A stretch of 64,000 bases of DNA from Actinomycetospora termitidis (lineage in GTDB: Bacteria; Actinomycetota; Actinomycetes; Mycobacteriales; Pseudonocardiaceae). A model generated the notes under the pieces. It searched no databases. It saw nothing but the letters and a program-made list of their open reading frames with translations, and had not been told where the DNA came from. The stretch spans positions 62,001 to 126,000 of the forward strand of contig NZ_JASVWF010000009.1 of NCBI RefSeq assembly GCF_030286555.1, in the 5' to 3' direction. This document shows, one piece after another, positions 1 through 64,000 of the stretch; the stretch's first letter is position 1; the number at the start of each line of letters is the position of its first letter. The position numbers and the translations under genes are program-made.

Positions 1-1940
1 GGCACCGCGGAGCGCTTGAACTGGGCGAACTGGAAGAACCGCTGGACGAACACCTCGAGCCACCGCCGGATCTCCGGCAGGTCGTAGGCGACGCGGTCGT
101 CGTCGGGGAAGCCCGGGGGCCACGGGCCGGCCGCGGCGTCGTGCCAGGCGTGCCAGGCCAGGAAGGCGATCTTCGACGGGCGGGAGCCGTGACGGAGGAT
201 CTGCCACAGCGTGAAGTCCTGGAGGTTGTACGGCCCGATCTTCTCCTGGCTCGACTGCACCGGGGCGTCCTCGGTCGCCGGCACGAGCTCCGGGGTGATC
301 TCGGTGTCGAGCACCGACTGCAGGACCTCGCCGACCTCGTCGGAGAACTGCCCCGAGGAGATGACCCAGCGGATCAGGTGCTGGACGAGCGTCTTGGGCA
401 CGCCGCCGTTGACGTTGTAGTGCGACATCTGGTCGCCCACGCCGTACGTCGACCAGCCGAGGGCGATCTCCGAGAGGTCCCCGGTGCCCAGGACGATGCC
501 GCCGCGCTGGTTCGCGGCCCGGAACAGGTAGTCCGTCCGCAGCCCGGCCTGGACGTTCTCGAAGGTGACGTCGTACACCGGCTCGCCCTGCGAGAACGGG
601 TGGTCGAGGTTCGCGAGCATCAGCCGCGCGGTCTCGGTGATGTCGATCTCCGCGAAGGTGACCCCGAGGGCCTCGCAGAGCCGCTGCGCGTTGCCCTTGG
701 TCCGCTCGCCGGTGGCGAACCCCGGCAGCGTGAAGGCGAGGATGTCGCTGCGCGGGCGCCCGGCCCGGTCGAGCGCCCGCGCCGCCACGATCAGCGCGTG
801 GGTGGAGTCGAGCCCCCCGGACACCCCGATCACGATCTTCGGCTGGTTGATCGCCCGCATCCGCTGCTCGAGCCCGGACACCTGGATCGAGTAGGCCTCG
901 TAGCAGTCCTGCTCGAGCCGCGCCGGGTCGGCGGGCACGAACGGGAAGCGCTCGACCTCGCGGCGCAGCCCCAGGTCGCCGTCGGGCGGATCGAGCGTGA
1001 ACTCGACCGTCCGCCAGTCGGCCAGCCGGTCGGCGTGCTGGCGCCGGTTGTCGTCGAACGTGCCCATCCGCAGCCGCTCGGAGCGCAGTAGGTCCAGGTC
1101 GACGTCGGCGACGCAGTGCCGCTGCCCGTCGGGGAAGCGCTCGGTGTCGGCGAGGAGCCGCCCGTTCTCGTGGACGGAGGTCTGGCCGTCCCACGCGAGG
1201 TCGGTGGTCGACTCGCCCTCGCCCGCGGCGGCGTAGACATACGCGGCGGCGCACCGGGCGGAGGACGACTTCGTGAGCAGCTGCCGGTCGTCCGCGCGGG
1301 CGACCGTGATCGGGCTGCCGCTGAGGTTGGCCAGGACGGTGGCCCCGGCCAGCGCGGCCTCGGCGCTGGGCGGCACCGGGACGAACATGTCCTCGCAGAT
1401 CTCCACGTGCAGCACGAGACCGGGCACGTCGGTCGCGGCGAAGAGCAGGTCGGCCCCGAAGGGCACGTCGACGCCGTCCACCCGGATCGTGCCGTGCTGG
1501 TCGTCGCCCGCAGCGGCCTGCCGCCGCTCGTAGAACTCGCGGTAGGTCGGCAGGTAGGACTTCGGGGCGACCCCCAGGACCCGTCCGCGGTGGACCACGA
1601 CCGCGCAGTTGTACATCCGGTGCCGGTGGCGCAGCGGGGCGCCGACGACGAGCACCGGGTCCAGCGCCGCGGTCCGCTCCACGAGCGCCGCGAGCGCACG
1701 CTCCACCTCGTCGAGCAGGGTGTCCTGCAGCAGCAGGTCCTCGATCGAGTACCCGGAGAGCGTCAGCTCGGGGAACACGACGAGCGCGGCACCCTCGTCG
1801 TGGCACGTCCGCGCCATCTCGACGACCGCGTCGGCGTTCGCGGGAGGATCCGCGAGCGAGGTGCGCAGCGTCGCGGCCGCCACACGGGCGAACCCGTGGC
1901 GGTAGGCGTTCCTGAAGTCGTACGAGCCGATCGCGGGCAA
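1..1940 (-). CDS. nadE: Glutamine-dependent NAD+ synthetase, 3' end outside window
   Basis: Makes NAD+ from deamido-NAD+, ATP and glutamine-derived ammonia in the cytoplasm. The N-terminal nitrilase-type glutaminase domain is visible with the Glu-Lys-Cys triad at E58 (VFPELTLSGYS), K127 and C182 (VEICEDMF). The C-terminal synthetase domain carries the PP-loop SGGLDST near residue 370. The start is taken as TTG at 1940 because the sequence MPAIGSYDFRNAYRHGF matches the family N-terminus and a GGGAGGG lies 7 bases before it. The first 646 codons are present and the last few dozen residues run off the left edge. In M. tuberculosis nadE lies near proB; here it sits beyond tig, so local order differs. 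Confidence 0.95.
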   Translation of the reverse strand, partial: MPAIGSYDFRNAYRHGFARVAAATLRTSLADPPANADAVVEMARTCHDEGAALVVFPELTLSGYSIEDLLLQDTLLDEVERALAALVERTAALDPVLVVGAPLRHRHRMYNCAVVVHRGRVLGVAPKSYLPTYREFYERRQAAAGDDQHGTIRVDGVDVPFGADLLFAATDVPGLVLHVEICEDMFVPVPPSAEAALAGATVLANLSGSPITVARADDRQLLTKSSSARCAAAYVYAAAGEGESTTDLAWDGQTSVHENGRLLADTERFPDGQRHCVADVDLDLLRSERLRMGTFDDNRRQHADRLADWRTVEFTLDPPDGDLGLRREVERFPFVPADPARLEQDCYEAYSIQVSGLEQRMRAINQPKIVIGVSGGLDSTHALIVAARALDRAGRPRSDILAFTLPGFATGERTKGNAQRLCEALGVTFAEIDITETARLMLANLDHPFSQGEPVYDVTFENVQAGLRTDYLFRAANQRGGIVLGTGDLSEIALGWSTYGVGDQMSHYNVNGGVPKTLVQHLIRWVISSGQFSDEVGEVLQSVLDTEITPELVPATEDAPVQSSQEKIGPYNLQDFTLWQILRHGSRPSKIAFLAWHAWHDAAAGPWPPGFPDDDRVAYDLPEIRRWLEVFVQRFFQFAQFKRSAV

Positions 1941-2063
1941 CGGTGGTCCCTCCCGGTGATCACTCCGCGTGCGACCGCAGTGTGCCCGACGGGTCCGACA
2001 TCGACGCCCGGAAAAGCGGGTGACCGGGACGGGGCCCCGACTCCCCGGCCCCGGTCGGGTGCC

Positions 2064-2171
2064 TCAGCGGCGCTTCGCGGGACGCCGGCGCTTCGTGCCG
2101 TAGCCCGCCATGACGTCGAAGACGCCGAGGACGCGCTCGAACGCGCGTCCGGCCCTGCGCAACCTGCTCAT
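2064..2171 (-). CDS. Small basic protein, 35 aa, hypothetical
   Basis: A short ORF between nadE and the aldo/keto reductase on the same strand. It encodes [20 protein letters not shown] followed by a basic tail ending [17 protein letters not shown] lies about 11 bases before the ATG, which is a little far. The composition (mid hydrophobic helix, strongly basic end) resembles the many small basic proteins of actinomycetes, but no family is recognised. It could equally be noncoding. Confidence 0.3.
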
Positions 2172-2245
2172 CGCGGATCTGCCCTTCCGGTCGACTCCGT
2201 GCGGCGCCGACGGTCCCAGACGAGATCCGTGTGAGGCCGAGGGGG

Positions 2246-3163
2246 TCAGACCCACGCCATCGCGCGGCGGTACGTCCAGTACTCGCCCACGGGCTGCGCG
2301 AGCGAGGTCAGCTCGGCGAGCTCGTCGTCGGACAAGGTCACCGGCGCGAGGTTGGCCGCCAGCTGCCCCGGATCCGCGGCCCCGGACAGCACCACGTCGA
2401 CGAACGGCTGCGCGGCGATCGCCGCGAGCGCCACCGCGTCCGCGCCGACCCCGTGCGCCGCGGCGACGCGCGCGAGCGGGGCGGGCGGGTCGACCACCAG
2501 CCGACCGTTGGCGACGCCCTCCTTGACCAGCACCCGCACGCCATCGTCGTGCGCGCTCGCCAGGGCGTCCCCGACCGAGGTCTCCAGGAGGTTCCACGTC
2601 GACTGCACCGCGGTGAACAGCGGCTCGCCGCCCACCCGCAGCGCGAGCCCGCGACCCACCGCGTCGGCCTGGTCGGGACCCGACGTCGAGAACCCGAGGC
2701 GCACCCCGCCGTCCCGCAGCCCGCCCAGCGCCTCCAGCAGCGGCCCGTCGTCGAACAGCGGGGAGTCCGTGGTCAGCGAGTGCACCTGGTAGAGGTCCGG
2801 CACGCCGAGCGTCGCCCGGGTCTCGGCCCACTGCGTGCGGAAGTGGTCGAGCGTGTGCTCCTTCACCTCGTGGACCTCGGCGTCGGGGTCCCAGCCCGCG
2901 GTGTAGCGGTAGCCCCACTTGCTGGAGACGGTGCATTCCCGACGACGGGTCGGGTGCGCGGCGAACCAGGCGCCCAGGAACTCCTCCGCACGGCCGTAGG
3001 ACCGGGCGGCGTCGAAGGCCCGCACGCCGGCGTCCCAGGCGGCGTCGAGGGTGGCGTGGGCGAGGGCGCGCAGCTCGTCGACCGAGCGGTGCACGCCGTC
3101 GCGACCGACGTTGACGTAGGTCGGCCGGCCGAGCGCGGCCAGGCCCAGCGCGAACTCCGTCAT
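2246..3163 (-). CDS. Aldo/keto reductase
   Basis: A 305-residue NAD(P)H-dependent oxidoreductase of the aldo/keto reductase superfamily, a single TIM barrel in the cytoplasm. The catalytic tetrad is visible: D51 and Y56 in [15 protein letters not shown]82 in SSKWGYRY and H128 in LYQVHSL. The substrate cannot be told from sequence; members of this size act on sugars, aldehydes or ketones. The ATG at 3163 has no clear Shine-Dalgarno but is preceded six bases upstream by TAGGCT, suggesting a leaderless transcript. It diverges from tig across 172 bp. Confidence 0.9.
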
Positions 3164-3169
3164 CGCTCC

Positions 3170-3175
3170 AGCCTA
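3170..3175 (-). promoter_or_regulatory. -10 element TAGGCT for leaderless aldo/keto reductase
   Basis: On the minus strand TAGGCT is followed by six bases and then the ATG at 3163. This TANNNT-to-start spacing is the pattern of actinobacterial leaderless mRNAs, and no Shine-Dalgarno is present. Confidence 0.5.
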
Positions 3176-3335
3176 TCCATCGGCCCTGGTCAGGGCCGCC
3201 ACGGCGCGATGTCGGGGGGCACGTCTAGACTCGCGGCCAACGCCCGGGCGGGTGTCGACGTCGAGGCCCCTGACGGGTCACCGTCGTACACCCCCGGCGC
3301 GCGATCGAGAAGTCCCGCCCGGAGGAGAACGAGCT

Positions 3336-4853
3336 GTGAAGTCCACCGTCGAGCACCTGTCGCCGACGCGCGTCCGTCTCGCCGTCGAGGTGCCGTTCGA
3401 CGAGCTCAAGCCGACCTTCGACCAGGCGTACAAGAAGATCGCCCAGCAGGTCCGCATCCCCGGCTTCCGCCCGGGGAAGGCCCCCGCCCGCATCCTCGAC
3501 CAGCGGCTCGGCCGCGGGGTGGTCCTCGAGGAGGTCGTCAACACCGCGGTGCCGCAGAAGTACGGCGAGGCGGTCGGCGAGGCGGAGCTGAATCCCCTGG
3601 GTCAGCCCGAGATCGAGGTCACCTCGATCGACGACGGCGACAAGATCGCCTTCACCGCCGAGGTCGACGTCCGGCCCGAGATCGCGCTGCCCGACTACTC
3701 GACGATCTCGGTGTCGGTGGACTCGGCCGAGGTCACCGACGACGACGTCGACGATCAGCTGACGGGCCTGCAGGCGCGCTTCGGCACGCTCAGCGGCGTC
3801 CAGCGCCCGGCGCAGACCGACGACTTCGTGGTCATCGACCTGTCGGCCACCGTCGGCGGCGAGGCCCTCGAGGAGGCCCAGGCGTCCGGGATGAGCCACC
3901 AGGTCGGTTCCGGCCAGCTCATCGAGGGCCTCGACGAGGCCCTCGAGGGCATGTCCGCGGACGAGACCAAGACCTTCACGACGAAGCTCGTCGCGGGCGA
4001 CCACGCCGGCGAGGAGGCCGAGGTCACGGTCACGGTCTCGCAGGTCAAGGAGCGCCAGCTCCCGGAGGCCGACGACGAGTTCGCCCAGCTGGCGAGCGAG
4101 TTCGACACGCTCGACGAGCTCAAGGCCGACCTGCGCGAACGCCACGGCCGGGTGAAGAAGATGGAGCAGGCCGGCCAGGCGCGCGACAAGGTGCTCGAGG
4201 CGCTGCTCGAGGCGGCCGACATCCCCGCGCCGCAGGGCGTCGTCGACTCCGAGGTCGAGGTGCGCGCCCACGAGGCCGTGCACGAGTTCGACCACGACGA
4301 GGACGCGCTCACGAAGTACGTCGAGTCCCAGGGCCAGACCCGCGAGGAGTTCGACACCGAGCTGCGCACCACGGCCGAGCAGGCCGTGCGGACCCAGCTG
4401 CTGCTCGACGAGATCGCCGAGAAGGGCGAGATCCAGGTCGACCAGCAGGAGCTGATGGAGCGCATCTTCATGCAGGCGCAGCGCTTCGGCATCAGCCCCG
4501 AGGAGTACATCCAGCAGGCCCAGCAGGCCAATCAGCTCGGCGCGATCTTCGCCGACGTGCGTCGCGGCAAGGCGCTGGCCTCGGTGGTCCAGGCCGCCAC
4601 GATCCTCGGCCCAGACGGCGAGGAGCTCGACCTCTCCGAGCTGTTCGGCACCGCACAGCCGGAGGCCGGCGACGAGGCCACCGACGCGGCCGAGGTCGCC
4701 GACGAGACCGCGACCGCCGCGTCGGGCTCGGACCAGGACGAGGACGCCGTCGTCGTCGAGTCCGCGGACGCCGCGGCCGGTCCGTCCGACGAGGCCACCG
4801 AGGTCGCGGACGCCGACACCGCCGCGAGCACCTCCTCCGCTCCCCAGGCCTGA
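3336..4853 (+). CDS. tig: Trigger factor, ribosome-associated chaperone/prolyl isomerase
   Basis: Binds near the ribosomal exit tunnel and folds nascent chains. The 505-residue protein has the N-terminal ribosome-binding domain with the signature [10 protein letters not shown] (about residues 40-50), a central FKBP-type PPIase domain and the long helical C-terminal domain. The last 70 or so residues are a low-complexity acidic tail rich in Ala, Asp and Glu, a feature of actinobacterial trigger factors. The GTG at 3336 is chosen because GGAGGAG lies 8 bases upstream and the protein then begins with the conserved [14 protein letters not shown]. It is followed by clpP1 after 143 bp, the usual tig-clpP-clpX order. 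Confidence 0.96.
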
Positions 4854-4861
4854 GTCCCGTC

Positions 4862-4909
4862 CGGGCGCGTGTGCCCACAGCGGCTGTGCCCACAGCGAAC
4901 ACGCGCCCG
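4862..4909 (+). terminator. Long dyad with tandem repeats between tig and clpP1
   Basis: Perfect 11-bp inverted arms CGGGCGCGTGT (4862-4872) and ACACGCGCCCG (4899-4909) enclose a loop that contains two direct copies of TGTGCCCACAGCG (4870-4882 and 4885-4897). The dyad could end tig transcription. No T-run follows. The repeats could instead be binding sites for a regulator of clpP1P2. Confidence 0.5.
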
Positions 4910-4996
4910 GGACGGACGTTCCCGGCGGTGTCGATCGTTAGGGTCGATGGCAGCGCTGCGTCAGGTACCCCCAACACCCAAGGAAAGCAGGGACAG

Positions 4997-5632
4997 GTGA
5001 GCCAGCACCTCTCCGATCCGTCCGGGGCGGTCATGCGGTCCGCCGGCGGGTCGATGACGCTCAACGACTCGGTCTACGAGCGCCTCCTGCGGGAACGGAT
5101 CATCGTTCTCGGCCAGGAGGTCAACGACACCATCGCGAACCAGATCTCCGCGCAGCTCCTCCTGCTGTCCGCGGAGGACCCGAACACCGACATCACGCTC
5201 TACATCAACTCGCCGGGCGGCTCGGTCTCGGCCGGCATGGCGATCTACGACACCATGCAGTGGATCGAGCCCGACGTCTCCACCGTGGCGATGGGCCTCG
5301 CGGCCTCCATGGGGCAGTTCCTGCTCTCCGCGGGCGCCCCCGGCAAGCGGCTCGCCCTGCCGCACGCGCAGATCATGATGCACCAGCCCTCCGGCGGCCT
5401 CGGCGGCACGGAAACCGACATCACGATCCGCGCGGAGTCGTTGCGCAAGCTCAAGCGCCAGCTCGCCGAGCTGATCGCCGAGCACACCGGGCAGACCTTC
5501 GAGCAGATCACGGCCGACTCCGACCGTGACCGCTGGTTCGACCCGTACGAGGCGCAGGAGTACGGCTTCATCGACCACGTCGTGACCCGGGCGAGCGAGA
5601 CCCGCTCGAACGGCAACGGCACCAGCGCCTGA
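4997..5632 (+). CDS. clpP1: ATP-dependent Clp protease proteolytic subunit 1
   Basis: Serine peptidase subunit that assembles, in actinobacteria, as a mixed ClpP1P2 barrel fed by ClpX or ClpC. From the GTG at 4997 the protein has 211 residues, with the triad S104 (LAASMGQF), H129 (MMHQPSGG) and D178 (DSDRDRWF). An in-frame ATG at 5033 is an alternative start; the N-terminus is processed anyway. AGGAAAG lies 9 bases before the GTG. clpP2 starts 11 bp downstream, so the two form an operon, as expected for subunits that must be made together. Confidence 0.96.
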
Positions 5633-5643
5633 GGAGACGCACC

Positions 5644-6297
5644 ATGAGTGAGCTTCACGTTCCGGGTGGGCGTGCCGCGGCGTCGCCGGAGGCCCGCTAC
5701 ATCCTGCCGTCGTTCGTCGAGCGGACGAGCTACGGCGTGAAGGAGTCGAACCCCTACAACAAGCTCTTCGAGGAACGGATCATCTTCCTCGGGGTGCAGA
5801 TCGACGACGCGTCCGCGAACGACGTCATGGCGCAGTTGCTGTTCCTGGAGTCCAACGACCCGGACCGCGACATCACCATGTACATCAACTCGCCGGGCGG
5901 CTCGTTCACCGCGCTCATGGCGATCTACGACACCATGCAGTACGTCCGGCCGGACATCGCGACGGTCTGCCTCGGGCAGGCCGCCTCGGCCGCGGCGGTC
6001 GTGCTCGCCGCCGGTGCCCCGGGCAAGCGCCTCGCCGTGCCGAACGCGCGCGTGATGATCCACCAGCCGGCCACCGAGGGCTTCTACGGGCAGGCCTCCG
6101 ACCTGGAGATCCAGGCCAACGAGATCACCCGCATGCGCCGGCTGCTCGAGACGACGCTCGCGAACCACACCAACCGCACCGCGGAGCAGGTTCGCGAGGA
6201 CATCGAGCGCGACAAGATCCTGACGGCCGACGAGGCCAAGGACTACGGGATCATCGACGACGTCGTGGCCAGCCGGAAGCTCTCGGCGAACCGGTAG
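5644..6297 (+). CDS. clpP2: ATP-dependent Clp protease proteolytic subunit 2
   Basis: Second ClpP paralogue, 217 residues, with the triad S115 ([10 protein letters not shown]), H140 ([10 protein letters not shown]) and D190 (IERDKILT). The [20 protein letters not shown] segment near the N-terminus is typical of actinobacterial ClpP2. A GAGGAGACGC Shine-Dalgarno sits directly before the ATG. The gene is cotranscribed with clpP1 and is followed by a strong hairpin, so clpX may have its own promoter. Confidence 0.96.
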
Positions 6298-6303
6298 CCG
6301 CAC

Positions 6304-6335
6304 GCGGTGGGTGGTCGGCGACGACCGCCCACCGC
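6304..6335 (+). terminator. Hairpin after clpP2
   Basis: Arms GCGGTGGGTGGTCG and CGACCGCCCACCGC pair at 13 of 14 positions around a GCGA loop. It lies directly after the clpP2 stop and has no T-run, like most hairpin terminators in this window. Confidence 0.65.
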
Positions 6336-6495
6336 GTCGCCCGGCCGGGACGGCGCGTCGCCACCGGTCTCGGGCACACGACCAGCAGGATCGCCGCACC
6401 CCGAAGCCTCCCGCCCCGGCGGATCCGACGGGTACGGTCAATCACGACAGCGCGCACCGTCCGGGTGCGCCGGATGGGACACGGGGTCTGCTGCG

Positions 6496-7782
6496 ATGGC
6501 ACGCATCGGTGACGGCGGGGACCTGCTGAAGTGCTCGTTCTGCGGAAAGAGCCAGAAGCAGGTCAAGAAGCTCATCGCCGGGCCCGGCGTGTACATCTGC
6601 GACGAGTGCATCGACCTCTGCAACGAGATCATCGAGGAGGAGCTCGCCGAGGCCGGTGAGGTCAAGCTCGACGAGCTCCCGAAGCCCACCGAGATCCACG
6701 AGTTCCTCGACCAGTACGTCATCGGTCAGGACGACACGAAGAAGACGCTCTCGGTCGCCGTCTACAACCACTACAAGCGGGTGCAGGCGGGGGAGAAGAA
6801 CCGGGAGAACGCCCGGAGCGACGACACCGTCGAGCTGGCGAAGTCGAACATCCTCATGCTCGGCCCCACGGGCTGCGGCAAGACCTACCTCGCCCAGACC
6901 CTCGCGAAGCTGCTGAACGTCCCCTTCGCGATCGCGGACGCCACGGCCCTCACCGAGGCCGGGTACGTCGGCGAGGACGTCGAGAACATCCTGCTGAAGC
7001 TGATCCAGGCCGCGGACTACGACGTCAAGCGTGCCGAGACCGGCATCATCTACATCGACGAGGTCGACAAGATCGCCCGCAAGTCGGAGAACCCGTCGAT
7101 CACCCGCGACGTCTCCGGCGAGGGCGTCCAGCAGGCCCTCCTGAAGATCCTCGAGGGCACGACGGCGAGCGTGCCCCCGCAGGGCGGGCGCAAGCACCCG
7201 CACCAGGAGTTCATCCAGATCGACACGACGAACGTCCTGTTCATCGTGGCCGGGGCCTTCGCGGGCCTCGAGAAGATCATCGCCGAGCGCGTGGGCAAGG
7301 GCGGCCTCGGCTTCGGCGCGGACATCCGGTCGAAGGCCGAGATGGAGTCTGCGGAGTCGTTCGGCGACACCATGCCCGAGGACCTCATCAAGTTCGGCCT
7401 GATCCCCGAGTTCATCGGCCGTGTGCCGGTGATGGCGTCGGTGTCGAACCTCGACAAGCCCAGCCTGGTGCAGATCCTCACCGAGCCGCGCAACGCGCTG
7501 GTGAAGCAGTACCAGAAGCTGTTCGAGATGGACGGCGTCGAGCTCGAGTTCGACCCGGCCTCCCTCGAGGCCATCGCCGACCAGGCCATCCTGCGCGGCA
7601 CCGGCGCGCGTGGTTTGCGGGCGATCATGGAAGAGGTCCTGAACCCCGTCATGTACGACATCCCCAGCCGCGACGACGTCGCCAAGGTGGTCGTCACCGA
7701 GCAGACGGTCAAGGACAACGTCAACCCGACGATCGTCCCGCGCCAGCCGTCCCGGCGGGAGCGCCGCGACAAGTCGGCCTGA
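6496..7782 (+). CDS. clpX: Clp protease ATP-binding unfoldase subunit ClpX
   Basis: AAA+ unfoldase that recognises tagged substrates and threads them into ClpP1P2. The 428-residue protein has an N-terminal zinc-binding domain with C13, C16, C35 and C38, the Walker A GPTGCGKT (123-130), the Walker [10 protein letters not shown] and pore-loop GYVGED. The ATG at 6496 gives the conserved start [18 protein letters not shown]; no strong Shine-Dalgarno precedes it. It lies 198 bp after clpP2 and ends at a very strong hairpin. Confidence 0.97.
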
Positions 7783-7798
7783 GCCGCACCCGGACCCT

Positions 7799-7842
7799 GA
7801 ACGGGCCGCTCATCACCTTCTTGCGTGATGAACGGCCCGTTC
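7799..7842 (+). terminator. Strong hairpin after clpX
   Basis: Two 18-base arms, GAACGGGCCGCTCATCAC and GTGATGAACGGCCCGTTC, pair at 17 of 18 positions around an 8-base loop. It lies between the convergent clpX and esterase genes and could stop both. Confidence 0.8.
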
Positions 7843-7865
7843 GCTTGTCACCGGGGGAGCCGCGC

Positions 7866-8813
7866 CTACAGGTGCGGGAACGCCGTCGACGACGAGGCCG
7901 GCCCGAACGGCAGCGGCGACGGCGCGACGTGCTGACCCAGGAACGCGATCACCTGCGGCAGGATCGTCGCGTAGTACGACCCGGTGTGCGCCCCGGGACC
8001 GATCCGCGAGTACTGCGGGCGCGCCACGTCGATGTAGCGCCGCACGGCCGGGGCGAACGCGTCGCGGTCGCCGCACCACATCCCCGTCGGGGTGCCGGCG
8101 AGCTCGGGGTAGAAGCGCAGCGGGTCGTTCGCGATCCAGTCGGCGGCGCCGGCGAACGGCCGCCGCGCGGCGACCGCCCAGTCGAGGAACAGGCCCGGGG
8201 ACATCGCGGCGACCGCCTTTACGGGGGTCTGCCGCTGCACCCGGGCCCGGGCGTACATCAGCGCGCCCGCCCCGCCCATGGACACCCCGCTCGCGAGCAC
8301 GGGGACGCCGGCGGTCTCCCGCGCCATGCCCCGCTCACCCAGCCACACGGGCAGCTCGTCGAGCAGCATCCGCATCGGGTCGTCGCCGGGGCGGAACGGG
8401 TGCCAGTAGTTGTCCCCGCCGTCGAGCGCGGCGACCGCGAACCGCGGGACCCCGGACGCCCAGGCCGTGCCCAGCGCGCGGCGCATCCCGGGGTCGCCCC
8501 ACCAGAGCGCGTTGCCGCCCAGCCCGTGCAGGCCGACGGCCACCGGGAGGGTCGTGCGGTCGACCCCCGCGGGCGCGGTGATCACCAGCCGGACGGAGCG
8601 GTTCCGCGCCGCGGAGCGCACCCACTCCACGGTGGCGACCGCGTCCGGCGCGCGCGGGGGACGTGGCGCCGCCGGGACACGCTGCGGGATCGGCGCGGGG
8701 GTCTCGAACGAGCCGGCGAGAGACGTGGCGCCCGCGGCCAGCGCGCCCGCTCCGAGGACGGCGCCACCGCCGACGAGGAGCCGTCGACGGCTCACCCGCT
8801 GCTGCCCCGACAC
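7866..8813 (-). CDS. Exported alpha/beta hydrolase (esterase), Tat signal
   Basis: A 315-residue secreted hydrolase. The N-terminus has a twin-arginine-like signal (SRRRLLVGGGAVLGAGALAA). The alpha/beta hydrolase core shows GLHGLGG for the oxyanion hole, the nucleophile S178 in GVSMGG, an acid candidate D249 or D251 in WCGDRDAF and H276 in GAHTGSYY. The fold resembles esterase D/mycolyltransferase-like enzymes; the substrate is unknown. It lies 60 bp downstream of fdhD on the same strand and may share its transcript. The functional link is not evident. Confidence 0.85.
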   Translation of the reverse strand: MSGQQRVSRRRLLVGGGAVLGAGALAAGATSLAGSFETPAPIPQRVPAAPRPPRAPDAVATVEWVRSAARNRSVRLVITAPAGVDRTTLPVAVGLHGLGGNALWWGDPGMRRALGTAWASGVPRFAVAALDGGDNYWHPFRPGDDPMRMLLDELPVWLGERGMARETAGVPVLASGVSMGGAGALMYARARVQRQTPVKAVAAMSPGLFLDWAVAARRPFAGAADWIANDPLRFYPELAGTPTGMWCGDRDAFAPAVRRYIDVARPQYSRIGPGAHTGSYYATILPQVIAFLGQHVAPSPLPFGPASSSTAFPHL

Positions 8814-8873
8814 ACCTCTCCCCTCGACCCCGCCGTTCTCCTGACGCGGTATCGGATCCGGCGTCGGGCGACG

Positions 8874-9716
8874 TTACCCAGGATCCTCGTCGACCCCGGT
8901 CACGCGGGAGGCCCCCGCGTAGATGTTCATCGACCGGCCACGCAGGAAGCCGACCAGCGTCATGCCTGCGTCCTCGGCCATCTCGGCGGCGAGCGACGAC
9001 GGCGCCGACACCGCGGCCAGCGCGGGGATCCCGGCCATCACGGCCTTCTGGGTCAGCTCGAACGACGCCCGTCCCGAGACCATGAGCACCGTACCGGCGG
9101 CGGGTACCGCGCCGGCGAGCAGGGCGTGCCCGATGACCTTGTCCACCGCGTTGTGCCGGCCGACGTCCTCACGGACCGCGAGGAGGGTGCCGTCGGCGCG
9201 GAACAGGCCGGCGCCGTGCAGCCCGCCGGTCGAGTCGAACACCTTCTGCGCGGCACGCAGGGAGTCCGGGAGGGAGAACAGGACCTCGGCGGGGATCGTC
9301 ACCGGGTCGTCGGCGGGGGAGAAGGCGGTGCGGGTGCGGACGGCGTCGAGCGAGGCCTTGCCGCAGACCCCGCAGCTCGAGGTCGTGTAGAAGCGCCGCT
9401 CCACCGAGTCGTCCGGCGGGGCGACGCCCGGGGCCAGAGCGAGGTCGAGGACGTTGTAGGTGTTGCGCCCGGTGTCGTCGACCGAGTCGCAATAGCGCGC
9501 CGTCGCGATGTCCTCGGCCGAGGTGATGACGCCCTCGGTGAGCAGGAAGCCGTGGGCGAGCTCGACGTCGTGCCCCGGGGTGCGCATCGTCACCGCGAGC
9601 GGCTTCCCGTCGATCCGGAGCTCGAGGGGTTCCTCGGCCGCGAGGGCGTCCGGGCGGCGGGCCACGCCCTGCTCGCGCACGCGGGTGACGGGGCGACGGA
9701 CGGTCACTCTGCCCAT
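8874..9716 (-). CDS. fdhD: Formate dehydrogenase sulfurtransferase FdhD
   Basis: Transfers sulfur from the cysteine desulfurase to the molybdenum cofactor of formate dehydrogenase, a step needed for enzyme activity. From the ATG at 9716 the protein has 280 residues with the sulfur-carrying pair C115 and C118 in TSSCGVCGK, and conserved [10 protein letters not shown] and SGRASFEL segments. The start is chosen because GAGGTG lies about 8 bases upstream; a longer reading to 9761 lacks support. It is divergent from an OFA-family transporter, which suggests a formate/oxalate module, although no formate dehydrogenase is in the window. Confidence 0.93.
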
Positions 9717-9813
9717 GGGGGACACCTCGCTCGAATGGTGGGACCCGGACGACGGTGACATAGTCGCGGCGTCACACGCCCGTCACACACGGTTGCGCCC
9801 GTAGGAGGTCGCT

Positions 9814-11157
9814 GTGGGTTTCCTCGACCGCTCCGCCATCGTCGCACCACCGGGCTGGAGTCGCTGGCTCGTGCCGCCGGCCGCGCTGGCGGTGCACCTC
9901 GGGATCGGGCAGGCGTACGCCTGGAGCGTCCTCAAGACCGGTCTGGGCACCGGCCTGCAGCTCTCCGGGACCGCGACCGCGCTGCCGTTCCAGCTCGCGA
10001 TCATCATGCTCGGTCTGTCCGCCGCGGTCGTGGGCACGACCGTGGAGCGGCGCGGACCGCGGTGGGCGATGTTCGTCTCCACGATCTTCTTCTCGGCCGG
10101 CTTCCTCGTCTCCGCCCTCGGCCTCGCGCTCGAGCAGTACTGGCTCGTCGTCTTCGGCTACGGGTTCCTGGGCGGCATCGGCCTGGGCATCGGGTACATC
10201 TCGCCGGTCTCGACGCTGATGAAGTGGTTCGCGGACCGGCCCGGTATGGCCACCGGCATCGCGATCATGGGCTTCGGCGGCGGCGCGCTCATCGCCTCGC
10301 CGATCGAGACCAACCTGCTCGCGGCCTTCGGGACGTCCCCCGGCGGGCTCGCCTCGACCTTCGCGGTGATGGGCGTCGGCTACGCGATCTTCATGTCCGT
10401 CGGCTGGCTGCTCATCCGCGTGCCCGCGGACGACTGGTCGCCGCCGAACGCCCCGCAGCAGGCCGCGCAGGCCGTCCGCGACGACCTGGCGGTCTCCGCG
10501 CAGACCGCGGTCAAGCTCCCGCAGTTCTGGCTGCTGTGGATCATCCTGTGCTTCAACGTGACCGCGGGCATCGGCCTGCTCGAGCGCGCGAACGACATCT
10601 ACAAGGACTTCTTCGCGACGACGGGTCCGGCCCAGCTGATCGCCGGGGCCGCCGCGGCCTTCGTGTCGATCCTGTCGCTGGCCAACATGCTGGGCCGGTT
10701 CATCTGGTCCTCGACGTCGGACGTCGTCGGCCGCAAGAACATCTACCGGCTCTACCTCGGCGTCGGCGCCCTGCTCTACCTGGCGATCCTCACGCTCGGC
10801 GAGGGGAACAAGGTCGTCTTCCTCATCGCCTCGCTGCTGATCCTCTCCTTCTACGGCGCCGGGTTCGCGACGATCCCCGCCTACCTGAAGGACCTCTTCG
10901 GCACCTACCAGGTCGGTGCCATCCACGGCCGGCTCCTGACGGCGTGGTCGGCGGCCGGGGTGCTCGGCCCCCTGGTGGTCAACGCGATCGTCGACGCCCG
11001 CGGCGACATCGAGGGACCCGCCCGCTACAGCGTGTCCTTCACGATCATGATCGGCCTGCTCGTCGTCGGCTTCATCGCGAACGAGCTGGTCCGGCCGGTC
11101 GACCCGAAGCACTACGTCGGCACCGAGGCCCCGGTGCGTGAGGAGGCGGCACGATGA
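9814..11157 (+). CDS. MFS transporter, oxalate/formate antiporter (OFA) family
   Basis: A 447-residue, roughly 12-helix major facilitator. The N-terminus (LAVHLGIGQAYAWSVLKTGL) and the segments GIGLGIGYISPVSTLMKWFADRPG and GAGFATIPAYLKDLFG, given here in part, are typical of OxlT-like OFA-family members. The GTG at 9814 is preceded by AGGAGGT (9803-9809). Substrate is inferred only from family and from the divergent fdhD: formate, oxalate or another small carboxylate. Its stop overlaps the start of a 39-residue membrane peptide in an ATGA arrangement. Confidence 0.88.
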   Translation: MGFLDRSAIVAPPGWSRWLVPPAALAVHLGIGQAYAWSVLKTGLGTGLQLSGTATALPFQLAIIMLGLSAAVVGTTVERRGPRWAMFVSTIFFSAGFLVSALGLALEQYWLVVFGYGFLGGIGLGIGYISPVSTLMKWFADRPGMATGIAIMGFGGGALIASPIETNLLAAFGTSPGGLASTFAVMGVGYAIFMSVGWLLIRVPADDWSPPNAPQQAAQAVRDDLAVSAQTAVKLPQFWLLWIILCFNVTAGIGLLERANDIYKDFFATTGPAQLIAGAAAAFVSILSLANMLGRFIWSSTSDVVGRKNIYRLYLGVGALLYLAILTLGEGNKVVFLIASLLILSFYGAGFATIPAYLKDLFGTYQVGAIHGRLLTAWSAAGVLGPLVVNAIVDARGDIEGPARYSVSFTIMIGLLVVGFIANELVRPVDPKHYVGTEAPVREEAAR

Positions 11158-11273
11158 GCCAGGCGACGAGCGGTGGCCGGACCGTGCTCACGGTCGTGGC
11201 GTGGTTGTGGGTGCTGATCCCGTTCCTGTACGGGGTGTGGCAGCTGGTGATCAAGCTCCCCGCCCTGTTCTAG
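11154..11273 (+). CDS. MFS transporter small subunit, 39 aa membrane peptide
   Basis: A tiny ORF that overlaps the MFS stop by ATGA. It encodes MSQATSGGRTVLTVVAWLWV and then LIPFLYGVWQLVIKLPALF, a single membrane helix. Such miniproteins are known to follow OFA-type MFS genes and are annotated as MFS transporter small subunits. Translational coupling and the clean hydrophobic helix make this a real gene despite its size. Its role (stability or gating of the carrier) is not established. Confidence 0.75.
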   Translation: MSQATSGGRTVLTVVAWLWVLIPFLYGVWQLVIKLPALF

Positions 11274-11280
11274 CCGGTCG

Positions 11281-11286
11281 TAGGAT
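11281..11286 (+). promoter_or_regulatory. -10 element TAGGAT for leaderless folC
   Basis: TAGGAT followed by eight bases and the folC ATG at 11295. The position suits transcription starting at or beside the A of the start codon. Confidence 0.5.
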
Positions 11287-11294
11287 CGAGGGCG

Positions 11295-12836
11295 ATGCGC
11301 TACGAGCCCGACACCTTCGACGCCGACGCCGCGGGCGACACCGACGCGGACGAACTCGCCCAGCTCCTCGCGGCCGCGGGGGGCGACACGACGGCGGGCG
11401 GTGGCGCCCTGGCGGACGCGATGGTCCGCACCGGACCCGACCCGGACGCCGTGCCGGCCGCCGAGCACGACACCGCCGAGGAGCTCGCCGCGCTGCGCGA
11501 GGTCGAGGCGGAGCTCGACCAGCGCTGGCCGGAGACGCGGATCGCGCCCTCGCTGGACCGGATCCGCGCGCTGTGCGACGTCCTGGGGGAGCCGCAGCGC
11601 TCCTACCCCGTCGTGCACATCGCCGGGACGAACGGCAAGTCGTCGGTCACCCGCATGATCGACGCGTTGCTGACGCGGATCGGGCCGCGCACCGGTCGCT
11701 ACACCAGCCCGCACCTGCAGCGGGTCACCGAGCGGATCGCGCTCGACGGGCGGCCGATCTCCGCCCGCCGTTACGTCGAGACCTGGCAGGAGATCGCGCC
11801 GTACGTGGGCGTGGTCGACCGCGCCCGGGACGACGTGGACGGCGTGCACTGCTCGAAGTTCGAGGTCCTGACGGCGATGGCGTTCGCGGCCTTCGCCGAC
11901 GCCCCGGTGGACGTCGCGGTCGTCGAGACCGGCCTGGGCGGCTCCTGGGACGCGACCAACGTGGCCGACGGTGCCGTCGCCGCGATCACGCCGATCGGGC
12001 TCGACCACCAGGACTACCTGGGGTCGGACCTCGTCGGGATCGCCAAGGAGAAGGCCGGGATCATCAAGCCGGGCTCGGTGGCGCTGCTGGCCCAGCAGAC
12101 CCCCGAGGTCGCCCAGGTGCTCCTGGAGCGCGCCGTCGAGGTCGACGCCGAGGTCGCCCGGTCGGGCGTCGAGTTCGGGGTGCTCGAGCGGTCGGTCGCG
12201 GTCGGCGGCCAGCAGCTGCGCCTGCAGGGGCTCGCCGGCGAGTACGACGACATCTACCTCCCGCTGTTCGGCGAGCACCAGGCCGGCAACGCCGCGCTCG
12301 CCCTGGCCGCGGTCGAGGCGTTCTTCGGCGCCGGCGCCGCCCGCAAGCTCGACATCGAGGCCGTGCGCGACGCGTTCGCGGCCGTCCGCGTGCCCGGTCG
12401 GCTGGAGCGGCTGCGCTCGGCACCGACGGTCGTCGTCGACGCGGCGCACAATCCGCACGGGGCCGCTGCGGCCGCGGCCGCGGTGAAGGAGGAGTTCTCC
12501 TTCCGGCGGCTCGTCGGCGTCGTCGCGATCATGGCGGACAAGGACGCCGACGGGATCCTCGCCGCCCTCGAGCCGATCTTCGACGAGATCGTCGTGACCG
12601 GGATGTCCTCGCCCCGCGCGATGGACCCCGACGCCCTGGGTGCCCTCGCCGTCGGGCGCTTCGGCTCCGAGCGCGTCGTCGTCGAGACCCGGATGGACGC
12701 CGCGCTGGAGACCGCGATCTCGATGGCCGAGGAGACCTCCGACGACGGGGCCACCGCCGGCGGCGGGGTGCTCGTGATCGGGTCCGTGGTCGCGGCCGGC
12801 GAGGCCCGCACGCTGCTGGGGCGGGACCCGTCGTGA
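11295..12836 (+). CDS. folC: Bifunctional folylpolyglutamate/dihydrofolate synthase
   Basis: Adds glutamate to dihydropteroate and to folates in the cytoplasm. The 513-residue protein carries the P-loop GTNGKSS (111-117), the folate-binding segment RYTSPHLQRVTERI, the Mur-ligase central motif and DAAHNPHG in the C-terminal domain. The first 60 or so residues are an acidic extension without known function. The start follows a TAGGAT box by eight bases. In many actinobacteria valS lies just upstream of folC; here it does not, and the esterase-fdhD-MFS group stands between clpX and folC. Confidence 0.95.
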   Translation: MRYEPDTFDADAAGDTDADELAQLLAAAGGDTTAGGGALADAMVRTGPDPDAVPAAEHDTAEELAALREVEAELDQRWPETRIAPSLDRIRALCDVLGEPQRSYPVVHIAGTNGKSSVTRMIDALLTRIGPRTGRYTSPHLQRVTERIALDGRPISARRYVETWQEIAPYVGVVDRARDDVDGVHCSKFEVLTAMAFAAFADAPVDVAVVETGLGGSWDATNVADGAVAAITPIGLDHQDYLGSDLVGIAKEKAGIIKPGSVALLAQQTPEVAQVLLERAVEVDAEVARSGVEFGVLERSVAVGGQQLRLQGLAGEYDDIYLPLFGEHQAGNAALALAAVEAFFGAGAARKLDIEAVRDAFAAVRVPGRLERLRSAPTVVVDAAHNPHGAAAAAAAVKEEFSFRRLVGVVAIMADKDADGILAALEPIFDEIVVTGMSSPRAMDPDALGALAVGRFGSERVVVETRMDAALETAISMAEETSDDGATAGGGVLVIGSVVAAGEARTLLGRDPS

Positions 12837-13219
12837 GCGAGGGGGTGGAGGAGGAGCCGGTCCGGCCGCCGGACCCGCGCCGCGCGTTCCGCGGCCCGGC
12901 GTCGGCCTGCCTGGTCCTGGAAGCCATCGCCGTGCCGCTGGTGCTGCCGGTGATGAACTACGTCGAGGGCGGCATCACCGCGGCCAAGCTGGCGCTCGTC
13001 GTGGTGCTGACCGTCGGGATGATCGTGGGCTGCGTGGTGATCCTGAAGCCGTGGGGCCTGCGCTTCGCGGTCGGGCTGCAGATCCTCATGCTCCTCGGCT
13101 GGGTGCTCTCACCGTCGCTCGGCCTGATGGGGCTGATCTTCTGCCTGGTCTGGGGCCTGATGCTCTGGATGCGCCGCGAGGTGATTCGTCGGCAGGAGGC
13201 CTGGTTCGCGGCGCAGTGA
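12833..13219 (+). CDS. DUF4233 membrane protein
   Basis: A 128-residue protein with three or four membrane helices (LEAIAVPLVLPVMNYV; LALVVVLTVGMIVGCVVIL; LQILMLLGWVLSPSLGLMGL; IFCLVWGLMLWMRREV). It overlaps the folC stop by GTGA and so is translationally coupled. The folC-DUF4233-ndk order is conserved in actinobacteria (Rv2447c-Rv2445c in M. tuberculosis). No biochemical role is known. Confidence 0.9.
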   Translation: MSEGVEEEPVRPPDPRRAFRGPASACLVLEAIAVPLVLPVMNYVEGGITAAKLALVVVLTVGMIVGCVVILKPWGLRFAVGLQILMLLGWVLSPSLGLMGLIFCLVWGLMLWMRREVIRRQEAWFAAQ

Positions 13220-13230
13220 GGTGCCATGGT

Positions 13231-13398
13231 ATGGCGATGGGCTCCGAGAACCGCGCTCGCCGCGCGCAGCGCTCGCGGGACAAGACACGGGAGGTCCGGC
13301 GGATGCGCCGCACCTCGATCGACGTCGACGACCTCGATCTGGACGCGCTCGACCATCGCTCCCTCCGGCCCCACGCCTCGGATCCACTGGGCCGCTGA
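13231..13398 (+). CDS. Small charged protein, 55 aa, hypothetical
   Basis: A short ORF 11 bp after the DUF4233 gene, with GAGGTG about 8 bases upstream of its ATG. It encodes an Arg-rich N-terminal half (NRARRAQRSRDKTREVRRMR) and an acidic stretch IDVDDLDLDALD. No family is recognised. The charge pattern suggests a nucleic-acid or ribosome-associated peptide, but this is a guess. It ends just before a cluster of palindromic repeats. Confidence 0.4.
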   Translation: MAMGSENRARRAQRSRDKTREVRRMRRTSIDVDDLDLDALDHRSLRPHASDPLGR

Positions 13399-13743
13399 CC
13401 TCGCGGCTGCGCGCGCCCGGGCCGGCGACCAGCTTGTCGCGGGATCCCGGCCCCGAGGACCCACCTTGTCGCTGTGATTCCCAGCGACAGGGTGGGAGCG
13501 CGGCCACGAGAACCCGCGACAAGCAGCACCGATCACCCTGTCGTCGGGATCCGCCGCGACAGGATGGGAGCGCGGCCACGAGACGACTCGCGCTCGGCAT
13601 GATCACCGAGCACCCTGGGCGGTCGCCGACGCGCCCGGGCCGCCGCAGGTGCTCGCTCGACGGTGCGACGGCCCCGCGGAGTCTGCGACGGGGGTCTCAG
13701 TAGGCTCGTGCGGGTCCCTGAAGCGTGAACGGAGAGGAGCGCC
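13399..13743 (+). repeat. Intergenic palindromic repeat cluster, no gene seen
   Basis: 345 bp without a convincing gene. A long imperfect hairpin spans 13433-13523: its outer ends are CTTGTCGCGGG and CCCGCGACAAG and its inner arms CCCACCTTGTCGCTG and CAGCGACAGGGTGGG. Part of it, 13485-13511, recurs at 13557-13583 with one mismatch in 27 bases. The second copy also has its own flanking inverted half (CCCTGTCG/CGCGACAGG). The unit looks like a decayed mobile or REP-type element. Confidence 0.6.
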
Positions 13744-14151
13744 GTGTCCGACGAGCGCACCCTGGTGCTGGTGAAGCCGGACGGCGTGCAGCGCGGTCTG
13801 ATCGGTGAGGTCATCTCGCGCATCGAGCGCAAGGGCCTGCGGCTGGCCTCGCTGGAGTTGAAGGACGTCGAGCGGTCGGTGGCCGAGCAGCACTACGCCG
13901 AGCACGCCGAGCGGCCGTTCTTCGGCGAGCTGATCGAGTTCATCACGTCGGGCAAGGTGGCCGCGATGGTCGTCGAGGGCCCGCGGGCGATCGCGGCGTT
14001 CCGGCAGATCGCCGGCGGGACGGACCCGGTGGAGAAGGCGACGCCGGGCTCGCTGCGCGGCGACCTGGCGCTGGAGACCGGGTCGAACATCGTGCACGGC
14101 TCGGACTCGCCGGAGTCGGCCGAGCGCGAGATCAAGCTCTGGTTCGGCTGA
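13744..14151 (+). CDS. ndk: Nucleoside diphosphate kinase
   Basis: Balances nucleoside triphosphate pools by transferring the gamma phosphate through a phosphohistidine. The 135-residue protein is standard length. The active-site histidine is H118 in [29 protein letters not shown] forms the N-terminal strand. The GTG at 13744 is preceded by GGAGAGGAG. It follows folC and DUF4233 as in other actinobacteria, after a 345-bp repeat-filled gap. Confidence 0.97.
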
Positions 14152-14172
14152 GTCGGAGACACCACGGGGGAG

Positions 14173-14204
14173 TGGTTCACCGGGGCCCTTATCCTGGTGA
14201 ACCA
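14173..14204 (+). promoter_or_regulatory. Perfect 9-bp dyad and -10 element at the radical SAM gene start
   Basis: TGGTTCACC (14173-14181) and GGTGAACCA (14196-14204) form a perfect inverted repeat with a 14-base spacer. The last base is the A of the ATG. The spacer ends with TTATCCT, a plausible -10 for a leaderless transcript. There is no Shine-Dalgarno. The dyad may be an operator covering the promoter. Confidence 0.5.
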
Positions 14205-16195
14205 TGTCCCTCGATGTCTCGACCGCGCCGGGGTCGGTGTACGACCGGCTCGAGCCGTTGCTGCCGCGGGTGCGCAAGCCCGTGCAGTACGTCGGTGGTG
14301 AGCGCAACGCGACGGTGACGCCGTGGGAGGACGCCGAGGTCCACTGGGTGCTGTGCTACCCCGACGCCTACGAGGTCGGGCTGCCCAACCAGGGCCTCAT
14401 GATCCTCTACGAGGTGCTCAACGAGCGGCCGGACGCCCTCGCCGAGCGCACCTACGCCGTCTGGCCCGACCTCGCGGAGCTCATGCGCGAGCACGACGTC
14501 CCGCAGTTCACGGTCGACGCGCACCGCCCCGTCGCGGCCTTCGACGTCCTCGGCGTCTCGTTCGCCACGGAGCTCGGCTACACGAACCTGCTGGAGATCC
14601 TCGATCTCGCGGGCATCCCGCTGCACGCCGCGCAGCGCACCGCCGAGCACCCCTTCGTGCTCGCCGGCGGGCACGCGGCGTTCAACCCGGAGCCGATCGC
14701 CGACTTCGTCGACCTCGTGGCGCTGGGCGACGGCGAGGAGGTCGTCGGGGACATCACCGACGTCGTGAAGGCGGCGAAGGCCGAGGGCCTCTCGCGCCAC
14801 GAGACGCTCGAGCGGCTCGCCGGGGTGCCCGGCGTCTACGTCCCCGGCCTCTACGCCGTCGACTACCACGACGACGGGTCGATCGCGGCCGTGCGCCCGA
14901 CCTCGCCCGCGGCGCCGGAGCGGGTCCACAAGCGCACCACCAGCGACCTGGACGACTGGCCCTACCCGCGCAAGCCGCTGGTGCCGATGGCCGAGACCGT
15001 CCACGAGCGGATGAGCGTCGAGATCTTCCGCGGGTGCACTCGCGGCTGCCGCTTCTGCCAGGCCGGGATGATCACCCGACCGGTGCGCGAGCGGTCCAAG
15101 CAGGGCGTCTCGGAGATGGTCGAGGCGGGCCTGGAGGCCTCCGGCTACTCCGAGGTCGGCCTGCTGTCGCTCTCCAGCGCGGACCACTCCGAGATCGGCG
15201 AGATCGCCAAGGGTCTCGCCGATCGCTACGAGGGCACCGGCACCGGGCTCTCGCTGCCCTCCACCCGCGTCGACGCCTTCAACGTCGATCTCGCCGAGGA
15301 GCTCACCCGCTCCGGGCGCCGCTCGGGCCTGACGTTCGCCCCGGAGGGCGGCTCGGAGCGGCTCCGCCGCGTGATCAACAAGATGGTCTCCGAGGAGGAG
15401 CTCATCCGCACCGTCGCCACGGCCTACGAGCACGGGTGGCGCCAGGTCAAGCTGTACTTCATGTGCGGGCTCCCGACGGAGACCGACGAGGACGTCCTGC
15501 AGATCGCGACGATGGCCCACGAGGTCGTCCGGGCGGGCCGGCGGGCGTCGGGTCGGGGCGACGTGCGGACGACGGTGTCGATCGGGGCCTTCGTCCCGAA
15601 GCCGCACACGCCGTTCCAGTGGGCGGCGCAGACCGCTCCCGAGGTCGTCGACTCCCGGCTGCGCCAGCTACGCGAGGGCATCAACTCCGAGAAGTCGCTC
15701 GGCCGCAACATCGGCCTGCGCTACCACGACGGGCAGCCCTCGCTCATCGAGGGACTGCTCTCCCGGGGCGACCGCCGGGTCGGGCGGGTCATCGAGGCGG
15801 TCTGGCGCGACGGCGGGCACTTCGACGGCTGGAGCGAGTACTTCTCCTTCGAGCGTTGGGAGAGCGCGGCGGCCCGGGAGCTGCACGGTGTCGACCTGTT
15901 CTGGTTCACCACCCGCGAGCGCGACCAGCACGAGGTCCTGCCCTGGGACCACCTCGACTCCGGGCTCGACCGCGGGTGGCTCTGGGACGACTGGCAGGAC
16001 GCGCTGGACTCCCGGGAGCAGGACGACTGCCGCTGGACGCCGTGCTTCGACTGCGGCGTCTGCCCGCAGATGGGCACCGAGATCCAGATCGGCCCGACGG
16101 CGGGGGAGATGGCTCCCGGTCGGATGCTGCCGCTGACGCCCGTGGAGACCCGCACGTCCACGCCGGTGCACAACCCGAGGCTGGGCTCGTCGTGA
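14204..16195 (+). CDS. B12-binding-domain radical SAM protein, TIGR03960 family
   Basis: A 663-residue radical SAM protein. An N-terminal Rossmann-like region resembling cobalamin-binding domains (about 45-185) precedes the radical SAM core with the 4Fe-4S cysteines C278, C282 and C285 in GCTRGCRFC. Near the C-terminus CFDCGVCPQMG adds a further cysteine cluster. It overlaps the DUF2344 gene by GTGA. The pair regularly sits next to RNase E/G and the L21/L27 operon, in some genomes as a fusion. The substrate is not known; an RNA or ribosomal target is inferred from context. Confidence 0.92.
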   Translation: MSLDVSTAPGSVYDRLEPLLPRVRKPVQYVGGERNATVTPWEDAEVHWVLCYPDAYEVGLPNQGLMILYEVLNERPDALAERTYAVWPDLAELMREHDVPQFTVDAHRPVAAFDVLGVSFATELGYTNLLEILDLAGIPLHAAQRTAEHPFVLAGGHAAFNPEPIADFVDLVALGDGEEVVGDITDVVKAAKAEGLSRHETLERLAGVPGVYVPGLYAVDYHDDGSIAAVRPTSPAAPERVHKRTTSDLDDWPYPRKPLVPMAETVHERMSVEIFRGCTRGCRFCQAGMITRPVRERSKQGVSEMVEAGLEASGYSEVGLLSLSSADHSEIGEIAKGLADRYEGTGTGLSLPSTRVDAFNVDLAEELTRSGRRSGLTFAPEGGSERLRRVINKMVSEEELIRTVATAYEHGWRQVKLYFMCGLPTETDEDVLQIATMAHEVVRAGRRASGRGDVRTTVSIGAFVPKPHTPFQWAAQTAPEVVDSRLRQLREGINSEKSLGRNIGLRYHDGQPSLIEGLLSRGDRRVGRVIEAVWRDGGHFDGWSEYFSFERWESAAARELHGVDLFWFTTRERDQHEVLPWDHLDSGLDRGWLWDDWQDALDSREQDDCRWTPCFDCGVCPQMGTEIQIGPTAGEMAPGRMLPLTPVETRTSTPVHNPRLGSS

Positions 16196-17028
16196 GCTAC
16201 AAGGGGGAGGCGGCGCACCCGTCGGCGCCGACCGTTGCGAAGGTCCGGATGCGGTTCGCCAAGCGCGGCCGCGCCCGCTTCAGCTCGCACCGCGACGTCG
16301 CCCGGGCGATGGAGTGGGCACTGCGCCGCGCGGGCGTCCCGGTGTCCCTCTCCCAGGGCTTCAGCCCGCACCCGCGGCTGTCGTGGATCGGTGCCGCCCC
16401 GACCGGCGCGGCGAGCGAGGCCGAGTTCGTCGAGATCGGGCTCACCCGGGACCTGGAGCCCGAGGCCCTCGGTCGCGAGGTGGGGGCGGTCCTGCCCGAG
16501 GGCGTCGTCGTGCTCGACGTGGTCCGGGCCGGCCCGGGCGCGCTGGCCGACCGCATCGACGGCAGCGCCTGGCGGATCGAGATGCCCGGCGTCGACCCGA
16601 CGGACCTGCGCGCGGCCGTCGCCGCCCTGCTCGCCCGGGAGGCCGTCGAGGTCGAGCGGATGACCAAGAACGGCCCGCGGATGCTGGACGTGCGGTCCGC
16701 GCTCGTCGCCCTCGACGTCATGGAACCGCTCGGAGAACGTCACCCGGACGATGAACGAACGTCCGATGACCCGGGCCCGACACGCCCGGACGCGAGCACC
16801 GACCGCCGTACGCATGCGCGCTCGGCCGTGTGTGGGACACTGTCGACGGTCGTACGACACACCACGCCGGTCGTGCGACCCGACGACGTGGTGAGCGCAC
16901 TGCGCACGGTCGCAGGGCTGGAGCCGCCCGTCCCCGTCAAGGCGACGAGGACGGCGCAGGGCCGGCTCGACGACACCGGAGTGCTGCTCGACCCGCTCGA
17001 GGTGGACCGCGACCCGATCGGCCGCTGA
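16192..17028 (+). CDS. TIGR03936/DUF2344 family protein, radical SAM partner
   Basis: A 278-residue protein that starts at GTG inside the stop of the radical SAM gene. The signature RMRFAKRGRARFSSHRDVAR and LSQGFSPHPRLSW define the family. Between about residues 180 and 225 there is a hydrophilic segment (GERHPDDERTSDDPGP...) that looks like a lineage insertion before the final RHTTPVVRPDDVV block. The protein is always found with, or fused to, the upstream radical SAM enzyme, so it is probably its substrate-binding partner. Function is not established. Confidence 0.9.
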   Translation: MSYKGEAAHPSAPTVAKVRMRFAKRGRARFSSHRDVARAMEWALRRAGVPVSLSQGFSPHPRLSWIGAAPTGAASEAEFVEIGLTRDLEPEALGREVGAVLPEGVVVLDVVRAGPGALADRIDGSAWRIEMPGVDPTDLRAAVAALLAREAVEVERMTKNGPRMLDVRSALVALDVMEPLGERHPDDERTSDDPGPTRPDASTDRRTHARSAVCGTLSTVVRHTTPVVRPDDVVSALRTVAGLEPPVPVKATRTAQGRLDDTGVLLDPLEVDRDPIGR

Positions 17029-17160
17029 CCCGCACCGGGTGGCACGTCCCGAGAGTTGCGGTGACCGCCCGAGCGTGCTGGGACGGCCACCTCAGGCGAA
17101 CCACGCGATGCCCTCGTGTGGCCGCGACCGCGAGGTCGCGCCCGGGGGCGAAGGAGTTGC

Positions 17161-20100
17161 ATGACCGAGAACGACGCCCTCCCCGAAGCGTCATCAGCGT
17201 CGGAGACCGCCCCCACGACGGAGGCGGGCCGCCCCGACGCCGCGGCGCTGGCCGCGCTCCCCGAGAAGGTGCGGGTCCACGCCGTGGCACGGCTGGTCGG
17301 CTCGTCCAGCCGCGAGGTGCTCGCGGTGCTCGCCCGCCTCGAGGTGGCGGCGCGCAGCGCCCAGTCGAGCGTCGACCGCCCCACCGTCTCCCGCGTGGTG
17401 GAGCACTTCTTCCCGAGCGCGCCGGCCGAGGAGCCGGCCGTGCCGGAGGTGCCCCCGGCGCTCCCGGATCTCCCCGACACCGCGGAGTCCGTGAACTCCC
17501 TGGAACCCCAGGAACCGGCCGAGGCGCCGGTGACCGGCGCGATCTCGTCGGCCCCGGCCGCACCGGCCGCGCTCTTCCTGGCCCCGGACGTCACCACGCC
17601 CGCGACGCCCGCCGGTGAGGACGACGGGTCCACCGGGGGCGGCCGCCGCCGGCGCCGGGGCAGCCGGTCCTCCGGGGTGGTCACCCCGGACCGCACCGAG
17701 ACCCCCGAGGAGCCGACCGGCCCGGCCGTCGACGAGACGTCCGAGGACGAGACCGCGGACACCTCCGGCCCGGCCACCGACGGCACCGACTCCGACGGTG
17801 ACGACGAGTCCGGCCGCCGGCGCCGCCGCCGCGGTCGCCGCGGTCGTGGCCGCGGCCGGGGCGGGGACGACGGGCCCGACGACGAGTCGACCGACGACGA
17901 CGGCTCCTCGGACGAGTCCGAGGACAGCGGGGACACCGAGGACCAGTCGGACTCCGACGACACCGAGGACGCCGACGACGGGGCCGAGGACTCGTCGGAG
18001 TCGGGGTCCGGGTCGTCGCGCCGCCGGCGGCGTCGTCGCCGTCGCGGGTCGGACGACTCGGGTGACTCGTCGTCGACGCCGGACGACCCGCCGAACACCG
18101 TCACCCACGTCCGCGAGAAGACCGAGCCGAAGCGGTCCAGCGACGACGAGGTCAAGGGCGTCAAGGGCTCGACCCGCCTCGAGGCGAAGCGCCAGCGGCG
18201 TCGCGACGGCCGGGAGGCCGGCCGCCGTCGGCCCTCGATCCTCTCCGAGTCGGAGTTCCTGGCGCGCCGCGAGGCCGTCGAGCGGACCATGGTCGTGCGC
18301 CAGCAGGCGGACCGCAGCCAGATCGGCGTCCTCGAGGACGGCGTCCTGGTCGAGCACTTCGTGGCGGGCATCGGCCAGAACTCGATGGTCGGGAACGTCT
18401 ACCTGGGCCGCGTCCAGAACGTGCTGCCCTCGATGGAGGCGGCCTTCGTCGACATCGGGCGCGGTCGCAACGCCGTGCTCTACGCGGGCGAGGTCAACTG
18501 GGACGCCGCCGGGCTGGACGGCAAGCAGCGCAAGATCGAGCACGCCCTCTCGTCCGGCGACTCGGTGCTGGTGCAGGTCACCAAGGACCCGGTCGGCCAC
18601 AAGGGCGCCCGGCTGACCACCCAGATCAGCCTGCCCGGCCGCTTCCTGGTCTACGTCCCCGGCGGCGGCGCCACCGGCATCAGCCGCAAGCTGCCCGAGC
18701 CCGAGCGCAAGCGGCTCAAGGACATCCTCAAGCGCATCGTCCCCGACGAGGCCGGGGTCATCATCCGCACGGCCGCGGAGGGGATCGAGGAGGCCGAGCT
18801 CGACGCCGACGTGCGTCGCCTGGCCGCCCAGTGGGAGGTCATCGAGCGGACCGGCAAGGACGCCGCCGAGGGCAAGGGCAAGAACAAGCCCAAGGTGCCC
18901 TCGCTGGTGCACGAGGAGCCGGACCTGCTGATCCGCGTCGTGCGCGACATGTTCAACGAGGACTTCTCCTCGCTGGTGATCTCGGGCGAGCAGGCCTGGG
19001 AGACCCTCGAGGGCTACATCTCGCACGTCGCGCCCGACCTCGTGCCCCGCCTGTCCCGCCACACCGGCCCGGAGGACGTCTTCGCCGCGTACCGCATCGA
19101 CGAGCAGCTCGTGAAGGCCCTCGACCGCAAGGTCTGGCTGCCCTCCGGCGGCACCCTGGTCATCGACCGCACCGAGGCGATGACCGTCGTCGACGTCAAC
19201 ACCGGCAAGTTCACCGGCTCCGGGGGCAACCTCGAGGAGACGGTCACCCGGAACAACCTCGAGGCCGCCGAGGAGGTCGTGCGCCAGCTGCGGCTGCGCG
19301 ACATCGGCGGCATGATCGTGATCGACTTCATCGACATGGTCCTGGAGTCGAACCGTGACCTCGTCCTGCGCCGGCTCACCGAGTGCCTCGGGCGCGACCG
19401 CACCCGCCACCAGGTCGCCGAGGTGACCTCGCTCGGCCTCGTCCAGATGACCCGCAAGCGGGTCGGGCAGGGCCTGCTCGACGAGTTCTCCACGGTCTGC
19501 GAGCACTGCAAGGGCCGGGGCGTCATCGTCTCGTCCGAGCCGGTGATCGGGACGAACGGCGGCCACGCGCACGAGAGCAGCAAGGGCTCGTCCTCCGGCT
19601 CGAACGGCTCTTCCTCCGGCTCGAACGGGTCCTCGAACGGCTCGTCCGACGCCGGGTCGAACGGCTCCGGCGGCTCGTCCGGGTCCGGTCGCCGCCGTGG
19701 CCGGGGCCGTCGGGGCGCGAGCTCCGAGGGCGGCTCGCCGACCACGGTCGCCGCGACGGCGAACGGGGCCGGGCACGTCCCGAGCCCCGCCGACGTGGCC
19801 GGCCGCCGGCCCGCGACGGCCGAGGAGGCCGGGGAACCCGAGGAGACCGAGGTGGCCCTCGAGGCCGACCTCGCCGAGGAGTCGACCGGCACCCCCGAGG
19901 AGACCGACACGACGCCGGACACCGACGCGGCGGCGGAGCAGAGCGCGACCGACGCCGGGGACTCCGGGGACTCCGGGGACTCCGAGGTCGCCCTGGAGGC
20001 CGACCTCGCCGAGGAGTCGACCGGGGAGCCGGCGCCGGAGCCGGCGGGGGCAACGCGGGCGGACGGGACGGTGGACGCCGCCGAGGACGCGGAGGAGGCC

Positions 20101-20418
20101 GCCGACGAGGCCCCCGAGGGTCCGGAGGTGGCGCGCGCGGCGGGTCCGGGCGAGGAGAGCGTGGCGCCGGAGCTGTCCGCGGCCCCGGCGTCCCCGGTCG
20201 CCGCGCCGGTCTCGGAGGAGCCCGACCAGCCCGAGGAGCCGTTCATCACGGGCCGCATCGGGGCGATGGCCCCGTCACAGCCCGCGACGGAGCCGGAGGC
20301 CGAGGAGCCCGAGGAGACCGCACCCGCCGTCGGGAACTCCGAGCCGACGCCGAAGCGCCAGCGGCGACGTGCCGCGTCCCGCCCCGCCGGACCGCCGGTG
20401 GCGGTGGGCGGGAACTGA
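17161..20418 (+). CDS. rne: Ribonuclease E/G family endoribonuclease
   Basis: The main endoribonuclease for mRNA turnover and rRNA processing. The 1085-residue protein has an N-terminal IF2-N-like helical domain (about residues 25-85), then a long disordered region of alternating Arg-rich and acidic blocks to about 350. The S1 and catalytic domains follow (VGNVYLGRVQNVLPSMEAAF; DVNTGKF with the metal-binding Asp), then the zinc-link cysteines in CEHCKGRG. The last 270 residues are disordered, with Ser-Gly-Asn repeats and two copies of EVALEADLAEESTG. AAGGAG lies four bases before the ATG. It stands upstream of rplU-rpmA, as in most actinobacteria. Confidence 0.95.
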   Translation: MTENDALPEASSASETAPTTEAGRPDAAALAALPEKVRVHAVARLVGSSSREVLAVLARLEVAARSAQSSVDRPTVSRVVEHFFPSAPAEEPAVPEVPPALPDLPDTAESVNSLEPQEPAEAPVTGAISSAPAAPAALFLAPDVTTPATPAGEDDGSTGGGRRRRRGSRSSGVVTPDRTETPEEPTGPAVDETSEDETADTSGPATDGTDSDGDDESGRRRRRRGRRGRGRGRGGDDGPDDESTDDDGSSDESEDSGDTEDQSDSDDTEDADDGAEDSSESGSGSSRRRRRRRRRGSDDSGDSSSTPDDPPNTVTHVREKTEPKRSSDDEVKGVKGSTRLEAKRQRRRDGREAGRRRPSILSESEFLARREAVERTMVVRQQADRSQIGVLEDGVLVEHFVAGIGQNSMVGNVYLGRVQNVLPSMEAAFVDIGRGRNAVLYAGEVNWDAAGLDGKQRKIEHALSSGDSVLVQVTKDPVGHKGARLTTQISLPGRFLVYVPGGGATGISRKLPEPERKRLKDILKRIVPDEAGVIIRTAAEGIEEAELDADVRRLAAQWEVIERTGKDAAEGKGKNKPKVPSLVHEEPDLLIRVVRDMFNEDFSSLVISGEQAWETLEGYISHVAPDLVPRLSRHTGPEDVFAAYRIDEQLVKALDRKVWLPSGGTLVIDRTEAMTVVDVNTGKFTGSGGNLEETVTRNNLEAAEEVVRQLRLRDIGGMIVIDFIDMVLESNRDLVLRRLTECLGRDRTRHQVAEVTSLGLVQMTRKRVGQGLLDEFSTVCEHCKGRGVIVSSEPVIGTNGGHAHESSKGSSSGSNGSSSGSNGSSNGSSDAGSNGSGGSSGSGRRRGRGRRGASSEGGSPTTVAATANGAGHVPSPADVAGRRPATAEEAGEPEETEVALEADLAEESTGTPEETDTTPDTDAAAEQSATDAGDSGDSGDSEVALEADLAEESTGEPAPEPAGATRADGTVDAAEDAEEAADEAPEGPEVARAAGPGEESVAPELSAAPASPVAAPVSEEPDQPEEPFITGRIGAMAPSQPATEPEAEEPEETAPAVGNSEPTPKRQRRRAASRPAGPPVAVGGN

Positions 20419-20427
20419 CCCCCGCGA

Positions 20428-20450
20428 CCCGCCGTCGGGAAGGCGGCGGG
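20428..20450 (+). terminator. Hairpin after rne
   Basis: CCCGCCG and CGGCGGG pair around a nine-base loop, 10 bases after the rne stop. TATCGT follows at 20451 and could be the -10 of rplU, which would give a leader of about 110 bases. Confidence 0.5.
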
Positions 20451-20565
20451 TATCGTGGAGCGAGCAGTGCCGGGGTGGACCACGTCGGCACACGGTGAGG
20501 CGCCCTCGCGGGCGGGCCTCCCGACCCGAACCGAACGCCCAGCACGACAGGAGCCTGCGTCCGAG

Positions 20566-20865
20566 ATGTACGCGATCGTGAAGACCGGCGGCAAGCAGTA
20601 CAAGGTCGCGGTCGGCGACGTCCTCGACGTGGAGCTGCTGGACGGCGACTCGGTCGACCTGCAGCCCGTGCTCGTGGTCGACGGCTCGACCGTCCTGTCC
20701 TCCGCCGACGACCTCGCGAAGGTCTCGATCACCGGGACCGTCCGCGGTGAGGCGAAGGGCCCGAAGATCAAGATTCTGAAGTACAAGAACAAGACCGGCT
20801 ACAAGCGGCGCCAGGGCCACCGCCAGCGCTACAGCCAGGTCGAGATCACCGGCATCTCGAAGTAA
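20566..20865 (+). CDS. rplU: 50S ribosomal protein L21
   Basis: A 99-residue large-subunit protein starting [18 protein letters not shown] and ending VEITGISK, close to the family length of about 103. An ACAGGAG lies some 15 bases upstream. It forms an operon with rpmA 13 bp downstream, preceding obgE. The 147-bp region before it holds the rne terminator and probably the L21 promoter. Confidence 0.97.
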
Positions 20866-20878
20866 GGGAGCGGAACAC

Positions 20879-21136
20879 ATGGCTCACAAGAAGGGTGCGT
20901 CCAGCTCCCGCAACGGTCGTGACTCCAACGCCCAGCGGCTCGGGGTCAAGCGCTTCGGCGGCCAGGTCGTGAAGGCCGGCGAGATCCTCGTCCGGCAGCG
21001 CGGCACCAAGTTCCACCCGGGCGTGGGCGTCGGCCGCGGTGGGGACGACACCCTGTTCGCGCTGATCCCCGGGGCCGTCACCTTCGGCACCAAGGCCGGG
21101 CGCAAGAACGTCAACATCGTGCCGGTCGAGGCCTGA
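20879..21136 (+). CDS. rpmA: 50S ribosomal protein L27
   Basis: An 85-residue protein of the peptidyl-transferase region. [20 protein letters not shown] is the classic N-terminus, with no cleavable extension. GGGAGCGG precedes the ATG. It is followed by a tight hairpin before obgE. Confidence 0.97.
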
Positions 21137-21162
21137 GCCTCTTCCAGCAGCAGCACCAGGCG

Positions 21163-21190
21163 AGGGGCGGGCCCGATCGGGTCCGCCCCT
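21163..21190 (+). terminator. Tight GC hairpin between rpmA and obgE
   Basis: A 28-base near-perfect palindrome centred on CCCGATCGGG, with AGGGGCGG and CCGCCCCT as outer arms. It may attenuate transcription between the ribosomal protein genes and obgE. Confidence 0.6.
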
Positions 21191-21213
21191 TCGTCTGTGT
21201 CGAGGAAGGCATC

Positions 21214-22728
21214 ATGGCTCGTTTCGTCGACCGCGTGACCCTGCACGTGACCGCCGGCTCCGGTGGGCACGGCTGCACCTCGGTGCGCCGGGAGAAGTTC
21301 GTCCCGCTCGGGGGTCCGGACGGCGGGAACGGCGGGGGCGGCGGGGACGTCGTGCTCGTCGCCGACCCCGGCGTGCACACCCTCCTGGACTTCCACCACC
21401 GCCCGCACGCGGTCGCCGGCAACGGTCGCCCCGGGCAGGGGTCCTTCCGCAACGGCGCGAACGCCGAGGACGTGGAGCTCGCGGTCCCCGAGGGCACCGT
21501 CGTGATGTCGGCCGACGGCGAGGTGCTGGGCGACCTCAGTGCGCCCGGGATGCGCTTCGTGGCCGCCGAGGGCGGTCGCGGGGGGCTCGGCAACGCCGCG
21601 CTCGCGAGCCCCGCCCGCAAGGCGCCGGGCTTCGCCCTGCTCGGCGAGCCGGGGGACTCGCGCGACCTCGTGCTCGAACTGCGCTCGATGGCCGACGTCG
21701 GGCTGCTCGGGTTCCCCTCGGCCGGCAAGTCGTCGTTGGTCAGCGCGCTCTCGGCGGCTCGTCCGAAGATCGCGGACTACCCCTTCACCACCCTGACCCC
21801 GCACCTCGGCGTGGTCAGCGCCGGGGAGTCGACCTTCACCGTCGCGGACGTGCCTGGGCTCATCCCGGGCGCCTCGGGCGGGAAGGGCCTCGGACTGGAC
21901 TTCCTGCGGCACATCGAGCGCTGCTCGGTCCTGGTGCACGTGGTCGACTGCGCGACCTTCGAGTCCGACCGCGACCCGGTCTCGGACATCCGCGCGCTCG
22001 AGGCCGAGCTCGCCGCCTACACCCCAGCGCTGGGCACGGACCTCTCCGAGCGGCCCCGCATCGTCGCGCTGAACAAGATGGACGTCCCGGACGCGGCCGA
22101 GCTCGCCGAGCTGGTCCGGCCCGACGTCGAGGAGTTCGGCTGGCCGGTCGTGGAGATCTCCACCGCCGCGCACACCGGGCTGCGCGAGCTGACGTTCCTC
22201 ATGGCGGCGGCCGTGGACGAGGCGCGGGCGTCGGCGCTCGTCACGGTCCCGCCACGGGTGGTGCTGCGGCCGAAGGCGGTCGACGACACGGGGTTTACGG
22301 TCGCGGCGGACACCACCGTCGACCCGGTCGAGGGGCCGGCGTGGGTGGTGCGCGGCGAGAAGCCCGAGCGGTGGGTCCGCCAGACCGACTTCAGCAACGA
22401 CGAGGCCGTGGGCTACCTGGCCGACCGGCTCGCAAAGCTCGGCGTCGAGGAGGCGCTCGCCGAGGCGGGCGCGTCGGCCGGCGACATGGTCACCATCGGC
22501 GTGCACACCTTCGACTGGGAGCCCTCGACCCCTGCCGGGATCGCGGCCCTCGGCGGGCACATCCGCGGCACGGACGTCCGGGTGGACAACGTCGGGCGGG
22601 CCGACCGCAGCTCCGCGGCCGAACGCAAGGCCGCCAAGGTCGAGCGGCGCCGGCACCGCGACGACGCCGAACTCGGTGTCCCCTCCTGGGTCGACGGGGG
22701 AGACTCCTACGGGTGGGACGAGGAGTGA
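21214..22728 (+). CDS. obgE: GTPase Obg, ribosome assembly
   Basis: Essential GTPase linked to 50S assembly and the stringent response. The 504-residue protein has the glycine-rich Obg domain (1-160), the GTPase domain with G1 GFPSAGKSS (166-174), [10 protein letters not shown] for G3 and NKMD for G4, and the actinobacterial OCT domain at the C-terminus followed by a charged tail. The ATG has GAGGAAGG upstream. Its stop overlaps the proB GTG. Confidence 0.97.
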
Positions 22729-23912
22729 TCCCGGGGGCGAGCGAAGCGACGGGGGCGAGCACCGGCTCCCGCGCCACCGTCCAGGGCGCGCGGCGGCTCG
22801 TCGTCAAGATCGGGTCGTCGTCGCTGACCAGCGTGTCCGGCGGCCTCGAGGTGTCCCGGCTGGACGCGCTGGTGGACGCGGTCGCCGGACGGGTCGCGTC
22901 CGGGACGCAGGTGATCCTGGTGTCCTCCGGGGCGATCGCCGCCGGTCTCGCGCCGCTCGGGCTCACCCGCCGTCCGCGGGACCTCGCGACGCAGCAGGCC
23001 GCGGCCTCGGTCGGGCAGCTGCACCTCACGCGGGCCTACGCCGACGCGTTCGCCCGGCACGACCGCGTCGTCGGGCAGGTCCTGCTCACCAGCCACGACG
23101 TCGTCCGCCGAGCGCCGTACCGGAACGCCCAGCGCACCTTCGAGCGCCTGCTCGGGCTCGGGGTGGTGCCGGTGGTCAACGAGAACGACACCGTGGCCAC
23201 CGACGAGATCCGGTTCGGCGACAACGACCGGCTCGCCGCCCTCGTCGCGCACATCGTGGGGGCGGAGGCGCTGGTGCTGCTCTCCGACGTCGACGGCGTG
23301 TACGACGACGACCCGCGGGCGCCCGGCGCCGCGATGATCGACGAGGTGCACGGCATGGCCGACCTCGCGTCCGTGCGGGTCGCCAAGCCCGGCGCGTCGT
23401 CGATCGGCACCGGGGGGATGGCCTCCAAGCTCGCGGCGGCCGACCTCGCCTCCGGCGCCGGGGTGCCGGTGCTCGTGGCGGGCGCGGCGGACGCGGCGCG
23501 GGCGTTGACGTCCGGGGAGGTCGGGACGGTGTTCGCGCCGACCGGGCCGCGGCTGTCGGCCCGCCGGTTCTGGCTGCGGCACATGGCGGGCTCGCACGGG
23601 CGGCTCCATCTCGACGACGGGGCGGTGCGCGCGGTGGCGTCGGGCCCGGCGGCCCGCCGCCGGTCGTTGCTCGCCGCCGGGATCACCGGGTCCGACGGCG
23701 ACTTCGAGGCCGGGGACGTCGTGGAGCTCGTCGGGCCGCACGGGGACACCGTCGCGCGGGGCGTGGTGGCGTTCGACGCCGAGGAGATGCCGGAGCTCGT
23801 CGGCCGCAAGACCCGCGACCTCGCTCCCGAGTTCCGCCGCGAGGTGGTGCACGCCGACGACCTGGTGCCGGTGGGCCGTCGTCCCGCCCCGGACCCGGCC
23901 GCCCACGCCTGA
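22725..23912 (+). CDS. proB: Glutamate 5-kinase
   Basis: Phosphorylates glutamate in the first step of proline synthesis; usually feedback-inhibited by proline. The 395-residue reading starts at GTG inside the obgE stop (GTGA). The first 20 residues are poorly conserved and the family start, [14 protein letters not shown], follows. The kinase domain contains [17 protein letters not shown] and [13 protein letters not shown]; a PUA domain occupies the last 100 residues. proA follows after 205 bp. Confidence 0.95.
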
Positions 23913-23976
23913 GGAGCGCCTCCGGGTCGCCGCACGATGTCGGCGGCGGCACACGGCTGACGTCGCGGTCCGAGAC

Positions 23977-24047
23977 GCAAGATCCTGTCGGGAAGAGCGG
24001 ACCGATCGGTCCCCGCCCCACTTCGCGCGGCAGAACGAGATCTTGCG
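23977..24047 (+). repeat. Palindromic element between proB and proA
   Basis: CGCAAGATC (23977-23985) and GATCTTGCG (24039-24047) are perfect inverted ends of a 71-bp stretch with an internal palindrome GGACCGATCGGTCC. No coding sense. It may be a small mobile-type or regulatory palindrome. Confidence 0.45.
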
Positions 24048-24105
24048 GCTGGGGCACGCGCGCCGCCGCCCGGAACCGCCCACGCCTGAGGATCGACGTG
24101 ATCGG

Positions 24106-24111
24106 CATACT
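24106..24111 (+). promoter_or_regulatory. -10 element CATACT for leaderless proA
   Basis: CATACT lies six bases before the proA ATG at 24118. No Shine-Dalgarno is present, which fits a leaderless message and a promoter separate from obgE-proB. Confidence 0.45.
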
Positions 24112-24117
24112 GGTCCG

Positions 24118-25371
24118 ATGAGCACTCCCGCCGACATCGTCACCGACTGCGGCGAGCGGGCGGCCGCGGCCGCGCCGGCCATGGCGGCGGCGAACGACGC
24201 GCAGATCGCCGCGGCGCTGCGCGGGATGGCGGACCTGCTCGTCTCGAAGGCGCCCACGCTCGCCGTCGCGAACGCCGCGGACCTCGAGGCGGCGAAGGAT
24301 GCCGGGATGACCGGCGCGCTCCTCGACCGGCTGAGGCTGGACTCGGACCGGCTCATCGCGCTGGCCGAGTCGCTGCGGGTCCTGGCGGACGTGCCGGTTC
24401 CGCCGCGGGACACCGTCGTCGAGGAACGGCCCGACGGGCTGCGGCTGATCGAGCGGCGGCGGCCCGTGGGCGTGATCGGGGCGAACTTCGAGGCCCGGCC
24501 GAACGTGGTGATCGACGTGGCCTCGCAGCTGGTGAAGTCCCGCAATGCGGGCGTGCTGCGGACCGGCGGCGCGGCGCTGGCCTCCGCGAGCGCCCTGATG
24601 GCCGACGTGGTGGGGCCCGCCCTGGCCGTGGCCGGGCTGCCCGCGGACGCGGTGACCCTGGTCGGCGACGCGAGCCGGGAGTGCGCCGTGGAGCTGGTGC
24701 GCCGTCCGGGCCTGATCCCGCTGGTGATCCTGCGCGGCTCAGGGGAGACCACGCGCTCGCTCGGCCTCGAGGCGGCGCAGCACGGGGTGCGCACCCTCGC
24801 CCACGCCGACGGCGGCGGGGTCCTCTACGTCGACCGCGCGGCCGATCCGGATCTGGCCGCGAAGCTCGTGACGGAGTCCGTGGACCGGCTCGGCGTCTGC
24901 AACCGGCTCAACCTGCTGCTCGTCGACGCGCCGCAGTGGGACGCGGTGTCGCCGATCCTCGTCAAGCTGCTCGCCGATGCCGGGGTGACGGCATCGCTGC
25001 CGCCGCACGACCACGCCCTGGGCCACGAGTGGGCCCTCGACGACGGGCACGAGGCCACGGTGACGGTGGCGCCCGCCCGGGGCCCGGCCGACGCGGCCGC
25101 GATCGCGAACCGGGAGACCTCGGGGCTGGCCGCGACCGTGGTGACCGCCGACGAGGCGGCGGCGCGGACCTTCCTCGACACCTACGCCGGCACCGGCGCC
25201 TTCTGGAACGCCACGACGCGCCTGCTCGACGGGTTCAAGCTGCGCCGCGTGCCGGAGACCGGGATCAACGTCGACCACGTGCCGGGGCCCCGCGGTCCGG
25301 TGGTGTTCACGGACCTGGTCCTGCGGCAGTTCGTGGTGGTCCCGGCGTCCACGGCCGTCGGGCTGGGGTGA
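24118..25371 (+). CDS. proA: Glutamate-5-semialdehyde dehydrogenase (gamma-glutamyl phosphate reductase)
   Basis: Second enzyme of proline synthesis, reducing glutamyl phosphate with NADPH. The 417-residue protein has the catalytic cysteine C261 in LGVCNRLN and the KSRNAGVLRTGGAAL and ETGINVDHVPGPRG segments. It ends before a strong hairpin. In M. tuberculosis the next conserved gene is the MoxR ATPase; here 17.8 kb of other DNA intervenes. Confidence 0.96.
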   Translation: MSTPADIVTDCGERAAAAAPAMAAANDAQIAAALRGMADLLVSKAPTLAVANAADLEAAKDAGMTGALLDRLRLDSDRLIALAESLRVLADVPVPPRDTVVEERPDGLRLIERRRPVGVIGANFEARPNVVIDVASQLVKSRNAGVLRTGGAALASASALMADVVGPALAVAGLPADAVTLVGDASRECAVELVRRPGLIPLVILRGSGETTRSLGLEAAQHGVRTLAHADGGGVLYVDRAADPDLAAKLVTESVDRLGVCNRLNLLLVDAPQWDAVSPILVKLLADAGVTASLPPHDHALGHEWALDDGHEATVTVAPARGPADAAAIANRETSGLAATVVTADEAAARTFLDTYAGTGAFWNATTRLLDGFKLRRVPETGINVDHVPGPRGPVVFTDLVLRQFVVVPASTAVGLG

Positions 25372-25400
25372 TCCCCGGGCCGGCCCGACGCCGGGGCCAC

Positions 25401-25424
25401 GGCCGGGCACCGAGGTGCCCGGCC
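25401..25424 (+). terminator. Perfect hairpin after proA
   Basis: GGCCGGGCACC and GGTGCCCGGCC pair perfectly over 11 bp with a GA loop, 30 bases after the proA stop. Confidence 0.75.
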
Positions 25425-25592
25425 GCTCCCCCCGGCGGCCGCGACCGGCGTGGCCGGCCGCGGGGCGACGGCCCGTCCCCCCACGCGCCGTCGGGGACAA
25501 GGAGTACCGAGAAGATCGGGTCCTGACCACCGCGCCCGAAAAAGTCGACCCGAAGAACGCGCCGACCAGGTATTTCTCCCGGCCCTCGCGGG

Positions 25593-25608
25593 CATACCGG
25601 ACGGTATG
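25593..25608 (+). promoter_or_regulatory. Dyad CATACCG-GA-CGGTATG over a start codon
   Basis: A perfect 7-bp inverted repeat with a 2-base spacer. Its last three bases are the ATG of the membrane-anchored HTH protein. It could be an autoregulatory operator for that protein. Confidence 0.4.
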
Positions 25609-26550
25609 GGGGAGCAGTCGAGGCGGGCGGGGGAGCCGGGTCGGCGGCCGGCGCCGGTGGAGCGCGACGGGACGCCGCGCCGGGAGCTCGCGCACTGGCT
25701 GCGCCGGGCGCTCGCGGAGCACGGTGAGCCGACCCTGGAGACGATGCTCCGCGGTCTGCCCGACGACGCCCGGCTCAGCCGGTCCGCGCTGGCCAAGGCC
25801 CTGCGCGGGGAGACGTTCCCGGAGCTGCCGCTCGTGCGGTCGGTCCTGCGCACGGCCGGGGCGGACGACGCCGAGATCGAGGCGTGGGCGGAGTACTGGC
25901 ACCACCTCGACCGGCTCGAGAAGCGCCGCCGCCAGGGCGAGGCGGTCGTCGCCACCCCTCCGCGCTGGATCGAGGGCGACCCCGCCCCCGAGCCGGCTCC
26001 CGTGGTGGAGGAGCCCCCGGCCGACCCGGCTCCGGAACCAGTTCGTCCGTCCCGACGGCGGGTGGGCCGGGGATGGCTCGTGGCGGTCGGGTCCGCGGTG
26101 GTCGGGGCCGGCCTCACCCTCCTGGTCGTCGCGCTCGTCGAGGGCCGGCTCGGGCCGTCCGAGCCGTCCGCCGCCACCGTTCTCGACCCGGTGACCTCGT
26201 CGGTGCCGAAGACGTTCCGGCTGGTCGGGAACTACAACGGCCTACCCGAGGGCACCCTGCTGTGGGCGACGACGTTCGACCCCGGCACCGGCCGCTACTT
26301 CCCGCAGGACAAGCCGTGCGTCACACGCGACGACGAGTCGTTCGACTGCGGCCAGTACTACCTCGGGCGCCAGTTCGCCCCGGACACCGACCCGTACCGC
26401 GTCGACCTGTTCGTCGCCGACTCCGGCGCCAGCAACTCGCTGCTGCAGTACCAGATCGACAAGGGCGGCCCGGACGGTCCGAACCCCGGGCTCACGGCTC
26501 TGCCGCCCGGCACGACCGTCATCGGCACCCGCACCTACCGACGGTCCTGA
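25606..26550 (+). CDS. Membrane-anchored HTH protein with extracytoplasmic domain
   Basis: A 314-residue protein of unknown function. Residues 25-100 look like an actinobacterial XRE-type HTH (LSRSALAKALRGETFPELPLVRSVLR...AWAEYW). A proline-rich linker (115-150) leads to one membrane helix (about 157-178) with positive residues before it. The outside part (190-314) has two cysteines, C238 and C248, that could form a disulfide. This layout suggests a one-piece transmembrane regulator or an envelope sensor. The ATG lies within a perfect dyad; there is no Shine-Dalgarno. It is the first gene of the accessory block after proA. Confidence 0.7.
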   Translation: MGEQSRRAGEPGRRPAPVERDGTPRRELAHWLRRALAEHGEPTLETMLRGLPDDARLSRSALAKALRGETFPELPLVRSVLRTAGADDAEIEAWAEYWHHLDRLEKRRRQGEAVVATPPRWIEGDPAPEPAPVVEEPPADPAPEPVRPSRRRVGRGWLVAVGSAVVGAGLTLLVVALVEGRLGPSEPSAATVLDPVTSSVPKTFRLVGNYNGLPEGTLLWATTFDPGTGRYFPQDKPCVTRDDESFDCGQYYLGRQFAPDTDPYRVDLFVADSGASNSLLQYQIDKGGPDGPNPGLTALPPGTTVIGTRTYRRS

Positions 26551-26557
26551 CGACGGG

Positions 26558-28213
26558 TCAGACCCGGCGGCGGAAGCGCGCGGTGGCCCCGGCGACGACG
26601 GCCGCCAGGCCGGTGACACCCGCCGTCAGGAAGAGGTAGGAGCCGAGCCACACGTGCTTGGACAGCTCGTAGTAGCCGTCCCCGGCCACGGCGAGCGTGA
26701 CGATCCCCAGCCCGAGCAGTGCGGCGCCGCCGGCGACCCGGACGAGCCCGACGACGAGCGGGTCCCCACGGCGGGCGCGGGGGAGGAGGGTGGCCGCGGC
26801 CGCCCCGAGCGCCGCGACGACCAGCGCGAGCGGGAGCCACCCGAGGGCGATCTCGTCCAGCCACCCGACGAGCAGTGTCGTCTGCGGGCCGGCCTCCGGG
26901 TAGACCGTCCGGCCCTCGAAGTGCTCGGGCGCGGTCCCGCGGGGTTCGGACGGCAGGTAGGTCAGCTGGGGCCGCATCGTCGCGGTCAGGCCGCGGCCGA
27001 CCATCGTCGCGAACGCGTCCGGGTGCGCGAGGAGCAGGCTGCGGGCGACCGAGCGGGCTTCGTCGGGGCGGTCGCCGACGGCGGTCGCCCAACCCGGGAT
27101 GCCGAGACCCCCGGCGACGTAGAACCCCTCGCCGGAGTGTGCCGCGGCGCTCTGCGGGAGACCGACGGCGGGGACGACGACGTCCGGGCCGACCTCCGGC
27201 ATGACCGCGGTGAAGAGCAGGTTGTGGGCGTTCACGGCCGCGTAGCTGCGGTCCTGGCCCTCGACGGCGGCGCTCACCGGGTGGGCGGCGCCGGCCAGGA
27301 GCGCGACCGCGACGAGCGGGCCGGCCAGGCGCCACACCCGACCGCGCAGGCCACCCTCCCGCCGTCGGGACCGGACGACGATCACGGCCGCGGCGGCCGC
27401 TGCGACCAGCCCGATGGGGACGAAGCCGGGCTTGGCGGTGGCGCCCGCCAGCCCGCCGAGGCCGACGAGCGCGAGCGCGACGAGGCGCTGGACCCGGTGG
27501 TCGGGCCGGGTGCCCGCCACCACCAGCAGCCCGACGAGCAGCACGGCCACCGCGACCAGGGCGGTCGGCTCGGCGTAGAGCGAGACCAGGAAGCGCGACC
27601 ACCACGAGACCGCCAGCAGCCCGACCAGCGGGAGCACGACCAGCGCGGCGCGCCACGGCCGTACGGTCGCGAGCGTCGCGGCACCGATCCCGACGGCGAG
27701 GGCGGCGATCCCCGCCAGCAGCCACGCGTAGGAGGTCAGCGACCAGACCCCGGCGTCGCCCGGCACCACGAGCCCCAGCAGGAACGACGACGAGGACGGT
27801 GCCGCCGTGCAGGGCTCCGCGCCGGTGGTGAAGGACGTGACCACCACGCCGCGCCACAGCGAGAACCGCGACGGGGTGTCCGGCGTCAGCCCGGCGGTGC
27901 AGAACAGGCGGAACGCGTCGCCGTTGTCGCCGGCGCCGATGAGGCCGCCGCCGAGTCCGGGCAGGGTGACCAGGCCGATCCGCAGGGCGAGCCCGAGCAC
28001 CGTCGCGAGGGCGGCCGAGAGCCCGACGGCGACCGGGATCGCCACGGCGCGGGGCACCGCGAGCACGGCGTCGCGCAGGTCGCCCGAGGCGGTGCGCAGG
28101 CCGTGGCGCAGGGAGCGGCCCGCCCGGTCGCGCAGCTCCGTGCCGCGTCGGCCCCGGGCGGGGAGAGTCGTGAGGTCGATGCTCCGACCGTACGAAACGC
28201 TCTCAGATGTCAC
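26558..28213 (-). CDS. Multi-pass membrane protein, GT-C/WsfD-like, copy 1
   Basis: A 551-residue protein with about ten membrane helices. It shares [36 protein letters not shown] and [11 protein letters not shown] with the protein at 34845-36446, so the two are paralogues. The acidic DNGD motif in the first outside loop after TM1 suits a polyprenyl-phosphate-dependent GT-C glycosyltransferase. Proteins of this look are sometimes annotated as WsfD-type hexose transferases; that name is an inference. Start GTG at 28213. It lies downstream of the HhH gene on the same strand. Confidence 0.75.
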   Translation of the reverse strand: MTSESVSYGRSIDLTTLPARGRRGTELRDRAGRSLRHGLRTASGDLRDAVLAVPRAVAIPVAVGLSAALATVLGLALRIGLVTLPGLGGGLIGAGDNGDAFRLFCTAGLTPDTPSRFSLWRGVVVTSFTTGAEPCTAAPSSSSFLLGLVVPGDAGVWSLTSYAWLLAGIAALAVGIGAATLATVRPWRAALVVLPLVGLLAVSWWSRFLVSLYAEPTALVAVAVLLVGLLVVAGTRPDHRVQRLVALALVGLGGLAGATAKPGFVPIGLVAAAAAAVIVVRSRRREGGLRGRVWRLAGPLVAVALLAGAAHPVSAAVEGQDRSYAAVNAHNLLFTAVMPEVGPDVVVPAVGLPQSAAAHSGEGFYVAGGLGIPGWATAVGDRPDEARSVARSLLLAHPDAFATMVGRGLTATMRPQLTYLPSEPRGTAPEHFEGRTVYPEAGPQTTLLVGWLDEIALGWLPLALVVAALGAAAATLLPRARRGDPLVVGLVRVAGGAALLGLGIVTLAVAGDGYYELSKHVWLGSYLFLTAGVTGLAAVVAGATARFRRRV

Positions 28214-28251
28214 TCATCCGGGTCCTGCGCTGCCGGTCCCCGGCGTGTCGG

Positions 28252-28926
28252 TCAGAGGGTGACGCCGCGGTCGCGTACGCGGTCCCACACGTCGACGGGC
28301 AGGTCGACCCAGGAGAAGACGTCCTCCACCGTCGCGAAGCGACCCGCGGCCTGGCGGGCCTGGACGATGCGCCCCGCCTGCTCCGGGGTGAGCTCGCAGA
28401 CGCTCGCGAGCGCCGGCGCGGGAGCCGAGTTCAGGTCGACGAGGCCGCCGTCGTCGTAGTCCCGCGGCTGGTCGGGGCGGCCGATGCGCAGCTCCCGGGC
28501 CAGCAGCGGGTCCTCGACGACGATGCGGCGGGCCTCGGCCCGGCGCTGCCGGGAGGCGAGGGCCCGGGAGACGGCGGGGTCGGGTCCCGGCCGCGGGGAC
28601 GGCGCCCCGCTGCCGTAGACCTGCTGGCGGACGACGACGAGCCCGACGAGGCCGCCGAAGAGGAGCAGGGTGAGGATCACCGTCGCGATCGCGTCGAGCG
28701 GCCCGGTCCGCTTCCCGGCCGCGTCGACCGGCGCGAGGGTGACCAGCGTGAACATCGCGACGGTCAGGACGGCGACCGCGGCCGCGAGCCAGAGGTGCAC
28801 CCGGCGTCGGGACACCGCGGCCGCCGCACCGAACGGGATGACCGCGAACACGCCGAAGCTCAGGAGGTGGACGAGGAACCACCACCCGCCGCGGGTGAAC
28901 CAGTTGCCCGGCCGGGTGGTCGTCAC
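28252..28926 (-). CDS. Membrane protein with C-terminal helix-hairpin-helix domain
   Basis: A 224-residue protein with an N-terminal membrane region of three helices (WWFLVHLLSFGVFAVIPFGA; VHLWLAAAVAVLTVAMFTLV; IATVILTLLLFGGLVGLVVV) and a C-terminal HhH/ComEA-like motif VDLNSAPAPALASV...GRFATVEDVFSWV. The GTG at 28926 lies in a GTGA overlap with the acyl-CoA synthetase stop. Its function is unknown; the HhH could bind DNA or protein at the membrane. Confidence 0.85.
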   Translation of the reverse strand: MTTTRPGNWFTRGGWWFLVHLLSFGVFAVIPFGAAAAVSRRRVHLWLAAAVAVLTVAMFTLVTLAPVDAAGKRTGPLDAIATVILTLLLFGGLVGLVVVRQQVYGSGAPSPRPGPDPAVSRALASRQRRAEARRIVVEDPLLARELRIGRPDQPRDYDDGGLVDLNSAPAPALASVCELTPEQAGRIVQARQAAGRFATVEDVFSWVDLPVDVWDRVRDRGVTL

Positions 28927-30437
28927 ACCTTGTCCCGGAGCACCCGCTTGAGCAGCTTGCCGGACTGGTTGCGCGGCAGCTCCTCGATCAGGTGCACGGA
29001 CTTCGGCACCTTGTACTTCGCGAGGCGTCCCTTCGCGTGCTCGATCAGCGTCGCCGGCTCGAAGCCGTCGGCGTGTCCGGGCCGCAGCACCACGAACGCC
29101 GTGACCGCCTCGATCCACCTCTCGTCCGGGGTCCCGATGACGGCGACCTCGGCGACCGCCTCGTGGGTGTAGAGCGCGTCCTCGACCTCGCGGGACGCGA
29201 CGAGGATCCCGCCGGTGTTGATCACGTCCTTGATGCGGTCGACGACCGTGATGAAGCCCTGCTCGTCGATGCGCACCAGGTCGCCGGAGTGGAACCAGCC
29301 GTCCCGGAACGCCTCGGCGGTCTCCTCGGGCTTGTCCCAGTAGCCCTCGCAGAGCTGCGGGGAGCGGTAGACGACCTCCCCGGACCCGCCGGGGGCCACG
29401 TCGTCGCCCTGATCGTCGATCACGCGCAGCTCGACGAAGAGCACCGGGCGCCCGCACGAGTCCGGACGCTCGTCGTGCTCCTCGGGCTGCAGCACCGTGG
29501 CGAGCGGGCCGATCTCGGACTGGCCGAAACAGTTGTAGACGCCGAGCGCGGGCAGCTGCTCGCGCAGCCGCGCCAGGATCGGGCCGGGCATGATCGACGC
29601 GCCGTAGAACGCCTTGCGCAGCGACGACAGGTCCCGGGTCGCGAAGTCCTCGTGGTTCACCAGCGGCACCCACACGGTGGGCGCGAGGAACATCGCGCCG
29701 ATCCCGTCGGCCTCGATCCGGCGGAGGATCTCCGGGACGTCCGGGGCCTCCATCAAGTGGTTCGTGGCCCCGACCGCCAGGTACGGCAGCATGAACAGCT
29801 GCATGCCCGCGGAGTGGTAGAGCGGCATCGCGTGCAGCGGTTCGTCGTGCTCGGACATCGACAGCGCGTGGATGCCGGAGACGTACTCGTGGACCAGGCC
29901 GCGGTGGGTCATCATCGCGCCCTTGGGCTTCGACGTGGTCCCGCTCGTGTAGAGCAGCTGGACCAGGTCGGTGTCCTCGACCGTCACGTCGATCTCGGGC
30001 ACCTCGCCCGTGCGGGCGGCGTCGAGCAGGCTCCCGGGGGCATCCCGCATCGGCACGACCTGGTCCGGCCGCTGGGTCAGGGCCTCCACGTTCCCCGCGA
30101 GGGCGGGATCGACGACGAGGACCTTCGAGCCCGACTGGTCGATCAGGTACGCGAGCTCCTCGCCGGTCAGCGCGTAGTTGATCGGGACGTGCACCGCTCC
30201 GATCCGGGCCGCGCCGAGGAAGCTCAGCACGTAGGCGTCGGAGTTCCGGCCGTACGTGGCGACCCGGTCGCCCTGCGCCAGGCCGAGCGAGCGCAGCCAG
30301 CCGGCGGTGCGGCTCACCGCGTCCTCGAGCTCGCGGTAGGTCCAGGAGCGGTCGGCGAAGACCAGCGCGGTGCGATCGGGGGTGCGGTGGGCGCTGCGGC
30401 GCAGCACCCCGTCGACGGTGTTGGCGCGGGTGTCCAC
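28923..30437 (-). CDS. Acyl-CoA synthetase (AMP-forming, FadD-like)
   Basis: Activates a carboxylic acid to acyl-AMP and acyl-CoA. The 504-residue ANL-family enzyme has the P-loop LLYTSGTTSKPKGAMMTH, the A5 region NCFGQSEIG, the A7 hinge HSGDLVRIDEQGF and the catalytic lysine in PRNQSGKLLKR. GGAGAGG lies six bases before the GTG at 30437, which fixes the start; a GTG at 30473 is possible. Substrate is probably a medium or long acyl chain, but this cannot be read from sequence. It overlaps the HhH gene and follows the sensor kinase by 32 bp. Confidence 0.92.
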   Translation of the reverse strand: MDTRANTVDGVLRRSAHRTPDRTALVFADRSWTYRELEDAVSRTAGWLRSLGLAQGDRVATYGRNSDAYVLSFLGAARIGAVHVPINYALTGEELAYLIDQSGSKVLVVDPALAGNVEALTQRPDQVVPMRDAPGSLLDAARTGEVPEIDVTVEDTDLVQLLYTSGTTSKPKGAMMTHRGLVHEYVSGIHALSMSEHDEPLHAMPLYHSAGMQLFMLPYLAVGATNHLMEAPDVPEILRRIEADGIGAMFLAPTVWVPLVNHEDFATRDLSSLRKAFYGASIMPGPILARLREQLPALGVYNCFGQSEIGPLATVLQPEEHDERPDSCGRPVLFVELRVIDDQGDDVAPGGSGEVVYRSPQLCEGYWDKPEETAEAFRDGWFHSGDLVRIDEQGFITVVDRIKDVINTGGILVASREVEDALYTHEAVAEVAVIGTPDERWIEAVTAFVVLRPGHADGFEPATLIEHAKGRLAKYKVPKSVHLIEELPRNQSGKLLKRVLRDKV

Positions 30438-30469
30438 GTCGTCCTCTCCGGAGCCACTCGTGTGCGCGG

Positions 30470-32311
30470 TCACTCTCGCCGGTTGATCGGCTCCCGTCCA
30501 GCGCCCTCCGCCGGCAGCCTGACCCGCACCCGCCATCCGGCCCCGCACGGCCCCGCCTCGATCGCGCCGTCCGCGACCCGCTCCCTCATCCCCACCAGCC
30601 CGTGCCCGCCGGCCGGGGGTGGCCTGTGCCCGGGGACGGGCCCGTCGTCCCGGACCTCCACCTCGGTCGCCGGCCCCGCGGCGCGGACCTCCACCGTCAC
30701 CCCGGTGGGGCCCGCGTGCTTCGCCACGTTGGTGAGTGCCTCCCGGACCACCTCCACGACCGTGGACACCGGCTCGGTGCCGTCGTCGACCTCGATGCGG
30801 ACCTCGCCGCCGGAGGCCCGCAACGGCGCCGCGAGGTCGTCGAGCGCGGACCGGAGGTCGTCGTCGTGGCCCAGCGCCTCGAACAGCGAGGGGAGGCCCT
30901 GCAACGTCCGTCGCCCGGTGGCGCGCAGGTGCACGACCGCGTCGGCGAGCAGGTCGGGGCGGCCGGCCCCGACCGACCGTGCGGCCGCGGCCTGCACCGC
31001 CATGCCCGAGACGTGGTGGGCGATCCCGTCGTGCAGGTCCCGGGCCAGCCGGAGTCGTTCCCGACGGCGGGTGTCGGCCGCCAGCGCGGCCCGGTCGGCC
31101 GCGGCCGCGGCGTCGCGGGCGATCCGCTCGCTGCGCCCCAGGAGCCCGGCACCGACCACGACGGCCGTCGTGACCAGCGTGGAGATCATCGCCCCGACCG
31201 TCCCGCCCGCGGACGCCTCGGGTAGCACGCCGAACCCGACGGCCGCGAGGCTGACCACCAGCACGACACCGACGCTGAGGACGACCGCGCCGACGGCCCG
31301 CCGGGGCGTGGCGTACACGACCGTGGAGTACGCCAGGACCGCCCAGGCCACGACCGCGGCGAGCTGGCCACCGCCCCCGGCTCCGACCACCGTCGACGCC
31401 GAGGCCAGGGTCGCGACGACCAGGGCGGCCGCCGGTGCCCGGCGCCGGAATCCGGTGGCCCCGAGCTGGAGCACGAGGGCGACGACGCCGGCGACCGTGC
31501 CGGGCAGGGCGAGCACGGCCGCCTGCTCGGGTGGGGTGACGCCGGGGAGCCCGAGGACGAGAGCCAGGACGGCGAGCGCGGTCGGCGTGAGCGGGTCGAG
31601 CGCCGGAGCCGGGGCCGCGCGGGCGGACGCCTCCTGGACGGGCGGGTCGCGCAGCAGCGCCAGCATCTCGCGCAGCGCGCCCAGTGCGGCGCGGGCCGAG
31701 TCGGCCACGGCGGCGAACGCCTCCGGCGGTCCGTCGGGGTCGAGGTTCTCGGCGCGGGTCACGGTGTCCTCGAGGTGGCCGCGCACGGTGCCGTGCAGCG
31801 TCGCCGCCACCGTCCGGCGCTCGGCCTCGGCGGCCGCGGCCCGCTGCGCGGTGTCCTCCGCAGCCCGGCGTCGGGCGCGGCCCACCACCACGTGACGCCG
31901 GACCGCCCCCGCGACGCCCCCGACCACGACGGCACCCAGCGGCGCGAGAACGGGAGTCCCGGACGCCGTCGCGAGCGCTCCCGCCGCAGCGGCGGTCCCG
32001 GCGGTGGCGGCCAGGGCCGCCCCCGGTCCGGCGGACCGCGCGAGGGTGCCGACGAGGACCGCGAGGACCAGACCGAGCACCGGTCCGCCCGCCGCCGCGG
32101 TCAGCCCGGCGCCCACCAGCGCCACTGCGAGCGCGAGCACCGGGGCGTCGCGTCGGGCCAGGACCGGCAGATGGCCGAGCAGCCCGATCCCGACGACCGC
32201 GGCACCCGGCAGCCGGCCCGGGACGAGCGGCCCGGTGAGCAGGGTGGACACCGCCCACGGGACGAACAGCAGCACGAGGATCGCGAGGTCGACCCGCCGT
32301 GCGCGGGTCAC
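30470..32311 (-). CDS. Two-component histidine kinase with duplicated membrane-DHp unit
   Basis: A 613-residue NarL-type (HisKA_3) kinase with an unusual build. Residues 1-145 form a first membrane block and 160-222 a first DHp-like helix pair with H173 in VAATLHGTVRGHLED. A second membrane block (about 245-390) follows, then a canonical DHp with H427 in RLARDLHDGIAHHVSG and one HATPase domain with N-box REALTNVAKHAG and G-box GHGLVGMRERV. The first unit thus lacks its own ATPase domain. It overlaps the response regulator stop by GTGA, so the two are a pair. Confidence 0.9.
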   Translation of the reverse strand: MTRARRVDLAILVLLFVPWAVSTLLTGPLVPGRLPGAAVVGIGLLGHLPVLARRDAPVLALAVALVGAGLTAAAGGPVLGLVLAVLVGTLARSAGPGAALAATAGTAAAAGALATASGTPVLAPLGAVVVGGVAGAVRRHVVVGRARRRAAEDTAQRAAAAEAERRTVAATLHGTVRGHLEDTVTRAENLDPDGPPEAFAAVADSARAALGALREMLALLRDPPVQEASARAAPAPALDPLTPTALAVLALVLGLPGVTPPEQAAVLALPGTVAGVVALVLQLGATGFRRRAPAAALVVATLASASTVVGAGGGGQLAAVVAWAVLAYSTVVYATPRRAVGAVVLSVGVVLVVSLAAVGFGVLPEASAGGTVGAMISTLVTTAVVVGAGLLGRSERIARDAAAAADRAALAADTRRRERLRLARDLHDGIAHHVSGMAVQAAAARSVGAGRPDLLADAVVHLRATGRRTLQGLPSLFEALGHDDDLRSALDDLAAPLRASGGEVRIEVDDGTEPVSTVVEVVREALTNVAKHAGPTGVTVEVRAAGPATEVEVRDDGPVPGHRPPPAGGHGLVGMRERVADGAIEAGPCGAGWRVRVRLPAEGAGREPINRRE

Positions 32312-32994
32312 GGGTCACCCCCGACCAGCCCGAGCTCGTGCGCCCGGACCACCAGCTGCACCCGGTCGCGCAGGTCCCACTTGGTCAGCACGCTCGACAC
32401 GTGCGTCTTCACCGTGCTCTCGGCGACCACGAGGGCGGCCGCGATCTCGGCGTTGCTGAGGCCGCGGGCCACCTGGGCGACCACGTCGCGTTCGCGGGCG
32501 GAGAGCCCGGGGGCCGTGTCCCGGGCCGGGGCGGACCCGCCGTCGTGATCGGAGGCGGTGGGGCCGAGCCGCACGAACTCCCCGATCAGCCGGCGGGTGA
32601 TCGACGGCGCGAGGAGGGCCTCTCCCGCGTGCACGAGCCGGATCGCCTCGACGAGGCGCTCGGGCTCGATGTCCTTCAGGACGAAGCCACCGGCCCCGGC
32701 TCGGAGGGCGTCGAAGACGTGCTCGTCGAGGTCGAACGTGCTCACCACCAGGACCTTCGTGCCGGTCGCCGCCGGGTCGTCCAGGATGGCCCGGGTCGCG
32801 GTGACGCCGTCCCCGGCCGGCATCCGCACGTCCATGAGCACCACGTCGGGCCGTAGGTGGGCTGCCACCGTGACGGCCTCCGGTCCACCCCCGGCCTCGC
32901 CCACGACCTCGATCCCCTCGGCCGCGTCGAGGATGGCGCGGAAGCCGGCCCGCACCACGGCCTGGTCGTCGACCACGAGCACCCGCACGGTCAT
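32308..32994 (-). CDS. NarL/LuxR-family response regulator
   Basis: A 228-residue DNA-binding regulator. The receiver domain has D10, the phosphoacceptor D55 in VLMDVRMPAG and the T/K positions of the family. The C-terminal LuxR HTH reads LSARERDVVAQVARGLSNAE followed by IAAALVVAESTVKTHVSSVL. The ATG at 32994 gives the conserved start MTVRVLVVDDQ. It is paired with the overlapping histidine kinase and lies 7 bp after the lipoprotein hydrolase gene. Target genes are not known. Confidence 0.94.
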   Translation of the reverse strand: MTVRVLVVDDQAVVRAGFRAILDAAEGIEVVGEAGGGPEAVTVAAHLRPDVVLMDVRMPAGDGVTATRAILDDPAATGTKVLVVSTFDLDEHVFDALRAGAGGFVLKDIEPERLVEAIRLVHAGEALLAPSITRRLIGEFVRLGPTASDHDGGSAPARDTAPGLSARERDVVAQVARGLSNAEIAAALVVAESTVKTHVSSVLTKWDLRDRVQLVVRAHELGLVGGDP

Positions 32995-33001
32995 GCGCCC
33001 A

Positions 33002-34549
33002 TCATGGGGCGAAGGGGGCACGGTCGGGCGGGCAGACGGTGCCGTCCGCGGGGAGGTCCCCGTCGACCAGGAAGCCGCTCGTGGCGGTCACGCTGCACCG
33101 CGACTGCTGCGCGGCGACGTGTCCCGGGCCGTCCACGACGAGCAGCGAGCTGCCCGGCAGGAGACGCTGCGTGGCCCGGGCGCCCGGCAGCGGCGTGGCC
33201 GGATCGGAGCGGTCGTTGACCAGCAGGACCCGGCCGGAGGTGCGGATCGGAGCGTCGAGCCGGGGGAGCGGGGCGGCCGCCCGGGCGGGCCAACCGAGGC
33301 AGAGCAGGGTCTCCTCGGCGCGCAGTGCCGCGAAGCGGGGCGCCATCGCGGTCCGGTCGTCCACGGAGGCCGCGTACTCGTCGGCGGTCCCCGGACCCGC
33401 GGTCTCCGAGCAGGTGACCGCGGCGAACGCGCTCATCACCGCCTCGGCCGTGGGATCACCGGCGGCGCGGACAGCGACACCCGTGGCCACCGCGTCGCCG
33501 ACCGCACCCCGCGGGTCCGTCAGGGCCTGCTCGACGGCGCCCAGGAACGGCGCGAGGGTGCTCCGCCAGGTGCTCGGCTGATAGAGCAGGGCGCCGATCT
33601 GCCCGACGACGTCGGGAGCGGTGAGGACGCGCGGGTCCTTCGCGCCGACGGTCGCCGGCAGGCGGGCGAGCAGGCGGTCGAGGGCCCCGGCCGGGTCGCT
33701 GCCGCCGAACGCGCACCGGGGACCGCCCGCCCGGCACGCGTCGAGGAACTCCGTGAGGGTCTCCTCCGTGCCGACGTCGGGGCGGGTGCGCGCGCTCATC
33801 GTGGATCGTCCCGCCGCCGCCCGACCCGGGGCGTCGATCACGCTGTCGAGGACGAAGCGGCCGACGCGGTCCGGGAAGAGATCCGCGTACACGACCGCGA
33901 GGAAGGTGCCGTAGGACTGCCCGACCAGGTCGAGCCGCTCCTCGCCGAGGGAGGCCCGGACCTCGTCGAGGTCGCGGGCGGCGTCGACGGTCGAGACGTG
34001 GGCGAGTGCGCCGCCGCTGCCCGCGGCGCACCGGGCGCGGACCCGGTCGTCGCGGGCGACGCGGTCGGTGAGTGCGGAGTGGGAGTCGGGGTAGGCGACC
34101 GGATCGGTGACGCGTCCGCCGCAGTCGATGCGGGGGCCGCTGCGGCCGGTGCCGCGCTGGTCGACCGCGACCACGTCGTACCGGTCGCGCACCGCGTCGT
34201 CGACGGGCGCAGGGAGGGTGCCGGCCGCGACCAGGCCGAGGTAGTCCACCGTGCCGTACCCGGGTCCGCCGCGGTGCAGGACGACGCTCCCGATGCGGTG
34301 CTCGGGATCGCGCGCGGGCAGGCGGGCGGCGGCGAGTGTCACCGTCCCCCCGGCCGGGTCGGCGCGGTCCAGCGGCACCTCGAGGCTGCCGCACTCCACG
34401 CCCGGGAGGTCGGGGCAGGGAGCCCAGCGGATCGGGGCGGTGCCCGGGCTGCCCGCACCGCCGGCCGCCGGCGGCGCCGCGCAGGCGGCCAGGAACAGGA
34501 CGACCGCGGCGATCGCACCGAGGGCCGGGAGCCGGCGGGGGCGGGGCAT
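33002..34549 (-). CDS. Exported lipoprotein alpha/beta hydrolase, TAP-like C-terminal domain
   Basis: A 515-residue secreted hydrolase/peptidase of the tripeptidyl aminopeptidase type found in actinomycetes. The signal peptide ends in a lipobox LAAC (C23), so the protein is predicted to be lipid-anchored. The oxyanion segment is HRGGPGYG, the nucleophile S212 in VGQSYGTF and the final His lies in [15 protein letters not shown] sits before the ATG at 34549. It heads a minus-strand run with the two-component pair, so it may sense or process an envelope signal; that is inference. Confidence 0.9.
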
Positions 34550-34686
34550 CGAGTCCTCCTCGCGTTGCCGCGGGCCGGTCGGTCCGCGGGTGTGATCACG
34601 AGGCTGCCGAGCGCGGAGCGCGTGCACCTCCGGCGTGGGGCGGAATGATCGCGGCGCCACCTCCCCCGCGAGACGGAGGCCTTGTC

Positions 34687-34702
34687 GGTAACGGTTATCA
34701 TT
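34687..34702 (+). promoter_or_regulatory. Zur-like site over the -10 of rpmF
   Basis: The A/T-rich stretch GGTAACGGTTATCATT stands out from its surroundings. Its right half, GTTATCATT, matches the half-site of actinobacterial Zur boxes, and the left half GGTAAC is a weaker inverted copy. TATCAT (34696-34701) within it is a good -10 six bases before the ATG. Confidence 0.5.
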
Positions 34703-34707
34703 TGCTC

Positions 34708-34878
34708 ATGGCTGTCCCGAAGCGGAAGATGTCGCGGGCGAACACCCGGTCCCGTCGATCGCAGTGGAAGGCCGCGGCGCCGGACCTCGTGCCGATCACG
34801 GTGGACGGCCGCGTGATCCGCGTGCCGCGGCCGCTGGTGCGGGCCTACCAGCGCGGGGTGTTGCGGCCGGAGGACTGA
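34708..34878 (+). CDS. rpmF: 50S ribosomal protein L32, cysteine-free form
   Basis: A 56-residue L32 protein starting [20 protein letters not shown]. It has no cysteines, so it is the zinc-independent type that replaces the zinc-ribbon form when zinc is scarce. The ATG lies six bases after TATCAT and has no Shine-Dalgarno, so the message is probably leaderless. A Zur-like site overlaps that promoter. Its 3' end overlaps the convergent membrane protein gene by 34 bp. Confidence 0.93.
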
Positions 34879-36446
34879 CCCGCCGTCGCCACCACGGCCG
34901 CCGTCAGCACCCCTCCGGTGAGGACGAGCGCGTACGACCCGAGCCACACGTGCTTCGCGAGCTCGCAGTACCCGTCGCCCAGCACCGCCACGACGACGAC
35001 GCCGACGCCGGTGACCGCGAGCAGCGACGAGACGCGCGCGAGCCCCACCGCGGTCGGTGGGAGGCGCCGCCGTGCTGCGGGGACGAGGGTCGAGGCCCCG
35101 GCGAGCAGCGCCAGGGCGACGACCGTCGGCGGCACCCACCGACCGGGTAGGCCGTCGAGGTAGACGAACATCGGACCCATCGTCTGGGACCCCTCAGGCA
35201 CCGGCGGCGCGTCCGCGACGGTCCCGTCGACGGTGCGCGCACCGCCCGTGGCGGAGGCCAGGTACGGGATCTGTGGACGCAGGGTGGCCACGAGACCGCG
35301 GTGCACCATCCGGGCGAGCACCACCGGGTGCCTGGCCACGAAGCGCAAGGCGTCCGTCCGCAACTCGTCGGACCGGTCGCCGACCGTCGCCTGCCAGTCC
35401 CGCACGCTGCGCCCGCCGTCGAGGTAGAAGTGCTGGCCGGACTGCCCCCAGGCGTCCGGGTGGAGCCCGAGGGGCCCGGTCGCCGACGGCCCGGCTTCCG
35501 GGAGCACCGCGGTGAACGCGAGGTTGTGGGCGTTGACCCAGGCGTACGACGCGTTCTGCGCCCGCAGCCCGCCGAGCACCGGCGCTGCGGAGATCCCCAC
35601 GACGAGCACCGCGGCCAGGACCCCGGGGACACGGCGCCGCCAGGGCGTCGTCCCGACCGTGACCAGCAGGCACGCGACGACGGCGGCGAGGCCGACGGGC
35701 AGGAAGCCCGGCTTCGCGGTGACGGCCACGATGCCGCCGATCGCGACGAGCCCGAGCCCGATCACGCGGGTGCCGCGCGCGGTCGGGCGGGTGAGGGCCA
35801 GGGCGAGCAGGCCCCACGCCGTCCACACGATCCCGACGAGCCCCGCGGCCTCGCTGAACGAGGAGACCAGGAAGCGCGACCACCACGGCACGACGAGGAG
35901 CGGCGCCGCCGGGACGCCGATCACGAGGAGCAGGGCGGGGACGCTGCGCCCGAGGCGACGACCCTGCGTGGCCGTGAACGCCGCGGCGCCGGCGCCCACG
36001 ACCAGCAGGGCGACGTAGGCGGCTCCGAGCCACTCGAGGGAGAAGCGCGTGGAGCCGTCCGGCGCCGCGGGCGTCGGGTCGAGCGCCGTCGCGACGGCGA
36101 CGGTCGCCTGCAGCACGAGACCGGCCGAGGTGATCGCGGTGTCGCGCGAGCAGCCCGGGCCGCCGGTGCGGTACTCGGTGATCGCGACGCCGTGACCCGG
36201 CGCGGTGCGGTCGGTCGTGTCCGGCACGAGGTGCGCGACGCAGTACAGCCGGCCGGCATCGCCGTTGTCCGCCGCCCCGATCGCGTCGCCGCCCACCAGG
36301 CCGAGCCGCAGGACCAGGCCGCCCGCGAGCAGGAGCGCGACGGAGGCGGCCAGCAGCACGCGTGCGGCGACCGCGGAGGGGCGCGAGGCCTCGGTCGTCA
36401 GCACCGGCGGGACGGGGACGTGCTCCGCCGGCACGGTTGCGGTCAT
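34845..36446 (-). CDS. Multi-pass membrane protein, GT-C/WsfD-like, copy 2
   Basis: A 533-residue paralogue of the protein at 26558-28213. It has the same ordered motifs: [49 protein letters not shown] and [12 protein letters not shown]. About ten membrane helices are predicted by eye. The acidic DNGD after the first helix suggests a GT-C-type glycosyltransferase acting on the outer face of the membrane. GGGAGAACG precedes the ATG. The two copies lie 6.6 kb apart, both on the minus strand, with unrelated genes between. Confidence 0.75.
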
Positions 36447-36645
36447 CGTTCTCCCGGTGGTCCTCCGGGGGCGACGACGACCCAGGCGACGTGGACGCGG
36501 TCAGAGTGCCAGACGGAGCTCCGTGCAGCCCCGGAAGGTTCTCCTGGTCGACGGTCGCAGTACCTGGAGGGACATCCACGTCGGAGTGGCCCCGGCAGAC
36601 CCGTCCCGAATTGGCCGAACGGGTGAAGCTTCTGCGCCGACCGCA

Positions 36646-36657
36646 ACGTAGATACGT
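36646..36657 (+). promoter_or_regulatory. Small dyad ACGTA-GA-TACGT upstream of the two-gene island
   Basis: A perfect 5-bp inverted repeat 43 bases before the first island gene. It lies in the 254-bp gap (36447-36700) where base composition already drops. It may be an operator; nothing else distinctive was seen in the gap. Confidence 0.3.
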
Positions 36658-36700
36658 CGATGAGCGAGAAGGGAATCGACAACGAGATCGGGGGCTCTGC

Positions 36701-37867
36701 ATGCACGACGATCCAGACGACTTCACGCCCAGCTTGGACGGCGATGACCTCGCCATCGTCGAACTCCTGCAACTTCGGCTGATGACGAAGGACGTCGAAG
36801 CAGAACGGGCTGTCGAGCGGCGTGCGAAGAAGCTGGACACACGCGATGAGACCGCTGACCGGTTGGCATCGATCCTCGCGGTTGCCCCTCCAGGAGCCTC
36901 GAGTTGGCGTCTCGAGCTGACAGAGAGCCTGCGAGAGCGCACGACGATCGAGGCGCGTGAGGTGCTGGCCCGAAGCGGTCGGACGGCCTCTGCCCACATC
37001 AAGGGGCGCGAAGACGCGCTCTGCGTTCTGGTCGCGCTCGCTACGAGCTCGCCATGGCCGGACGGCCTCGCTTGGGTGCCCGCCGCACGCATCCGCGTCC
37101 TACAGGATGTTGCCTCTGAGCTGGACGACGCGGGGCAGGCAGACGTCGAGGCGATTGAACACGAGCTCGGCAAGCTCCTCCGGACGATGAAGCGGGAGCA
37201 GATCCCGTGGGGACGCGTTGCCGCAGCGGGTGCCGCAGGCGTCGTGCTCGGCGCCGTGACCATGGGGTACGCGGCACCAATGGTCGGTGCCGCGCTCGGC
37301 GGAGCCATGGGCCTCAGCGGGGCTGCGGCAACCTCTGCCGGTCTCGCGGCCCTCGGGGGCGGCTCTCTGGCAGTCGGAGGGTTCGGGATGGCGGGCGGTG
37401 CGGCCTTCGTCGCGAGCGCAGGTGGCCTGCTCGGAGCCGGACTGGGTGCCGGCGGCATGCGCGTCGCCGGATGTCCGACTCAGTCGCCCGTGCAGGACGT
37501 GGTTCGGACCGAACTCCTGGCCCGGCTCCTCTTCGAACACGAGCGGACCGATGACGAGGCTCTCCGGCGGGTCGTCCTCGTGATGGAGGAGAAGCTCGTC
37601 GAGGTTCGGTCGAAGGTGAGCCTGCTCGCCGAGCGAGTGCGTCAACTGGAGGAGGAGAAGCGGGAACTCGAGAGCGAGGTCGCGCGTCTTCGGCAGTCGA
37701 AGGGCCCCGAAGAGGCTCCTTCGCCGGAGCTGTTCGAGGCTGAGGAGAAGCTCGAGCGGAACGGCCGGCATAGGGCCGAGAGTCGGACACTCCGGAGTGA
37801 GCTGCAGCTGTTGGTCGTTGCTCTCAGGGCCGCGATCCGGCGTCTGCAGCGACGGTTCGCCGGCTGA
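36701..37867 (+). CDS. Glycine-zipper membrane protein with coiled coil, unknown function
   Basis: A 388-residue protein not recognised as a named family. Residues 1-168 are a soluble, mostly helical, charged domain. Residues 171-258 are an unbroken Gly/Ala-rich hydrophobic stretch with GxxxG spacing (AAPMVGAALGGAMGLSGAAA, GGFGMAGGAAFVASAGGLLG), likely a membrane hairpin. Residues 293-334 form a coiled coil (LVEVRSKVSLLAERVRQLEE), followed by a basic tail. GGGGG lies eight bases before the ATG. Third codon positions are clearly less GC-rich than in neighbours, a sign of transfer. It is 13 bp upstream of the next gene, so the two form an operon. The build recalls membrane-active effectors, but this is only a likeness. 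Confidence 0.8.
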   Translation: MHDDPDDFTPSLDGDDLAIVELLQLRLMTKDVEAERAVERRAKKLDTRDETADRLASILAVAPPGASSWRLELTESLRERTTIEAREVLARSGRTASAHIKGREDALCVLVALATSSPWPDGLAWVPAARIRVLQDVASELDDAGQADVEAIEHELGKLLRTMKREQIPWGRVAAAGAAGVVLGAVTMGYAAPMVGAALGGAMGLSGAAATSAGLAALGGGSLAVGGFGMAGGAAFVASAGGLLGAGLGAGGMRVAGCPTQSPVQDVVRTELLARLLFEHERTDDEALRRVVLVMEEKLVEVRSKVSLLAERVRQLEEEKRELESEVARLRQSKGPEEAPSPELFEAEEKLERNGRHRAESRTLRSELQLLVVALRAAIRRLQRRFAG

Positions 37868-37880
37868 GGCGGAGCGAGAT

Positions 37881-39014
37881 ATGGGCTACGACGACGCCGC
37901 TATGGTTCTCGATGCGCAGCGCCGCAGACTCGCCGAGATCGAGGCCGCCGTTGATGCAGCCTTGGCCGGTGAAGCGATCGATCTCTCCCCACATGTCGAG
38001 ACGTCCTCCTACGAGGAGGTGGTCGAGGCGACGCGCACGCTTCGAGCGGAGCGGGACTGGGAGGGTCACCTACCTCTCCCTGGCCGAGGTCGCCTCCCGT
38101 GGGCGCGGGAGGACCTGGCCGTCGCAGGTCTGGCCGGTGCTGTCGGCTTCGCTGCGGCCTGGTTCGACGCACCGATCGACGGCTTCGTGCGCGAGCGCAT
38201 GAAGAAGCTGGGCGACACCGACCTGATCAAACGCTGGGAGCGTGAGGCCAAGCTGCCGATCGATTTCATGGGCAAGGGCTTCGGCGGGCCGAACCACCGA
38301 GTGCGGAGTTCGGGGCACGACATCCTGCGCCCTGTCTCCGCACTACGTCAGATCAAGAGCGGCTGTTTCGAGGGGCGTCGTTGGAGCGGGGACGCTCCTC
38401 TTCGGGAATCGATTCCGGTCACCGGTGGTGTCGAGTCGACGGCCGAAGCTCTGATCCTCTGGTGCAAGCACCTCGCGTCGGACGTGTTCAGTGATCGGAG
38501 TCTGCCGATCCCGGGGTGGACGTTCCTGAATGAACTTCCTTGGGAGGACGCTCAGAAGTTCGCCCGCTACGTCTACATGGGAAGGCGTGATGGCGCTCCG
38601 GGCCTCACGATGCGGACCCTCGCTCTGCAGCCACTGCCGGTGCTCGCAGTCGAGACGATCGTTCGGGTCCACGCCCACTCGCGGGCTCTTCATGAACGAG
38701 GCACACCCGCCTTGGAGCCCGAGGAGCGCGCACTGCGGGACGAGATGCTGCTCGCCGGTCACGCTCTGACGGCGGCCGGCTCGCTGGGAAGAACTCTCGC
38801 TACCGCCTACACCACGAGCGGGCCTCTGGCGCTCCGGCACATCAACCTGCCGTGCCTCCTCAGAACCGGGACCCTGGCGCATTCCGTGCTGGTCCAGCGC
38901 CACGATCGCCTTCCCGAGTGGTCCGAGCTCATCGCACGGATCGAGGAGCCGTGGAGCCTCGACCTCGCCGGTGAGATCGACCGTGCCGCAGCTATAGAAC
39001 TCCGGGCTACCTAG
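37881..39014 (+). CDS. Unknown protein with GKGFGGPNHR-SGHD motif, island partner
   Basis: A 377-residue protein of unrecognised family. Residues 1-60 are charged helix; 78-95 (DLAVAGLAGAVGFAAAWF) is a possible membrane helix; 131-147 holds the motif GKGFGGPNHRVRSSGHD, whose His and Asp look like conserved functional residues. Further hydrophobic stretches lie near LPVLAVETIVRV and LLAGHALTAAGSLG. GGAGCGAG precedes the ATG. Base use matches the upstream gene and differs from the flanks. Its TAG stop overlaps that of the convergent recQ-like gene in CTAG. Confidence 0.8.
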   Translation: MGYDDAAMVLDAQRRRLAEIEAAVDAALAGEAIDLSPHVETSSYEEVVEATRTLRAERDWEGHLPLPGRGRLPWAREDLAVAGLAGAVGFAAAWFDAPIDGFVRERMKKLGDTDLIKRWEREAKLPIDFMGKGFGGPNHRVRSSGHDILRPVSALRQIKSGCFEGRRWSGDAPLRESIPVTGGVESTAEALILWCKHLASDVFSDRSLPIPGWTFLNELPWEDAQKFARYVYMGRRDGAPGLTMRTLALQPLPVLAVETIVRVHAHSRALHERGTPALEPEERALRDEMLLAGHALTAAGSLGRTLATAYTTSGPLALRHINLPCLLRTGTLAHSVLVQRHDRLPEWSELIARIEEPWSLDLAGEIDRAAAIELRAT

Positions 39015-41131
39015 TTCGTGGTCGTCAGCGTGAACGGCAGCACGGCCGGCGCACCCGCACGGCGCAGGAGCATCGCGGCGACGGTGAGCGTCCACCCGGA
39101 GTCCGACACGTCGTCGATCAGCAGCACCGGCCCGGACGACGGGTCCACGCCGCTCGGGACGGACAGCCGCCGGTACACCTCGGCGAGCCGCTGGGCGGAG
39201 TTCGGCGGCTCGGGCTCGCTGTCGTCCTCGGGGTCGGAGTAGACCGGCGGCGCACTGTCGGCGAGCGCCCCGAGGAGCGGGAGCCGGCCGATCGAGGCGA
39301 TGCGCTGGGCGAAGCTCTCCACGAGAGCGGGCCGAGTTCGGCTCGGCAGCCACACGATCCCGGACGGCCGCTCCGACCAGCCCCACCCCTTGAGGACCTC
39401 GACGGCCGCGTCGACCACGGCGTCGGGCACGAGATCGTCGGAGCGCAGCAGCGGACGCAGGCGCGGACCCCACCCGACGTCGGTGAGCCGCCCGATCGCC
39501 CGGCCCTCCTCCATGGCCTCCTCGGGCTTGATCTTGCCCTTGAGCGGCACGTCGAGGGCGTCCATCCCGCTCGGCCACTGCTTGCGCGGCGCGAGCGGCA
39601 CGCCCGGACGGTCGAGCACCTCCTGGGCCTGCCCCCGGACGTCCTCGCCGACGGTCGGGTCGTAGTGCTTCCCGGTGCAGTTGTCGCAGCGTCCGCACGG
39701 CGCGGCGCCCGGATCGTCGAGCTGGCGGCGCAGGAACTCCATGCGGCAGCCGTCGGTGGCGATGTAGTCCAGCATCGCCTGCTGCTCGGCGCGGCGGGCC
39801 TTCGCGAGGCCGGTGTAGCGGGCGCCGTCGTACTCCCAGGGCTGCCCCGTGGCCTCCCAGCCGCCCTTGACCCGCTTCACCGCCCCGTCGGTGTCGAGGA
39901 CCTTGAGCATCATCTCCAGGCGCCCGCGCGACAGCTCGACGCGCGGCTCGAGCGCGGCGGTCGACATCGGGCGGCCCGCATCGCCGAGCACCGACAGCGC
40001 CACCCGCACCTGCGGCTCGCCGGGGAAGGCGAGCGAGGCGAAGTAGGCCCAGATGTCGCGGTCCTCCGGGCCGGGGAGCAGCAGCACCTCGGCGCGCTCG
40101 ACGCCACGGCCGGCACGCCCGATCTGCTGGTAGTACGCCACCGGCGACTGCGGGGCGCCGAGGTGCACCACGAACCCGAGGTCGGGCTTGTCGAACCCCA
40201 TGCCGAGCGCGCTCGTGGCGACCAGGGCCTTGACCCGGTTGGCCAGCAGGTCGTCCTCCGCCCGCTCGCGGTCGGCCGGGTCGGTCTTGCCGGTGTAGGC
40301 CGCGACCGCGTGGCCGCGCTCGCGCAGGAACGCCGCCAGCTCGTCGGCCGCGCTGACCGTGAGCGTGTAGATGATCCCCGACCCCGGCAGCTCGTCCAGG
40401 TGCTGCGCGAGCCAGGCGAACCGGTCGGCGCCCTTCGGCAGCGGCAGGACACCGAGGCGCAGGGACTCCCGGTCGAGCTCGCCCCGCAGGACGAGCGCGC
40501 CGTCGCCGTCGCCCGCCACCCCGAGCTGGTCGGCGACGTCGGTGGTCACGCGGTCGTTCGCCGTCGCCGTGGTGGCGAGGACGGGCACGCCCTCGGGCAG
40601 CTCAGAGATCAGGGTGCGCAGGCGGCGGTAGTCGGGCCGGAAGTCGTGCCCCCAGTCGGAGATGCAGTGGGCCTCGTCGACCACCAGGAGCCCGGCGGTG
40701 CGCGAGAGCTCGGGGAGCACCTGATCACGGAACTCCGGGTTGTTCAGCCGCTCCGGGCTGACCAGCAGCACGTCGACCTGACCGGCGCGGACCTCGCCGT
40801 AGACCGCGCCCCAGTCGTCCGTGTTGGCGGAGTTCACCGTCACCGCGCGGATACCGGCGCGCTCGGCGGCCTCGATCTGGTTGCGCATCAGCGCGAGCAG
40901 CGGGCTGACGATCACCGTCGGCCCCTTCCCGCGGGCGCGCAGCAACGCCGTGGCCACGAAGTAGACCGCGGACTTGCCCCACCCGGTGCGCTGCACCACC
41001 AGCGCGCGCCGCCCGTGCGCGACCAGCGCCTCGATCGCCCGCCACTGGTCCTCACGCAGGACGGCATCCGGCCCGGCGAGGCGCTGCAGGGTGGCCTCGG
41101 CGTCGGCTCGCAGGTCGGTCGCGACGGTCAT
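39011..41131 (-). CDS. RecQ-family DNA helicase fused to a phosphoribosyltransferase domain
   Basis: A 706-residue ATP-dependent 3'-5' helicase. Walker A QRTGWGKS (47-54), DEAH (152-155) in VVDEAHCISDWGHDFRPDYR, the SALGMGFDKPDLGFVVH and QIGRAGRG helicase motifs and the zinc cluster CGRCDNC are present. The C-terminus ends in a PRTase-like segment with the PRPP-binding motif LLIDDVSDSGWTLT (about 670-683). The ATG at 41131 gives MTVATDLRADAEATLQRL; longer readings run into repeat DNA. Such fusions occur in actinomycetes; the role of the PRTase part is unknown. Confidence 0.92.
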   Translation of the reverse strand: MTVATDLRADAEATLQRLAGPDAVLREDQWRAIEALVAHGRRALVVQRTGWGKSAVYFVATALLRARGKGPTVIVSPLLALMRNQIEAAERAGIRAVTVNSANTDDWGAVYGEVRAGQVDVLLVSPERLNNPEFRDQVLPELSRTAGLLVVDEAHCISDWGHDFRPDYRRLRTLISELPEGVPVLATTATANDRVTTDVADQLGVAGDGDGALVLRGELDRESLRLGVLPLPKGADRFAWLAQHLDELPGSGIIYTLTVSAADELAAFLRERGHAVAAYTGKTDPADRERAEDDLLANRVKALVATSALGMGFDKPDLGFVVHLGAPQSPVAYYQQIGRAGRGVERAEVLLLPGPEDRDIWAYFASLAFPGEPQVRVALSVLGDAGRPMSTAALEPRVELSRGRLEMMLKVLDTDGAVKRVKGGWEATGQPWEYDGARYTGLAKARRAEQQAMLDYIATDGCRMEFLRRQLDDPGAAPCGRCDNCTGKHYDPTVGEDVRGQAQEVLDRPGVPLAPRKQWPSGMDALDVPLKGKIKPEEAMEEGRAIGRLTDVGWGPRLRPLLRSDDLVPDAVVDAAVEVLKGWGWSERPSGIVWLPSRTRPALVESFAQRIASIGRLPLLGALADSAPPVYSDPEDDSEPEPPNSAQRLAEVYRRLSVPSGVDPSSGPVLLIDDVSDSGWTLTVAAMLLRRAGAPAVLPFTLTTTN

Positions 41132-41198
41132 GGCTCCACGAAAGCACAGGAGTCCGACACCGTGGGCCGCACCGGGTGGATCCGCCGGACCCGGGTCA

Positions 41199-41256
41199 CC
41201 GAGAAGCACACCAGGCACGTTCCGAGGCGGCGGAACGTGCCTCCTGTACCTCTCGG
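41199..41256. repeat. 58-bp hairpin with 26-base arms
   Basis: Arms 41199-41224 and 41231-41256 pair at 21 of 26 positions, including GGCACGTTCCG against CGGAACGTGCC, around the loop AGGCGG. Not followed by T residues and not at a gene end, so a terminator is unlikely. Confidence 0.6.
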
Positions 41257-41282
41257 CGAGCGGACCGCCGCCCAACACGTGC

Positions 41283-41338
41283 CGAGTGCGACACCACGCA
41301 GGACCTGCCGCCCCGGGACCTGCGTCATGTCGCACTCG
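41283..41338. repeat. 56-bp palindromic repeat, copy 1
   Basis: Begins CGAGTGCGACA and ends TGTCGCACTCG; the two 20-base arms match at 18 positions. The central GCCCCGGGACCTGCG part is shared with copies at 55578-55633 and 55661-55716. All three copies are exactly 56 bases long. Confidence 0.75.
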
Positions 41339-41387
41339 CGCCGGACCCTCGTCGTCCAGGCGCTCAGCGCGCGTTCGCATAAGGGTG

Positions 41388-41422
41388 TTGACCTCCGGCC
41401 GAGTGAGGTTAGGCTCCCCTTA
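41388..41422 (+). promoter_or_regulatory. Promoter with IdeR/DtxR-like iron box
   Basis: TTGACC (41388-41393) and TAGGCT (41410-41415) are spaced by 16 bases. The 19-base stretch TGAGGTTAGGCTCCCCTTA (41404-41422) matches the IdeR/DtxR consensus TWAGGTWAGSCTWACCTWA at 16 of 19 positions and covers the -10. Iron-dependent repression of the PPOX gene is predicted. Confidence 0.65.
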
Positions 41423-41439
41423 CTTAGACGGGAGGCGCC

Positions 41440-42066
41440 GTGGACGACTGGACCGTGATCACCGACGAGGCCGCGCTGCGCGAGGTCGTCGCCGAACCCC
41501 CGCGCGCCGTCGCGGACAAGGCGATCGACCACGTCGACGAGGAGTCCGCACGGTTCCTCGCCGCCTCGCCCTTCTTCCTCTTCTCGACGACGGGTGCGGA
41601 CGGTTCCGTCGACGTCTCACCCCGCGGCGACCCACCGGGCTCGGTGATCGTCCTGGAGGACGGGCGGCGCATCGCCTTCGGCGACCGCAAGGGGAACCGG
41701 CGCCTCGACTCGCTGCGCAACGTCCTCGAGCGTCCGCAGGTCGGGATGCTGTTCCTGGTCCCGGGCAGCAACGACACCCTGCGCGTCAACGGCACCGCGC
41801 AGATCGTCCGCGACCCGCCGTTCGCCCACCGGCTGGCGGTCGGGCGCTCGGTGCCCGACCTGGCCGTCGTCGTGACGGTGGAGGAGCTCTTCCTGCACTG
41901 CGCGAAGGCGTTCCTGCGCTCGACGCTGTGGGACCCGCAGAGCTGGCCCGACCCGGCCGACGTCCCGTCGGCCGGTCGCATGGCCCGCAGCCAGTTCGGG
42001 ATGAAGGTGCCCGCCGGCGTCATCGACGCCGCGCTGCGCGTCGGCAACCGCTTCACGAAGTACTGA
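41440..42066 (+). CDS. Pyridoxamine 5'-phosphate oxidase-family FMN protein (MSMEG_1061-like)
   Basis: A 208-residue split-barrel flavoprotein. The core FFLFSTTGADGSVDVSPRGDPPG and IAFGDRKGNRRLDSLRNVLE, given here in part, are typical of the PPOX subfamily of FMN- or F420-binding reductases. The GTG at 41440 follows GGGAGGCGCC. An IdeR-like box covers its promoter, so it may respond to iron and perhaps act in siderophore or haem handling; that is an inference. A methyltransferase gene follows after 23 bp. Confidence 0.88.
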   Translation: MDDWTVITDEAALREVVAEPPRAVADKAIDHVDEESARFLAASPFFLFSTTGADGSVDVSPRGDPPGSVIVLEDGRRIAFGDRKGNRRLDSLRNVLERPQVGMLFLVPGSNDTLRVNGTAQIVRDPPFAHRLAVGRSVPDLAVVVTVEELFLHCAKAFLRSTLWDPQSWPDPADVPSAGRMARSQFGMKVPAGVIDAALRVGNRFTKY

Positions 42067-42089
42067 CCAGACCGACGAGGAGACCGACC

Positions 42090-43118
42090 ATGACCGACGG
42101 GGCGACCGTCGAGGACCGCCGCGCCATCTCGGGGCTGGTGTTCGGCCACATGGCCGCCCAGGCGCTGGCTGCAGCGGTCCGGCTGGGCCTACCCGACCGG
42201 CTCGACGACGGGGGGCGCCCGGCCGCCGACGTGGCCGCCGACCTCGGGGCCGACCCGGCGGCGACGCTGCGGCTCCTGCGGGCCCTCGCGGCGCACGGGC
42301 TGGCGGCCGAGACGGGCTCCGGGGTGTTTGCACTCACCGAGCGAGGGGCCCTGCTGCGCAGCGACCGGCCGGGGTCGATGGCCGCCTTCGTCGAGATGTT
42401 CCTCGACCCGGCCATGGTCGCCGCGTGGGCCCGGCTCGACGACAGCGTGCGCAGCGGCCGGACCACCTTCGACGACGTCTTCGGCACCGATTTCTTCGCC
42501 CACCTCGCCGCGCACCCCCACCTCTCCCGCACCTTCAACGCCTCGATGCGCCAGGCGAGTGCCGCGGTTGCCGCCGTGCTGCCCGGCGCGGTCGACCTGG
42601 GGCGGTTCGGCTCGCTCACCGACGTCGGCGGCGGGGACGGCACCCTGCTCGCCGCGATCCTGGCCGGCCATCCGCACCTGCGCGGCGTCCTGTTCGACTC
42701 CGCGGCCGGGTCGGCGGAGTCGACCGCCGCCGTCGCCGACTTCCCGGGCCGCGTCGAGGTGGTCACGGGGGACTTCTTCACGGCCGTGCCCTCCGGCAGC
42801 GACGCCTACCTGCTGAAGTCGATCGTCCACGACTGGGACGACGACACCGTGGTCACGATCCTGGGCCACGTCCGGAAGGTGGTGCCCGACCACGGGCGGG
42901 TGTTCGTCGTGGAACCCGTCCTGCCCGCGTCGGTCGACGGTTCGATGCACCCGAACATCTACCTGTCGGACCTGAACATGCTGGTCAACGTCGGGGGACG
43001 GGAGCGGACGGAGGAGGAGTTCCGGGGGCTGTTCGGCGCCGCCGGGTTCGACCTCGTCGCGGTCGACCCGCTGCCGGCACCGGCGGCGTTCAGCGTGCTG
43101 GAGGCCGCTCCCGCCTGA
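42090..43118 (+). CDS. SAM-dependent O-methyltransferase with dimerisation domain
   Basis: A 342-residue methyltransferase of the plant-type/acetylserotonin O-methyltransferase family common in secondary metabolism. Residues 10-90 are a winged-helix dimerisation domain (LLRALAAHGLAAETGSGVFALT); the Rossmann core has SLTDVGGGDGTLLAAIL for SAM binding, DFFTAVPSGSDAYLLKSIVHDW with the likely catalytic His-Asp, and LSDLNMLVNVGGRERTEEEF. GACGAGGAG precedes the ATG. It may share the iron-regulated promoter of the upstream gene. The substrate is unknown. Confidence 0.9.
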   Translation: MTDGATVEDRRAISGLVFGHMAAQALAAAVRLGLPDRLDDGGRPAADVAADLGADPAATLRLLRALAAHGLAAETGSGVFALTERGALLRSDRPGSMAAFVEMFLDPAMVAAWARLDDSVRSGRTTFDDVFGTDFFAHLAAHPHLSRTFNASMRQASAAVAAVLPGAVDLGRFGSLTDVGGGDGTLLAAILAGHPHLRGVLFDSAAGSAESTAAVADFPGRVEVVTGDFFTAVPSGSDAYLLKSIVHDWDDDTVVTILGHVRKVVPDHGRVFVVEPVLPASVDGSMHPNIYLSDLNMLVNVGGRERTEEEFRGLFGAAGFDLVAVDPLPAPAAFSVLEAAPA

Positions 43119-43176
43119 GCCCCGGCCCCGACCGCCGCCACCACATCCCGGGACAAGCCGACGATCAACGGGCAGG

Positions 43177-44067
43177 ATGCGGGCCGTGGGCAGCGACTCG
43201 ACCGGACGGACGACCCTCTTCGACTCCGTCGACGACGTCGTCTCGAGGCTGGCCGGCGTCGGGTACCTCGCGTCGACGGCCGTGGCGACGACCGTCTTCC
43301 TGGCCGACCGCCTCGGCAAGCCGTTGCTGGTCGAGGGCCCGGCCGGCGTCGGGAAGACCGAACTGGCGCGGGCGGTCGCCGAGGCGACGGGCTCAGGGCT
43401 GGTGCGCCTGCAGTGCTACGAGGGCATCGACGAGGCCCGGGCGCTCTACGAGTGGAACCACGCCAAGCAGCTGCTGCGTATCCAGGCGAGCCAGGGGCAG
43501 GCCTGGGACGAGGCCCGGGACGACGTCTTCTCCGAGGAGTTCCTGCTCACCCGCCCGCTGCTGACCGCCATCCGGCGCGACGAGCCGACCGTGCTGCTGG
43601 TCGACGAGACCGACAAGGCCGACGTCGAGGTCGAGGGGCTGCTGCTGGAGGTGCTGGGCGACTTCCAGGTCACCGTGCCCGAACTCGGCACGATCACCGC
43701 CACGCAGCGCCCGTTCACGCTGCTGACCTCGAACGCGACCCGGGAGCTGTCCGAGGCGCTCAAGCGCCGCTGCCTGTTCCTGCACCTGGACTTCCCCGAC
43801 GCCGAGCTCGAGCGGCGGATCGTCGCGGCGCGCGTCCCGCAGCTCCCCGAGGCGCTCGCGGAGGAGCTGGTCCGCATCGTCGGGGTGCTGCGCGGGCTGG
43901 AGCTGCGCAAGGCACCGTCGGTGTCCGAGACGATCGACTGGGCCCGCACCGTCGTCGCGCTCGGGCTCGACACGCTCGACGACGACGCCGTCCGGCAGAG
44001 CCTGAACGTCGTGCTCAAGCACCGGGCCGACCTGGTCAAGGCCACCTCCGAGCTGCGGTTGAACTGA
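43177..44067 (+). CDS. MoxR-family AAA ATPase
   Basis: A 296-residue AAA+ ATPase of the MoxR/CoxD type. Walker A GPAGVGKT (54-61), Walker B VLLVDETDKAD and sensor 1 LLTSNATRELSEALKRRC are present. It is coupled by TGATG to a VWA protein; such pairs help insert metals or activate partner enzymes. The ATG at 43177 is used, but a GTG at 43186 behind CAGGAT is equally possible. Here the M. tuberculosis-like gene order (Rv2426c-Rv2425c) resumes. Confidence 0.92.
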   Translation: MRAVGSDSTGRTTLFDSVDDVVSRLAGVGYLASTAVATTVFLADRLGKPLLVEGPAGVGKTELARAVAEATGSGLVRLQCYEGIDEARALYEWNHAKQLLRIQASQGQAWDEARDDVFSEEFLLTRPLLTAIRRDEPTVLLVDETDKADVEVEGLLLEVLGDFQVTVPELGTITATQRPFTLLTSNATRELSEALKRRCLFLHLDFPDAELERRIVAARVPQLPEALAEELVRIVGVLRGLELRKAPSVSETIDWARTVVALGLDTLDDDAVRQSLNVVLKHRADLVKATSELRLN

Positions 44068-45527
44068 TGGACACCCCGCAGCGGGGCCTGCCCGCCCACC
44101 TCGTCGACTTCGTGCACGCGCTGCGCGACCACCACGTCGACGTCGGGCCGGGCGAGACGGTGGACGCCGCGGCCGTCATGGCCGAGCTCGACCTGTTGCG
44201 CCGCGAACAGCTGCGCGAGGGGCTCGCCGCCGCGCTGCTGCGCCGCAGCGGTCAGCGGCAGACCTTCGACGCGCTGTTCGAGCTGTGGTTCCCGTTGGGG
44301 CAGGGGGCGGCGCTGGGGGAGGTCGCGCTGCCCTACGCCGACGACGGGTCCGTGGACGTCGACGCCCTGCGCGACCTGCTGGCCGAACTCCTCGCCGGGG
44401 GTGACACGGCAGCGCTGGCCGAGCTGGCGCGGGCCGTCGTCGACGGGCTCGGCGCGCTCGGGCCGGGCCGCGGACCCGCTGCGGGCGGCAGCGGGGGACA
44501 GGGGCGGGACGGGCAGGGCCGGGGTGGTGCGGACCAGCCGTCGGGCTTCTCCTCCTACCAGGCCCTCAACCGCGTGAAGCCGGAGACGCTGCTCGCGCGC
44601 GTGCTCGCGGAGCTGCGTGCCCGCCGTCAGGAGGAGGCGGCGGACAGCCCGTTCGCCGAGGAGGTGGCCCGCCGCGAGACCCGGGCGCGGATCGCCGACT
44701 TCCGCCGGATGGTGCAGGCCGAGACGACCCGGCGGGGCAGCGAGATCCGAGGCCGGGAGGCGGCCGCCCGCACCGGGGTGCGCCGCCAGGCCGAGCAGAC
44801 CGACTTCCTCTCGGCCGGCGCGGACACCCTGGCCGATCTACGACGGCGGGTCGCGCCGCTGGGTCGTCACCTCGCCACCCGGCTCGCCGCCCGACGCCGA
44901 CGCGCCCACCGCGGCGCGATCGACATGCGCCGCACGCTGCGGCGCTCGATGTCCACCGGCGGCGTGCCGGTGAACCTGGTGCACCGCCGGCCCCGCCCGG
45001 GGCGCCCGGAGCTGGTGCTGCTCTGCGACGTGTCCGGCTCCGTGGCGGGGTTCAGCCACTTCACGATGATGCTGGTCCAGGCGCTGCGCGAGCAGTTCTC
45101 CCGCATCCGCATCTTCTGCTTCGTCGACGGGTGCGTGGAGGTCACCGACCTGTTCACCCCGGGCGCCGACCTCGGCGGCATCCTCACCGAGGTGCACTCC
45201 CGGCGCGGGCTCGTCGCCTGGAGCGGGCACTCGGACTACGGCCGCGCCTTCGACCGGTTCGCCGAGCGCTGGCCGGACGCGGTCACCTCGCGCACGGCGC
45301 TGCTCGTCCTCGGCGACGCCCGGACCAACCACCAGGACCCGGGGCTGGGAGTCCTCGCCGCCGTCGTCGGGAAGGCCCGGCACGCGCACTGGTTGAATCC
45401 CGAGCCGCAACGGCAGTGGGGGACCGGGGACTCGGCCGCCCCCGAGTACGCCCGCGTGCTGCCGATGCACGAGTGCCGGACGGCGGCCCAGCTGGCCGGC
45501 GTCGTCGGCGGGCTGCTGCCGGTGTGA
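44067..45527 (+). CDS. VWA domain-containing CoxE-like protein
   Basis: A 486-residue partner of the MoxR ATPase. The first 300 residues are helical and charged with a Gly-rich linker (about 133-160). The VWA domain begins at PELVLLCDVSGSVAGFSHFT with an intact MIDAS motif DxSxS. The ATG overlaps the stop of the ATPase gene. By analogy with CoxD-CoxE, the pair may mature a metalloenzyme, but no CO dehydrogenase or hydrogenase gene lies nearby, so the client is unknown. Confidence 0.9.
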   Translation: MDTPQRGLPAHLVDFVHALRDHHVDVGPGETVDAAAVMAELDLLRREQLREGLAAALLRRSGQRQTFDALFELWFPLGQGAALGEVALPYADDGSVDVDALRDLLAELLAGGDTAALAELARAVVDGLGALGPGRGPAAGGSGGQGRDGQGRGGADQPSGFSSYQALNRVKPETLLARVLAELRARRQEEAADSPFAEEVARRETRARIADFRRMVQAETTRRGSEIRGREAAARTGVRRQAEQTDFLSAGADTLADLRRRVAPLGRHLATRLAARRRRAHRGAIDMRRTLRRSMSTGGVPVNLVHRRPRPGRPELVLLCDVSGSVAGFSHFTMMLVQALREQFSRIRIFCFVDGCVEVTDLFTPGADLGGILTEVHSRRGLVAWSGHSDYGRAFDRFAERWPDAVTSRTALLVLGDARTNHQDPGLGVLAAVVGKARHAHWLNPEPQRQWGTGDSAAPEYARVLPMHECRTAAQLAGVVGGLLPV

Positions 45528-45539
45528 CCGAAGGGAGCG

Positions 45540-46157
45540 ATGGCGATGCGCGTCGGCGTCATGGGCGGCACGTTCGACCCGATCCACCACGGCCACCTGG
45601 TGGCCGCGAGCGAGGCCGCCCTGCGCTTCGACCTCGACGAGGTCGTGTTCGTGCCGACCGGGCAGCCGTGGCAGAAGTCGAAGACCGACGTCACCGCGGC
45701 GGAGGACCGCTACCTGATGACGGTGGTGGCGACGGCGTCGAACCCGCGCTTCACGGTCAGCCGCGTCGACGTCGACCGTGACGGCCCGACCTACACCGTT
45801 GACACCCTGCGCGACCTCGCCGCGATCTTCCCCGACGACGAGCTGTACTTCATCACCGGCGCGGACGCCCTGGAGCAGATCCTCTCCTGGCACCGGGCGC
45901 ACGAGATGTTCGAGCTCGCGCACTTCGTCGGCGTCACGCGACCCGGCTTCGAGCTGGTGGCGGACCACCTGCCGCGCGGCGCGGTCACCGTGATCGAGGT
46001 GCCCGCGATGGCGATCTCGTCGACCGACTGCCGCGCGCGCGTCGGGAAGGGCGAGCCGGTCTGGTACCTCGTCCCCGACGGGGTGGTGCAGTACATCGCC
46101 AAGCGCGGGCTCTATCGCGACGGCGGGTCCCCGTCGCGGCTGGAGCACCTGGGGTGA
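45540..46157 (+). CDS. nadD: Nicotinate-nucleotide adenylyltransferase
   Basis: Makes deamido-NAD from nicotinate mononucleotide and ATP. The 205-residue protein has the nucleotidyltransferase signature [12 protein letters not shown] and the [10 protein letters not shown] motif that contacts ATP. The ATG at 45540 sits after GAAGGGAGCG. The product of NadD is the substrate of the NadE at the left end of the window. Its stop overlaps the next GTG. Confidence 0.95.
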
Positions 46158-46753
46158 GCGTCGAGCAGCCGGAACTCGTCGTGGCGGACGCCGACGCGTG
46201 GCGGGCGTGGCTCGGGGTGAACCACGACGACCCGGTCGGGGTGTGGCTGGTCCTGGCGAAGAAGGCCGGGCTGGCGGTGGCGGACCCGGAGACGACGCTG
46301 ACCTACGCCCAGGCCCTCGACGAGGCGCTGTGCTTCGGGTGGATCGACGGGCAGGCCAAGCGCCGCGACGACCTGACGTCGTTCCAGCGCTTCACCCCGC
46401 GCCGGGCCCGGTCGCCGTGGTCGACCCGCAACGTCTCCCACGTCGCGCGGCTCAGCGAGGAGGGCCGGATGCACGCGGCCGGGCTGGCCGAGGTGGAGCG
46501 GGCGAAGACCGACGGCCGGTGGGACGCCGCGTACGCGGGCCCCGCGACCGCCACGGTGCCCGAGGACCTCGCGACGGCCCTCGCCGCCTCGCCGGCCGCC
46601 GCCGCGATGTTCGAGACGCTGACCAGCCAGAACCGGTTCGCGCTCACGCACCGCCTCGGGCAGCTGAAGCGGGCGGAGACCCGGGCGCGGCGGGTGGCCG
46701 AGTACGTGGCGATGCTCGAGCGCGGCGAGACGATCTACCCGCAGAAGCGTTAG
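46154..46753 (+). CDS. YdeI/OmpD-associated family protein
   Basis: A 199-residue protein of the bacteriocin-resistance YdeI/OmpD-associated type. The conserved N-terminal block is [20 protein letters not shown] and [37 protein letters not shown] follows. The GTG lies in a GTGA overlap with nadD. The biochemical role is not known. It ends tail-to-tail with the FIST gene by the overlap TTAG. Confidence 0.88.
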
Positions 46754-47976
46754 CCGAAGGCCAGCACCGACGCGGTGAAGCCGTGCAGGTGGTTCTTCGA
46801 CGCGACCGGGCCGATCTCGCCGTCGGCGAAGAACCCCGCGACGTGCGGGGCGAGGCCCCGCCGGATCGCCCGGACGTCGTGCGACGGGCCACCGGCCGCC
46901 GACCCGTCCTCGCCGAACATCACCCGTCCCCGCCCGGTGCACGAGAACAGCAGGGCGCCCCCGGCCGGGGCGTCCTGGGCGGCGAGCGTCATGAGCGCGT
47001 CGAGGTCCTCGCCCGCCGTCGTGGCGTCGCGGACGTGGAACCGCACGGAGCGGCCGACCTCGACCACGTCGCCGACGGTGACCGTCCCGGCCTCCTCGTC
47101 GGCGTTCATCACGCCGCGGATGAGGAAGTCGCCGCGGCCGTGGACGTCGGCGTACTCGTCCATCGCGATGCCCAGGTGCAGGCCGCGCATGACGAGCTGC
47201 GCGTCCTCCTCGCCGAGCTCGCGCAGGATCTCCTCGAGCTTGCGGTAGGCCGGCGTCCCCGCGAGCGAGGTCAGCTCCGAGCCCGACGAGCCGGTGACCG
47301 TCATCGTCGGGCCGATCGGCCGGCAGCCCTGGCTGACCAACGTGCGCACGGCCACGTCGCCACCCAGCAGCACACCGACCGCGCCGCGCTCGTGCACCTC
47401 CCCGTCGAGGAAGAGCCGGGCGCCGCCGGGACCGGGCCGCGCCGGGCCGAGCGCGGACGTGCCCACCGGCGCCGTCGCGAGCCCGCCGACCAGCGGGAGA
47501 CCCGGCAGCGCCTGGCCGGACTGCTCGACGAAGCCCTGCGCCGGGAAGGTGAAGGGGTCGGCCAGGAGCACCGCGACCGCGTCGTCGTCCGCGGGCACCG
47601 GCATGCCGCCGATCGAGATGCCGCCCTCGTGCCGGGCGGCCTGCAGGTGGAACGGCGTGACCCGTACGTCGGGCAGCGAGGCGGCCCACACCGACACCGC
47701 GGGCGCGTCCTCCACCCCACGCCCGTCGCCGATCACCCCGGACGCCCGGCACCCGAGCGTGGTGGTGGCCCCGGCGATCTGCATCGCCTGCCGCCCGACG
47801 TCGGCGGCGACGTCCGGATTCGGGTGCGAGACGAACACCGACATCAGGTCGGGACGGCGGCCCTGCAACGGGGCGGTCGCGGCGGCCACCGCGGTCTCGG
47901 CGGCGGCCTGCAGATCGGGCCCCTGGGCGAGGCCGTCGCCGAAGGCGGTCGTCCGGGTCGTCGCGGCGTCGTGCAT
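46750..47976 (-). CDS. FIST N/C domain sensory protein
   Basis: A 408-residue protein with FIST_N (about 25-200) and FIST_C (about 220-390) domains. GCRASGVIGDGRGVEDAPAV and the C-terminal ALLFSCTGRGRVMFG, HDVRAIRRGL and VAGFFADGEIGP blocks are typical. FIST domains are thought to bind small ligands such as amino acids and often occur in signalling proteins; here the domain stands alone. It diverges from rsfS across about 60 bp. Confidence 0.9.
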   Translation of the reverse strand: MHDAATTRTTAFGDGLAQGPDLQAAAETAVAAATAPLQGRRPDLMSVFVSHPNPDVAADVGRQAMQIAGATTTLGCRASGVIGDGRGVEDAPAVSVWAASLPDVRVTPFHLQAARHEGGISIGGMPVPADDDAVAVLLADPFTFPAQGFVEQSGQALPGLPLVGGLATAPVGTSALGPARPGPGGARLFLDGEVHERGAVGVLLGGDVAVRTLVSQGCRPIGPTMTVTGSSGSELTSLAGTPAYRKLEEILRELGEEDAQLVMRGLHLGIAMDEYADVHGRGDFLIRGVMNADEEAGTVTVGDVVEVGRSVRFHVRDATTAGEDLDALMTLAAQDAPAGGALLFSCTGRGRVMFGEDGSAAGGPSHDVRAIRRGLAPHVAGFFADGEIGPVASKNHLHGFTASVLAFG

Positions 47977-48022
47977 GTCCGGAGTATGAACGCCGCCACC
48001 GACGGCGAAACCCGGGCGGCGG

Positions 48023-48028
48023 TAGGCT
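48023..48028 (+). promoter_or_regulatory. -10 element TAGGCT for leaderless rsfS
   Basis: TAGGCT followed by eight bases and the rsfS ATG at 48037. No Shine-Dalgarno is seen. Confidence 0.45.
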
Positions 48029-48036
48029 TCCCCGCG

Positions 48037-48420
48037 ATGGCCGCCACCGATCACGCGCGCCGCCTGGCCGAGGTCGCGGCCCTGGCCGCCGCCGACAAGC
48101 TCGCCCACGACGTCGTCGCGATCGACGTCTCGGAGCGCCTCCCGCTCACCGACTGCTTCGTCATCGCCTCGGCGCCCAACGAGCGCCAGGTGCAGGCGGT
48201 CGTCGACAGCATCGAGGAGAAGCTGCGCGACTCCGACGTCAAGCCGGTCCGGCGGGAGGGCACGCAGGAGGCCCGCTGGGTGCTGCTGGACTTCGGCGAC
48301 GTCGTCGTGCACGTCTTCCACTCCGACGAGCGGGACTTCTACGGCCTCGAGCGGCTCTGGAAGGACTGCCCGCACCTCGAGCTGCCGGCCGAGGTCGGCC
48401 TGCCGCGCTCCGCGGAGTGA
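48037..48420 (+). CDS. rsfS: Ribosome silencing factor RsfS
   Basis: Binds L14 and blocks subunit joining in starved cells. The 127-residue protein contains the family core VVAIDVSERLPLTDCFVIAS, REGTQEARWVLLDFGDVVVH and ERDFYGLERLW. The ATG at 48037 gives the normal length; an upstream ATG at 47988 is less likely because TAGGCT lies between. gpgP follows 5 bp downstream. The order nadD-rsfS-gpgP-octT is as in mycobacteria. Confidence 0.95.
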   Translation: MAATDHARRLAEVAALAAADKLAHDVVAIDVSERLPLTDCFVIASAPNERQVQAVVDSIEEKLRDSDVKPVRREGTQEARWVLLDFGDVVVHVFHSDERDFYGLERLWKDCPHLELPAEVGLPRSAE

Positions 48421-48425
48421 CCTGA

Positions 48426-49025
48426 GTGCTCGACCGCATCGTCCTGCTCCGGCACGGGCGCACCGCCTGGAACGCCGAGCGTCGGATGCAGGGCCGCCTC
48501 GACCCGCCGTTGGACGCGACCGGGCAGGCGCAGGCCGAGGCGACCGCACCCGGCGTCACCACGCTGGCTCCCGTCGTGGTCGTCGCCTCCGACCAGAACC
48601 GCGCGTGGCAGACCGCGTGCACCGCCACCGAGGGGCTCGACGTCGAGCCGCGCAAGGAACCGCGGCTGCGCGAGACCGACGTCGGCGCGTGGCAGGGGCT
48701 GGTCGACGCCGAGGTGGACGCGGGCTGGCCCGGCGGGCTGGACGCGTGGCGGCTGGACCCGTTCCACCGGCCGCCGGAGGGCGAGTCGCGCCACGACGCG
48801 TACCTGCGCTCCGTGCCGGTGCTGCACGAGCTGCTCGACGCCGACCTGGACGGCACGGCGCTCCTGGTCGCCCACGGCGGGGTGCTCCTGGGCCTGACCT
48901 GCGGATTCCTGGGGCTCCCACCGGAGCACTGGGGCTCGCTGGGGCCGCTGGGCAACTGCCGGGCCGCGGTGCTGGAGTACCGGGTCGACCGCTGGCGCCT
49001 GATGCGGTGGGGCGCCGACGTGTGA
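48426..49025 (+). CDS. gpgP: Histidine phosphatase, glucosyl-3-phosphoglycerate phosphatase type
   Basis: A 199-residue phosphoglycerate-mutase-like phosphatase. The phosphoacceptor is H10 in LLRHGRTAWNAERRMQG and the second catalytic His lies in LLVAHGGV. The assignment to GpgP, which dephosphorylates glucosyl-3-phosphoglycerate in methylglucose lipopolysaccharide synthesis, rests on its place between rsfS and octT as in M. tuberculosis Rv2419c. The GTG at 48426 directly follows the rsfS stop; octT overlaps its own stop. Confidence 0.82.
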   Translation: MLDRIVLLRHGRTAWNAERRMQGRLDPPLDATGQAQAEATAPGVTTLAPVVVVASDQNRAWQTACTATEGLDVEPRKEPRLRETDVGAWQGLVDAEVDAGWPGGLDAWRLDPFHRPPEGESRHDAYLRSVPVLHELLDADLDGTALLVAHGGVLLGLTCGFLGLPPEHWGSLGPLGNCRAAVLEYRVDRWRLMRWGADV

Positions 49026-49777
49026 GTCTGCTCGTCCTGGGGGACTCGCTGAGCTTCCACGGGCCGCGCACCGCCCATCCCGTCGACGAGCCGCGGCTGT
49101 GGCCGCACGTCGCCGCGTCGTCCCTGGCGACGACGGCGGACCTGCACGTCGGGCTGGGCTGGACCGCGCGGCACGCCTGGACCGCGGTGCGCACCGATCC
49201 GCGGGTGTGGGCCTCGGTGCGGACGGCGGACGCGCTGGTGCTGGGGATCGGCGGCATGGACTCGCTGCCCTCGCCGCTGCCGACGGCCGTGCGCGAGCTG
49301 ATCCCGGTACTGCGTCCGCCCGCCGTGGCGGCTCGGGCGCGGCGGCTGTACCGCTCCCGCCACGCCGGGCTCGTGCGAGCGACCGGCGGGCGCCCGACGG
49401 CGCTGGCCCCGGCGGAGACCGTGCGGTGCCTGGAGCGGATCCGGGTGGCGGTGACGACGTTGCGCCCGCACGCGCCGGTGGTGCTGCTGCTGCCCTCGGT
49501 GCACCGGTCGGGGTTGTACGGCGGGGTGCACTCCGGGCGGTCGGCGCACGTGGCGGCGATGCGGTCGTGGGCCTCGGCGCACGGGGTGCGGGCGCTGGAG
49601 GTCGCGCCCCTGGTCACCGAGCACGTGCTGGGCGGGCACGGCAACCCCGACGGCATCCACTGGGGCTGGTCGGCGCACCGGGTGGTCGGGGAGGCCGTGG
49701 CGGAGCTGCTCCGTCCGGCGGAACCGGTTGTCCCCAGCGGCAGTTCGTCGGGAGTTGTCCCCAGGGCACGGTGCTGA
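49022..49777 (+). CDS. octT: SGNH hydrolase, diglucosylglycerate octanoyltransferase-like
   Basis: A 251-residue SGNH-family protein. Block I GDSLSFHG carries the nucleophile S9; VLGIGGMDSL takes the place of block III and GNPDGIHWGWSAH carries the Asp and His of block V. It matches the position of OctT (Rv2418c), which adds octanoate to diglucosylglycerate on the way to methylglucose lipopolysaccharides. The GTG overlaps the gpgP stop (GTGA). Enzyme activity is inferred from synteny. Confidence 0.8.
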   Translation: MSLLVLGDSLSFHGPRTAHPVDEPRLWPHVAASSLATTADLHVGLGWTARHAWTAVRTDPRVWASVRTADALVLGIGGMDSLPSPLPTAVRELIPVLRPPAVAARARRLYRSRHAGLVRATGGRPTALAPAETVRCLERIRVAVTTLRPHAPVVLLLPSVHRSGLYGGVHSGRSAHVAAMRSWASAHGVRALEVAPLVTEHVLGGHGNPDGIHWGWSAHRVVGEAVAELLRPAEPVVPSGSSSGVVPRARC

Positions 49778-49816
49778 CCTGGGAGGACGCGGCGGGACGG
49801 TCCTAGCGTCGGTCGG

Positions 49817-50683
49817 GTGATCTCCGACCCCCGCTCGAGGCTGCAGGCCGTCGTTCCCGACGGTGCTGCTCCCGCCCGGCCCGAGCTGCGGCGGGGGTGG
49901 CCGACGGCGCCGGCGGGGACGCCGGGCGCGGGTCTGGTCTACAGCGAGGAGTCGCAGGTCCCGGAGCCGACCGGGCCGCCGGTGCACGAGCCCGTCCGGG
50001 CGAGCGCCTGGGATCCGTCGCCGCGGGGGCTCGCACGGTGGCTGCCCGCGTCGTGGGCGGGGGCGCGGTGGGACCCGGGCGGGCGGGGCGCGCTGGCGTT
50101 GGCGGCCGTCGTGTTGCTCGCCGCGGTCGTGGCGGCCTGGGTGGTGTTCTCGGGACGGCCGGTCGCCGAGCCGGTGCCGGCGCTGCCGGTGGTGGCGGGC
50201 GTGGCGTCGGCGCCCTCGTCCGCGGCGGCTCCGGCGCCGGGGGCGCCGGTGGTGGTGCACGTGGCGGGGAAGGTCCGGCGGCCGGGGTTGGTGACGCTGG
50301 CCGACGGCGCGCGGGTGGGCGACGCCGTGGACGCGGCGGGCGGAGCGCTGCCGAAGGTCGACCTGACGCCGTTGAACCTGGCCGCGCGGGTGGTCGACGG
50401 GCAGCAGATCGTGGTCGGGGCTGCTCCCGCGCCGGCCGCACCGGCCGGGCCCGCCGCCACTCCGGGTGCTGCCCCTGCTGCGGGAGGCGACGGGAAGCTC
50501 GACCTCAACGCGGCGACCCTCGAGCAGCTCGACGGGTTACCCGGGGTCGGGCCGGTCACGGCGAAGAAGATCCTGGACTGGCGGACGCAGAACGGGCGGT
50601 TCGGGGCCGTCGAGCAGCTCCGTGAGATCCCGGGCATCGGTGAGGCCCGGTTCGGGACGCTGCGCGAGCTGGTGCGGGTGTGA
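49817..50683 (+). CDS. comEA: ComEA family DNA-binding competence protein
   Basis: A 288-residue membrane-anchored DNA-binding protein. A long cytoplasmic N-terminus leads to one membrane helix (LALAAVVLLAAVVAAWVVF, about 92-110), then an SLBB domain (VVVHVAGKVRRPGLVTLADG) and a C-terminal HhH pair (KLDLNAATLEQLDGLPGVGP, then FGAVEQLREIPGIGEARF). It should bind incoming DNA outside the membrane and pass it to ComEC, whose GTG overlaps its stop. Confidence 0.93.
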   Translation: MISDPRSRLQAVVPDGAAPARPELRRGWPTAPAGTPGAGLVYSEESQVPEPTGPPVHEPVRASAWDPSPRGLARWLPASWAGARWDPGGRGALALAAVVLLAAVVAAWVVFSGRPVAEPVPALPVVAGVASAPSSAAAPAPGAPVVVHVAGKVRRPGLVTLADGARVGDAVDAAGGALPKVDLTPLNLAARVVDGQQIVVGAAPAPAAPAGPAATPGAAPAAGGDGKLDLNAATLEQLDGLPGVGPVTAKKILDWRTQNGRFGAVEQLREIPGIGEARFGTLRELVRV

Positions 50684-53049
50684 CCCCGCCGGACCCGGAC
50701 GAGGAGCGGCCGACCCTGGACGCGCGCCTGGTGCCGGCGGCGCTGGGCGCCTGGGCGGCGGCGTTGGTCGCGCTCGGACTCGGGTGGGGTCCGGGAGCGG
50801 TGGTGACCGTGCTGGCCCTCGGGGCGCTCGGGGTGGCCGTGGCACGTCGTGACCGGCGGTGGGCGGCCGGGCTCGTCGCCGCCGGGGCGTGCGTCGCGGC
50901 GGTGGGCGGGCTCTCCTCGGTGGCGGCCCATCAGGTCGCCGCGCACCCGCTGCACGCCGCGGCGGCGTCCGGATCGGCGGCCACGCTCGAGGTGGTCCTC
51001 ACCGACGACCCGGCGCCGCTGCGCTCCGCCGGGCTCGGCGGCCCGCGGGTGGTGGTGCGCGCCGAGCTCGTCTCCGCGCAGGGCGGCGGGGGTCGGTGGG
51101 TGGGGGACGGGCGCGTCGTGCTGCTCGCACCCGCCGAGGGGTGGGCGGGGCTGCTGCCCGGTCAGCGGGCGACCGCGAGCGGGTCCCTGGCGTCCTCCGC
51201 GCGCGGCGACCTGACGGTCGCCGTGCTGCGGACCCGCGGAGCGCCCCGGGAGGTGGCCCCGCCCCCGACGGTGCAGGTGGCGGCCGGTGACCTGCGGGCG
51301 GGGCTGCGCGACGCCGCGCGGGCCGTGCTCGACGACGACCCGGCCGGGCTCCTCCCGGGCCTCGTCGTCGGCGACACGTCCGGCGTCGCCCCGGACCTCG
51401 CCGACGACTTCCGGACGGCGGGCCTCACGCACCTGACCGCGGTGTCCGGCTCTAACGTCGCGTTCGTGCTGGGCGCGGTGCTGCTCCTGGTGCGCCTGGC
51501 CCGGCTCGGTCCGCGGACGGCGGCGGTGCTGGGCCTGGTCGCGCTGGTCGGGTTCGTCGTGCTCGCGCGGCCGTCGCCGAGCGTGCTGAGGGCCGGGGCG
51601 ATGGGCGCGGTGGTCGTCCTGGCCCTGGCGCTCGGTCGGCGGCGATCGGTGCTGCCCGCCCTGGCGGCGACGGTGGTCGTGCTGCTGCTGGTCGATCCCG
51701 CCCTCGCGGTCGACGCGGGGTTCGTCCTGTCCGTGCTGGCCACGGGCGCGCTCGTGCTGCTCGCGCCGCCGCTCGTGGCGCGGATGCGGCAGCGCGGGAT
51801 CCCGCCCGGGATCGCGGAGGCGCTGGCGGTCCCGGTGGCGGCGCACGTGGTCACCGCGCCGGTGGTGGCGGGGCTGTCCGGGGAGGTCAGCCTCGTCGCG
51901 GTGCTCGCCAACCTGCTGGTGGCACCCGTCGTCGCCCCGGCGACGGTGCTCGGGGTGCTGGCCGCGCTGCTCGCGCCGTGGTGGACGTGGGGTGCGCACG
52001 CGGCGGTGTGGCTCGCCGGCCCGGAGGTGTCGTGGCTGGTGTGGGTGGCACGGCGGTGTGCGGGGGTCGACGGGGCGACGGTGAGCTGGCCGGGAGGCGT
52101 GGTCGGCGGGCTGGCGCTGGCTGGGCTGGTGCTGCTCGGCGCGGTGGCCCTGCGGTGGCGACGGGTGCGCCTGGTCGCCCTCGCGGCCGCGGTCGGCCTG
52201 CTGCTGGTGTTCGTGCCGACGCGGATCGTCCCGGCCGGCTGGCCACCGACGGGCTGGGCCGTGGTGGCCTGCGACGTCGGGCAGGGCGACGCGCTCGTGC
52301 TCGCGACGGGCGAGCCGGGGCGGGCGGTGCTGATCGACGCGGGACCGGACCCGGGGCCGGTCGACCGGTGCCTCGCCCGGCTCGGGGTGCGCTCCCTGGC
52401 ACTGGTCGTGCTCTCCCACCTGCACGTCGACCACGTCGGTGGGCTGGCCGGGGCGCTGCGGGGCCGGCCCACGGCGGCCGTGGCGGTGGGGCCGGTGCGC
52501 GAACCCGCGGCCACGCTCGGGCAGGTGACCGCTCGCGCCCGGGCCGTGGGAGCACCCGTCGTCGGGATGGAGCGGGGGACGACGCTGCGGTGGCCGGGGC
52601 TGGCCGTGGAGGTGCTCGGACCGCTGCACCCGAGCCCGCACGTCGACGCGGACGACGGGGCGCAGGTCAACGACACCTCGCTGGTGCTGCGGGCGGCGAC
52701 GCCGCTCGGGCGGGTGCTGCTGCCCGGGGACGCCGAGCGGTCCTCACAGGACACGCTGCTCGCGGCCGGGGTCGACCTTCACGCGGAGGTGCTGAAGGTG
52801 CCCCACCACGGGTCGCGGTCGTCGCTGCCCGCGTTCCTGGTGGCCCCGGGTGCACGGCTCGCCCTGGTCAGCGTGGGGCAGGGCAACAGCTACGGGCACC
52901 CGAACCCGTCGATCATCGGGCTGCTCACCGGGACGGGCGCGCTGGTGCGGCGCACCGACCGGAGCGGTGACCTGGCGCTCGTCCCGGGGCTGCGGGGCCC
53001 GGCCGTGGTCGCGCGCGGCGACCCGCTGCCGGACCCGCGGCGCCGTTAG
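50680..53049 (+). CDS. comEC: ComEC/Rec2 DNA uptake channel with metallo-beta-lactamase domain
   Basis: A 789-residue membrane protein. An N-terminal OB-like region is followed by the competence domain with GLVVGDTSGVAPDLADDFRT and LTAVSGSNVAFVLG and about ten helices. The C-terminal metallo-beta-lactamase-like domain has VVACDVGQGDALVL and the zinc motif HLHVDHVGG, and later LKVPHHGSRSS. The protein is thought to form the inner-membrane DNA channel. Together with ComEA this indicates DNA-uptake potential, though actinomycete competence is rarely shown. It ends in a TTAG overlap with thrC. Confidence 0.94.
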   Translation: MTPPDPDEERPTLDARLVPAALGAWAAALVALGLGWGPGAVVTVLALGALGVAVARRDRRWAAGLVAAGACVAAVGGLSSVAAHQVAAHPLHAAAASGSAATLEVVLTDDPAPLRSAGLGGPRVVVRAELVSAQGGGGRWVGDGRVVLLAPAEGWAGLLPGQRATASGSLASSARGDLTVAVLRTRGAPREVAPPPTVQVAAGDLRAGLRDAARAVLDDDPAGLLPGLVVGDTSGVAPDLADDFRTAGLTHLTAVSGSNVAFVLGAVLLLVRLARLGPRTAAVLGLVALVGFVVLARPSPSVLRAGAMGAVVVLALALGRRRSVLPALAATVVVLLLVDPALAVDAGFVLSVLATGALVLLAPPLVARMRQRGIPPGIAEALAVPVAAHVVTAPVVAGLSGEVSLVAVLANLLVAPVVAPATVLGVLAALLAPWWTWGAHAAVWLAGPEVSWLVWVARRCAGVDGATVSWPGGVVGGLALAGLVLLGAVALRWRRVRLVALAAAVGLLLVFVPTRIVPAGWPPTGWAVVACDVGQGDALVLATGEPGRAVLIDAGPDPGPVDRCLARLGVRSLALVVLSHLHVDHVGGLAGALRGRPTAAVAVGPVREPAATLGQVTARARAVGAPVVGMERGTTLRWPGLAVEVLGPLHPSPHVDADDGAQVNDTSLVLRAATPLGRVLLPGDAERSSQDTLLAAGVDLHAEVLKVPHHGSRSSLPAFLVAPGARLALVSVGQGNSYGHPNPSIIGLLTGTGALVRRTDRSGDLALVPGLRGPAVVARGDPLPDPRRR

Positions 53050-54308
53050 AGCCCGAGGGCCTCGCGGACCGCCTTCGAGGTGGCCGGCACGGTCGCCTTC
53101 GGGCCGACCTGGTGCTCGATCGCGTCGAGGGTCTTCAGGCCGTCGCCGGTGATGAGCAGGACGGTGTCGGCGTCCGGGTCGAGCTGACCGGACTCGACGA
53201 GCTTCTTCGCGTTCGCGACGGTCACGCCGCCGGCGGTCTCGGCGAAGATGCCCTCGGTCCGCGCGAGCAGCCGGATGCCGTCGCGGACCTCGTCGTCGGT
53301 GACGTCGCTGACGGCGCCGCCGGTGCGGCGCACCGTGTCGAGGACGTAGGGGCCGTCGGCCGGGTTCCCGATCGCGAGCGAGCGGGCGATGGTGTCCGGG
53401 CGCTGCGGCCGGACGACGTCGGTGCCCTCGCGGAACGCGGTCGACACGGGGGAGCAGCCGGCCGCCTGCGCGCCGAAGATCCGCCAGTCCGCCTCGTCGA
53501 CCAGCCCGAGCGAGACGAGCTCGCCGTACGCCTTGTCGATCTTCGTGAGCTGCGAGCCGGAGGCCACCGGGATCACGGTCTGCGCGGGGATGCGCCACCC
53601 GAGCTGTTCGGAGATCTCGTAGCCCAGGCTCTTCGAACCCTCGGCGTAGTACGGGCGGACGTTGACGTTGACGAACGCCCAGTCCTCCTGCTCGAAGGCG
53701 AGCTCGGTGGCGAGGCGGTTCACGTCGTCGTAGTTGCCCTCGACGGCGAGCAGGTTCGTGTCGTACACGGCGGTCATGAGGACCTTGGCCCGCTCCAGGG
53801 AGGAGGGGATGAGCACGACCGACTCCCACCCGGCGCGGGCGGCCGCGGCGGCGGTGGCGTTCGCGAGGTTGCCGGTGGAGGGGCAGGCCAGCACGGTGAA
53901 GCCGAGCTCGCGGGCGGCGGCGAGGGCGACGGCGACGACGCGGTCCTTGAAGGAGTGCGTGGGGTTGCCGGTGTCGTCCTTGACCCACAGGTTGCGGATG
54001 CCGAGCTCGGCGCCCAGCCGGTCGGCGCGGATCAGCCGGGTGAAGCCCGGGTCCATGTTCGGGTGCTCCTCGACCGTGCTGGGCACCGGGAGGAGCTTCT
54101 TGTACCGCCAGATGGACTTGGGGCCCCGCTCGATCTCCTCGCGGGTGATCGTCGGGAAGTCGTACGCGATCTCGAGGGGCCCGAAACACTGCGGACAGGC
54201 GAATTCCGGGGCCAGCGGGGTGCGGTGCCCACAGGCGCGACACGAGAGCGCGGCCGCCGGGCCCAGGTCGTAGCCGGTCGCCGTCTGGTCGGGCGCAGTC
54301 AGGGTCAT
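53046..54308 (-). CDS. thrC: Threonine synthase
   Basis: A PLP enzyme that turns O-phosphohomoserine into threonine. The 420-residue protein has an N-terminal zinc-ribbon-like pair C23/C26 and C38/C41, the PLP lysine K121 in THSFKDRVVA and the glycine-rich phosphate loop region. The zinc-ribbon type is common in actinobacteria as a second ThrC. The ATG at 54308 lies 11 bases after GAGGAG, which is part of the SAM-I riboswitch upstream. The riboswitch links threonine synthesis to methionine/SAM supply, both drawing on homoserine. Confidence 0.94.
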   Translation of the reverse strand: MTLTAPDQTATGYDLGPAAALSCRACGHRTPLAPEFACPQCFGPLEIAYDFPTITREEIERGPKSIWRYKKLLPVPSTVEEHPNMDPGFTRLIRADRLGAELGIRNLWVKDDTGNPTHSFKDRVVAVALAAARELGFTVLACPSTGNLANATAAAAARAGWESVVLIPSSLERAKVLMTAVYDTNLLAVEGNYDDVNRLATELAFEQEDWAFVNVNVRPYYAEGSKSLGYEISEQLGWRIPAQTVIPVASGSQLTKIDKAYGELVSLGLVDEADWRIFGAQAAGCSPVSTAFREGTDVVRPQRPDTIARSLAIGNPADGPYVLDTVRRTGGAVSDVTDDEVRDGIRLLARTEGIFAETAGGVTVANAKKLVESGQLDPDADTVLLITGDGLKTLDAIEHQVGPKATVPATSKAVREALGL

Positions 54309-54322
54309 GGAAGAGTGATCTC

Positions 54323-54434
54323 CTCATCTTCCCCGCCGGTGGGCGGGTCGGAATTGGCACCGGTCTTGCGCAGGGAGATGCGCCGCCGGTTGCCGGGGTG
54401 TCGTCGGGCCGTTCCCTCTACCCCTCTGGATGAG
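54323..54434 (-). ncRNA. SAM-I riboswitch (S-box) upstream of thrC
   Basis: Read on the minus strand, the 112 bases start CTCATCC and end GATGAG, which close helix P1. Between them are the S-box signatures CAGAGGGGTAGAGGGA, GGCCCGACGA, CCCCGGCAACC and GGTGCCAATTCC in the right order. The 3' strand of P1 runs into GAGGAG, the thrC Shine-Dalgarno, so SAM binding would hide it and lower translation. Confidence 0.88.
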
Positions 54435-54571
54435 CCGTATTCGGTTGTCGGCGTCCGGCGGGTGAGGCCGTGATCGCGCTACGGGCACGTTACGGCACCT
54501 GGAGCACGGACGGCCACCGGTGGACACGTTGCCCACGCCACGCTGTCGGGGGCCGGTGCGAGGATGAGGGC

Positions 54572-55573
54572 GTGCCACCCCGTGCCAGGAGCAAGCCCGC
54601 GGACGAACTCGCGCCGGTCCGGCTCGTCGTCGGTGACGAGGGCCTGCTCGTGGAACGCGCCGTCTCGACGGCGATCGCCGCGGCCCGCCGTCAGGACCCG
54701 GATGTCGAGGTCCGCACGCTGAAGGCGAACGAGATCACCGCCGGCGTGCTCGCCGAGCTGGTGAGCCCGTCGCTGTTCGCGGAGTCGCGCGTGGTCGTGC
54801 TCGAGGCGGCGCAGGACGCGAACGCCGAGGTCACCACGGTGCTCGTCGAGTACGCGAAGGCGCCGACCGACGGGGTCGCGCTCGTCGTCGTGCACCCGGG
54901 CGGGGCGAAGGGCAAGGCGCTCGTCGACGGCCTGAAGAAGACCGGTGCCGCGGTGTCGGAGGCGGCGAAGTTCAAGCCCTGGGAGAACGACCGGCGGGCC
55001 GACTTCGTGCGCAACGAGGTCCGCCAGGCCGGCGGCGGGATCACCGGCGAGGCGTTGTCGCTGCTGATGGAGGCCGTGGGCGCCGACCTCCGGGAACTCG
55101 CCGCCGCAGCGTCGCAGCTGGTCAGCGACTCGGGCGGGCAGGTCGACGCGGAGGACGTGCGCCGGTTCCACCGCGGCCGGGCCGACGTGACGGGGTTCGC
55201 GGTGGCGGAGAAGGCGGTGTCGGGGGACCGCGCGGGCGCGCTCGAGGCCCTCCGCTACGCCCTCGACACGGGGGTGCCGCACGTGTTGGTGGCCGACGCC
55301 CTGGCCGACGCGGTGCGCACGATCGCCCGGGTGTCGGCCGCCGGGCGGGGCGACCCGGGCGCGTTGGCGTCGCGGTTGAAGATGCCGCCGTTCAAGGTGA
55401 AGAAGGCGATGGGCCAGGCCCGCGGATGGGACGCGCCCGGCCTGACCCGAGCGATGGCCCTGGTCGCGGACGTGAACGCCGACGTGAAGGGGGTCGCGGC
55501 GGACGCGTCCTACGCCCTGGAACGCGCCACCGTGGAACTCGCGGGCCTCGCCGGGCAGGCCCGCCGGCGCTGA
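54572..55573 (+). CDS. holA: DNA polymerase III subunit delta
   Basis: The clamp-loader delta subunit. The 333-residue protein shows the usual family pattern: VRLVVGDEGLLVERAV near the N-terminus, SPSLFAESRVVVLEAA, VGADLRELAAAASQLV and a C-terminal helical collar domain. GAGGATGAGGGC precedes the GTG at 54572. It sits between comEC/thrC and rpsT as in M. tuberculosis (Rv2413c). A pair of palindromic repeats follows directly. Confidence 0.92.
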   Translation: MPPRARSKPADELAPVRLVVGDEGLLVERAVSTAIAAARRQDPDVEVRTLKANEITAGVLAELVSPSLFAESRVVVLEAAQDANAEVTTVLVEYAKAPTDGVALVVVHPGGAKGKALVDGLKKTGAAVSEAAKFKPWENDRRADFVRNEVRQAGGGITGEALSLLMEAVGADLRELAAAASQLVSDSGGQVDAEDVRRFHRGRADVTGFAVAEKAVSGDRAGALEALRYALDTGVPHVLVADALADAVRTIARVSAAGRGDPGALASRLKMPPFKVKKAMGQARGWDAPGLTRAMALVADVNADVKGVAADASYALERATVELAGLAGQARRR

Positions 55574-55577
55574 CGCG

Positions 55578-55633
55578 CGAGAGCGACACCATGCAGGAAT
55601 GCGCGCCCCGGGACCTGCGCTCTGTCGCACTCG
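55578..55633. repeat. 56-bp palindromic repeat, copy 2
   Basis: CGAGAGCGACA at one end and TGTCGCACTCG at the other, with the shared centre GCGCCCCGGGACCTGCG. Starts five bases after the holA stop. Same length as copies 1 and 3. Confidence 0.75.
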
Positions 55634-55660
55634 CCGTGGCGACCCGGCCGCGCCCTCACG

Positions 55661-55716
55661 CGAGAGCGACACCACGCAGGAATGCGTGCCCCGGGACCTG
55701 CGCCATGTCGCACTCG
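55661..55716. repeat. 56-bp palindromic repeat, copy 3
   Basis: Direct-oriented copy 27 bases after copy 2. It differs from copy 2 at only a few positions and keeps the palindromic ends CGAGAGCGACA and TGTCGCACTCG. Confidence 0.75.
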
Positions 55717-55744
55717 GGACGGCGCCCGGGCCCGGACAGACGAA

Positions 55745-55773
55745 ACGGGCGCCCCGGAGTCGGGGACGCCCGT
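55745..55773 (-). terminator. Hairpin after rpsT
   Basis: ACGGGCG and CGCCCGT, continued by CCCCG and CGGGG with one bulge, form a stable stem 15 bases past the rpsT stop on its strand. Confidence 0.65.
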
Positions 55774-55787
55774 CGTCGGGAAGAGCC

Positions 55788-56081
55788 TCAGGCCGGGGTC
55801 TTGCCGCCCTTGGCGTCGACCGTGAAAGTCGTGGCGCGGTGGGCCATGCGCGACTTCTTGTTCGCGGCCTGATTCTTGTGGATGACGCCCTTGCTCACGG
55901 CCTTGTCGAGCAGGCGCGCGGCGTGGCGGCGGCGCTCGTCGGCCGCGGCGGCGTCGCCGGACTCGACGGTCTCGCGGTAGCGCCGGATCGCCGTCTTGAT
56001 CTCCGACTTGGCCGCCTTGTTGCGCTGGCGGGCCTCCTCGTTCTTCCGGTTACGCTTGACCTGCTGCTTGATGTTCGCCAC
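55788..56081 (-). CDS. rpsT: 30S ribosomal protein S20
   Basis: A 97-residue 16S rRNA-binding protein beginning [20 protein letters not shown] from the GTG at 56081, preceded by GAAGG. The conserved [14 protein letters not shown] and [18 protein letters not shown] blocks are present; the C-terminus is about ten residues longer than usual. It is convergent with holA and divergent from lepA. Confidence 0.96.
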
Positions 56082-56236
56082 GGGGCCTTCGAACCTCTTG
56101 ATCGCTGGGGTGTCTTCGTGCGGGCGCGCAACAGGCGTCCAGCCCGCACGGCGCAGTGGCGTCCAGGTTACCAATCGCCCTCGCCGACGATGAGCGTCGG
56201 GGGGCCGTGGGACGATGAGCAGGACCGTCCGACGAC

Positions 56237-58174
56237 ATGGAAGGCGAGACCTCGTTGACCGAGACCACCACCCAGCAGTCGACCAAGACCCCTGGCCGAC
56301 CGGGCACCGTGGGCTACGCCGACGAGACGTTCACGCCCCCGGACCGGATCCGCAACTTCTGCATCATCGCGCACATCGACCACGGCAAGTCGACGCTGGC
56401 CGACCGGATGTTGCAGCTCACCGGCGTCCTGGGCGACCGCGCGTACCGCGCCCAGTACCTCGACCGGATGGACATCGAGCGCGAGCGCGGCATCACGATC
56501 AAGGCGCAGAACGTCCGCCTGCCCTGGTACGCGGCGGGCCCCGACGGCGAGATGCGCGACCACGTCCTGCACCTCATCGACACCCCCGGCCACGTCGACT
56601 TCACCTACGAGGTCAGCCGTTCGCTCGCCGCGTGCGAGGGCGCGATCCTGCTGGTCGACGCCGCGCAGGGCATCGAGGCGCAGACCCTGGCGAACCTGTA
56701 CCTCGCGCTCGACCACGACCTGGAGATCATCCCGGTCCTCAACAAGATCGACCTGCCCGCCGCGGAGCCGGAGAAGTACGCCGCCGAGATCGCGCACCTC
56801 ATCGGCTGCGAGCCCGAGGACGTCCTGCGGATCAGCGCCAAGACCGGCGACGGCGTCGCGGCCGTGCTCGACGAGGTCGTCCGCCGCGTCCCGGCCCCGG
56901 TCGGTGACGCCGACGCCCCGGCCCGCGCGATGATCTTCGACTCGGTCTACGACACCTACCGCGGCGTCGTCACCTACATCCGGGTCGTCGACGGCAAGAT
57001 CACCCCGCGCGAGCGCATCCGCATGATGAGCACGAACGCGGTGCACGAGCTGCTCGAGGTCGGGATCATCTCGCCGGACCAGAAGCCCGCCCAGGGTCTG
57101 GGCGTCGGCGAGGTCGGCTACCTGATGACCGGCGTGAAGGACGTGCGCCAGTCCCGCGTCGGCGACACCGTGACCACCGAGCGCAAGGGCGCGTCCGAGT
57201 CGCTCGGCGGCTACCAGGACCCGCAGCCGATGGTCTTCTCCGGCCTCTATCCGATCGACGGCAGCGACTACCCGCTGCTGCGCGACGCCCTGGACAAGCT
57301 GCGGCTCAACGACGCCGCGCTCTCCTACGAGCCCGAGACGTCGGCGGCGCTGGGCTTCGGGTTCCGCTGCGGCTTCCTCGGCCTGCTGCATCTGGAGATC
57401 ACCCGTGACCGGCTCGAGCGCGAGTACGGGCTCGACCTCATCTCCACCGCGCCGAACACCGTGTACCGGGTGGCGCTCGACGACGGGGGCGAGGTCGAGG
57501 TCACCAACCCGGCCGAGTGGCCCGAGGGCAAGGTCTCGACGATCTACGAGCCGATCACGAAGGTGTCGGTGCTCGCGCCGTCCGACTTCGTCGGTTCGAT
57601 CATGGAGCTCTGCCAGTCGCGGCGCGGGTCGCTCGAGGGCATGGACTACCTGTCCGACAGCCGCGTCGAGCTGCGCTACACGATGCCGCTCGCCGAGATC
57701 ATCTTCGACTTCTTCGACGTGCTGAAGTCCAAGACCCGCGGCTACGCGTCGCTGAACTACGAGCCGGCGGGGGAGCAGGCGGCCGACCTGGTGAAGGTCG
57801 ACATCCTCCTGCAGGGCGAGCCGGTCGACGCGTTCTCCGCGATCGTGCACAAGGACGCCGCGTACGCCTACGGCAACACCATGGCCGGCAAGCTGCGCGA
57901 GCTCATCCCGCGCCAGCAGTTCGAGGTGCCGATCCAGGCCGCCATCGGCTCGCGCATCATCGCCCGCGAGACGATCCGGGCGATCCGCAAGGACGTGCTC
58001 TCCAAGTGCTACGGCGGCGACATCACCCGCAAGCGCAAGCTGCTGGAGAAGCAGAAGGAGGGCAAGAAGCGGATGAAGACGATCGGCCGGGTCGACGTCC
58101 CGCAGGAGGCCTTCGTCGCCGCGCTCTCCACCGACCAGAACGCCGTCGACAAGGCCAAGTCCGGCAAGAAGTGA
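56237..58174 (+). CDS. lepA: Elongation factor 4, LepA GTPase
   Basis: A ribosome-binding translational GTPase linked to back-translocation and 30S assembly. The 645-residue protein has G1 AHIDHGKST (45-53), ERGITIKAQ for G2, DTPGHVDF for G3 and NKIDLP for G4, and the LepA-specific C-terminal domain ending [15 protein letters not shown]. The ATG at 56237 adds about 30 poorly conserved residues; a TTG at 56255 is an alternative. It is followed by a clear hairpin. Confidence 0.95.
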
Positions 58175-58181
58175 CGCAGCA

Positions 58182-58214
58182 CCCGCCGTCATGAACGCCC
58201 TTCCTGACGGCGGG
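58182..58214 (+). terminator. Hairpin after lepA
   Basis: CCCGCCGTCA and TGACGGCGGG pair perfectly over 10 bp around a 13-base loop, seven bases after the lepA stop. Confidence 0.75.
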
Positions 58215-58336
58215 CCGGTGCCGGTCGCGTAGAGTGGTCGTCGAGGTGCCGAGCTGTCGGCCTGGGATGGACCGCGCGTGTGTCGGGTCCGCGGACAGCT
58301 CTCACCGTCCGACGAACCCCTCTTCGAAAGAGTTCT

Positions 58337-60151
58337 GTGACCGACGCTGCTGTCCTGTCCGATGCTGATCTTCCTCTGGACCCGTTCCTGACCGACGAGG
58401 TCGAGTCCCCCGACGACGAGCCCGCCAACGGCTTCGCCGCGCTGGATCTCGACGAGCGCCTGCTCGCCACCCTGGTGGAGCAGGGCTTCCACACGCCCAC
58501 GCCCATCCAGACCGAGACGATCCCGCTGCTGCTCGACGGCCGCGACGTCCTCGGCCTGGCCCAGACCGGCACGGGCAAGACGGCGGCGTTCGCGCTGCCG
58601 CTGCTCTCGCGCCTCGACGCGAGCGTGCGCGCCCCGCAGGCGCTGATCCTCACGCCGACCCGCGAGCTCGCGATCCAGGTCGCGGAGGCCATCGAGTCGT
58701 TCTCGGCGGGCCTGCCGCACGTCCACGTCGTGCAGCTCTACGGCGGCGCGCCCTACGGCCCGCAGCTGTCGGGTCTGCGCCGGGGCGCGCAGATCGTCGT
58801 CGGGACGCCGGGTCGCGTCGCCGACCACCTCGAGAAGGGCACCCTCGACCTCACCGACGTCGGGTACTTCGTGCTCGACGAGGCCGACGAGATGCTCAAC
58901 ATGGGCTTCCTCGAGGAGGTCGAGAACATCTTCGGCCTGCTGCCGGCCGACCGTCAGGTGGCGCTGTTCTCCGCGACGATGCCGGTGGCGATCCGCGAGG
59001 TCAGCCGCAAGCACCTGAACGCGCCCGCCGAGGTGTCGATCAAGGGCAAGACGACGACGGCGGCGAACACCCGCCAGCGCTACGTCGTCATGCCGGAGCG
59101 GCAGAAGGCCGACGCCCTCGCCCGCATCCTGCAGGTCGAGGACTTCGACGCCGCCCTGGTGTTCGTGCGTACCCGGCAGAACACCACCGACGTCACCGAG
59201 GCGCTGAACCGTCGCGGCTTCGCGTCGGTCGCCATCTCCGGGGACCTCTCGCAGGCCCAGCGCGAGAAGACGATCGCCGACCTGCGCTCCGGGAAGATCG
59301 ACGTGCTGGTCGCCACCGACGTCGCGGCCCGCGGGCTCGACGTCGAGCGCATCAGCCTGGTCGTGAACCACGACCTGCCGACCGACCCCGAGTCCTACGT
59401 GCACCGCATCGGCCGCACCGGGCGCGCGGGCCGCTCCGGCGAGGCGATCTCGTTCGTCACCCGCGGCCAGATCCGGCTCATGCGGGCGATCGAGAACACC
59501 ACCCGGCAGAAGGCCGAGGAGATGTCGGTGCCCGGCACCGACGAGGTCAACGACCGCCGTCGGGCCAGGTTCGCCGAGAAGATCACGGCGACCCTGTCGG
59601 GGCACGACGACGGCGGCGACCCGATCGCCGTGTTCCGCCGGGTCATCGACGAGTACGTCGCCGAGCACGACGTGGACCCCGTCGAGCTGGCCGCCGCGCT
59701 GGCCAAGATGGTTCAGGGCGGCCGGCCGCTGCTGGTCGAGGAGCTCCCGGCCCCGCCGGCGCGTGGGGAGAAGCGGGGCCGTGACGACAAGCCGGGCCGC
59801 GGGCAGGGCAAGCGTCCGGCGTCGGCGCCGTCGTGGAGCGTCGGCTCCGGCACGGACACCTACCGCATCGAGGTCGGGCACAACCAGCGCGTGAAGCCCG
59901 GCGCGATCGTGGGTGCCATCGCCAACGAGGCCGGCCTCGACTCGGCGCACATCGGCCACATCGACATCCGCACCGACCACACGCTGGTCGAGCTGCCCGC
60001 CGACGTGCCCGGTCCCGTCGTCAAGCGGCTCCAGCGGGCTCGTGTCGCCGGGCGTCCGATGGGTCTGCGGCGCGCCTCCGAGGCGGGCGGCTCGAGCTCG
60101 GGTCCCCGCCCCGACAAGCGCGGTCCGCGCCGGGAGCGGCCGACCCGCTGA
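58337..60151 (+). CDS. DEAD-box RNA helicase, DeaD/CsdA type with DbpA-like RNA-binding domain
   Basis: A 604-residue RNA helicase. The Q motif (FHTPTPIQTETIPLLL), motif I AQTGTGKT (75-82), DEAD (181-184) and HRIGRTGRAGR are intact. A C-terminal DbpA-type domain (YRIEVGHNQRVKPGAIVGAI...IDIRTDHTLVELP) is followed by a basic tail. GAAAGAG precedes the GTG at 58337. TAGAGT at 58230-58235 could be its -10, giving a leader of about 95 bases of the kind seen in cold-inducible helicase genes. A role in ribosome assembly or cold adaptation is inferred. Confidence 0.93.
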   Translation: MTDAAVLSDADLPLDPFLTDEVESPDDEPANGFAALDLDERLLATLVEQGFHTPTPIQTETIPLLLDGRDVLGLAQTGTGKTAAFALPLLSRLDASVRAPQALILTPTRELAIQVAEAIESFSAGLPHVHVVQLYGGAPYGPQLSGLRRGAQIVVGTPGRVADHLEKGTLDLTDVGYFVLDEADEMLNMGFLEEVENIFGLLPADRQVALFSATMPVAIREVSRKHLNAPAEVSIKGKTTTAANTRQRYVVMPERQKADALARILQVEDFDAALVFVRTRQNTTDVTEALNRRGFASVAISGDLSQAQREKTIADLRSGKIDVLVATDVAARGLDVERISLVVNHDLPTDPESYVHRIGRTGRAGRSGEAISFVTRGQIRLMRAIENTTRQKAEEMSVPGTDEVNDRRRARFAEKITATLSGHDDGGDPIAVFRRVIDEYVAEHDVDPVELAAALAKMVQGGRPLLVEELPAPPARGEKRGRDDKPGRGQGKRPASAPSWSVGSGTDTYRIEVGHNQRVKPGAIVGAIANEAGLDSAHIGHIDIRTDHTLVELPADVPGPVVKRLQRARVAGRPMGLRRASEAGGSSSGPRPDKRGPRRERPTR

Positions 60152-60162
60152 ACCCGGGACTG

Positions 60163-60211
60163 ACCGAAGGGCCCCTCCGCTCGAGTAGATCGAGCGAAGG
60201 GGCCCTTCGGT
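60163..60211 (+). terminator. Very strong hairpin after the DEAD-box helicase
   Basis: Two 22-base arms, ACCGAAGGGCCCCTCCGCTC plus GA and the mirror TCGAGCGAAGGGGCCCTTCG plus GT, match at 21 of 22 positions with a GTAGA loop. No T-run. Confidence 0.8.
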
Positions 60212-60345
60212 CGTTCCGGGCCGGTGACGCCGCCGACTGGCGGTGGGCGCCCACGGCCCGTCTATCCGACCGAACGGGCCCTTCGCTCAACCGGGGCCCC
60301 GCCCCGACCGCACCACATCGGGTGGCCGCGACCGCACCCCGCGCC

Positions 60346-60351
60346 TACCGT
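60346..60351 (+). promoter_or_regulatory. -10 element TACCGT for a leaderless flavoprotein gene
   Basis: TACCGT lies eight bases before the ATG at 60360 and no Shine-Dalgarno is present. Weak on its own. Confidence 0.35.
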
Positions 60352-60359
60352 CGGGTGGC

Positions 60360-62297
60360 ATGACGCGCTCGGTCGTGATCGTCGGTGGCGGGCCGCGGGG
60401 GACCGGGGTGCTGGAGCGGATCGTCGCCGGCGCACCCGGGCACGGTGTCGACGCGGAGCACCCGCTCGACGTACACGTCGTCGACCCGTACCCAGCGGGC
60501 GCGGGCCGCATCTGGCGCACGAAGCAGTCCGAGCTGCTGTGGATGAACTCCATGGCGGCGGACGTGACCATGTGGACCGACGACTCGGTCGTCTGCGCCG
60601 GGCCGATCATCCCCGGTCCGAGCCTCATCGAGTGGGCCGAGGAGGTCCGGGACGCCCACGCGGAGCCCGAGGGCCGGGTGGGCGAGGAGGTCCGGGCGCT
60701 GCGCGCGAACACCTTCTCGACGCGGCAGCTGCAGAGCCACTACCTCGCGGACGTGTTCCACCGGGTCCTCGACCTGGCGCCCCCGGGCGTGCGGATCCAC
60801 CTGCACGAGGAGCGCGCGGCCGGGATCGAGGACGGCGACGTCCGCCGGGTCCGCCTCGAGAGCGGTGAGGTCCTGGACGCGGACGCGCTGATCCTGGCGT
60901 CCGGCCACCTGGACGCCGCGCCGACCGACGACGAGACCGCACTGGTTCGCTGCGCCGAGCGCCTCGGCCTGCGCTACTTCCCGCCGGAGCAGACCACCGA
61001 CTCCGACCTCGACGCCATCCCGCCCGGCGAGACCGTGATCGCCCGGGGCATGGGGCTCGCGTTCATCGACCTCATGGTGCTGCTCTACGAGGGCCGGGGC
61101 GGTCGGTTCGAGGAGGAGCCCGACGGTGACGACGACGGGTCCGGGCGCGGCCGGCTGCGCTACGTCCCGTCGGGGCGGGAGGTGTACCTGCACGTCGGGT
61201 CGGGCCGCGGGGTGCCTTACCACGCCAAGACCGAGTACACCCTGATCGGCCCGCGGCCGCCGCTCCCGACGTTCTTCGGCCCGGAGCAGGTCGCCGAGCT
61301 GGCGAGCCGGCAGGGCGGGGCGAGCCTGCGCGACGACGCCTGGCCGCTCATCGCCAAGGAGGCGGGCTGGGGCTGGTACCACGAGCTCTTCCACGGCCAC
61401 CCGGACCGCGTGCACGGCGACTGGGACACGTTCGCCGTGGCCTACGCCGACCTCGACTGGTACTCCGTCGAGCGGGAGCGGCTGGTGGAACGGCACGTTC
61501 CCGACGAGGCCGACCGACTCGACTTCGAGCAGCTCGACCGTCCCCTCGACGGGGTGCGGACCGACTCGGAGACCCTGCAGAAGTTCCTCCGGAACTACAT
61601 CGCCGACGACCTCGCCCGCCACGTCGACCCGGCCCACACCGAGGAGCTCGGCGCCTTCACGGCCCTGCTCAGCGCCTTCATGATGTCGGTCGAGCTGGCC
61701 GGCCGCGACGGGCTGACCGCGAAGTCCCGCGCCCGCGACCTCACCTGGTGGCAGAACCTGTTCTCCTCGATGGCCAGCGGTCCGCCCGGCCCGCGCCTGC
61801 GCCAGCTGCTCGCCCTCAACCGCGACGGGTTCGTGACGTTCCTCGGGTCGGGCGTGAGCGTGGAGATCGAGGAGAGCACCCCGGCGTTCGTCGCGACGAG
61901 CGCGGCGCTGGACGAACCCCCGACGACCGCCGGGACCTTCGTGGACGCACGCCTGGCCTCACCCAGCGTGCGCCGCAGCTCGGACCCGATGCTGCGGTCG
62001 CTCATGCGGGCCGGGCTGCTCGACGAGGAGACGTTGAGCTGGAACGCGTGCTCGCGCGGCGACGACTACTCCGGCGTCGTGGAGCACTCGACCGGACTGA
62101 TCCCGGTGCGCACCGCGGACCATCGCGTGCTCACCGGGTCCGGCTACGACGAGCCGGCCGACCGGCTCTTCGCCATCGGACCGCACACCACCGTGCGGCT
62201 GCCGGGGGCGTTCTCGCGGCCGAACACCAACAACCTGAGCTTCCGCGCCAACGACGCGCTCGCTCAGGCGGTCCTGGCGACCGTCGCCGCGGGCTGA
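60360..62297 (+). CDS. FAD/NAD(P)-binding protein
   Basis: A 645-residue flavoprotein of the FAD-NAD(P)-binding (PF13454-like) type. The dinucleotide fold begins VVIVGGGPRGTGVLERIVAG; DPYPAGAGRIWRTKQSELLW and ADALILASGHLD follow. The ATG at 60360 places this fold at the N-terminus. Members occur widely in actinomycetes, some near siderophore or natural-product genes. Nothing nearby points to a substrate. Its 3' end overlaps the convergent sigma factor gene by 34 bp. Confidence 0.87.
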   Translation: MTRSVVIVGGGPRGTGVLERIVAGAPGHGVDAEHPLDVHVVDPYPAGAGRIWRTKQSELLWMNSMAADVTMWTDDSVVCAGPIIPGPSLIEWAEEVRDAHAEPEGRVGEEVRALRANTFSTRQLQSHYLADVFHRVLDLAPPGVRIHLHEERAAGIEDGDVRRVRLESGEVLDADALILASGHLDAAPTDDETALVRCAERLGLRYFPPEQTTDSDLDAIPPGETVIARGMGLAFIDLMVLLYEGRGGRFEEEPDGDDDGSGRGRLRYVPSGREVYLHVGSGRGVPYHAKTEYTLIGPRPPLPTFFGPEQVAELASRQGGASLRDDAWPLIAKEAGWGWYHELFHGHPDRVHGDWDTFAVAYADLDWYSVERERLVERHVPDEADRLDFEQLDRPLDGVRTDSETLQKFLRNYIADDLARHVDPAHTEELGAFTALLSAFMMSVELAGRDGLTAKSRARDLTWWQNLFSSMASGPPGPRLRQLLALNRDGFVTFLGSGVSVEIEESTPAFVATSAALDEPPTTAGTFVDARLASPSVRRSSDPMLRSLMRAGLLDEETLSWNACSRGDDYSGVVEHSTGLIPVRTADHRVLTGSGYDEPADRLFAIGPHTTVRLPGAFSRPNTNNLSFRANDALAQAVLATVAAG

Positions 62298-63073
62298 GCG
62301 GTCGCGGCGTCGCGGACCCGGGCGCGCTCGCGCAGGCGCTCCAGGGTCTGCGAGAGCAGCCGGGAGACGTGCATCTGCGAGATCCCGAGCTTCTCGGCGA
62401 TCTCGGACTGCGTCTTCTCGTGGACGAAACGGAGCACGAGGATCGTCCGCTCCCGCTCGGGGAGCGTCCCGACGAGGTCGCGGACGAGGGCCCGGGACTC
62501 GACGTGCGCGAGGTCCGGGTCGTCGTGGCCGAGCACGTCGGAGACGGTGGTGTCGGTGCCCTGGGTCAGCGTCGAGTCCAGGGAGTCCGGGCGGTAGGAG
62601 TGGTGCGCGGAGATCGCTTCGATGACCTCCTCGCGGTCGATCCCGAGGTGCTCCGCGAGCTCGGTCGCCGTGGGGGCGCGACCGAGCTGCTGGCCGAGCG
62701 TGGTCGACGCGGTGCCGACCTGGAGGTAGCGGTCCTTCACCCCGCGCGGGGTGCGGATCGCCCAGGCGGCGTCGCGGAAGTGCCGCCGGACCTCGCCCAT
62801 CATGGTGGGGACGGCGTAGGACAGGAAGTCGCGACCCTGCTCCGGGTCGAACCGGCGCAGGGCGTGCAGCAGTCCGATGGCCGCGACCTGCTCGAGGTCG
62901 TCCACGGACTCGCCGCGCCGGGAGAAGCGTCGCGCGATGTTCCGGGCGACCGGACGGAAGGCGTCGGTCAGCTCGGCGGTCAGGACGTCGCGACGGGGGT
63001 CGCCCTCGGCCAGGGAGGCGAGCTCGTCCAGCTGGGGGGCGTAGTGGTCATAGGCAGAAGTGCGTTCGGACAC
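62264..63073 (-). CDS. RNA polymerase sigma factor, SigB/SigF/SigG family
   Basis: A 269-residue group 3 sigma factor. Region 2 shows RFSRRGESVDDLEQVAAIGL and FLSYAVPTMMGEVRRHFRD; region 3 RTPRGVKDRYL; region 4 LPERERTILVLRFVHEKTQSEIAEK and the HTH ISQMHVSRLLSQTLERLR, here in part. GCGAGGT lies upstream of the GTG at 63073. Such factors control stress or sporulation genes and are usually held by an anti-sigma factor, but none is adjacent, so control must come from elsewhere. Confidence 0.94.
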   Translation of the reverse strand: MSERTSAYDHYAPQLDELASLAEGDPRRDVLTAELTDAFRPVARNIARRFSRRGESVDDLEQVAAIGLLHALRRFDPEQGRDFLSYAVPTMMGEVRRHFRDAAWAIRTPRGVKDRYLQVGTASTTLGQQLGRAPTATELAEHLGIDREEVIEAISAHHSYRPDSLDSTLTQGTDTTVSDVLGHDDPDLAHVESRALVRDLVGTLPERERTILVLRFVHEKTQSEIAEKLGISQMHVSRLLSQTLERLRERARVRDAATAQPAATVARTA

Positions 63074-63233
63074 GGGCAGACCTCGCAGACACGCGCGAGC
63101 GTTCCGTCTGGCTGCGATGTGAACTCAGACGGGGGAGCAGACGGGACGCATCGATCGCGCGTCCCGGACAGGGACTGTCGGCTCAACCCCTCGGCACCTG
63201 GGTGTCCCGGGTACGCAAACGTGAAACCTGGCC

Positions 63234-63265
63234 CGACGGCGGGACCGGGGGTGGACCCGCCGTCG
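63234..63265 (-). terminator. Hairpin after the alcohol dehydrogenase-like gene
   Basis: CGACGGCGGG and CCCGCCGTCG pair perfectly over 10 bp around a 12-base loop, nine bases past the dehydrogenase stop. Confidence 0.7.
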
Positions 63266-63273
63266 GGAACGGG

Positions 63274-64000
63274 TCAGCGCGTGAAGACGATCTTCCCGGC
63301 GGTCTCGCCGTCGGACATCGCCCGGAACCCCTTGGCGGCCTCGGTCATCGGCAGCTCCTGCCCGATCTCGGGCGTGATGCCGGTGGTGGCGACGAAGTCG
63401 AGCAGGTCGCGCAGCTCGTCGAGCGTGCCCATCGTGGAGCCGACGAGGTTCTTCTGGAGGAAGAACATCTGGGCGAGCTCGGCGGGCGGCTGGTTGCCCG
63501 AGGTGGCGCCGGAGCAGACGATCGTGCCGCCCGGCACCAGGGAGCGCACCGAGTGCTTCCAGGTGGCCTCGCCGACGGTCTCGAAGACCGCCTGGACCTT
63601 GCCGGGCAGCTTCCCGTTCGACTCGAAGACCTGGTGGGCGCCCAGCCGCAGCGCCAGCTCGCGCTTCTCCTCGGAGCGGCCGGTGACCCACACCTGCATG
63701 CCCGCGGCGCGCCCGAGGGCGATGAGCGCGGTGGAGACGCCACCCGAGGCACCCTGCACCAGCATCGTCTGGCCGCCGCGCAGCCCGGACTTGGTGAACA
63801 GCATCCGGTAGGCGGTCAGCCACGCGGTGCCCATGACGGCGCCGGAGACCGCGGACATGGCCTCGGGCCGCGGGAGGGCGTTGCGCTTCGGGACGACGAC
63901 GTAGTCGGCGAAGCTGCCCTGCGCCCACTCGGTCAGCATCTTGCGCTGCGGGTCGAGGGTCTCGTCGCCCTTCCAGTCCGGGTCGCCCATCAGCGAGTGC
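63274..64000 (-). CDS. Zinc-type alcohol dehydrogenase/quinone reductase-like protein, 5' end outside window
   Basis: The C-terminal 240 or so residues of a medium-chain dehydrogenase. The cofactor domain has the Rossmann-type LVQGASGGVSTALIALGRAA and a following VTGRSEEKRELALRLGAHQV, which suits NADP(H). The reading frame is open through the right edge, so the N-terminal catalytic domain, including any zinc ligands, is not visible. DPQRKMLTEWAQGSFADYVVVP is the junction region. Whether it is zinc-dependent cannot be judged. Confidence 0.88.
   Translation of the reverse strand, partial: HSLMGDPDWKGDETLDPQRKMLTEWAQGSFADYVVVPKRNALPRPEAMSAVSGAVMGTAWLTAYRMLFTKSGLRGGQTMLVQGASGGVSTALIALGRAAGMQVWVTGRSEEKRELALRLGAHQVFESNGKLPGKVQAVFETVGEATWKHSVRSLVPGGTIVCSGATSGNQPPAELAQMFFLQKNLVGSTMGTLDELRDLLDFVATTGITPEIGQELPMTEAAKGFRAMSDGETAGKIVFTR

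What the first reader, a model, noticed from the sequence alone, without database searches (positions are those of the whole stretch)
36701..39014. Two-gene, lower-GC island: glycine-zipper/coiled-coil protein plus SGHD-motif protein
Seen: two tightly spaced genes (13 bp apart) with composition unlike their flanks; one 60-base line counted by hand (38521-38580) has 33 G/C, a flanking line (35641-35700) has 47. Protein 1 has an 88-residue Gly/Ala-rich membrane stretch and a coiled coil; protein 2 has GKGFGGPNHRVRSSGHD. Neither is recognised. The pair sits beside a RecQ-like helicase gene inside a block that breaks conserved synteny. Inference: a transferred two-component membrane system, possibly defensive (sensor plus membrane-active effector) or secreted-conflict related.
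Basis: partly seen in the sequence, partly recalled or inferred. Interest (0 to 1): 0.75.

Follow-up and report, generated by a model that had tools for sequence, protein, structure and literature searches.

The report
Divergent Bunzi-like phage-defence gene pair
Two bacterial genes inserted beside a helicase gene look like a distant variant of the Bunzi anti-phage defence pair, in which the usual first partner is replaced by a different membrane-type protein; this gives a handle on a defence system whose mechanism is still unknown.

Summary
In detail: genes A (36701-37867) and B (37881-39014), 13 nt apart, with low GC3 (0.77/0.76 against 0.935-0.976 in seven neighbouring ORFs), on a ~2.5-kb insert. 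In 6 of 16 other same-genus genomes with the helicase gene the two flanking genes are adjacent instead; no B was found in 17 of 17 same-genus genomes. B is a remote but clear BnzB homologue (profile-profile E 2.7e-27). A is not the standard BnzA; it matches PADLOC's PDC-M09A and the A partner of an unmistakable BnzB on a Priestia plasmid (E 3.5e-20). The pair recurs beside Shango genes in P. oroxyli and on Rhodococcus plasmids, some with CBASS, SIR2 or E1-E2 genes nearby; one genome encodes a BnzB+A fusion. Best reading: a Bunzi subtype with an exchanged, apparently TerB-less, glycine-zipper component, and a B whose invariant His/Asp cluster suggests a metal-dependent effector (inferred). The helicase next door matches PsyrT but is core in the genus. 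Structure models were too poor to use. No phage test was seen. New variant of a known kind.

The parts
36515..39010 (.). Approximate extent of the inserted segment between the helicase stop codon and the conserved upstream strip of the left membrane-protein gene
   Evidence: In 6 same-genus genomes the two flanking genes are adjacent with a gap of 93-179 nt between the matches; the strip TCTGGCAC of the gap is kept in the window at 36506-36514. No repeats of 11 nt or more within either boundary stretch; across the insert only imperfect ones, e.g. 36391-36408 with 39114-39131, 83%.
36506..36514 (-). Conserved strip GTCTGGCAC upstream of the left gene: left border of the insert
   Evidence: TCTGGCAC shared with G005, G010, G007, G017, the four relatives aligned
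36701..37867 (+). Gene A, 388 aa: N-terminal region of unknown kind, Gly/Ala-rich hydrophobic stretch, C-terminal coiled coil; PDC-M09A-like / Bunzi A component
   Evidence: PADLOC PDC-M09A E 4.3e-7; hhalign to Priestia A partner of BnzB E 3.5e-20, 247 columns
37217..37459 (+). A residues 173-253: uncharged Gly/Ala-rich (glycine-zipper-like) stretch, probably membrane-embedded
   Evidence: strongly conserved among relatives
37553..37699 (+). A residues 285-333: predicted coiled-coil helix
   Evidence: sub-cut-off Pfam coil-type hits; helix in a low-confidence AF2 model, block pLDDT about 55-88 there
37881..39014 (+). Gene B, 377 aa: BnzB homologue
   Evidence: PADLOC BnzB E 1.7e-7; hhalign to the canonical-type BnzB set E 2.7e-27, 360 columns; HMM of 13 other BnzB-like sequences picks it alone among 256 window ORFs, E 6.2e-21
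38295..38321 (+). B residues 139-147, motif HRVRSSGHD
   Evidence: H139 and H146 in 21 of 21, D147 in 20 of 21 B sequences
38469..38483 (+). B residues 197-201, motif H-x3-D
   Evidence: H197 and D201 in 21 of 21 B sequences

Best explanation
The pair is a horizontally acquired, Bunzi-like anti-phage system of a divergent subtype. B is a distant BnzB. A stands in for BnzA but is a different (PDC-M09A-type) protein without a recognisable TerB domain. Most likely mechanism (inferred): A inserts into the membrane by its glycine-zipper stretch, assembles through its coiled coil and senses infection or its effect on the envelope through its N-terminal region; B, held at the membrane and probably in direct contact with A, carries an invariant His/Asp cluster (H139, H146-D147, H197-x3-D201) that looks like the site of a metal-dependent hydrolase, and on activation damages a membrane-linked or other essential target, so that the infected cell stops or dies before phage release. 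Shown: homology, pairing, a natural fusion, lateral acquisition, conserved residues. Inferred: membrane insertion, sensing, catalysis, outcome.
For: B to BnzB: seven of seven window-type B proteins scanned hit PDLC03834, E 3.4e-4 to 1.3e-9; profile-profile E 2.7e-27; a canonical BnzB finds a Rhodococcus member by tblastn, E 2e-4; an HMM of 8 window-type sequences finds 8 of 13 canonical-type ones, and the reverse HMM finds 8 of 8. A: six of six window-type A proteins scanned hit PDC-M09A, and A matches the A of Priestia L014, whose B is BnzB at E 1.1e-65. Pairing: of 12 loci with window-type B, 7 have intact A directly upstream, 4 a broken or partial A, 1 (L012) none seen. A natural single protein in G709 scores as BnzB (E 1.9e-37) plus PDC-M09A (E 1.7e-9). 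Setting: GC3 and empty site; large Rhodococcus plasmids, 9 records; an integrase-like ORF (by eye) beside the pair in L020; SngA and SngC next door in P. oroxyli; SIR2, E1-E2, CBASS, CD-NTase genes near it in two Rhodococcus plasmids. Invariant H/D residues.
Against: A does not hit the BnzA model and aligns to TerB-type BnzA only in the Gly-rich and coil part (99 columns, E 4.1e-7, composition-biased). Such regions score promiscuously: two Rhodococcus A proteins also hit LeoA (E 4.1e-7, 6.8e-6) and others. No TerB in A by Pfam or hhalign. In whole-genome scans PDLC03834 (E<=1e-3) and both PDC-M09A models (E<=1e-5) did not list the window's own genome. 5 of 13 canonical-type sequences are not found by the window-type HMM. 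Several Rhodococcus loci (e.g. L007, L009, L010) have metabolic or unassigned neighbours beside TA-like, helicase or transposase genes, not clear defence islands, and 5 of 12 copies have a broken, partial or missing A. AF2 models are too poor to test fold or active site; no credible PDB relative by sequence. The hydrolase idea has no significant match: YdjM comparison best E 0.024-0.28. Bunzi's own mechanism is listed as unknown (PMC12926258, passage).
Confidence: 0.72

Rival explanations
1. Roles reversed: A is the membrane-damaging effector (pore or membrane disruptor by its glycine-zipper stretch) and B is a sensor or regulator whose conserved His/Asp residues bind a ligand or metal.
For: A-like modules occur with unlike partners (BnzB here; PDC-M09B in L116, L117, L122; 143-144 aa proteins in L118, L123, L126), as a common membrane effector with exchangeable sensors would. 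A has the long hydrophobic stretch.
Against: The same modularity fits A as a common sensor or anchor. B carries the conserved polar cluster (H139, H146, H197, D201 in 21 of 21), more typical of catalysis.
Confidence: 0.35
2. It is a PDC-M09 system (PADLOC candidate) rather than Bunzi.
For: A scores best with PDC-M09A.
Against: PDC-M09's second protein, PDC-M09B, was found beside A-like genes in L116, L117 and L122, but B has no PDC-M09B hit at E<=10 and is a BnzB homologue.
Confidence: 0.08
3. A mobile conflict module not aimed at phage: plasmid competition, plasmid exclusion or general envelope-stress (Ter-like) response.
For: Relatives sit on large Rhodococcus plasmids; TerD genes follow the pair in L006 and L007 and one lies near it in L020; Ter systems are said to act in both phage and plasmid conflicts (PMC7824862, passage).
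Against: BnzB homology and neighbours that are anti-phage systems in some loci.
Confidence: 0.15
4. The pair works with the neighbouring PsyrT-like helicase, as part of one larger system.
For: The helicase matches PsyrT over nearly its whole length (E 8.4e-222) and ends in the same CTAG as B. Helicase genes are also near the pair in P. oroxyli (SngC) and L009 (annotated DEAD/DEAH).
Against: The helicase gene is in 16 other genus genomes, none of which has B, and it is convergent with the pair. PsyrA, the usual partner of PsyrT (recalled), gave no hit among five other flanking ORFs (E<=1e-5) or in A and B. The 12 loci were not scanned for a PsyrT-type helicase.
Confidence: 0.05
5. Ordinary housekeeping membrane genes with drifted composition.
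For: None found beyond intact reading frames.
Against: Not found in 17 of 17 same-genus genomes; found in 1 of 99 other genomes and 0 of 393; empty site.
Confidence: 0.02

Closest known systems
Bunzi (BnzA/BnzB)
   Same: Two adjacent co-directed genes, A then B; B homologous over most of its length with the same HR-GHD and H-x3-D motifs; TerB-type BnzA also has a Gly-rich hydrophobic stretch and a coil; plasmid-borne relatives.
   Different: A is not matched by the BnzA model and lacks a detectable TerB domain; B is shorter (377 aa against 426-511 for the four canonical BnzB proteins scanned) and the 8 window-type B sequences form their own branch, support 97/99.
PDC-M09 (PADLOC candidate, PDC-M09A/PDC-M09B)
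   Same: A is PDC-M09A-like
   Different: Partner is BnzB-like, not PDC-M09B
Shango (SngA/SngC)
   Same: SngA and SngC genes neighbour the pair in P. oroxyli; SngA there has TerB domains; SngB was not looked for
   Different: PADLOC lists no Sng model for A or B at E<=10
YdjM / DUF457 (PF04307) membrane putative hydrolases
   Same: An H-x3-D-x2-T strip, and an HR-x-x-[ST]-H-S motif in 9 of the 30 sequences taken; resemblance first recalled, then tested
   Different: No significant profile match (best E 0.024-0.28); motif spacing differs

Membership tests
Bunzi | BnzB component | tested here: met
   PADLOC E 1.7e-7; hhalign E 2.7e-27. Own genome not listed in the genome-wide scan with the same model at E<=1e-3.
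Bunzi | BnzA component | tested here: not met
   No BnzA hit at E<=10; only Gly-rich/coil similarity to BnzA, E 4.1e-7. An equivalent A does accompany a clear BnzB in Priestia L014 and is fused to one in G709.
Bunzi | TerB domain (named for Bunzi in PMC10952713, passage) | tested here: not met
   No TerB in A by Pfam or hhalign. Caveat: Lactococcus BnzA, which hits the BnzA model at about 1e-127, also showed none by Pfam (L016) or hhalign (L016+L018).
Bunzi | A and B adjacent, same strand | tested here: met
   13 nt apart; A, intact or as a remnant, at the 5' side of B in 11 of 12 loci with window-type B
Bunzi | Anti-phage activity | not testable with these tools
   needs an experiment
PDC-M09 | PDC-M09A component | tested here: met
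   E 4.3e-7 and 1e-5 with two models
PDC-M09 | PDC-M09B component | tested here: not met
   No hit of B at E<=10; three PDC-M09B proteins found elsewhere have no BnzB hit at E<=0.01
YdjM/DUF457 | Profile similarity | tested here: not met
   No Pfam hit; hhalign best E 0.024-0.28, probability 2 or less

The most novel reading that the evidence does not exclude
The glycine-zipper A protein is an interchangeable membrane module of bacterial immunity: it is plugged into different effectors (BnzB-type putative hydrolase, PDC-M09B, small unknown partners, possibly DNA-binding domains), so Bunzi and PDC-M09 are branches of one modular superfamily with a common way of sensing or attacking the membrane, and BnzB is a new class of metal-dependent membrane effector.
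Probability: 0.3. Interest if true: 0.75.

Novelty: new variant of a known kind. Interest (0 to 1): 0.52.

Why it matters
Bunzi is listed among systems of unknown mechanism (PMC12926258, passage). A subtype with an exchanged A component, a natural B-A fusion and a small set of residues conserved across the 21 B sequences compared narrows what is essential: B's His/Asp cluster and a Gly-rich module, perhaps not the TerB domain. It also links Bunzi with an untested PADLOC candidate (PDC-M09). A rule requiring the BnzA model plus BnzB would probably not call this pair, so the subtype is likely under-counted in Actinomycetota (inference; PADLOC's own rules were not run).

Tried and rejected
Structures: AF2 models from 3-row alignments were poor (A mean pLDDT 50.6; B 37.6), so no fold search was run. 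PDB sequence search: for B only a 41-position stretch of a fucose-binding lectin at E 0.0022, with no stretch passing on its own, taken as chance; none for A at E<=0.01. Enzyme family: YdjM/DUF457 was tested by hhalign, also with the order of B's segments changed in case of circular permutation; never significant, and the best alignment was always the H-x3-D strip. TerB in A's N-terminal part: none. Searches that found nothing: genome contigs with B alone, viral contigs with the 2-row alignment, phages by tblastn with a Rhodococcus B. Pfam and NCBIfam gave nothing for B and only sub-cut-off, mostly coil-type hits for A; PHROGs gave weak hits to families of unknown function (B phrog_36820 E 0.0012; A phrog_11952 E 0.0036), not pursued. 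Papers: PDC-M09, none; for Bunzi/BnzA/BnzB I saw 20 of 28, 5 of 7096, 7 of 7 and 10 of 10 listed titles and noticed no mechanistic study of the system among them. A secreted-conflict role was dropped for lack of support. No integrase was noticed by eye among the ORFs overlapping 32000-44000.

Full report
Observation. The window holds gene A (36701-37867) and gene B (37881-39014) on the + strand with 13 nt between them. Third-position GC is 0.77 and 0.76 against 0.935-0.976 in seven neighbouring ORFs. The window lies in contig C30 of a 6.56-Mb genome.

Insertion. The helicase gene to the right (39011-41380, -) is found in 17 of 18 genus genomes, own included, and carries DEAD, Helicase_C and RecQ_Zn_bind domains. 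PADLOC matches it to PsyrT over nearly its whole length (E 8.4e-222) and to DpdF models; since it is core in the genus, this is more likely a chromosomal relative than part of the insert. The left membrane-protein gene (34845-36446, -) has homologues in 16 of 18. In 6 of the 16 other genomes with the helicase gene (G002, G005, G006, G007, G010, G017) the left gene follows it directly, 93-179 nt between the matches. In G012 remnants of the left gene follow it. In the remaining 9 other sequence follows. The strip TCTGGCAC in that gap survives in the window at 36506-36514 (four relatives aligned), so the insert runs from about 36515 to the helicase stop at 39011. The helicase and B share the palindrome CTAG as their stops. 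B was not found in 98 of 99 other genomes (17 of 17 same-genus ones among them, three of these under 90% complete) nor in 393 of 393, where about four candidates per genome were scored and which overlaps in part. With a 9-row B alignment that includes one canonical BnzB, 4 of 395 other genomes of the phylum match.

Identity of B. PADLOC's BnzB model hits it at E 1.7e-7. The six other window-type B proteins scanned (P. oroxyli, four Rhodococcus, L020) hit at 3.4e-4 to 1.3e-9. A profile of 8 window-type sequences against one of 13 BnzB-like sequences gives E 2.7e-27 over 360 columns, probability 99.7. The HMM of those 13, which holds no window-type row, picks only B among 256 window ORFs (E 6.2e-21), finds 8 of 8 window-type sequences, and the reverse search finds 8 of 13. 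Six of the 13 (L022-L026 and a second gene in L018) were themselves found with an alignment holding window-type rows, so the most independent evidence is the PADLOC model and the plasmid tblastn from a canonical BnzB, which returned the Rhodococcus pLP337 gene at E 2e-4. Over the 21 sequences, H139, H146, H197, D201 and P211 are invariant, D78 and D147 are in 20, D128 in 19. In a tree of 23 B sequences the window type is one side of a branch (97/99), with the long row L024 next to it.

Identity of A. A hits two PDC-M09A models (E 4.3e-7 and 1e-5) and no BnzA model. The key link is a Priestia megaterium plasmid (L014): its B is BnzB at E 1.1e-65 and its A hits PDC-M09A, not BnzA. The window-type A profile matches that A at E 3.5e-20 over 247 columns, while to TerB-type BnzA it aligns only in the Gly-rich and coil part (99 columns, E 4.1e-7). 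Two Rhodococcus A proteins also hit LeoA at E 4.1e-7 and 6.8e-6, so weak hits in this kind of sequence need caution. TerB was not found in A; the same tests also missed it in Lactococcus BnzA, so that negative has limited weight.

Do A and B belong together? Of 12 loci with window-type B (window, L003, L005-L013, L020), 7 have an intact A directly upstream, 4 (L009, L010, L011, L013) a broken or partial A (in L011 and L013 B is broken too, and in L013 the A fragment overlaps the first B fragment), and 1 (L012) none that tblastn could see; L008 and L009 are near copies. In G749 the order is B then A. In G709 both are one 796-residue protein, scored as BnzB (E 1.9e-37) and PDC-M09A (E 1.7e-9) by PADLOC. 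In G883 a 645-residue protein joins a sub-cut-off TerB match (19.2 bits against 24.4) to a B-like domain (E 1.3e-5; motifs).

Neighbourhoods. P. oroxyli: SngA (E 6.2e-88) and SngC (E 9e-261) of Shango lie divergently next to the pair. Rhodococcus opacus S8 plasmid: a SMODS (CD-NTase) gene 94 nt downstream, and a CBASS cyclase and S-4TM effector further on. R. qingshengii plasmid: SIR2 (PDC-S65) and E1-E2 genes. L006, L007: a TerD gene follows the pair; L020 (IMG/VR contig): a TerD-DUF2510-HNH gene upstream on the other strand and, by eye, an integrase-like ORF on the far side. Other Rhodococcus loci show mostly metabolic, unassigned, helicase, transposase, RES/Xre or Fic/VbhA genes, and L012 and L013 carry no annotation. 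In the window, five other flanking ORFs scanned gave only a Cas-linked TAP-like label (E 1.1e-58 for 33002-34660) and one marginal hit, which I take as ordinary genes.

The A module elsewhere. PDC-M09A searches matched 5 of 198 phylum genomes with one model and 8 of 197 class genomes with the other; one genome, G116, is in both. In 12 loci examined, three downstream genes are PDC-M09B (L116, L117, L122), three are 143-144 aa proteins (L118, L123, L126; L123 has one marginal hit, E 0.006), two loci carry BnzB-like sequence (L119, L120), and four were not assigned. So the A module occurs with at least two unlike partners.

Mechanism. Shown: a strain-specific, laterally acquired pair; B a BnzB homologue with an invariant polar cluster; A with a long uncharged Gly/Ala-rich stretch; a B-A fusion in nature. 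Inferred: A anchors, oligomerises and senses or attacks at the membrane; B is a membrane-associated metal-dependent enzyme; the outcome is an abortive or growth-arrest response. For the related Ter systems a review proposes TerB and TerD as ligand-binding sensors beside membrane components (PMC7824862, passage). Bunzi is listed with unknown mechanism (PMC12926258, passage), and plasmid carriage of Bunzi is reported in Salmonella (PMC11305592, passages). The original Bunzi report was not read here.

Verdict.

Noticed in passing
window 39011-41380: The RecQ-type helicase beside the pair matches the PADLOC PsyrT model (E 8.4e-222); it is core in the genus and no PsyrA hit appeared among five other flanking ORFs scanned.
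   Followed up: partly
L003:212-6712: Shango genes (SngA with TerB_N/TerB/TerB_C, SngC helicase-exonuclease) lie divergently next to the homologous pair in Pseudonocardia oroxyli.
   Followed up: partly
L020:2059-3774: TerD-DUF2510-HNH fusion gene near the pair, with an integrase-like ORF (7487-8758, by eye) on the other side; TerD genes also follow the pair in L006 and L007.
   Followed up: partly
L129:615-3005: Single 796-aa protein that fuses a BnzB-like domain to a PDC-M09A-like glycine-zipper domain.
   Followed up: yes
L131:2175-4112: 645-aa protein joining a weak TerB match to a BnzB-like domain.
   Followed up: partly
L018:363-4858: Lactococcus plasmid with two BnzB-like genes flanking one BnzA.
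   Followed up: no
L118, L123, L126: PDC-M09A-like genes followed by a 143-144 aa protein with no convincing family hit, a possible further two-gene candidate.
   Followed up: no
L125, L128: PDC-M09A-like glycine-zipper segments behind what looks by eye like an XRE-type helix-turn-helix domain.
   Followed up: no
window 5351-7814: A second stretch (2314-base windows starting at 5351-5501) with GC nearly as low as the pair, about 67.5%.
   Followed up: no
window 39011-39014: The stops of B and of the convergent helicase gene overlap in one CTAG palindrome at the insert border.
   Followed up: no
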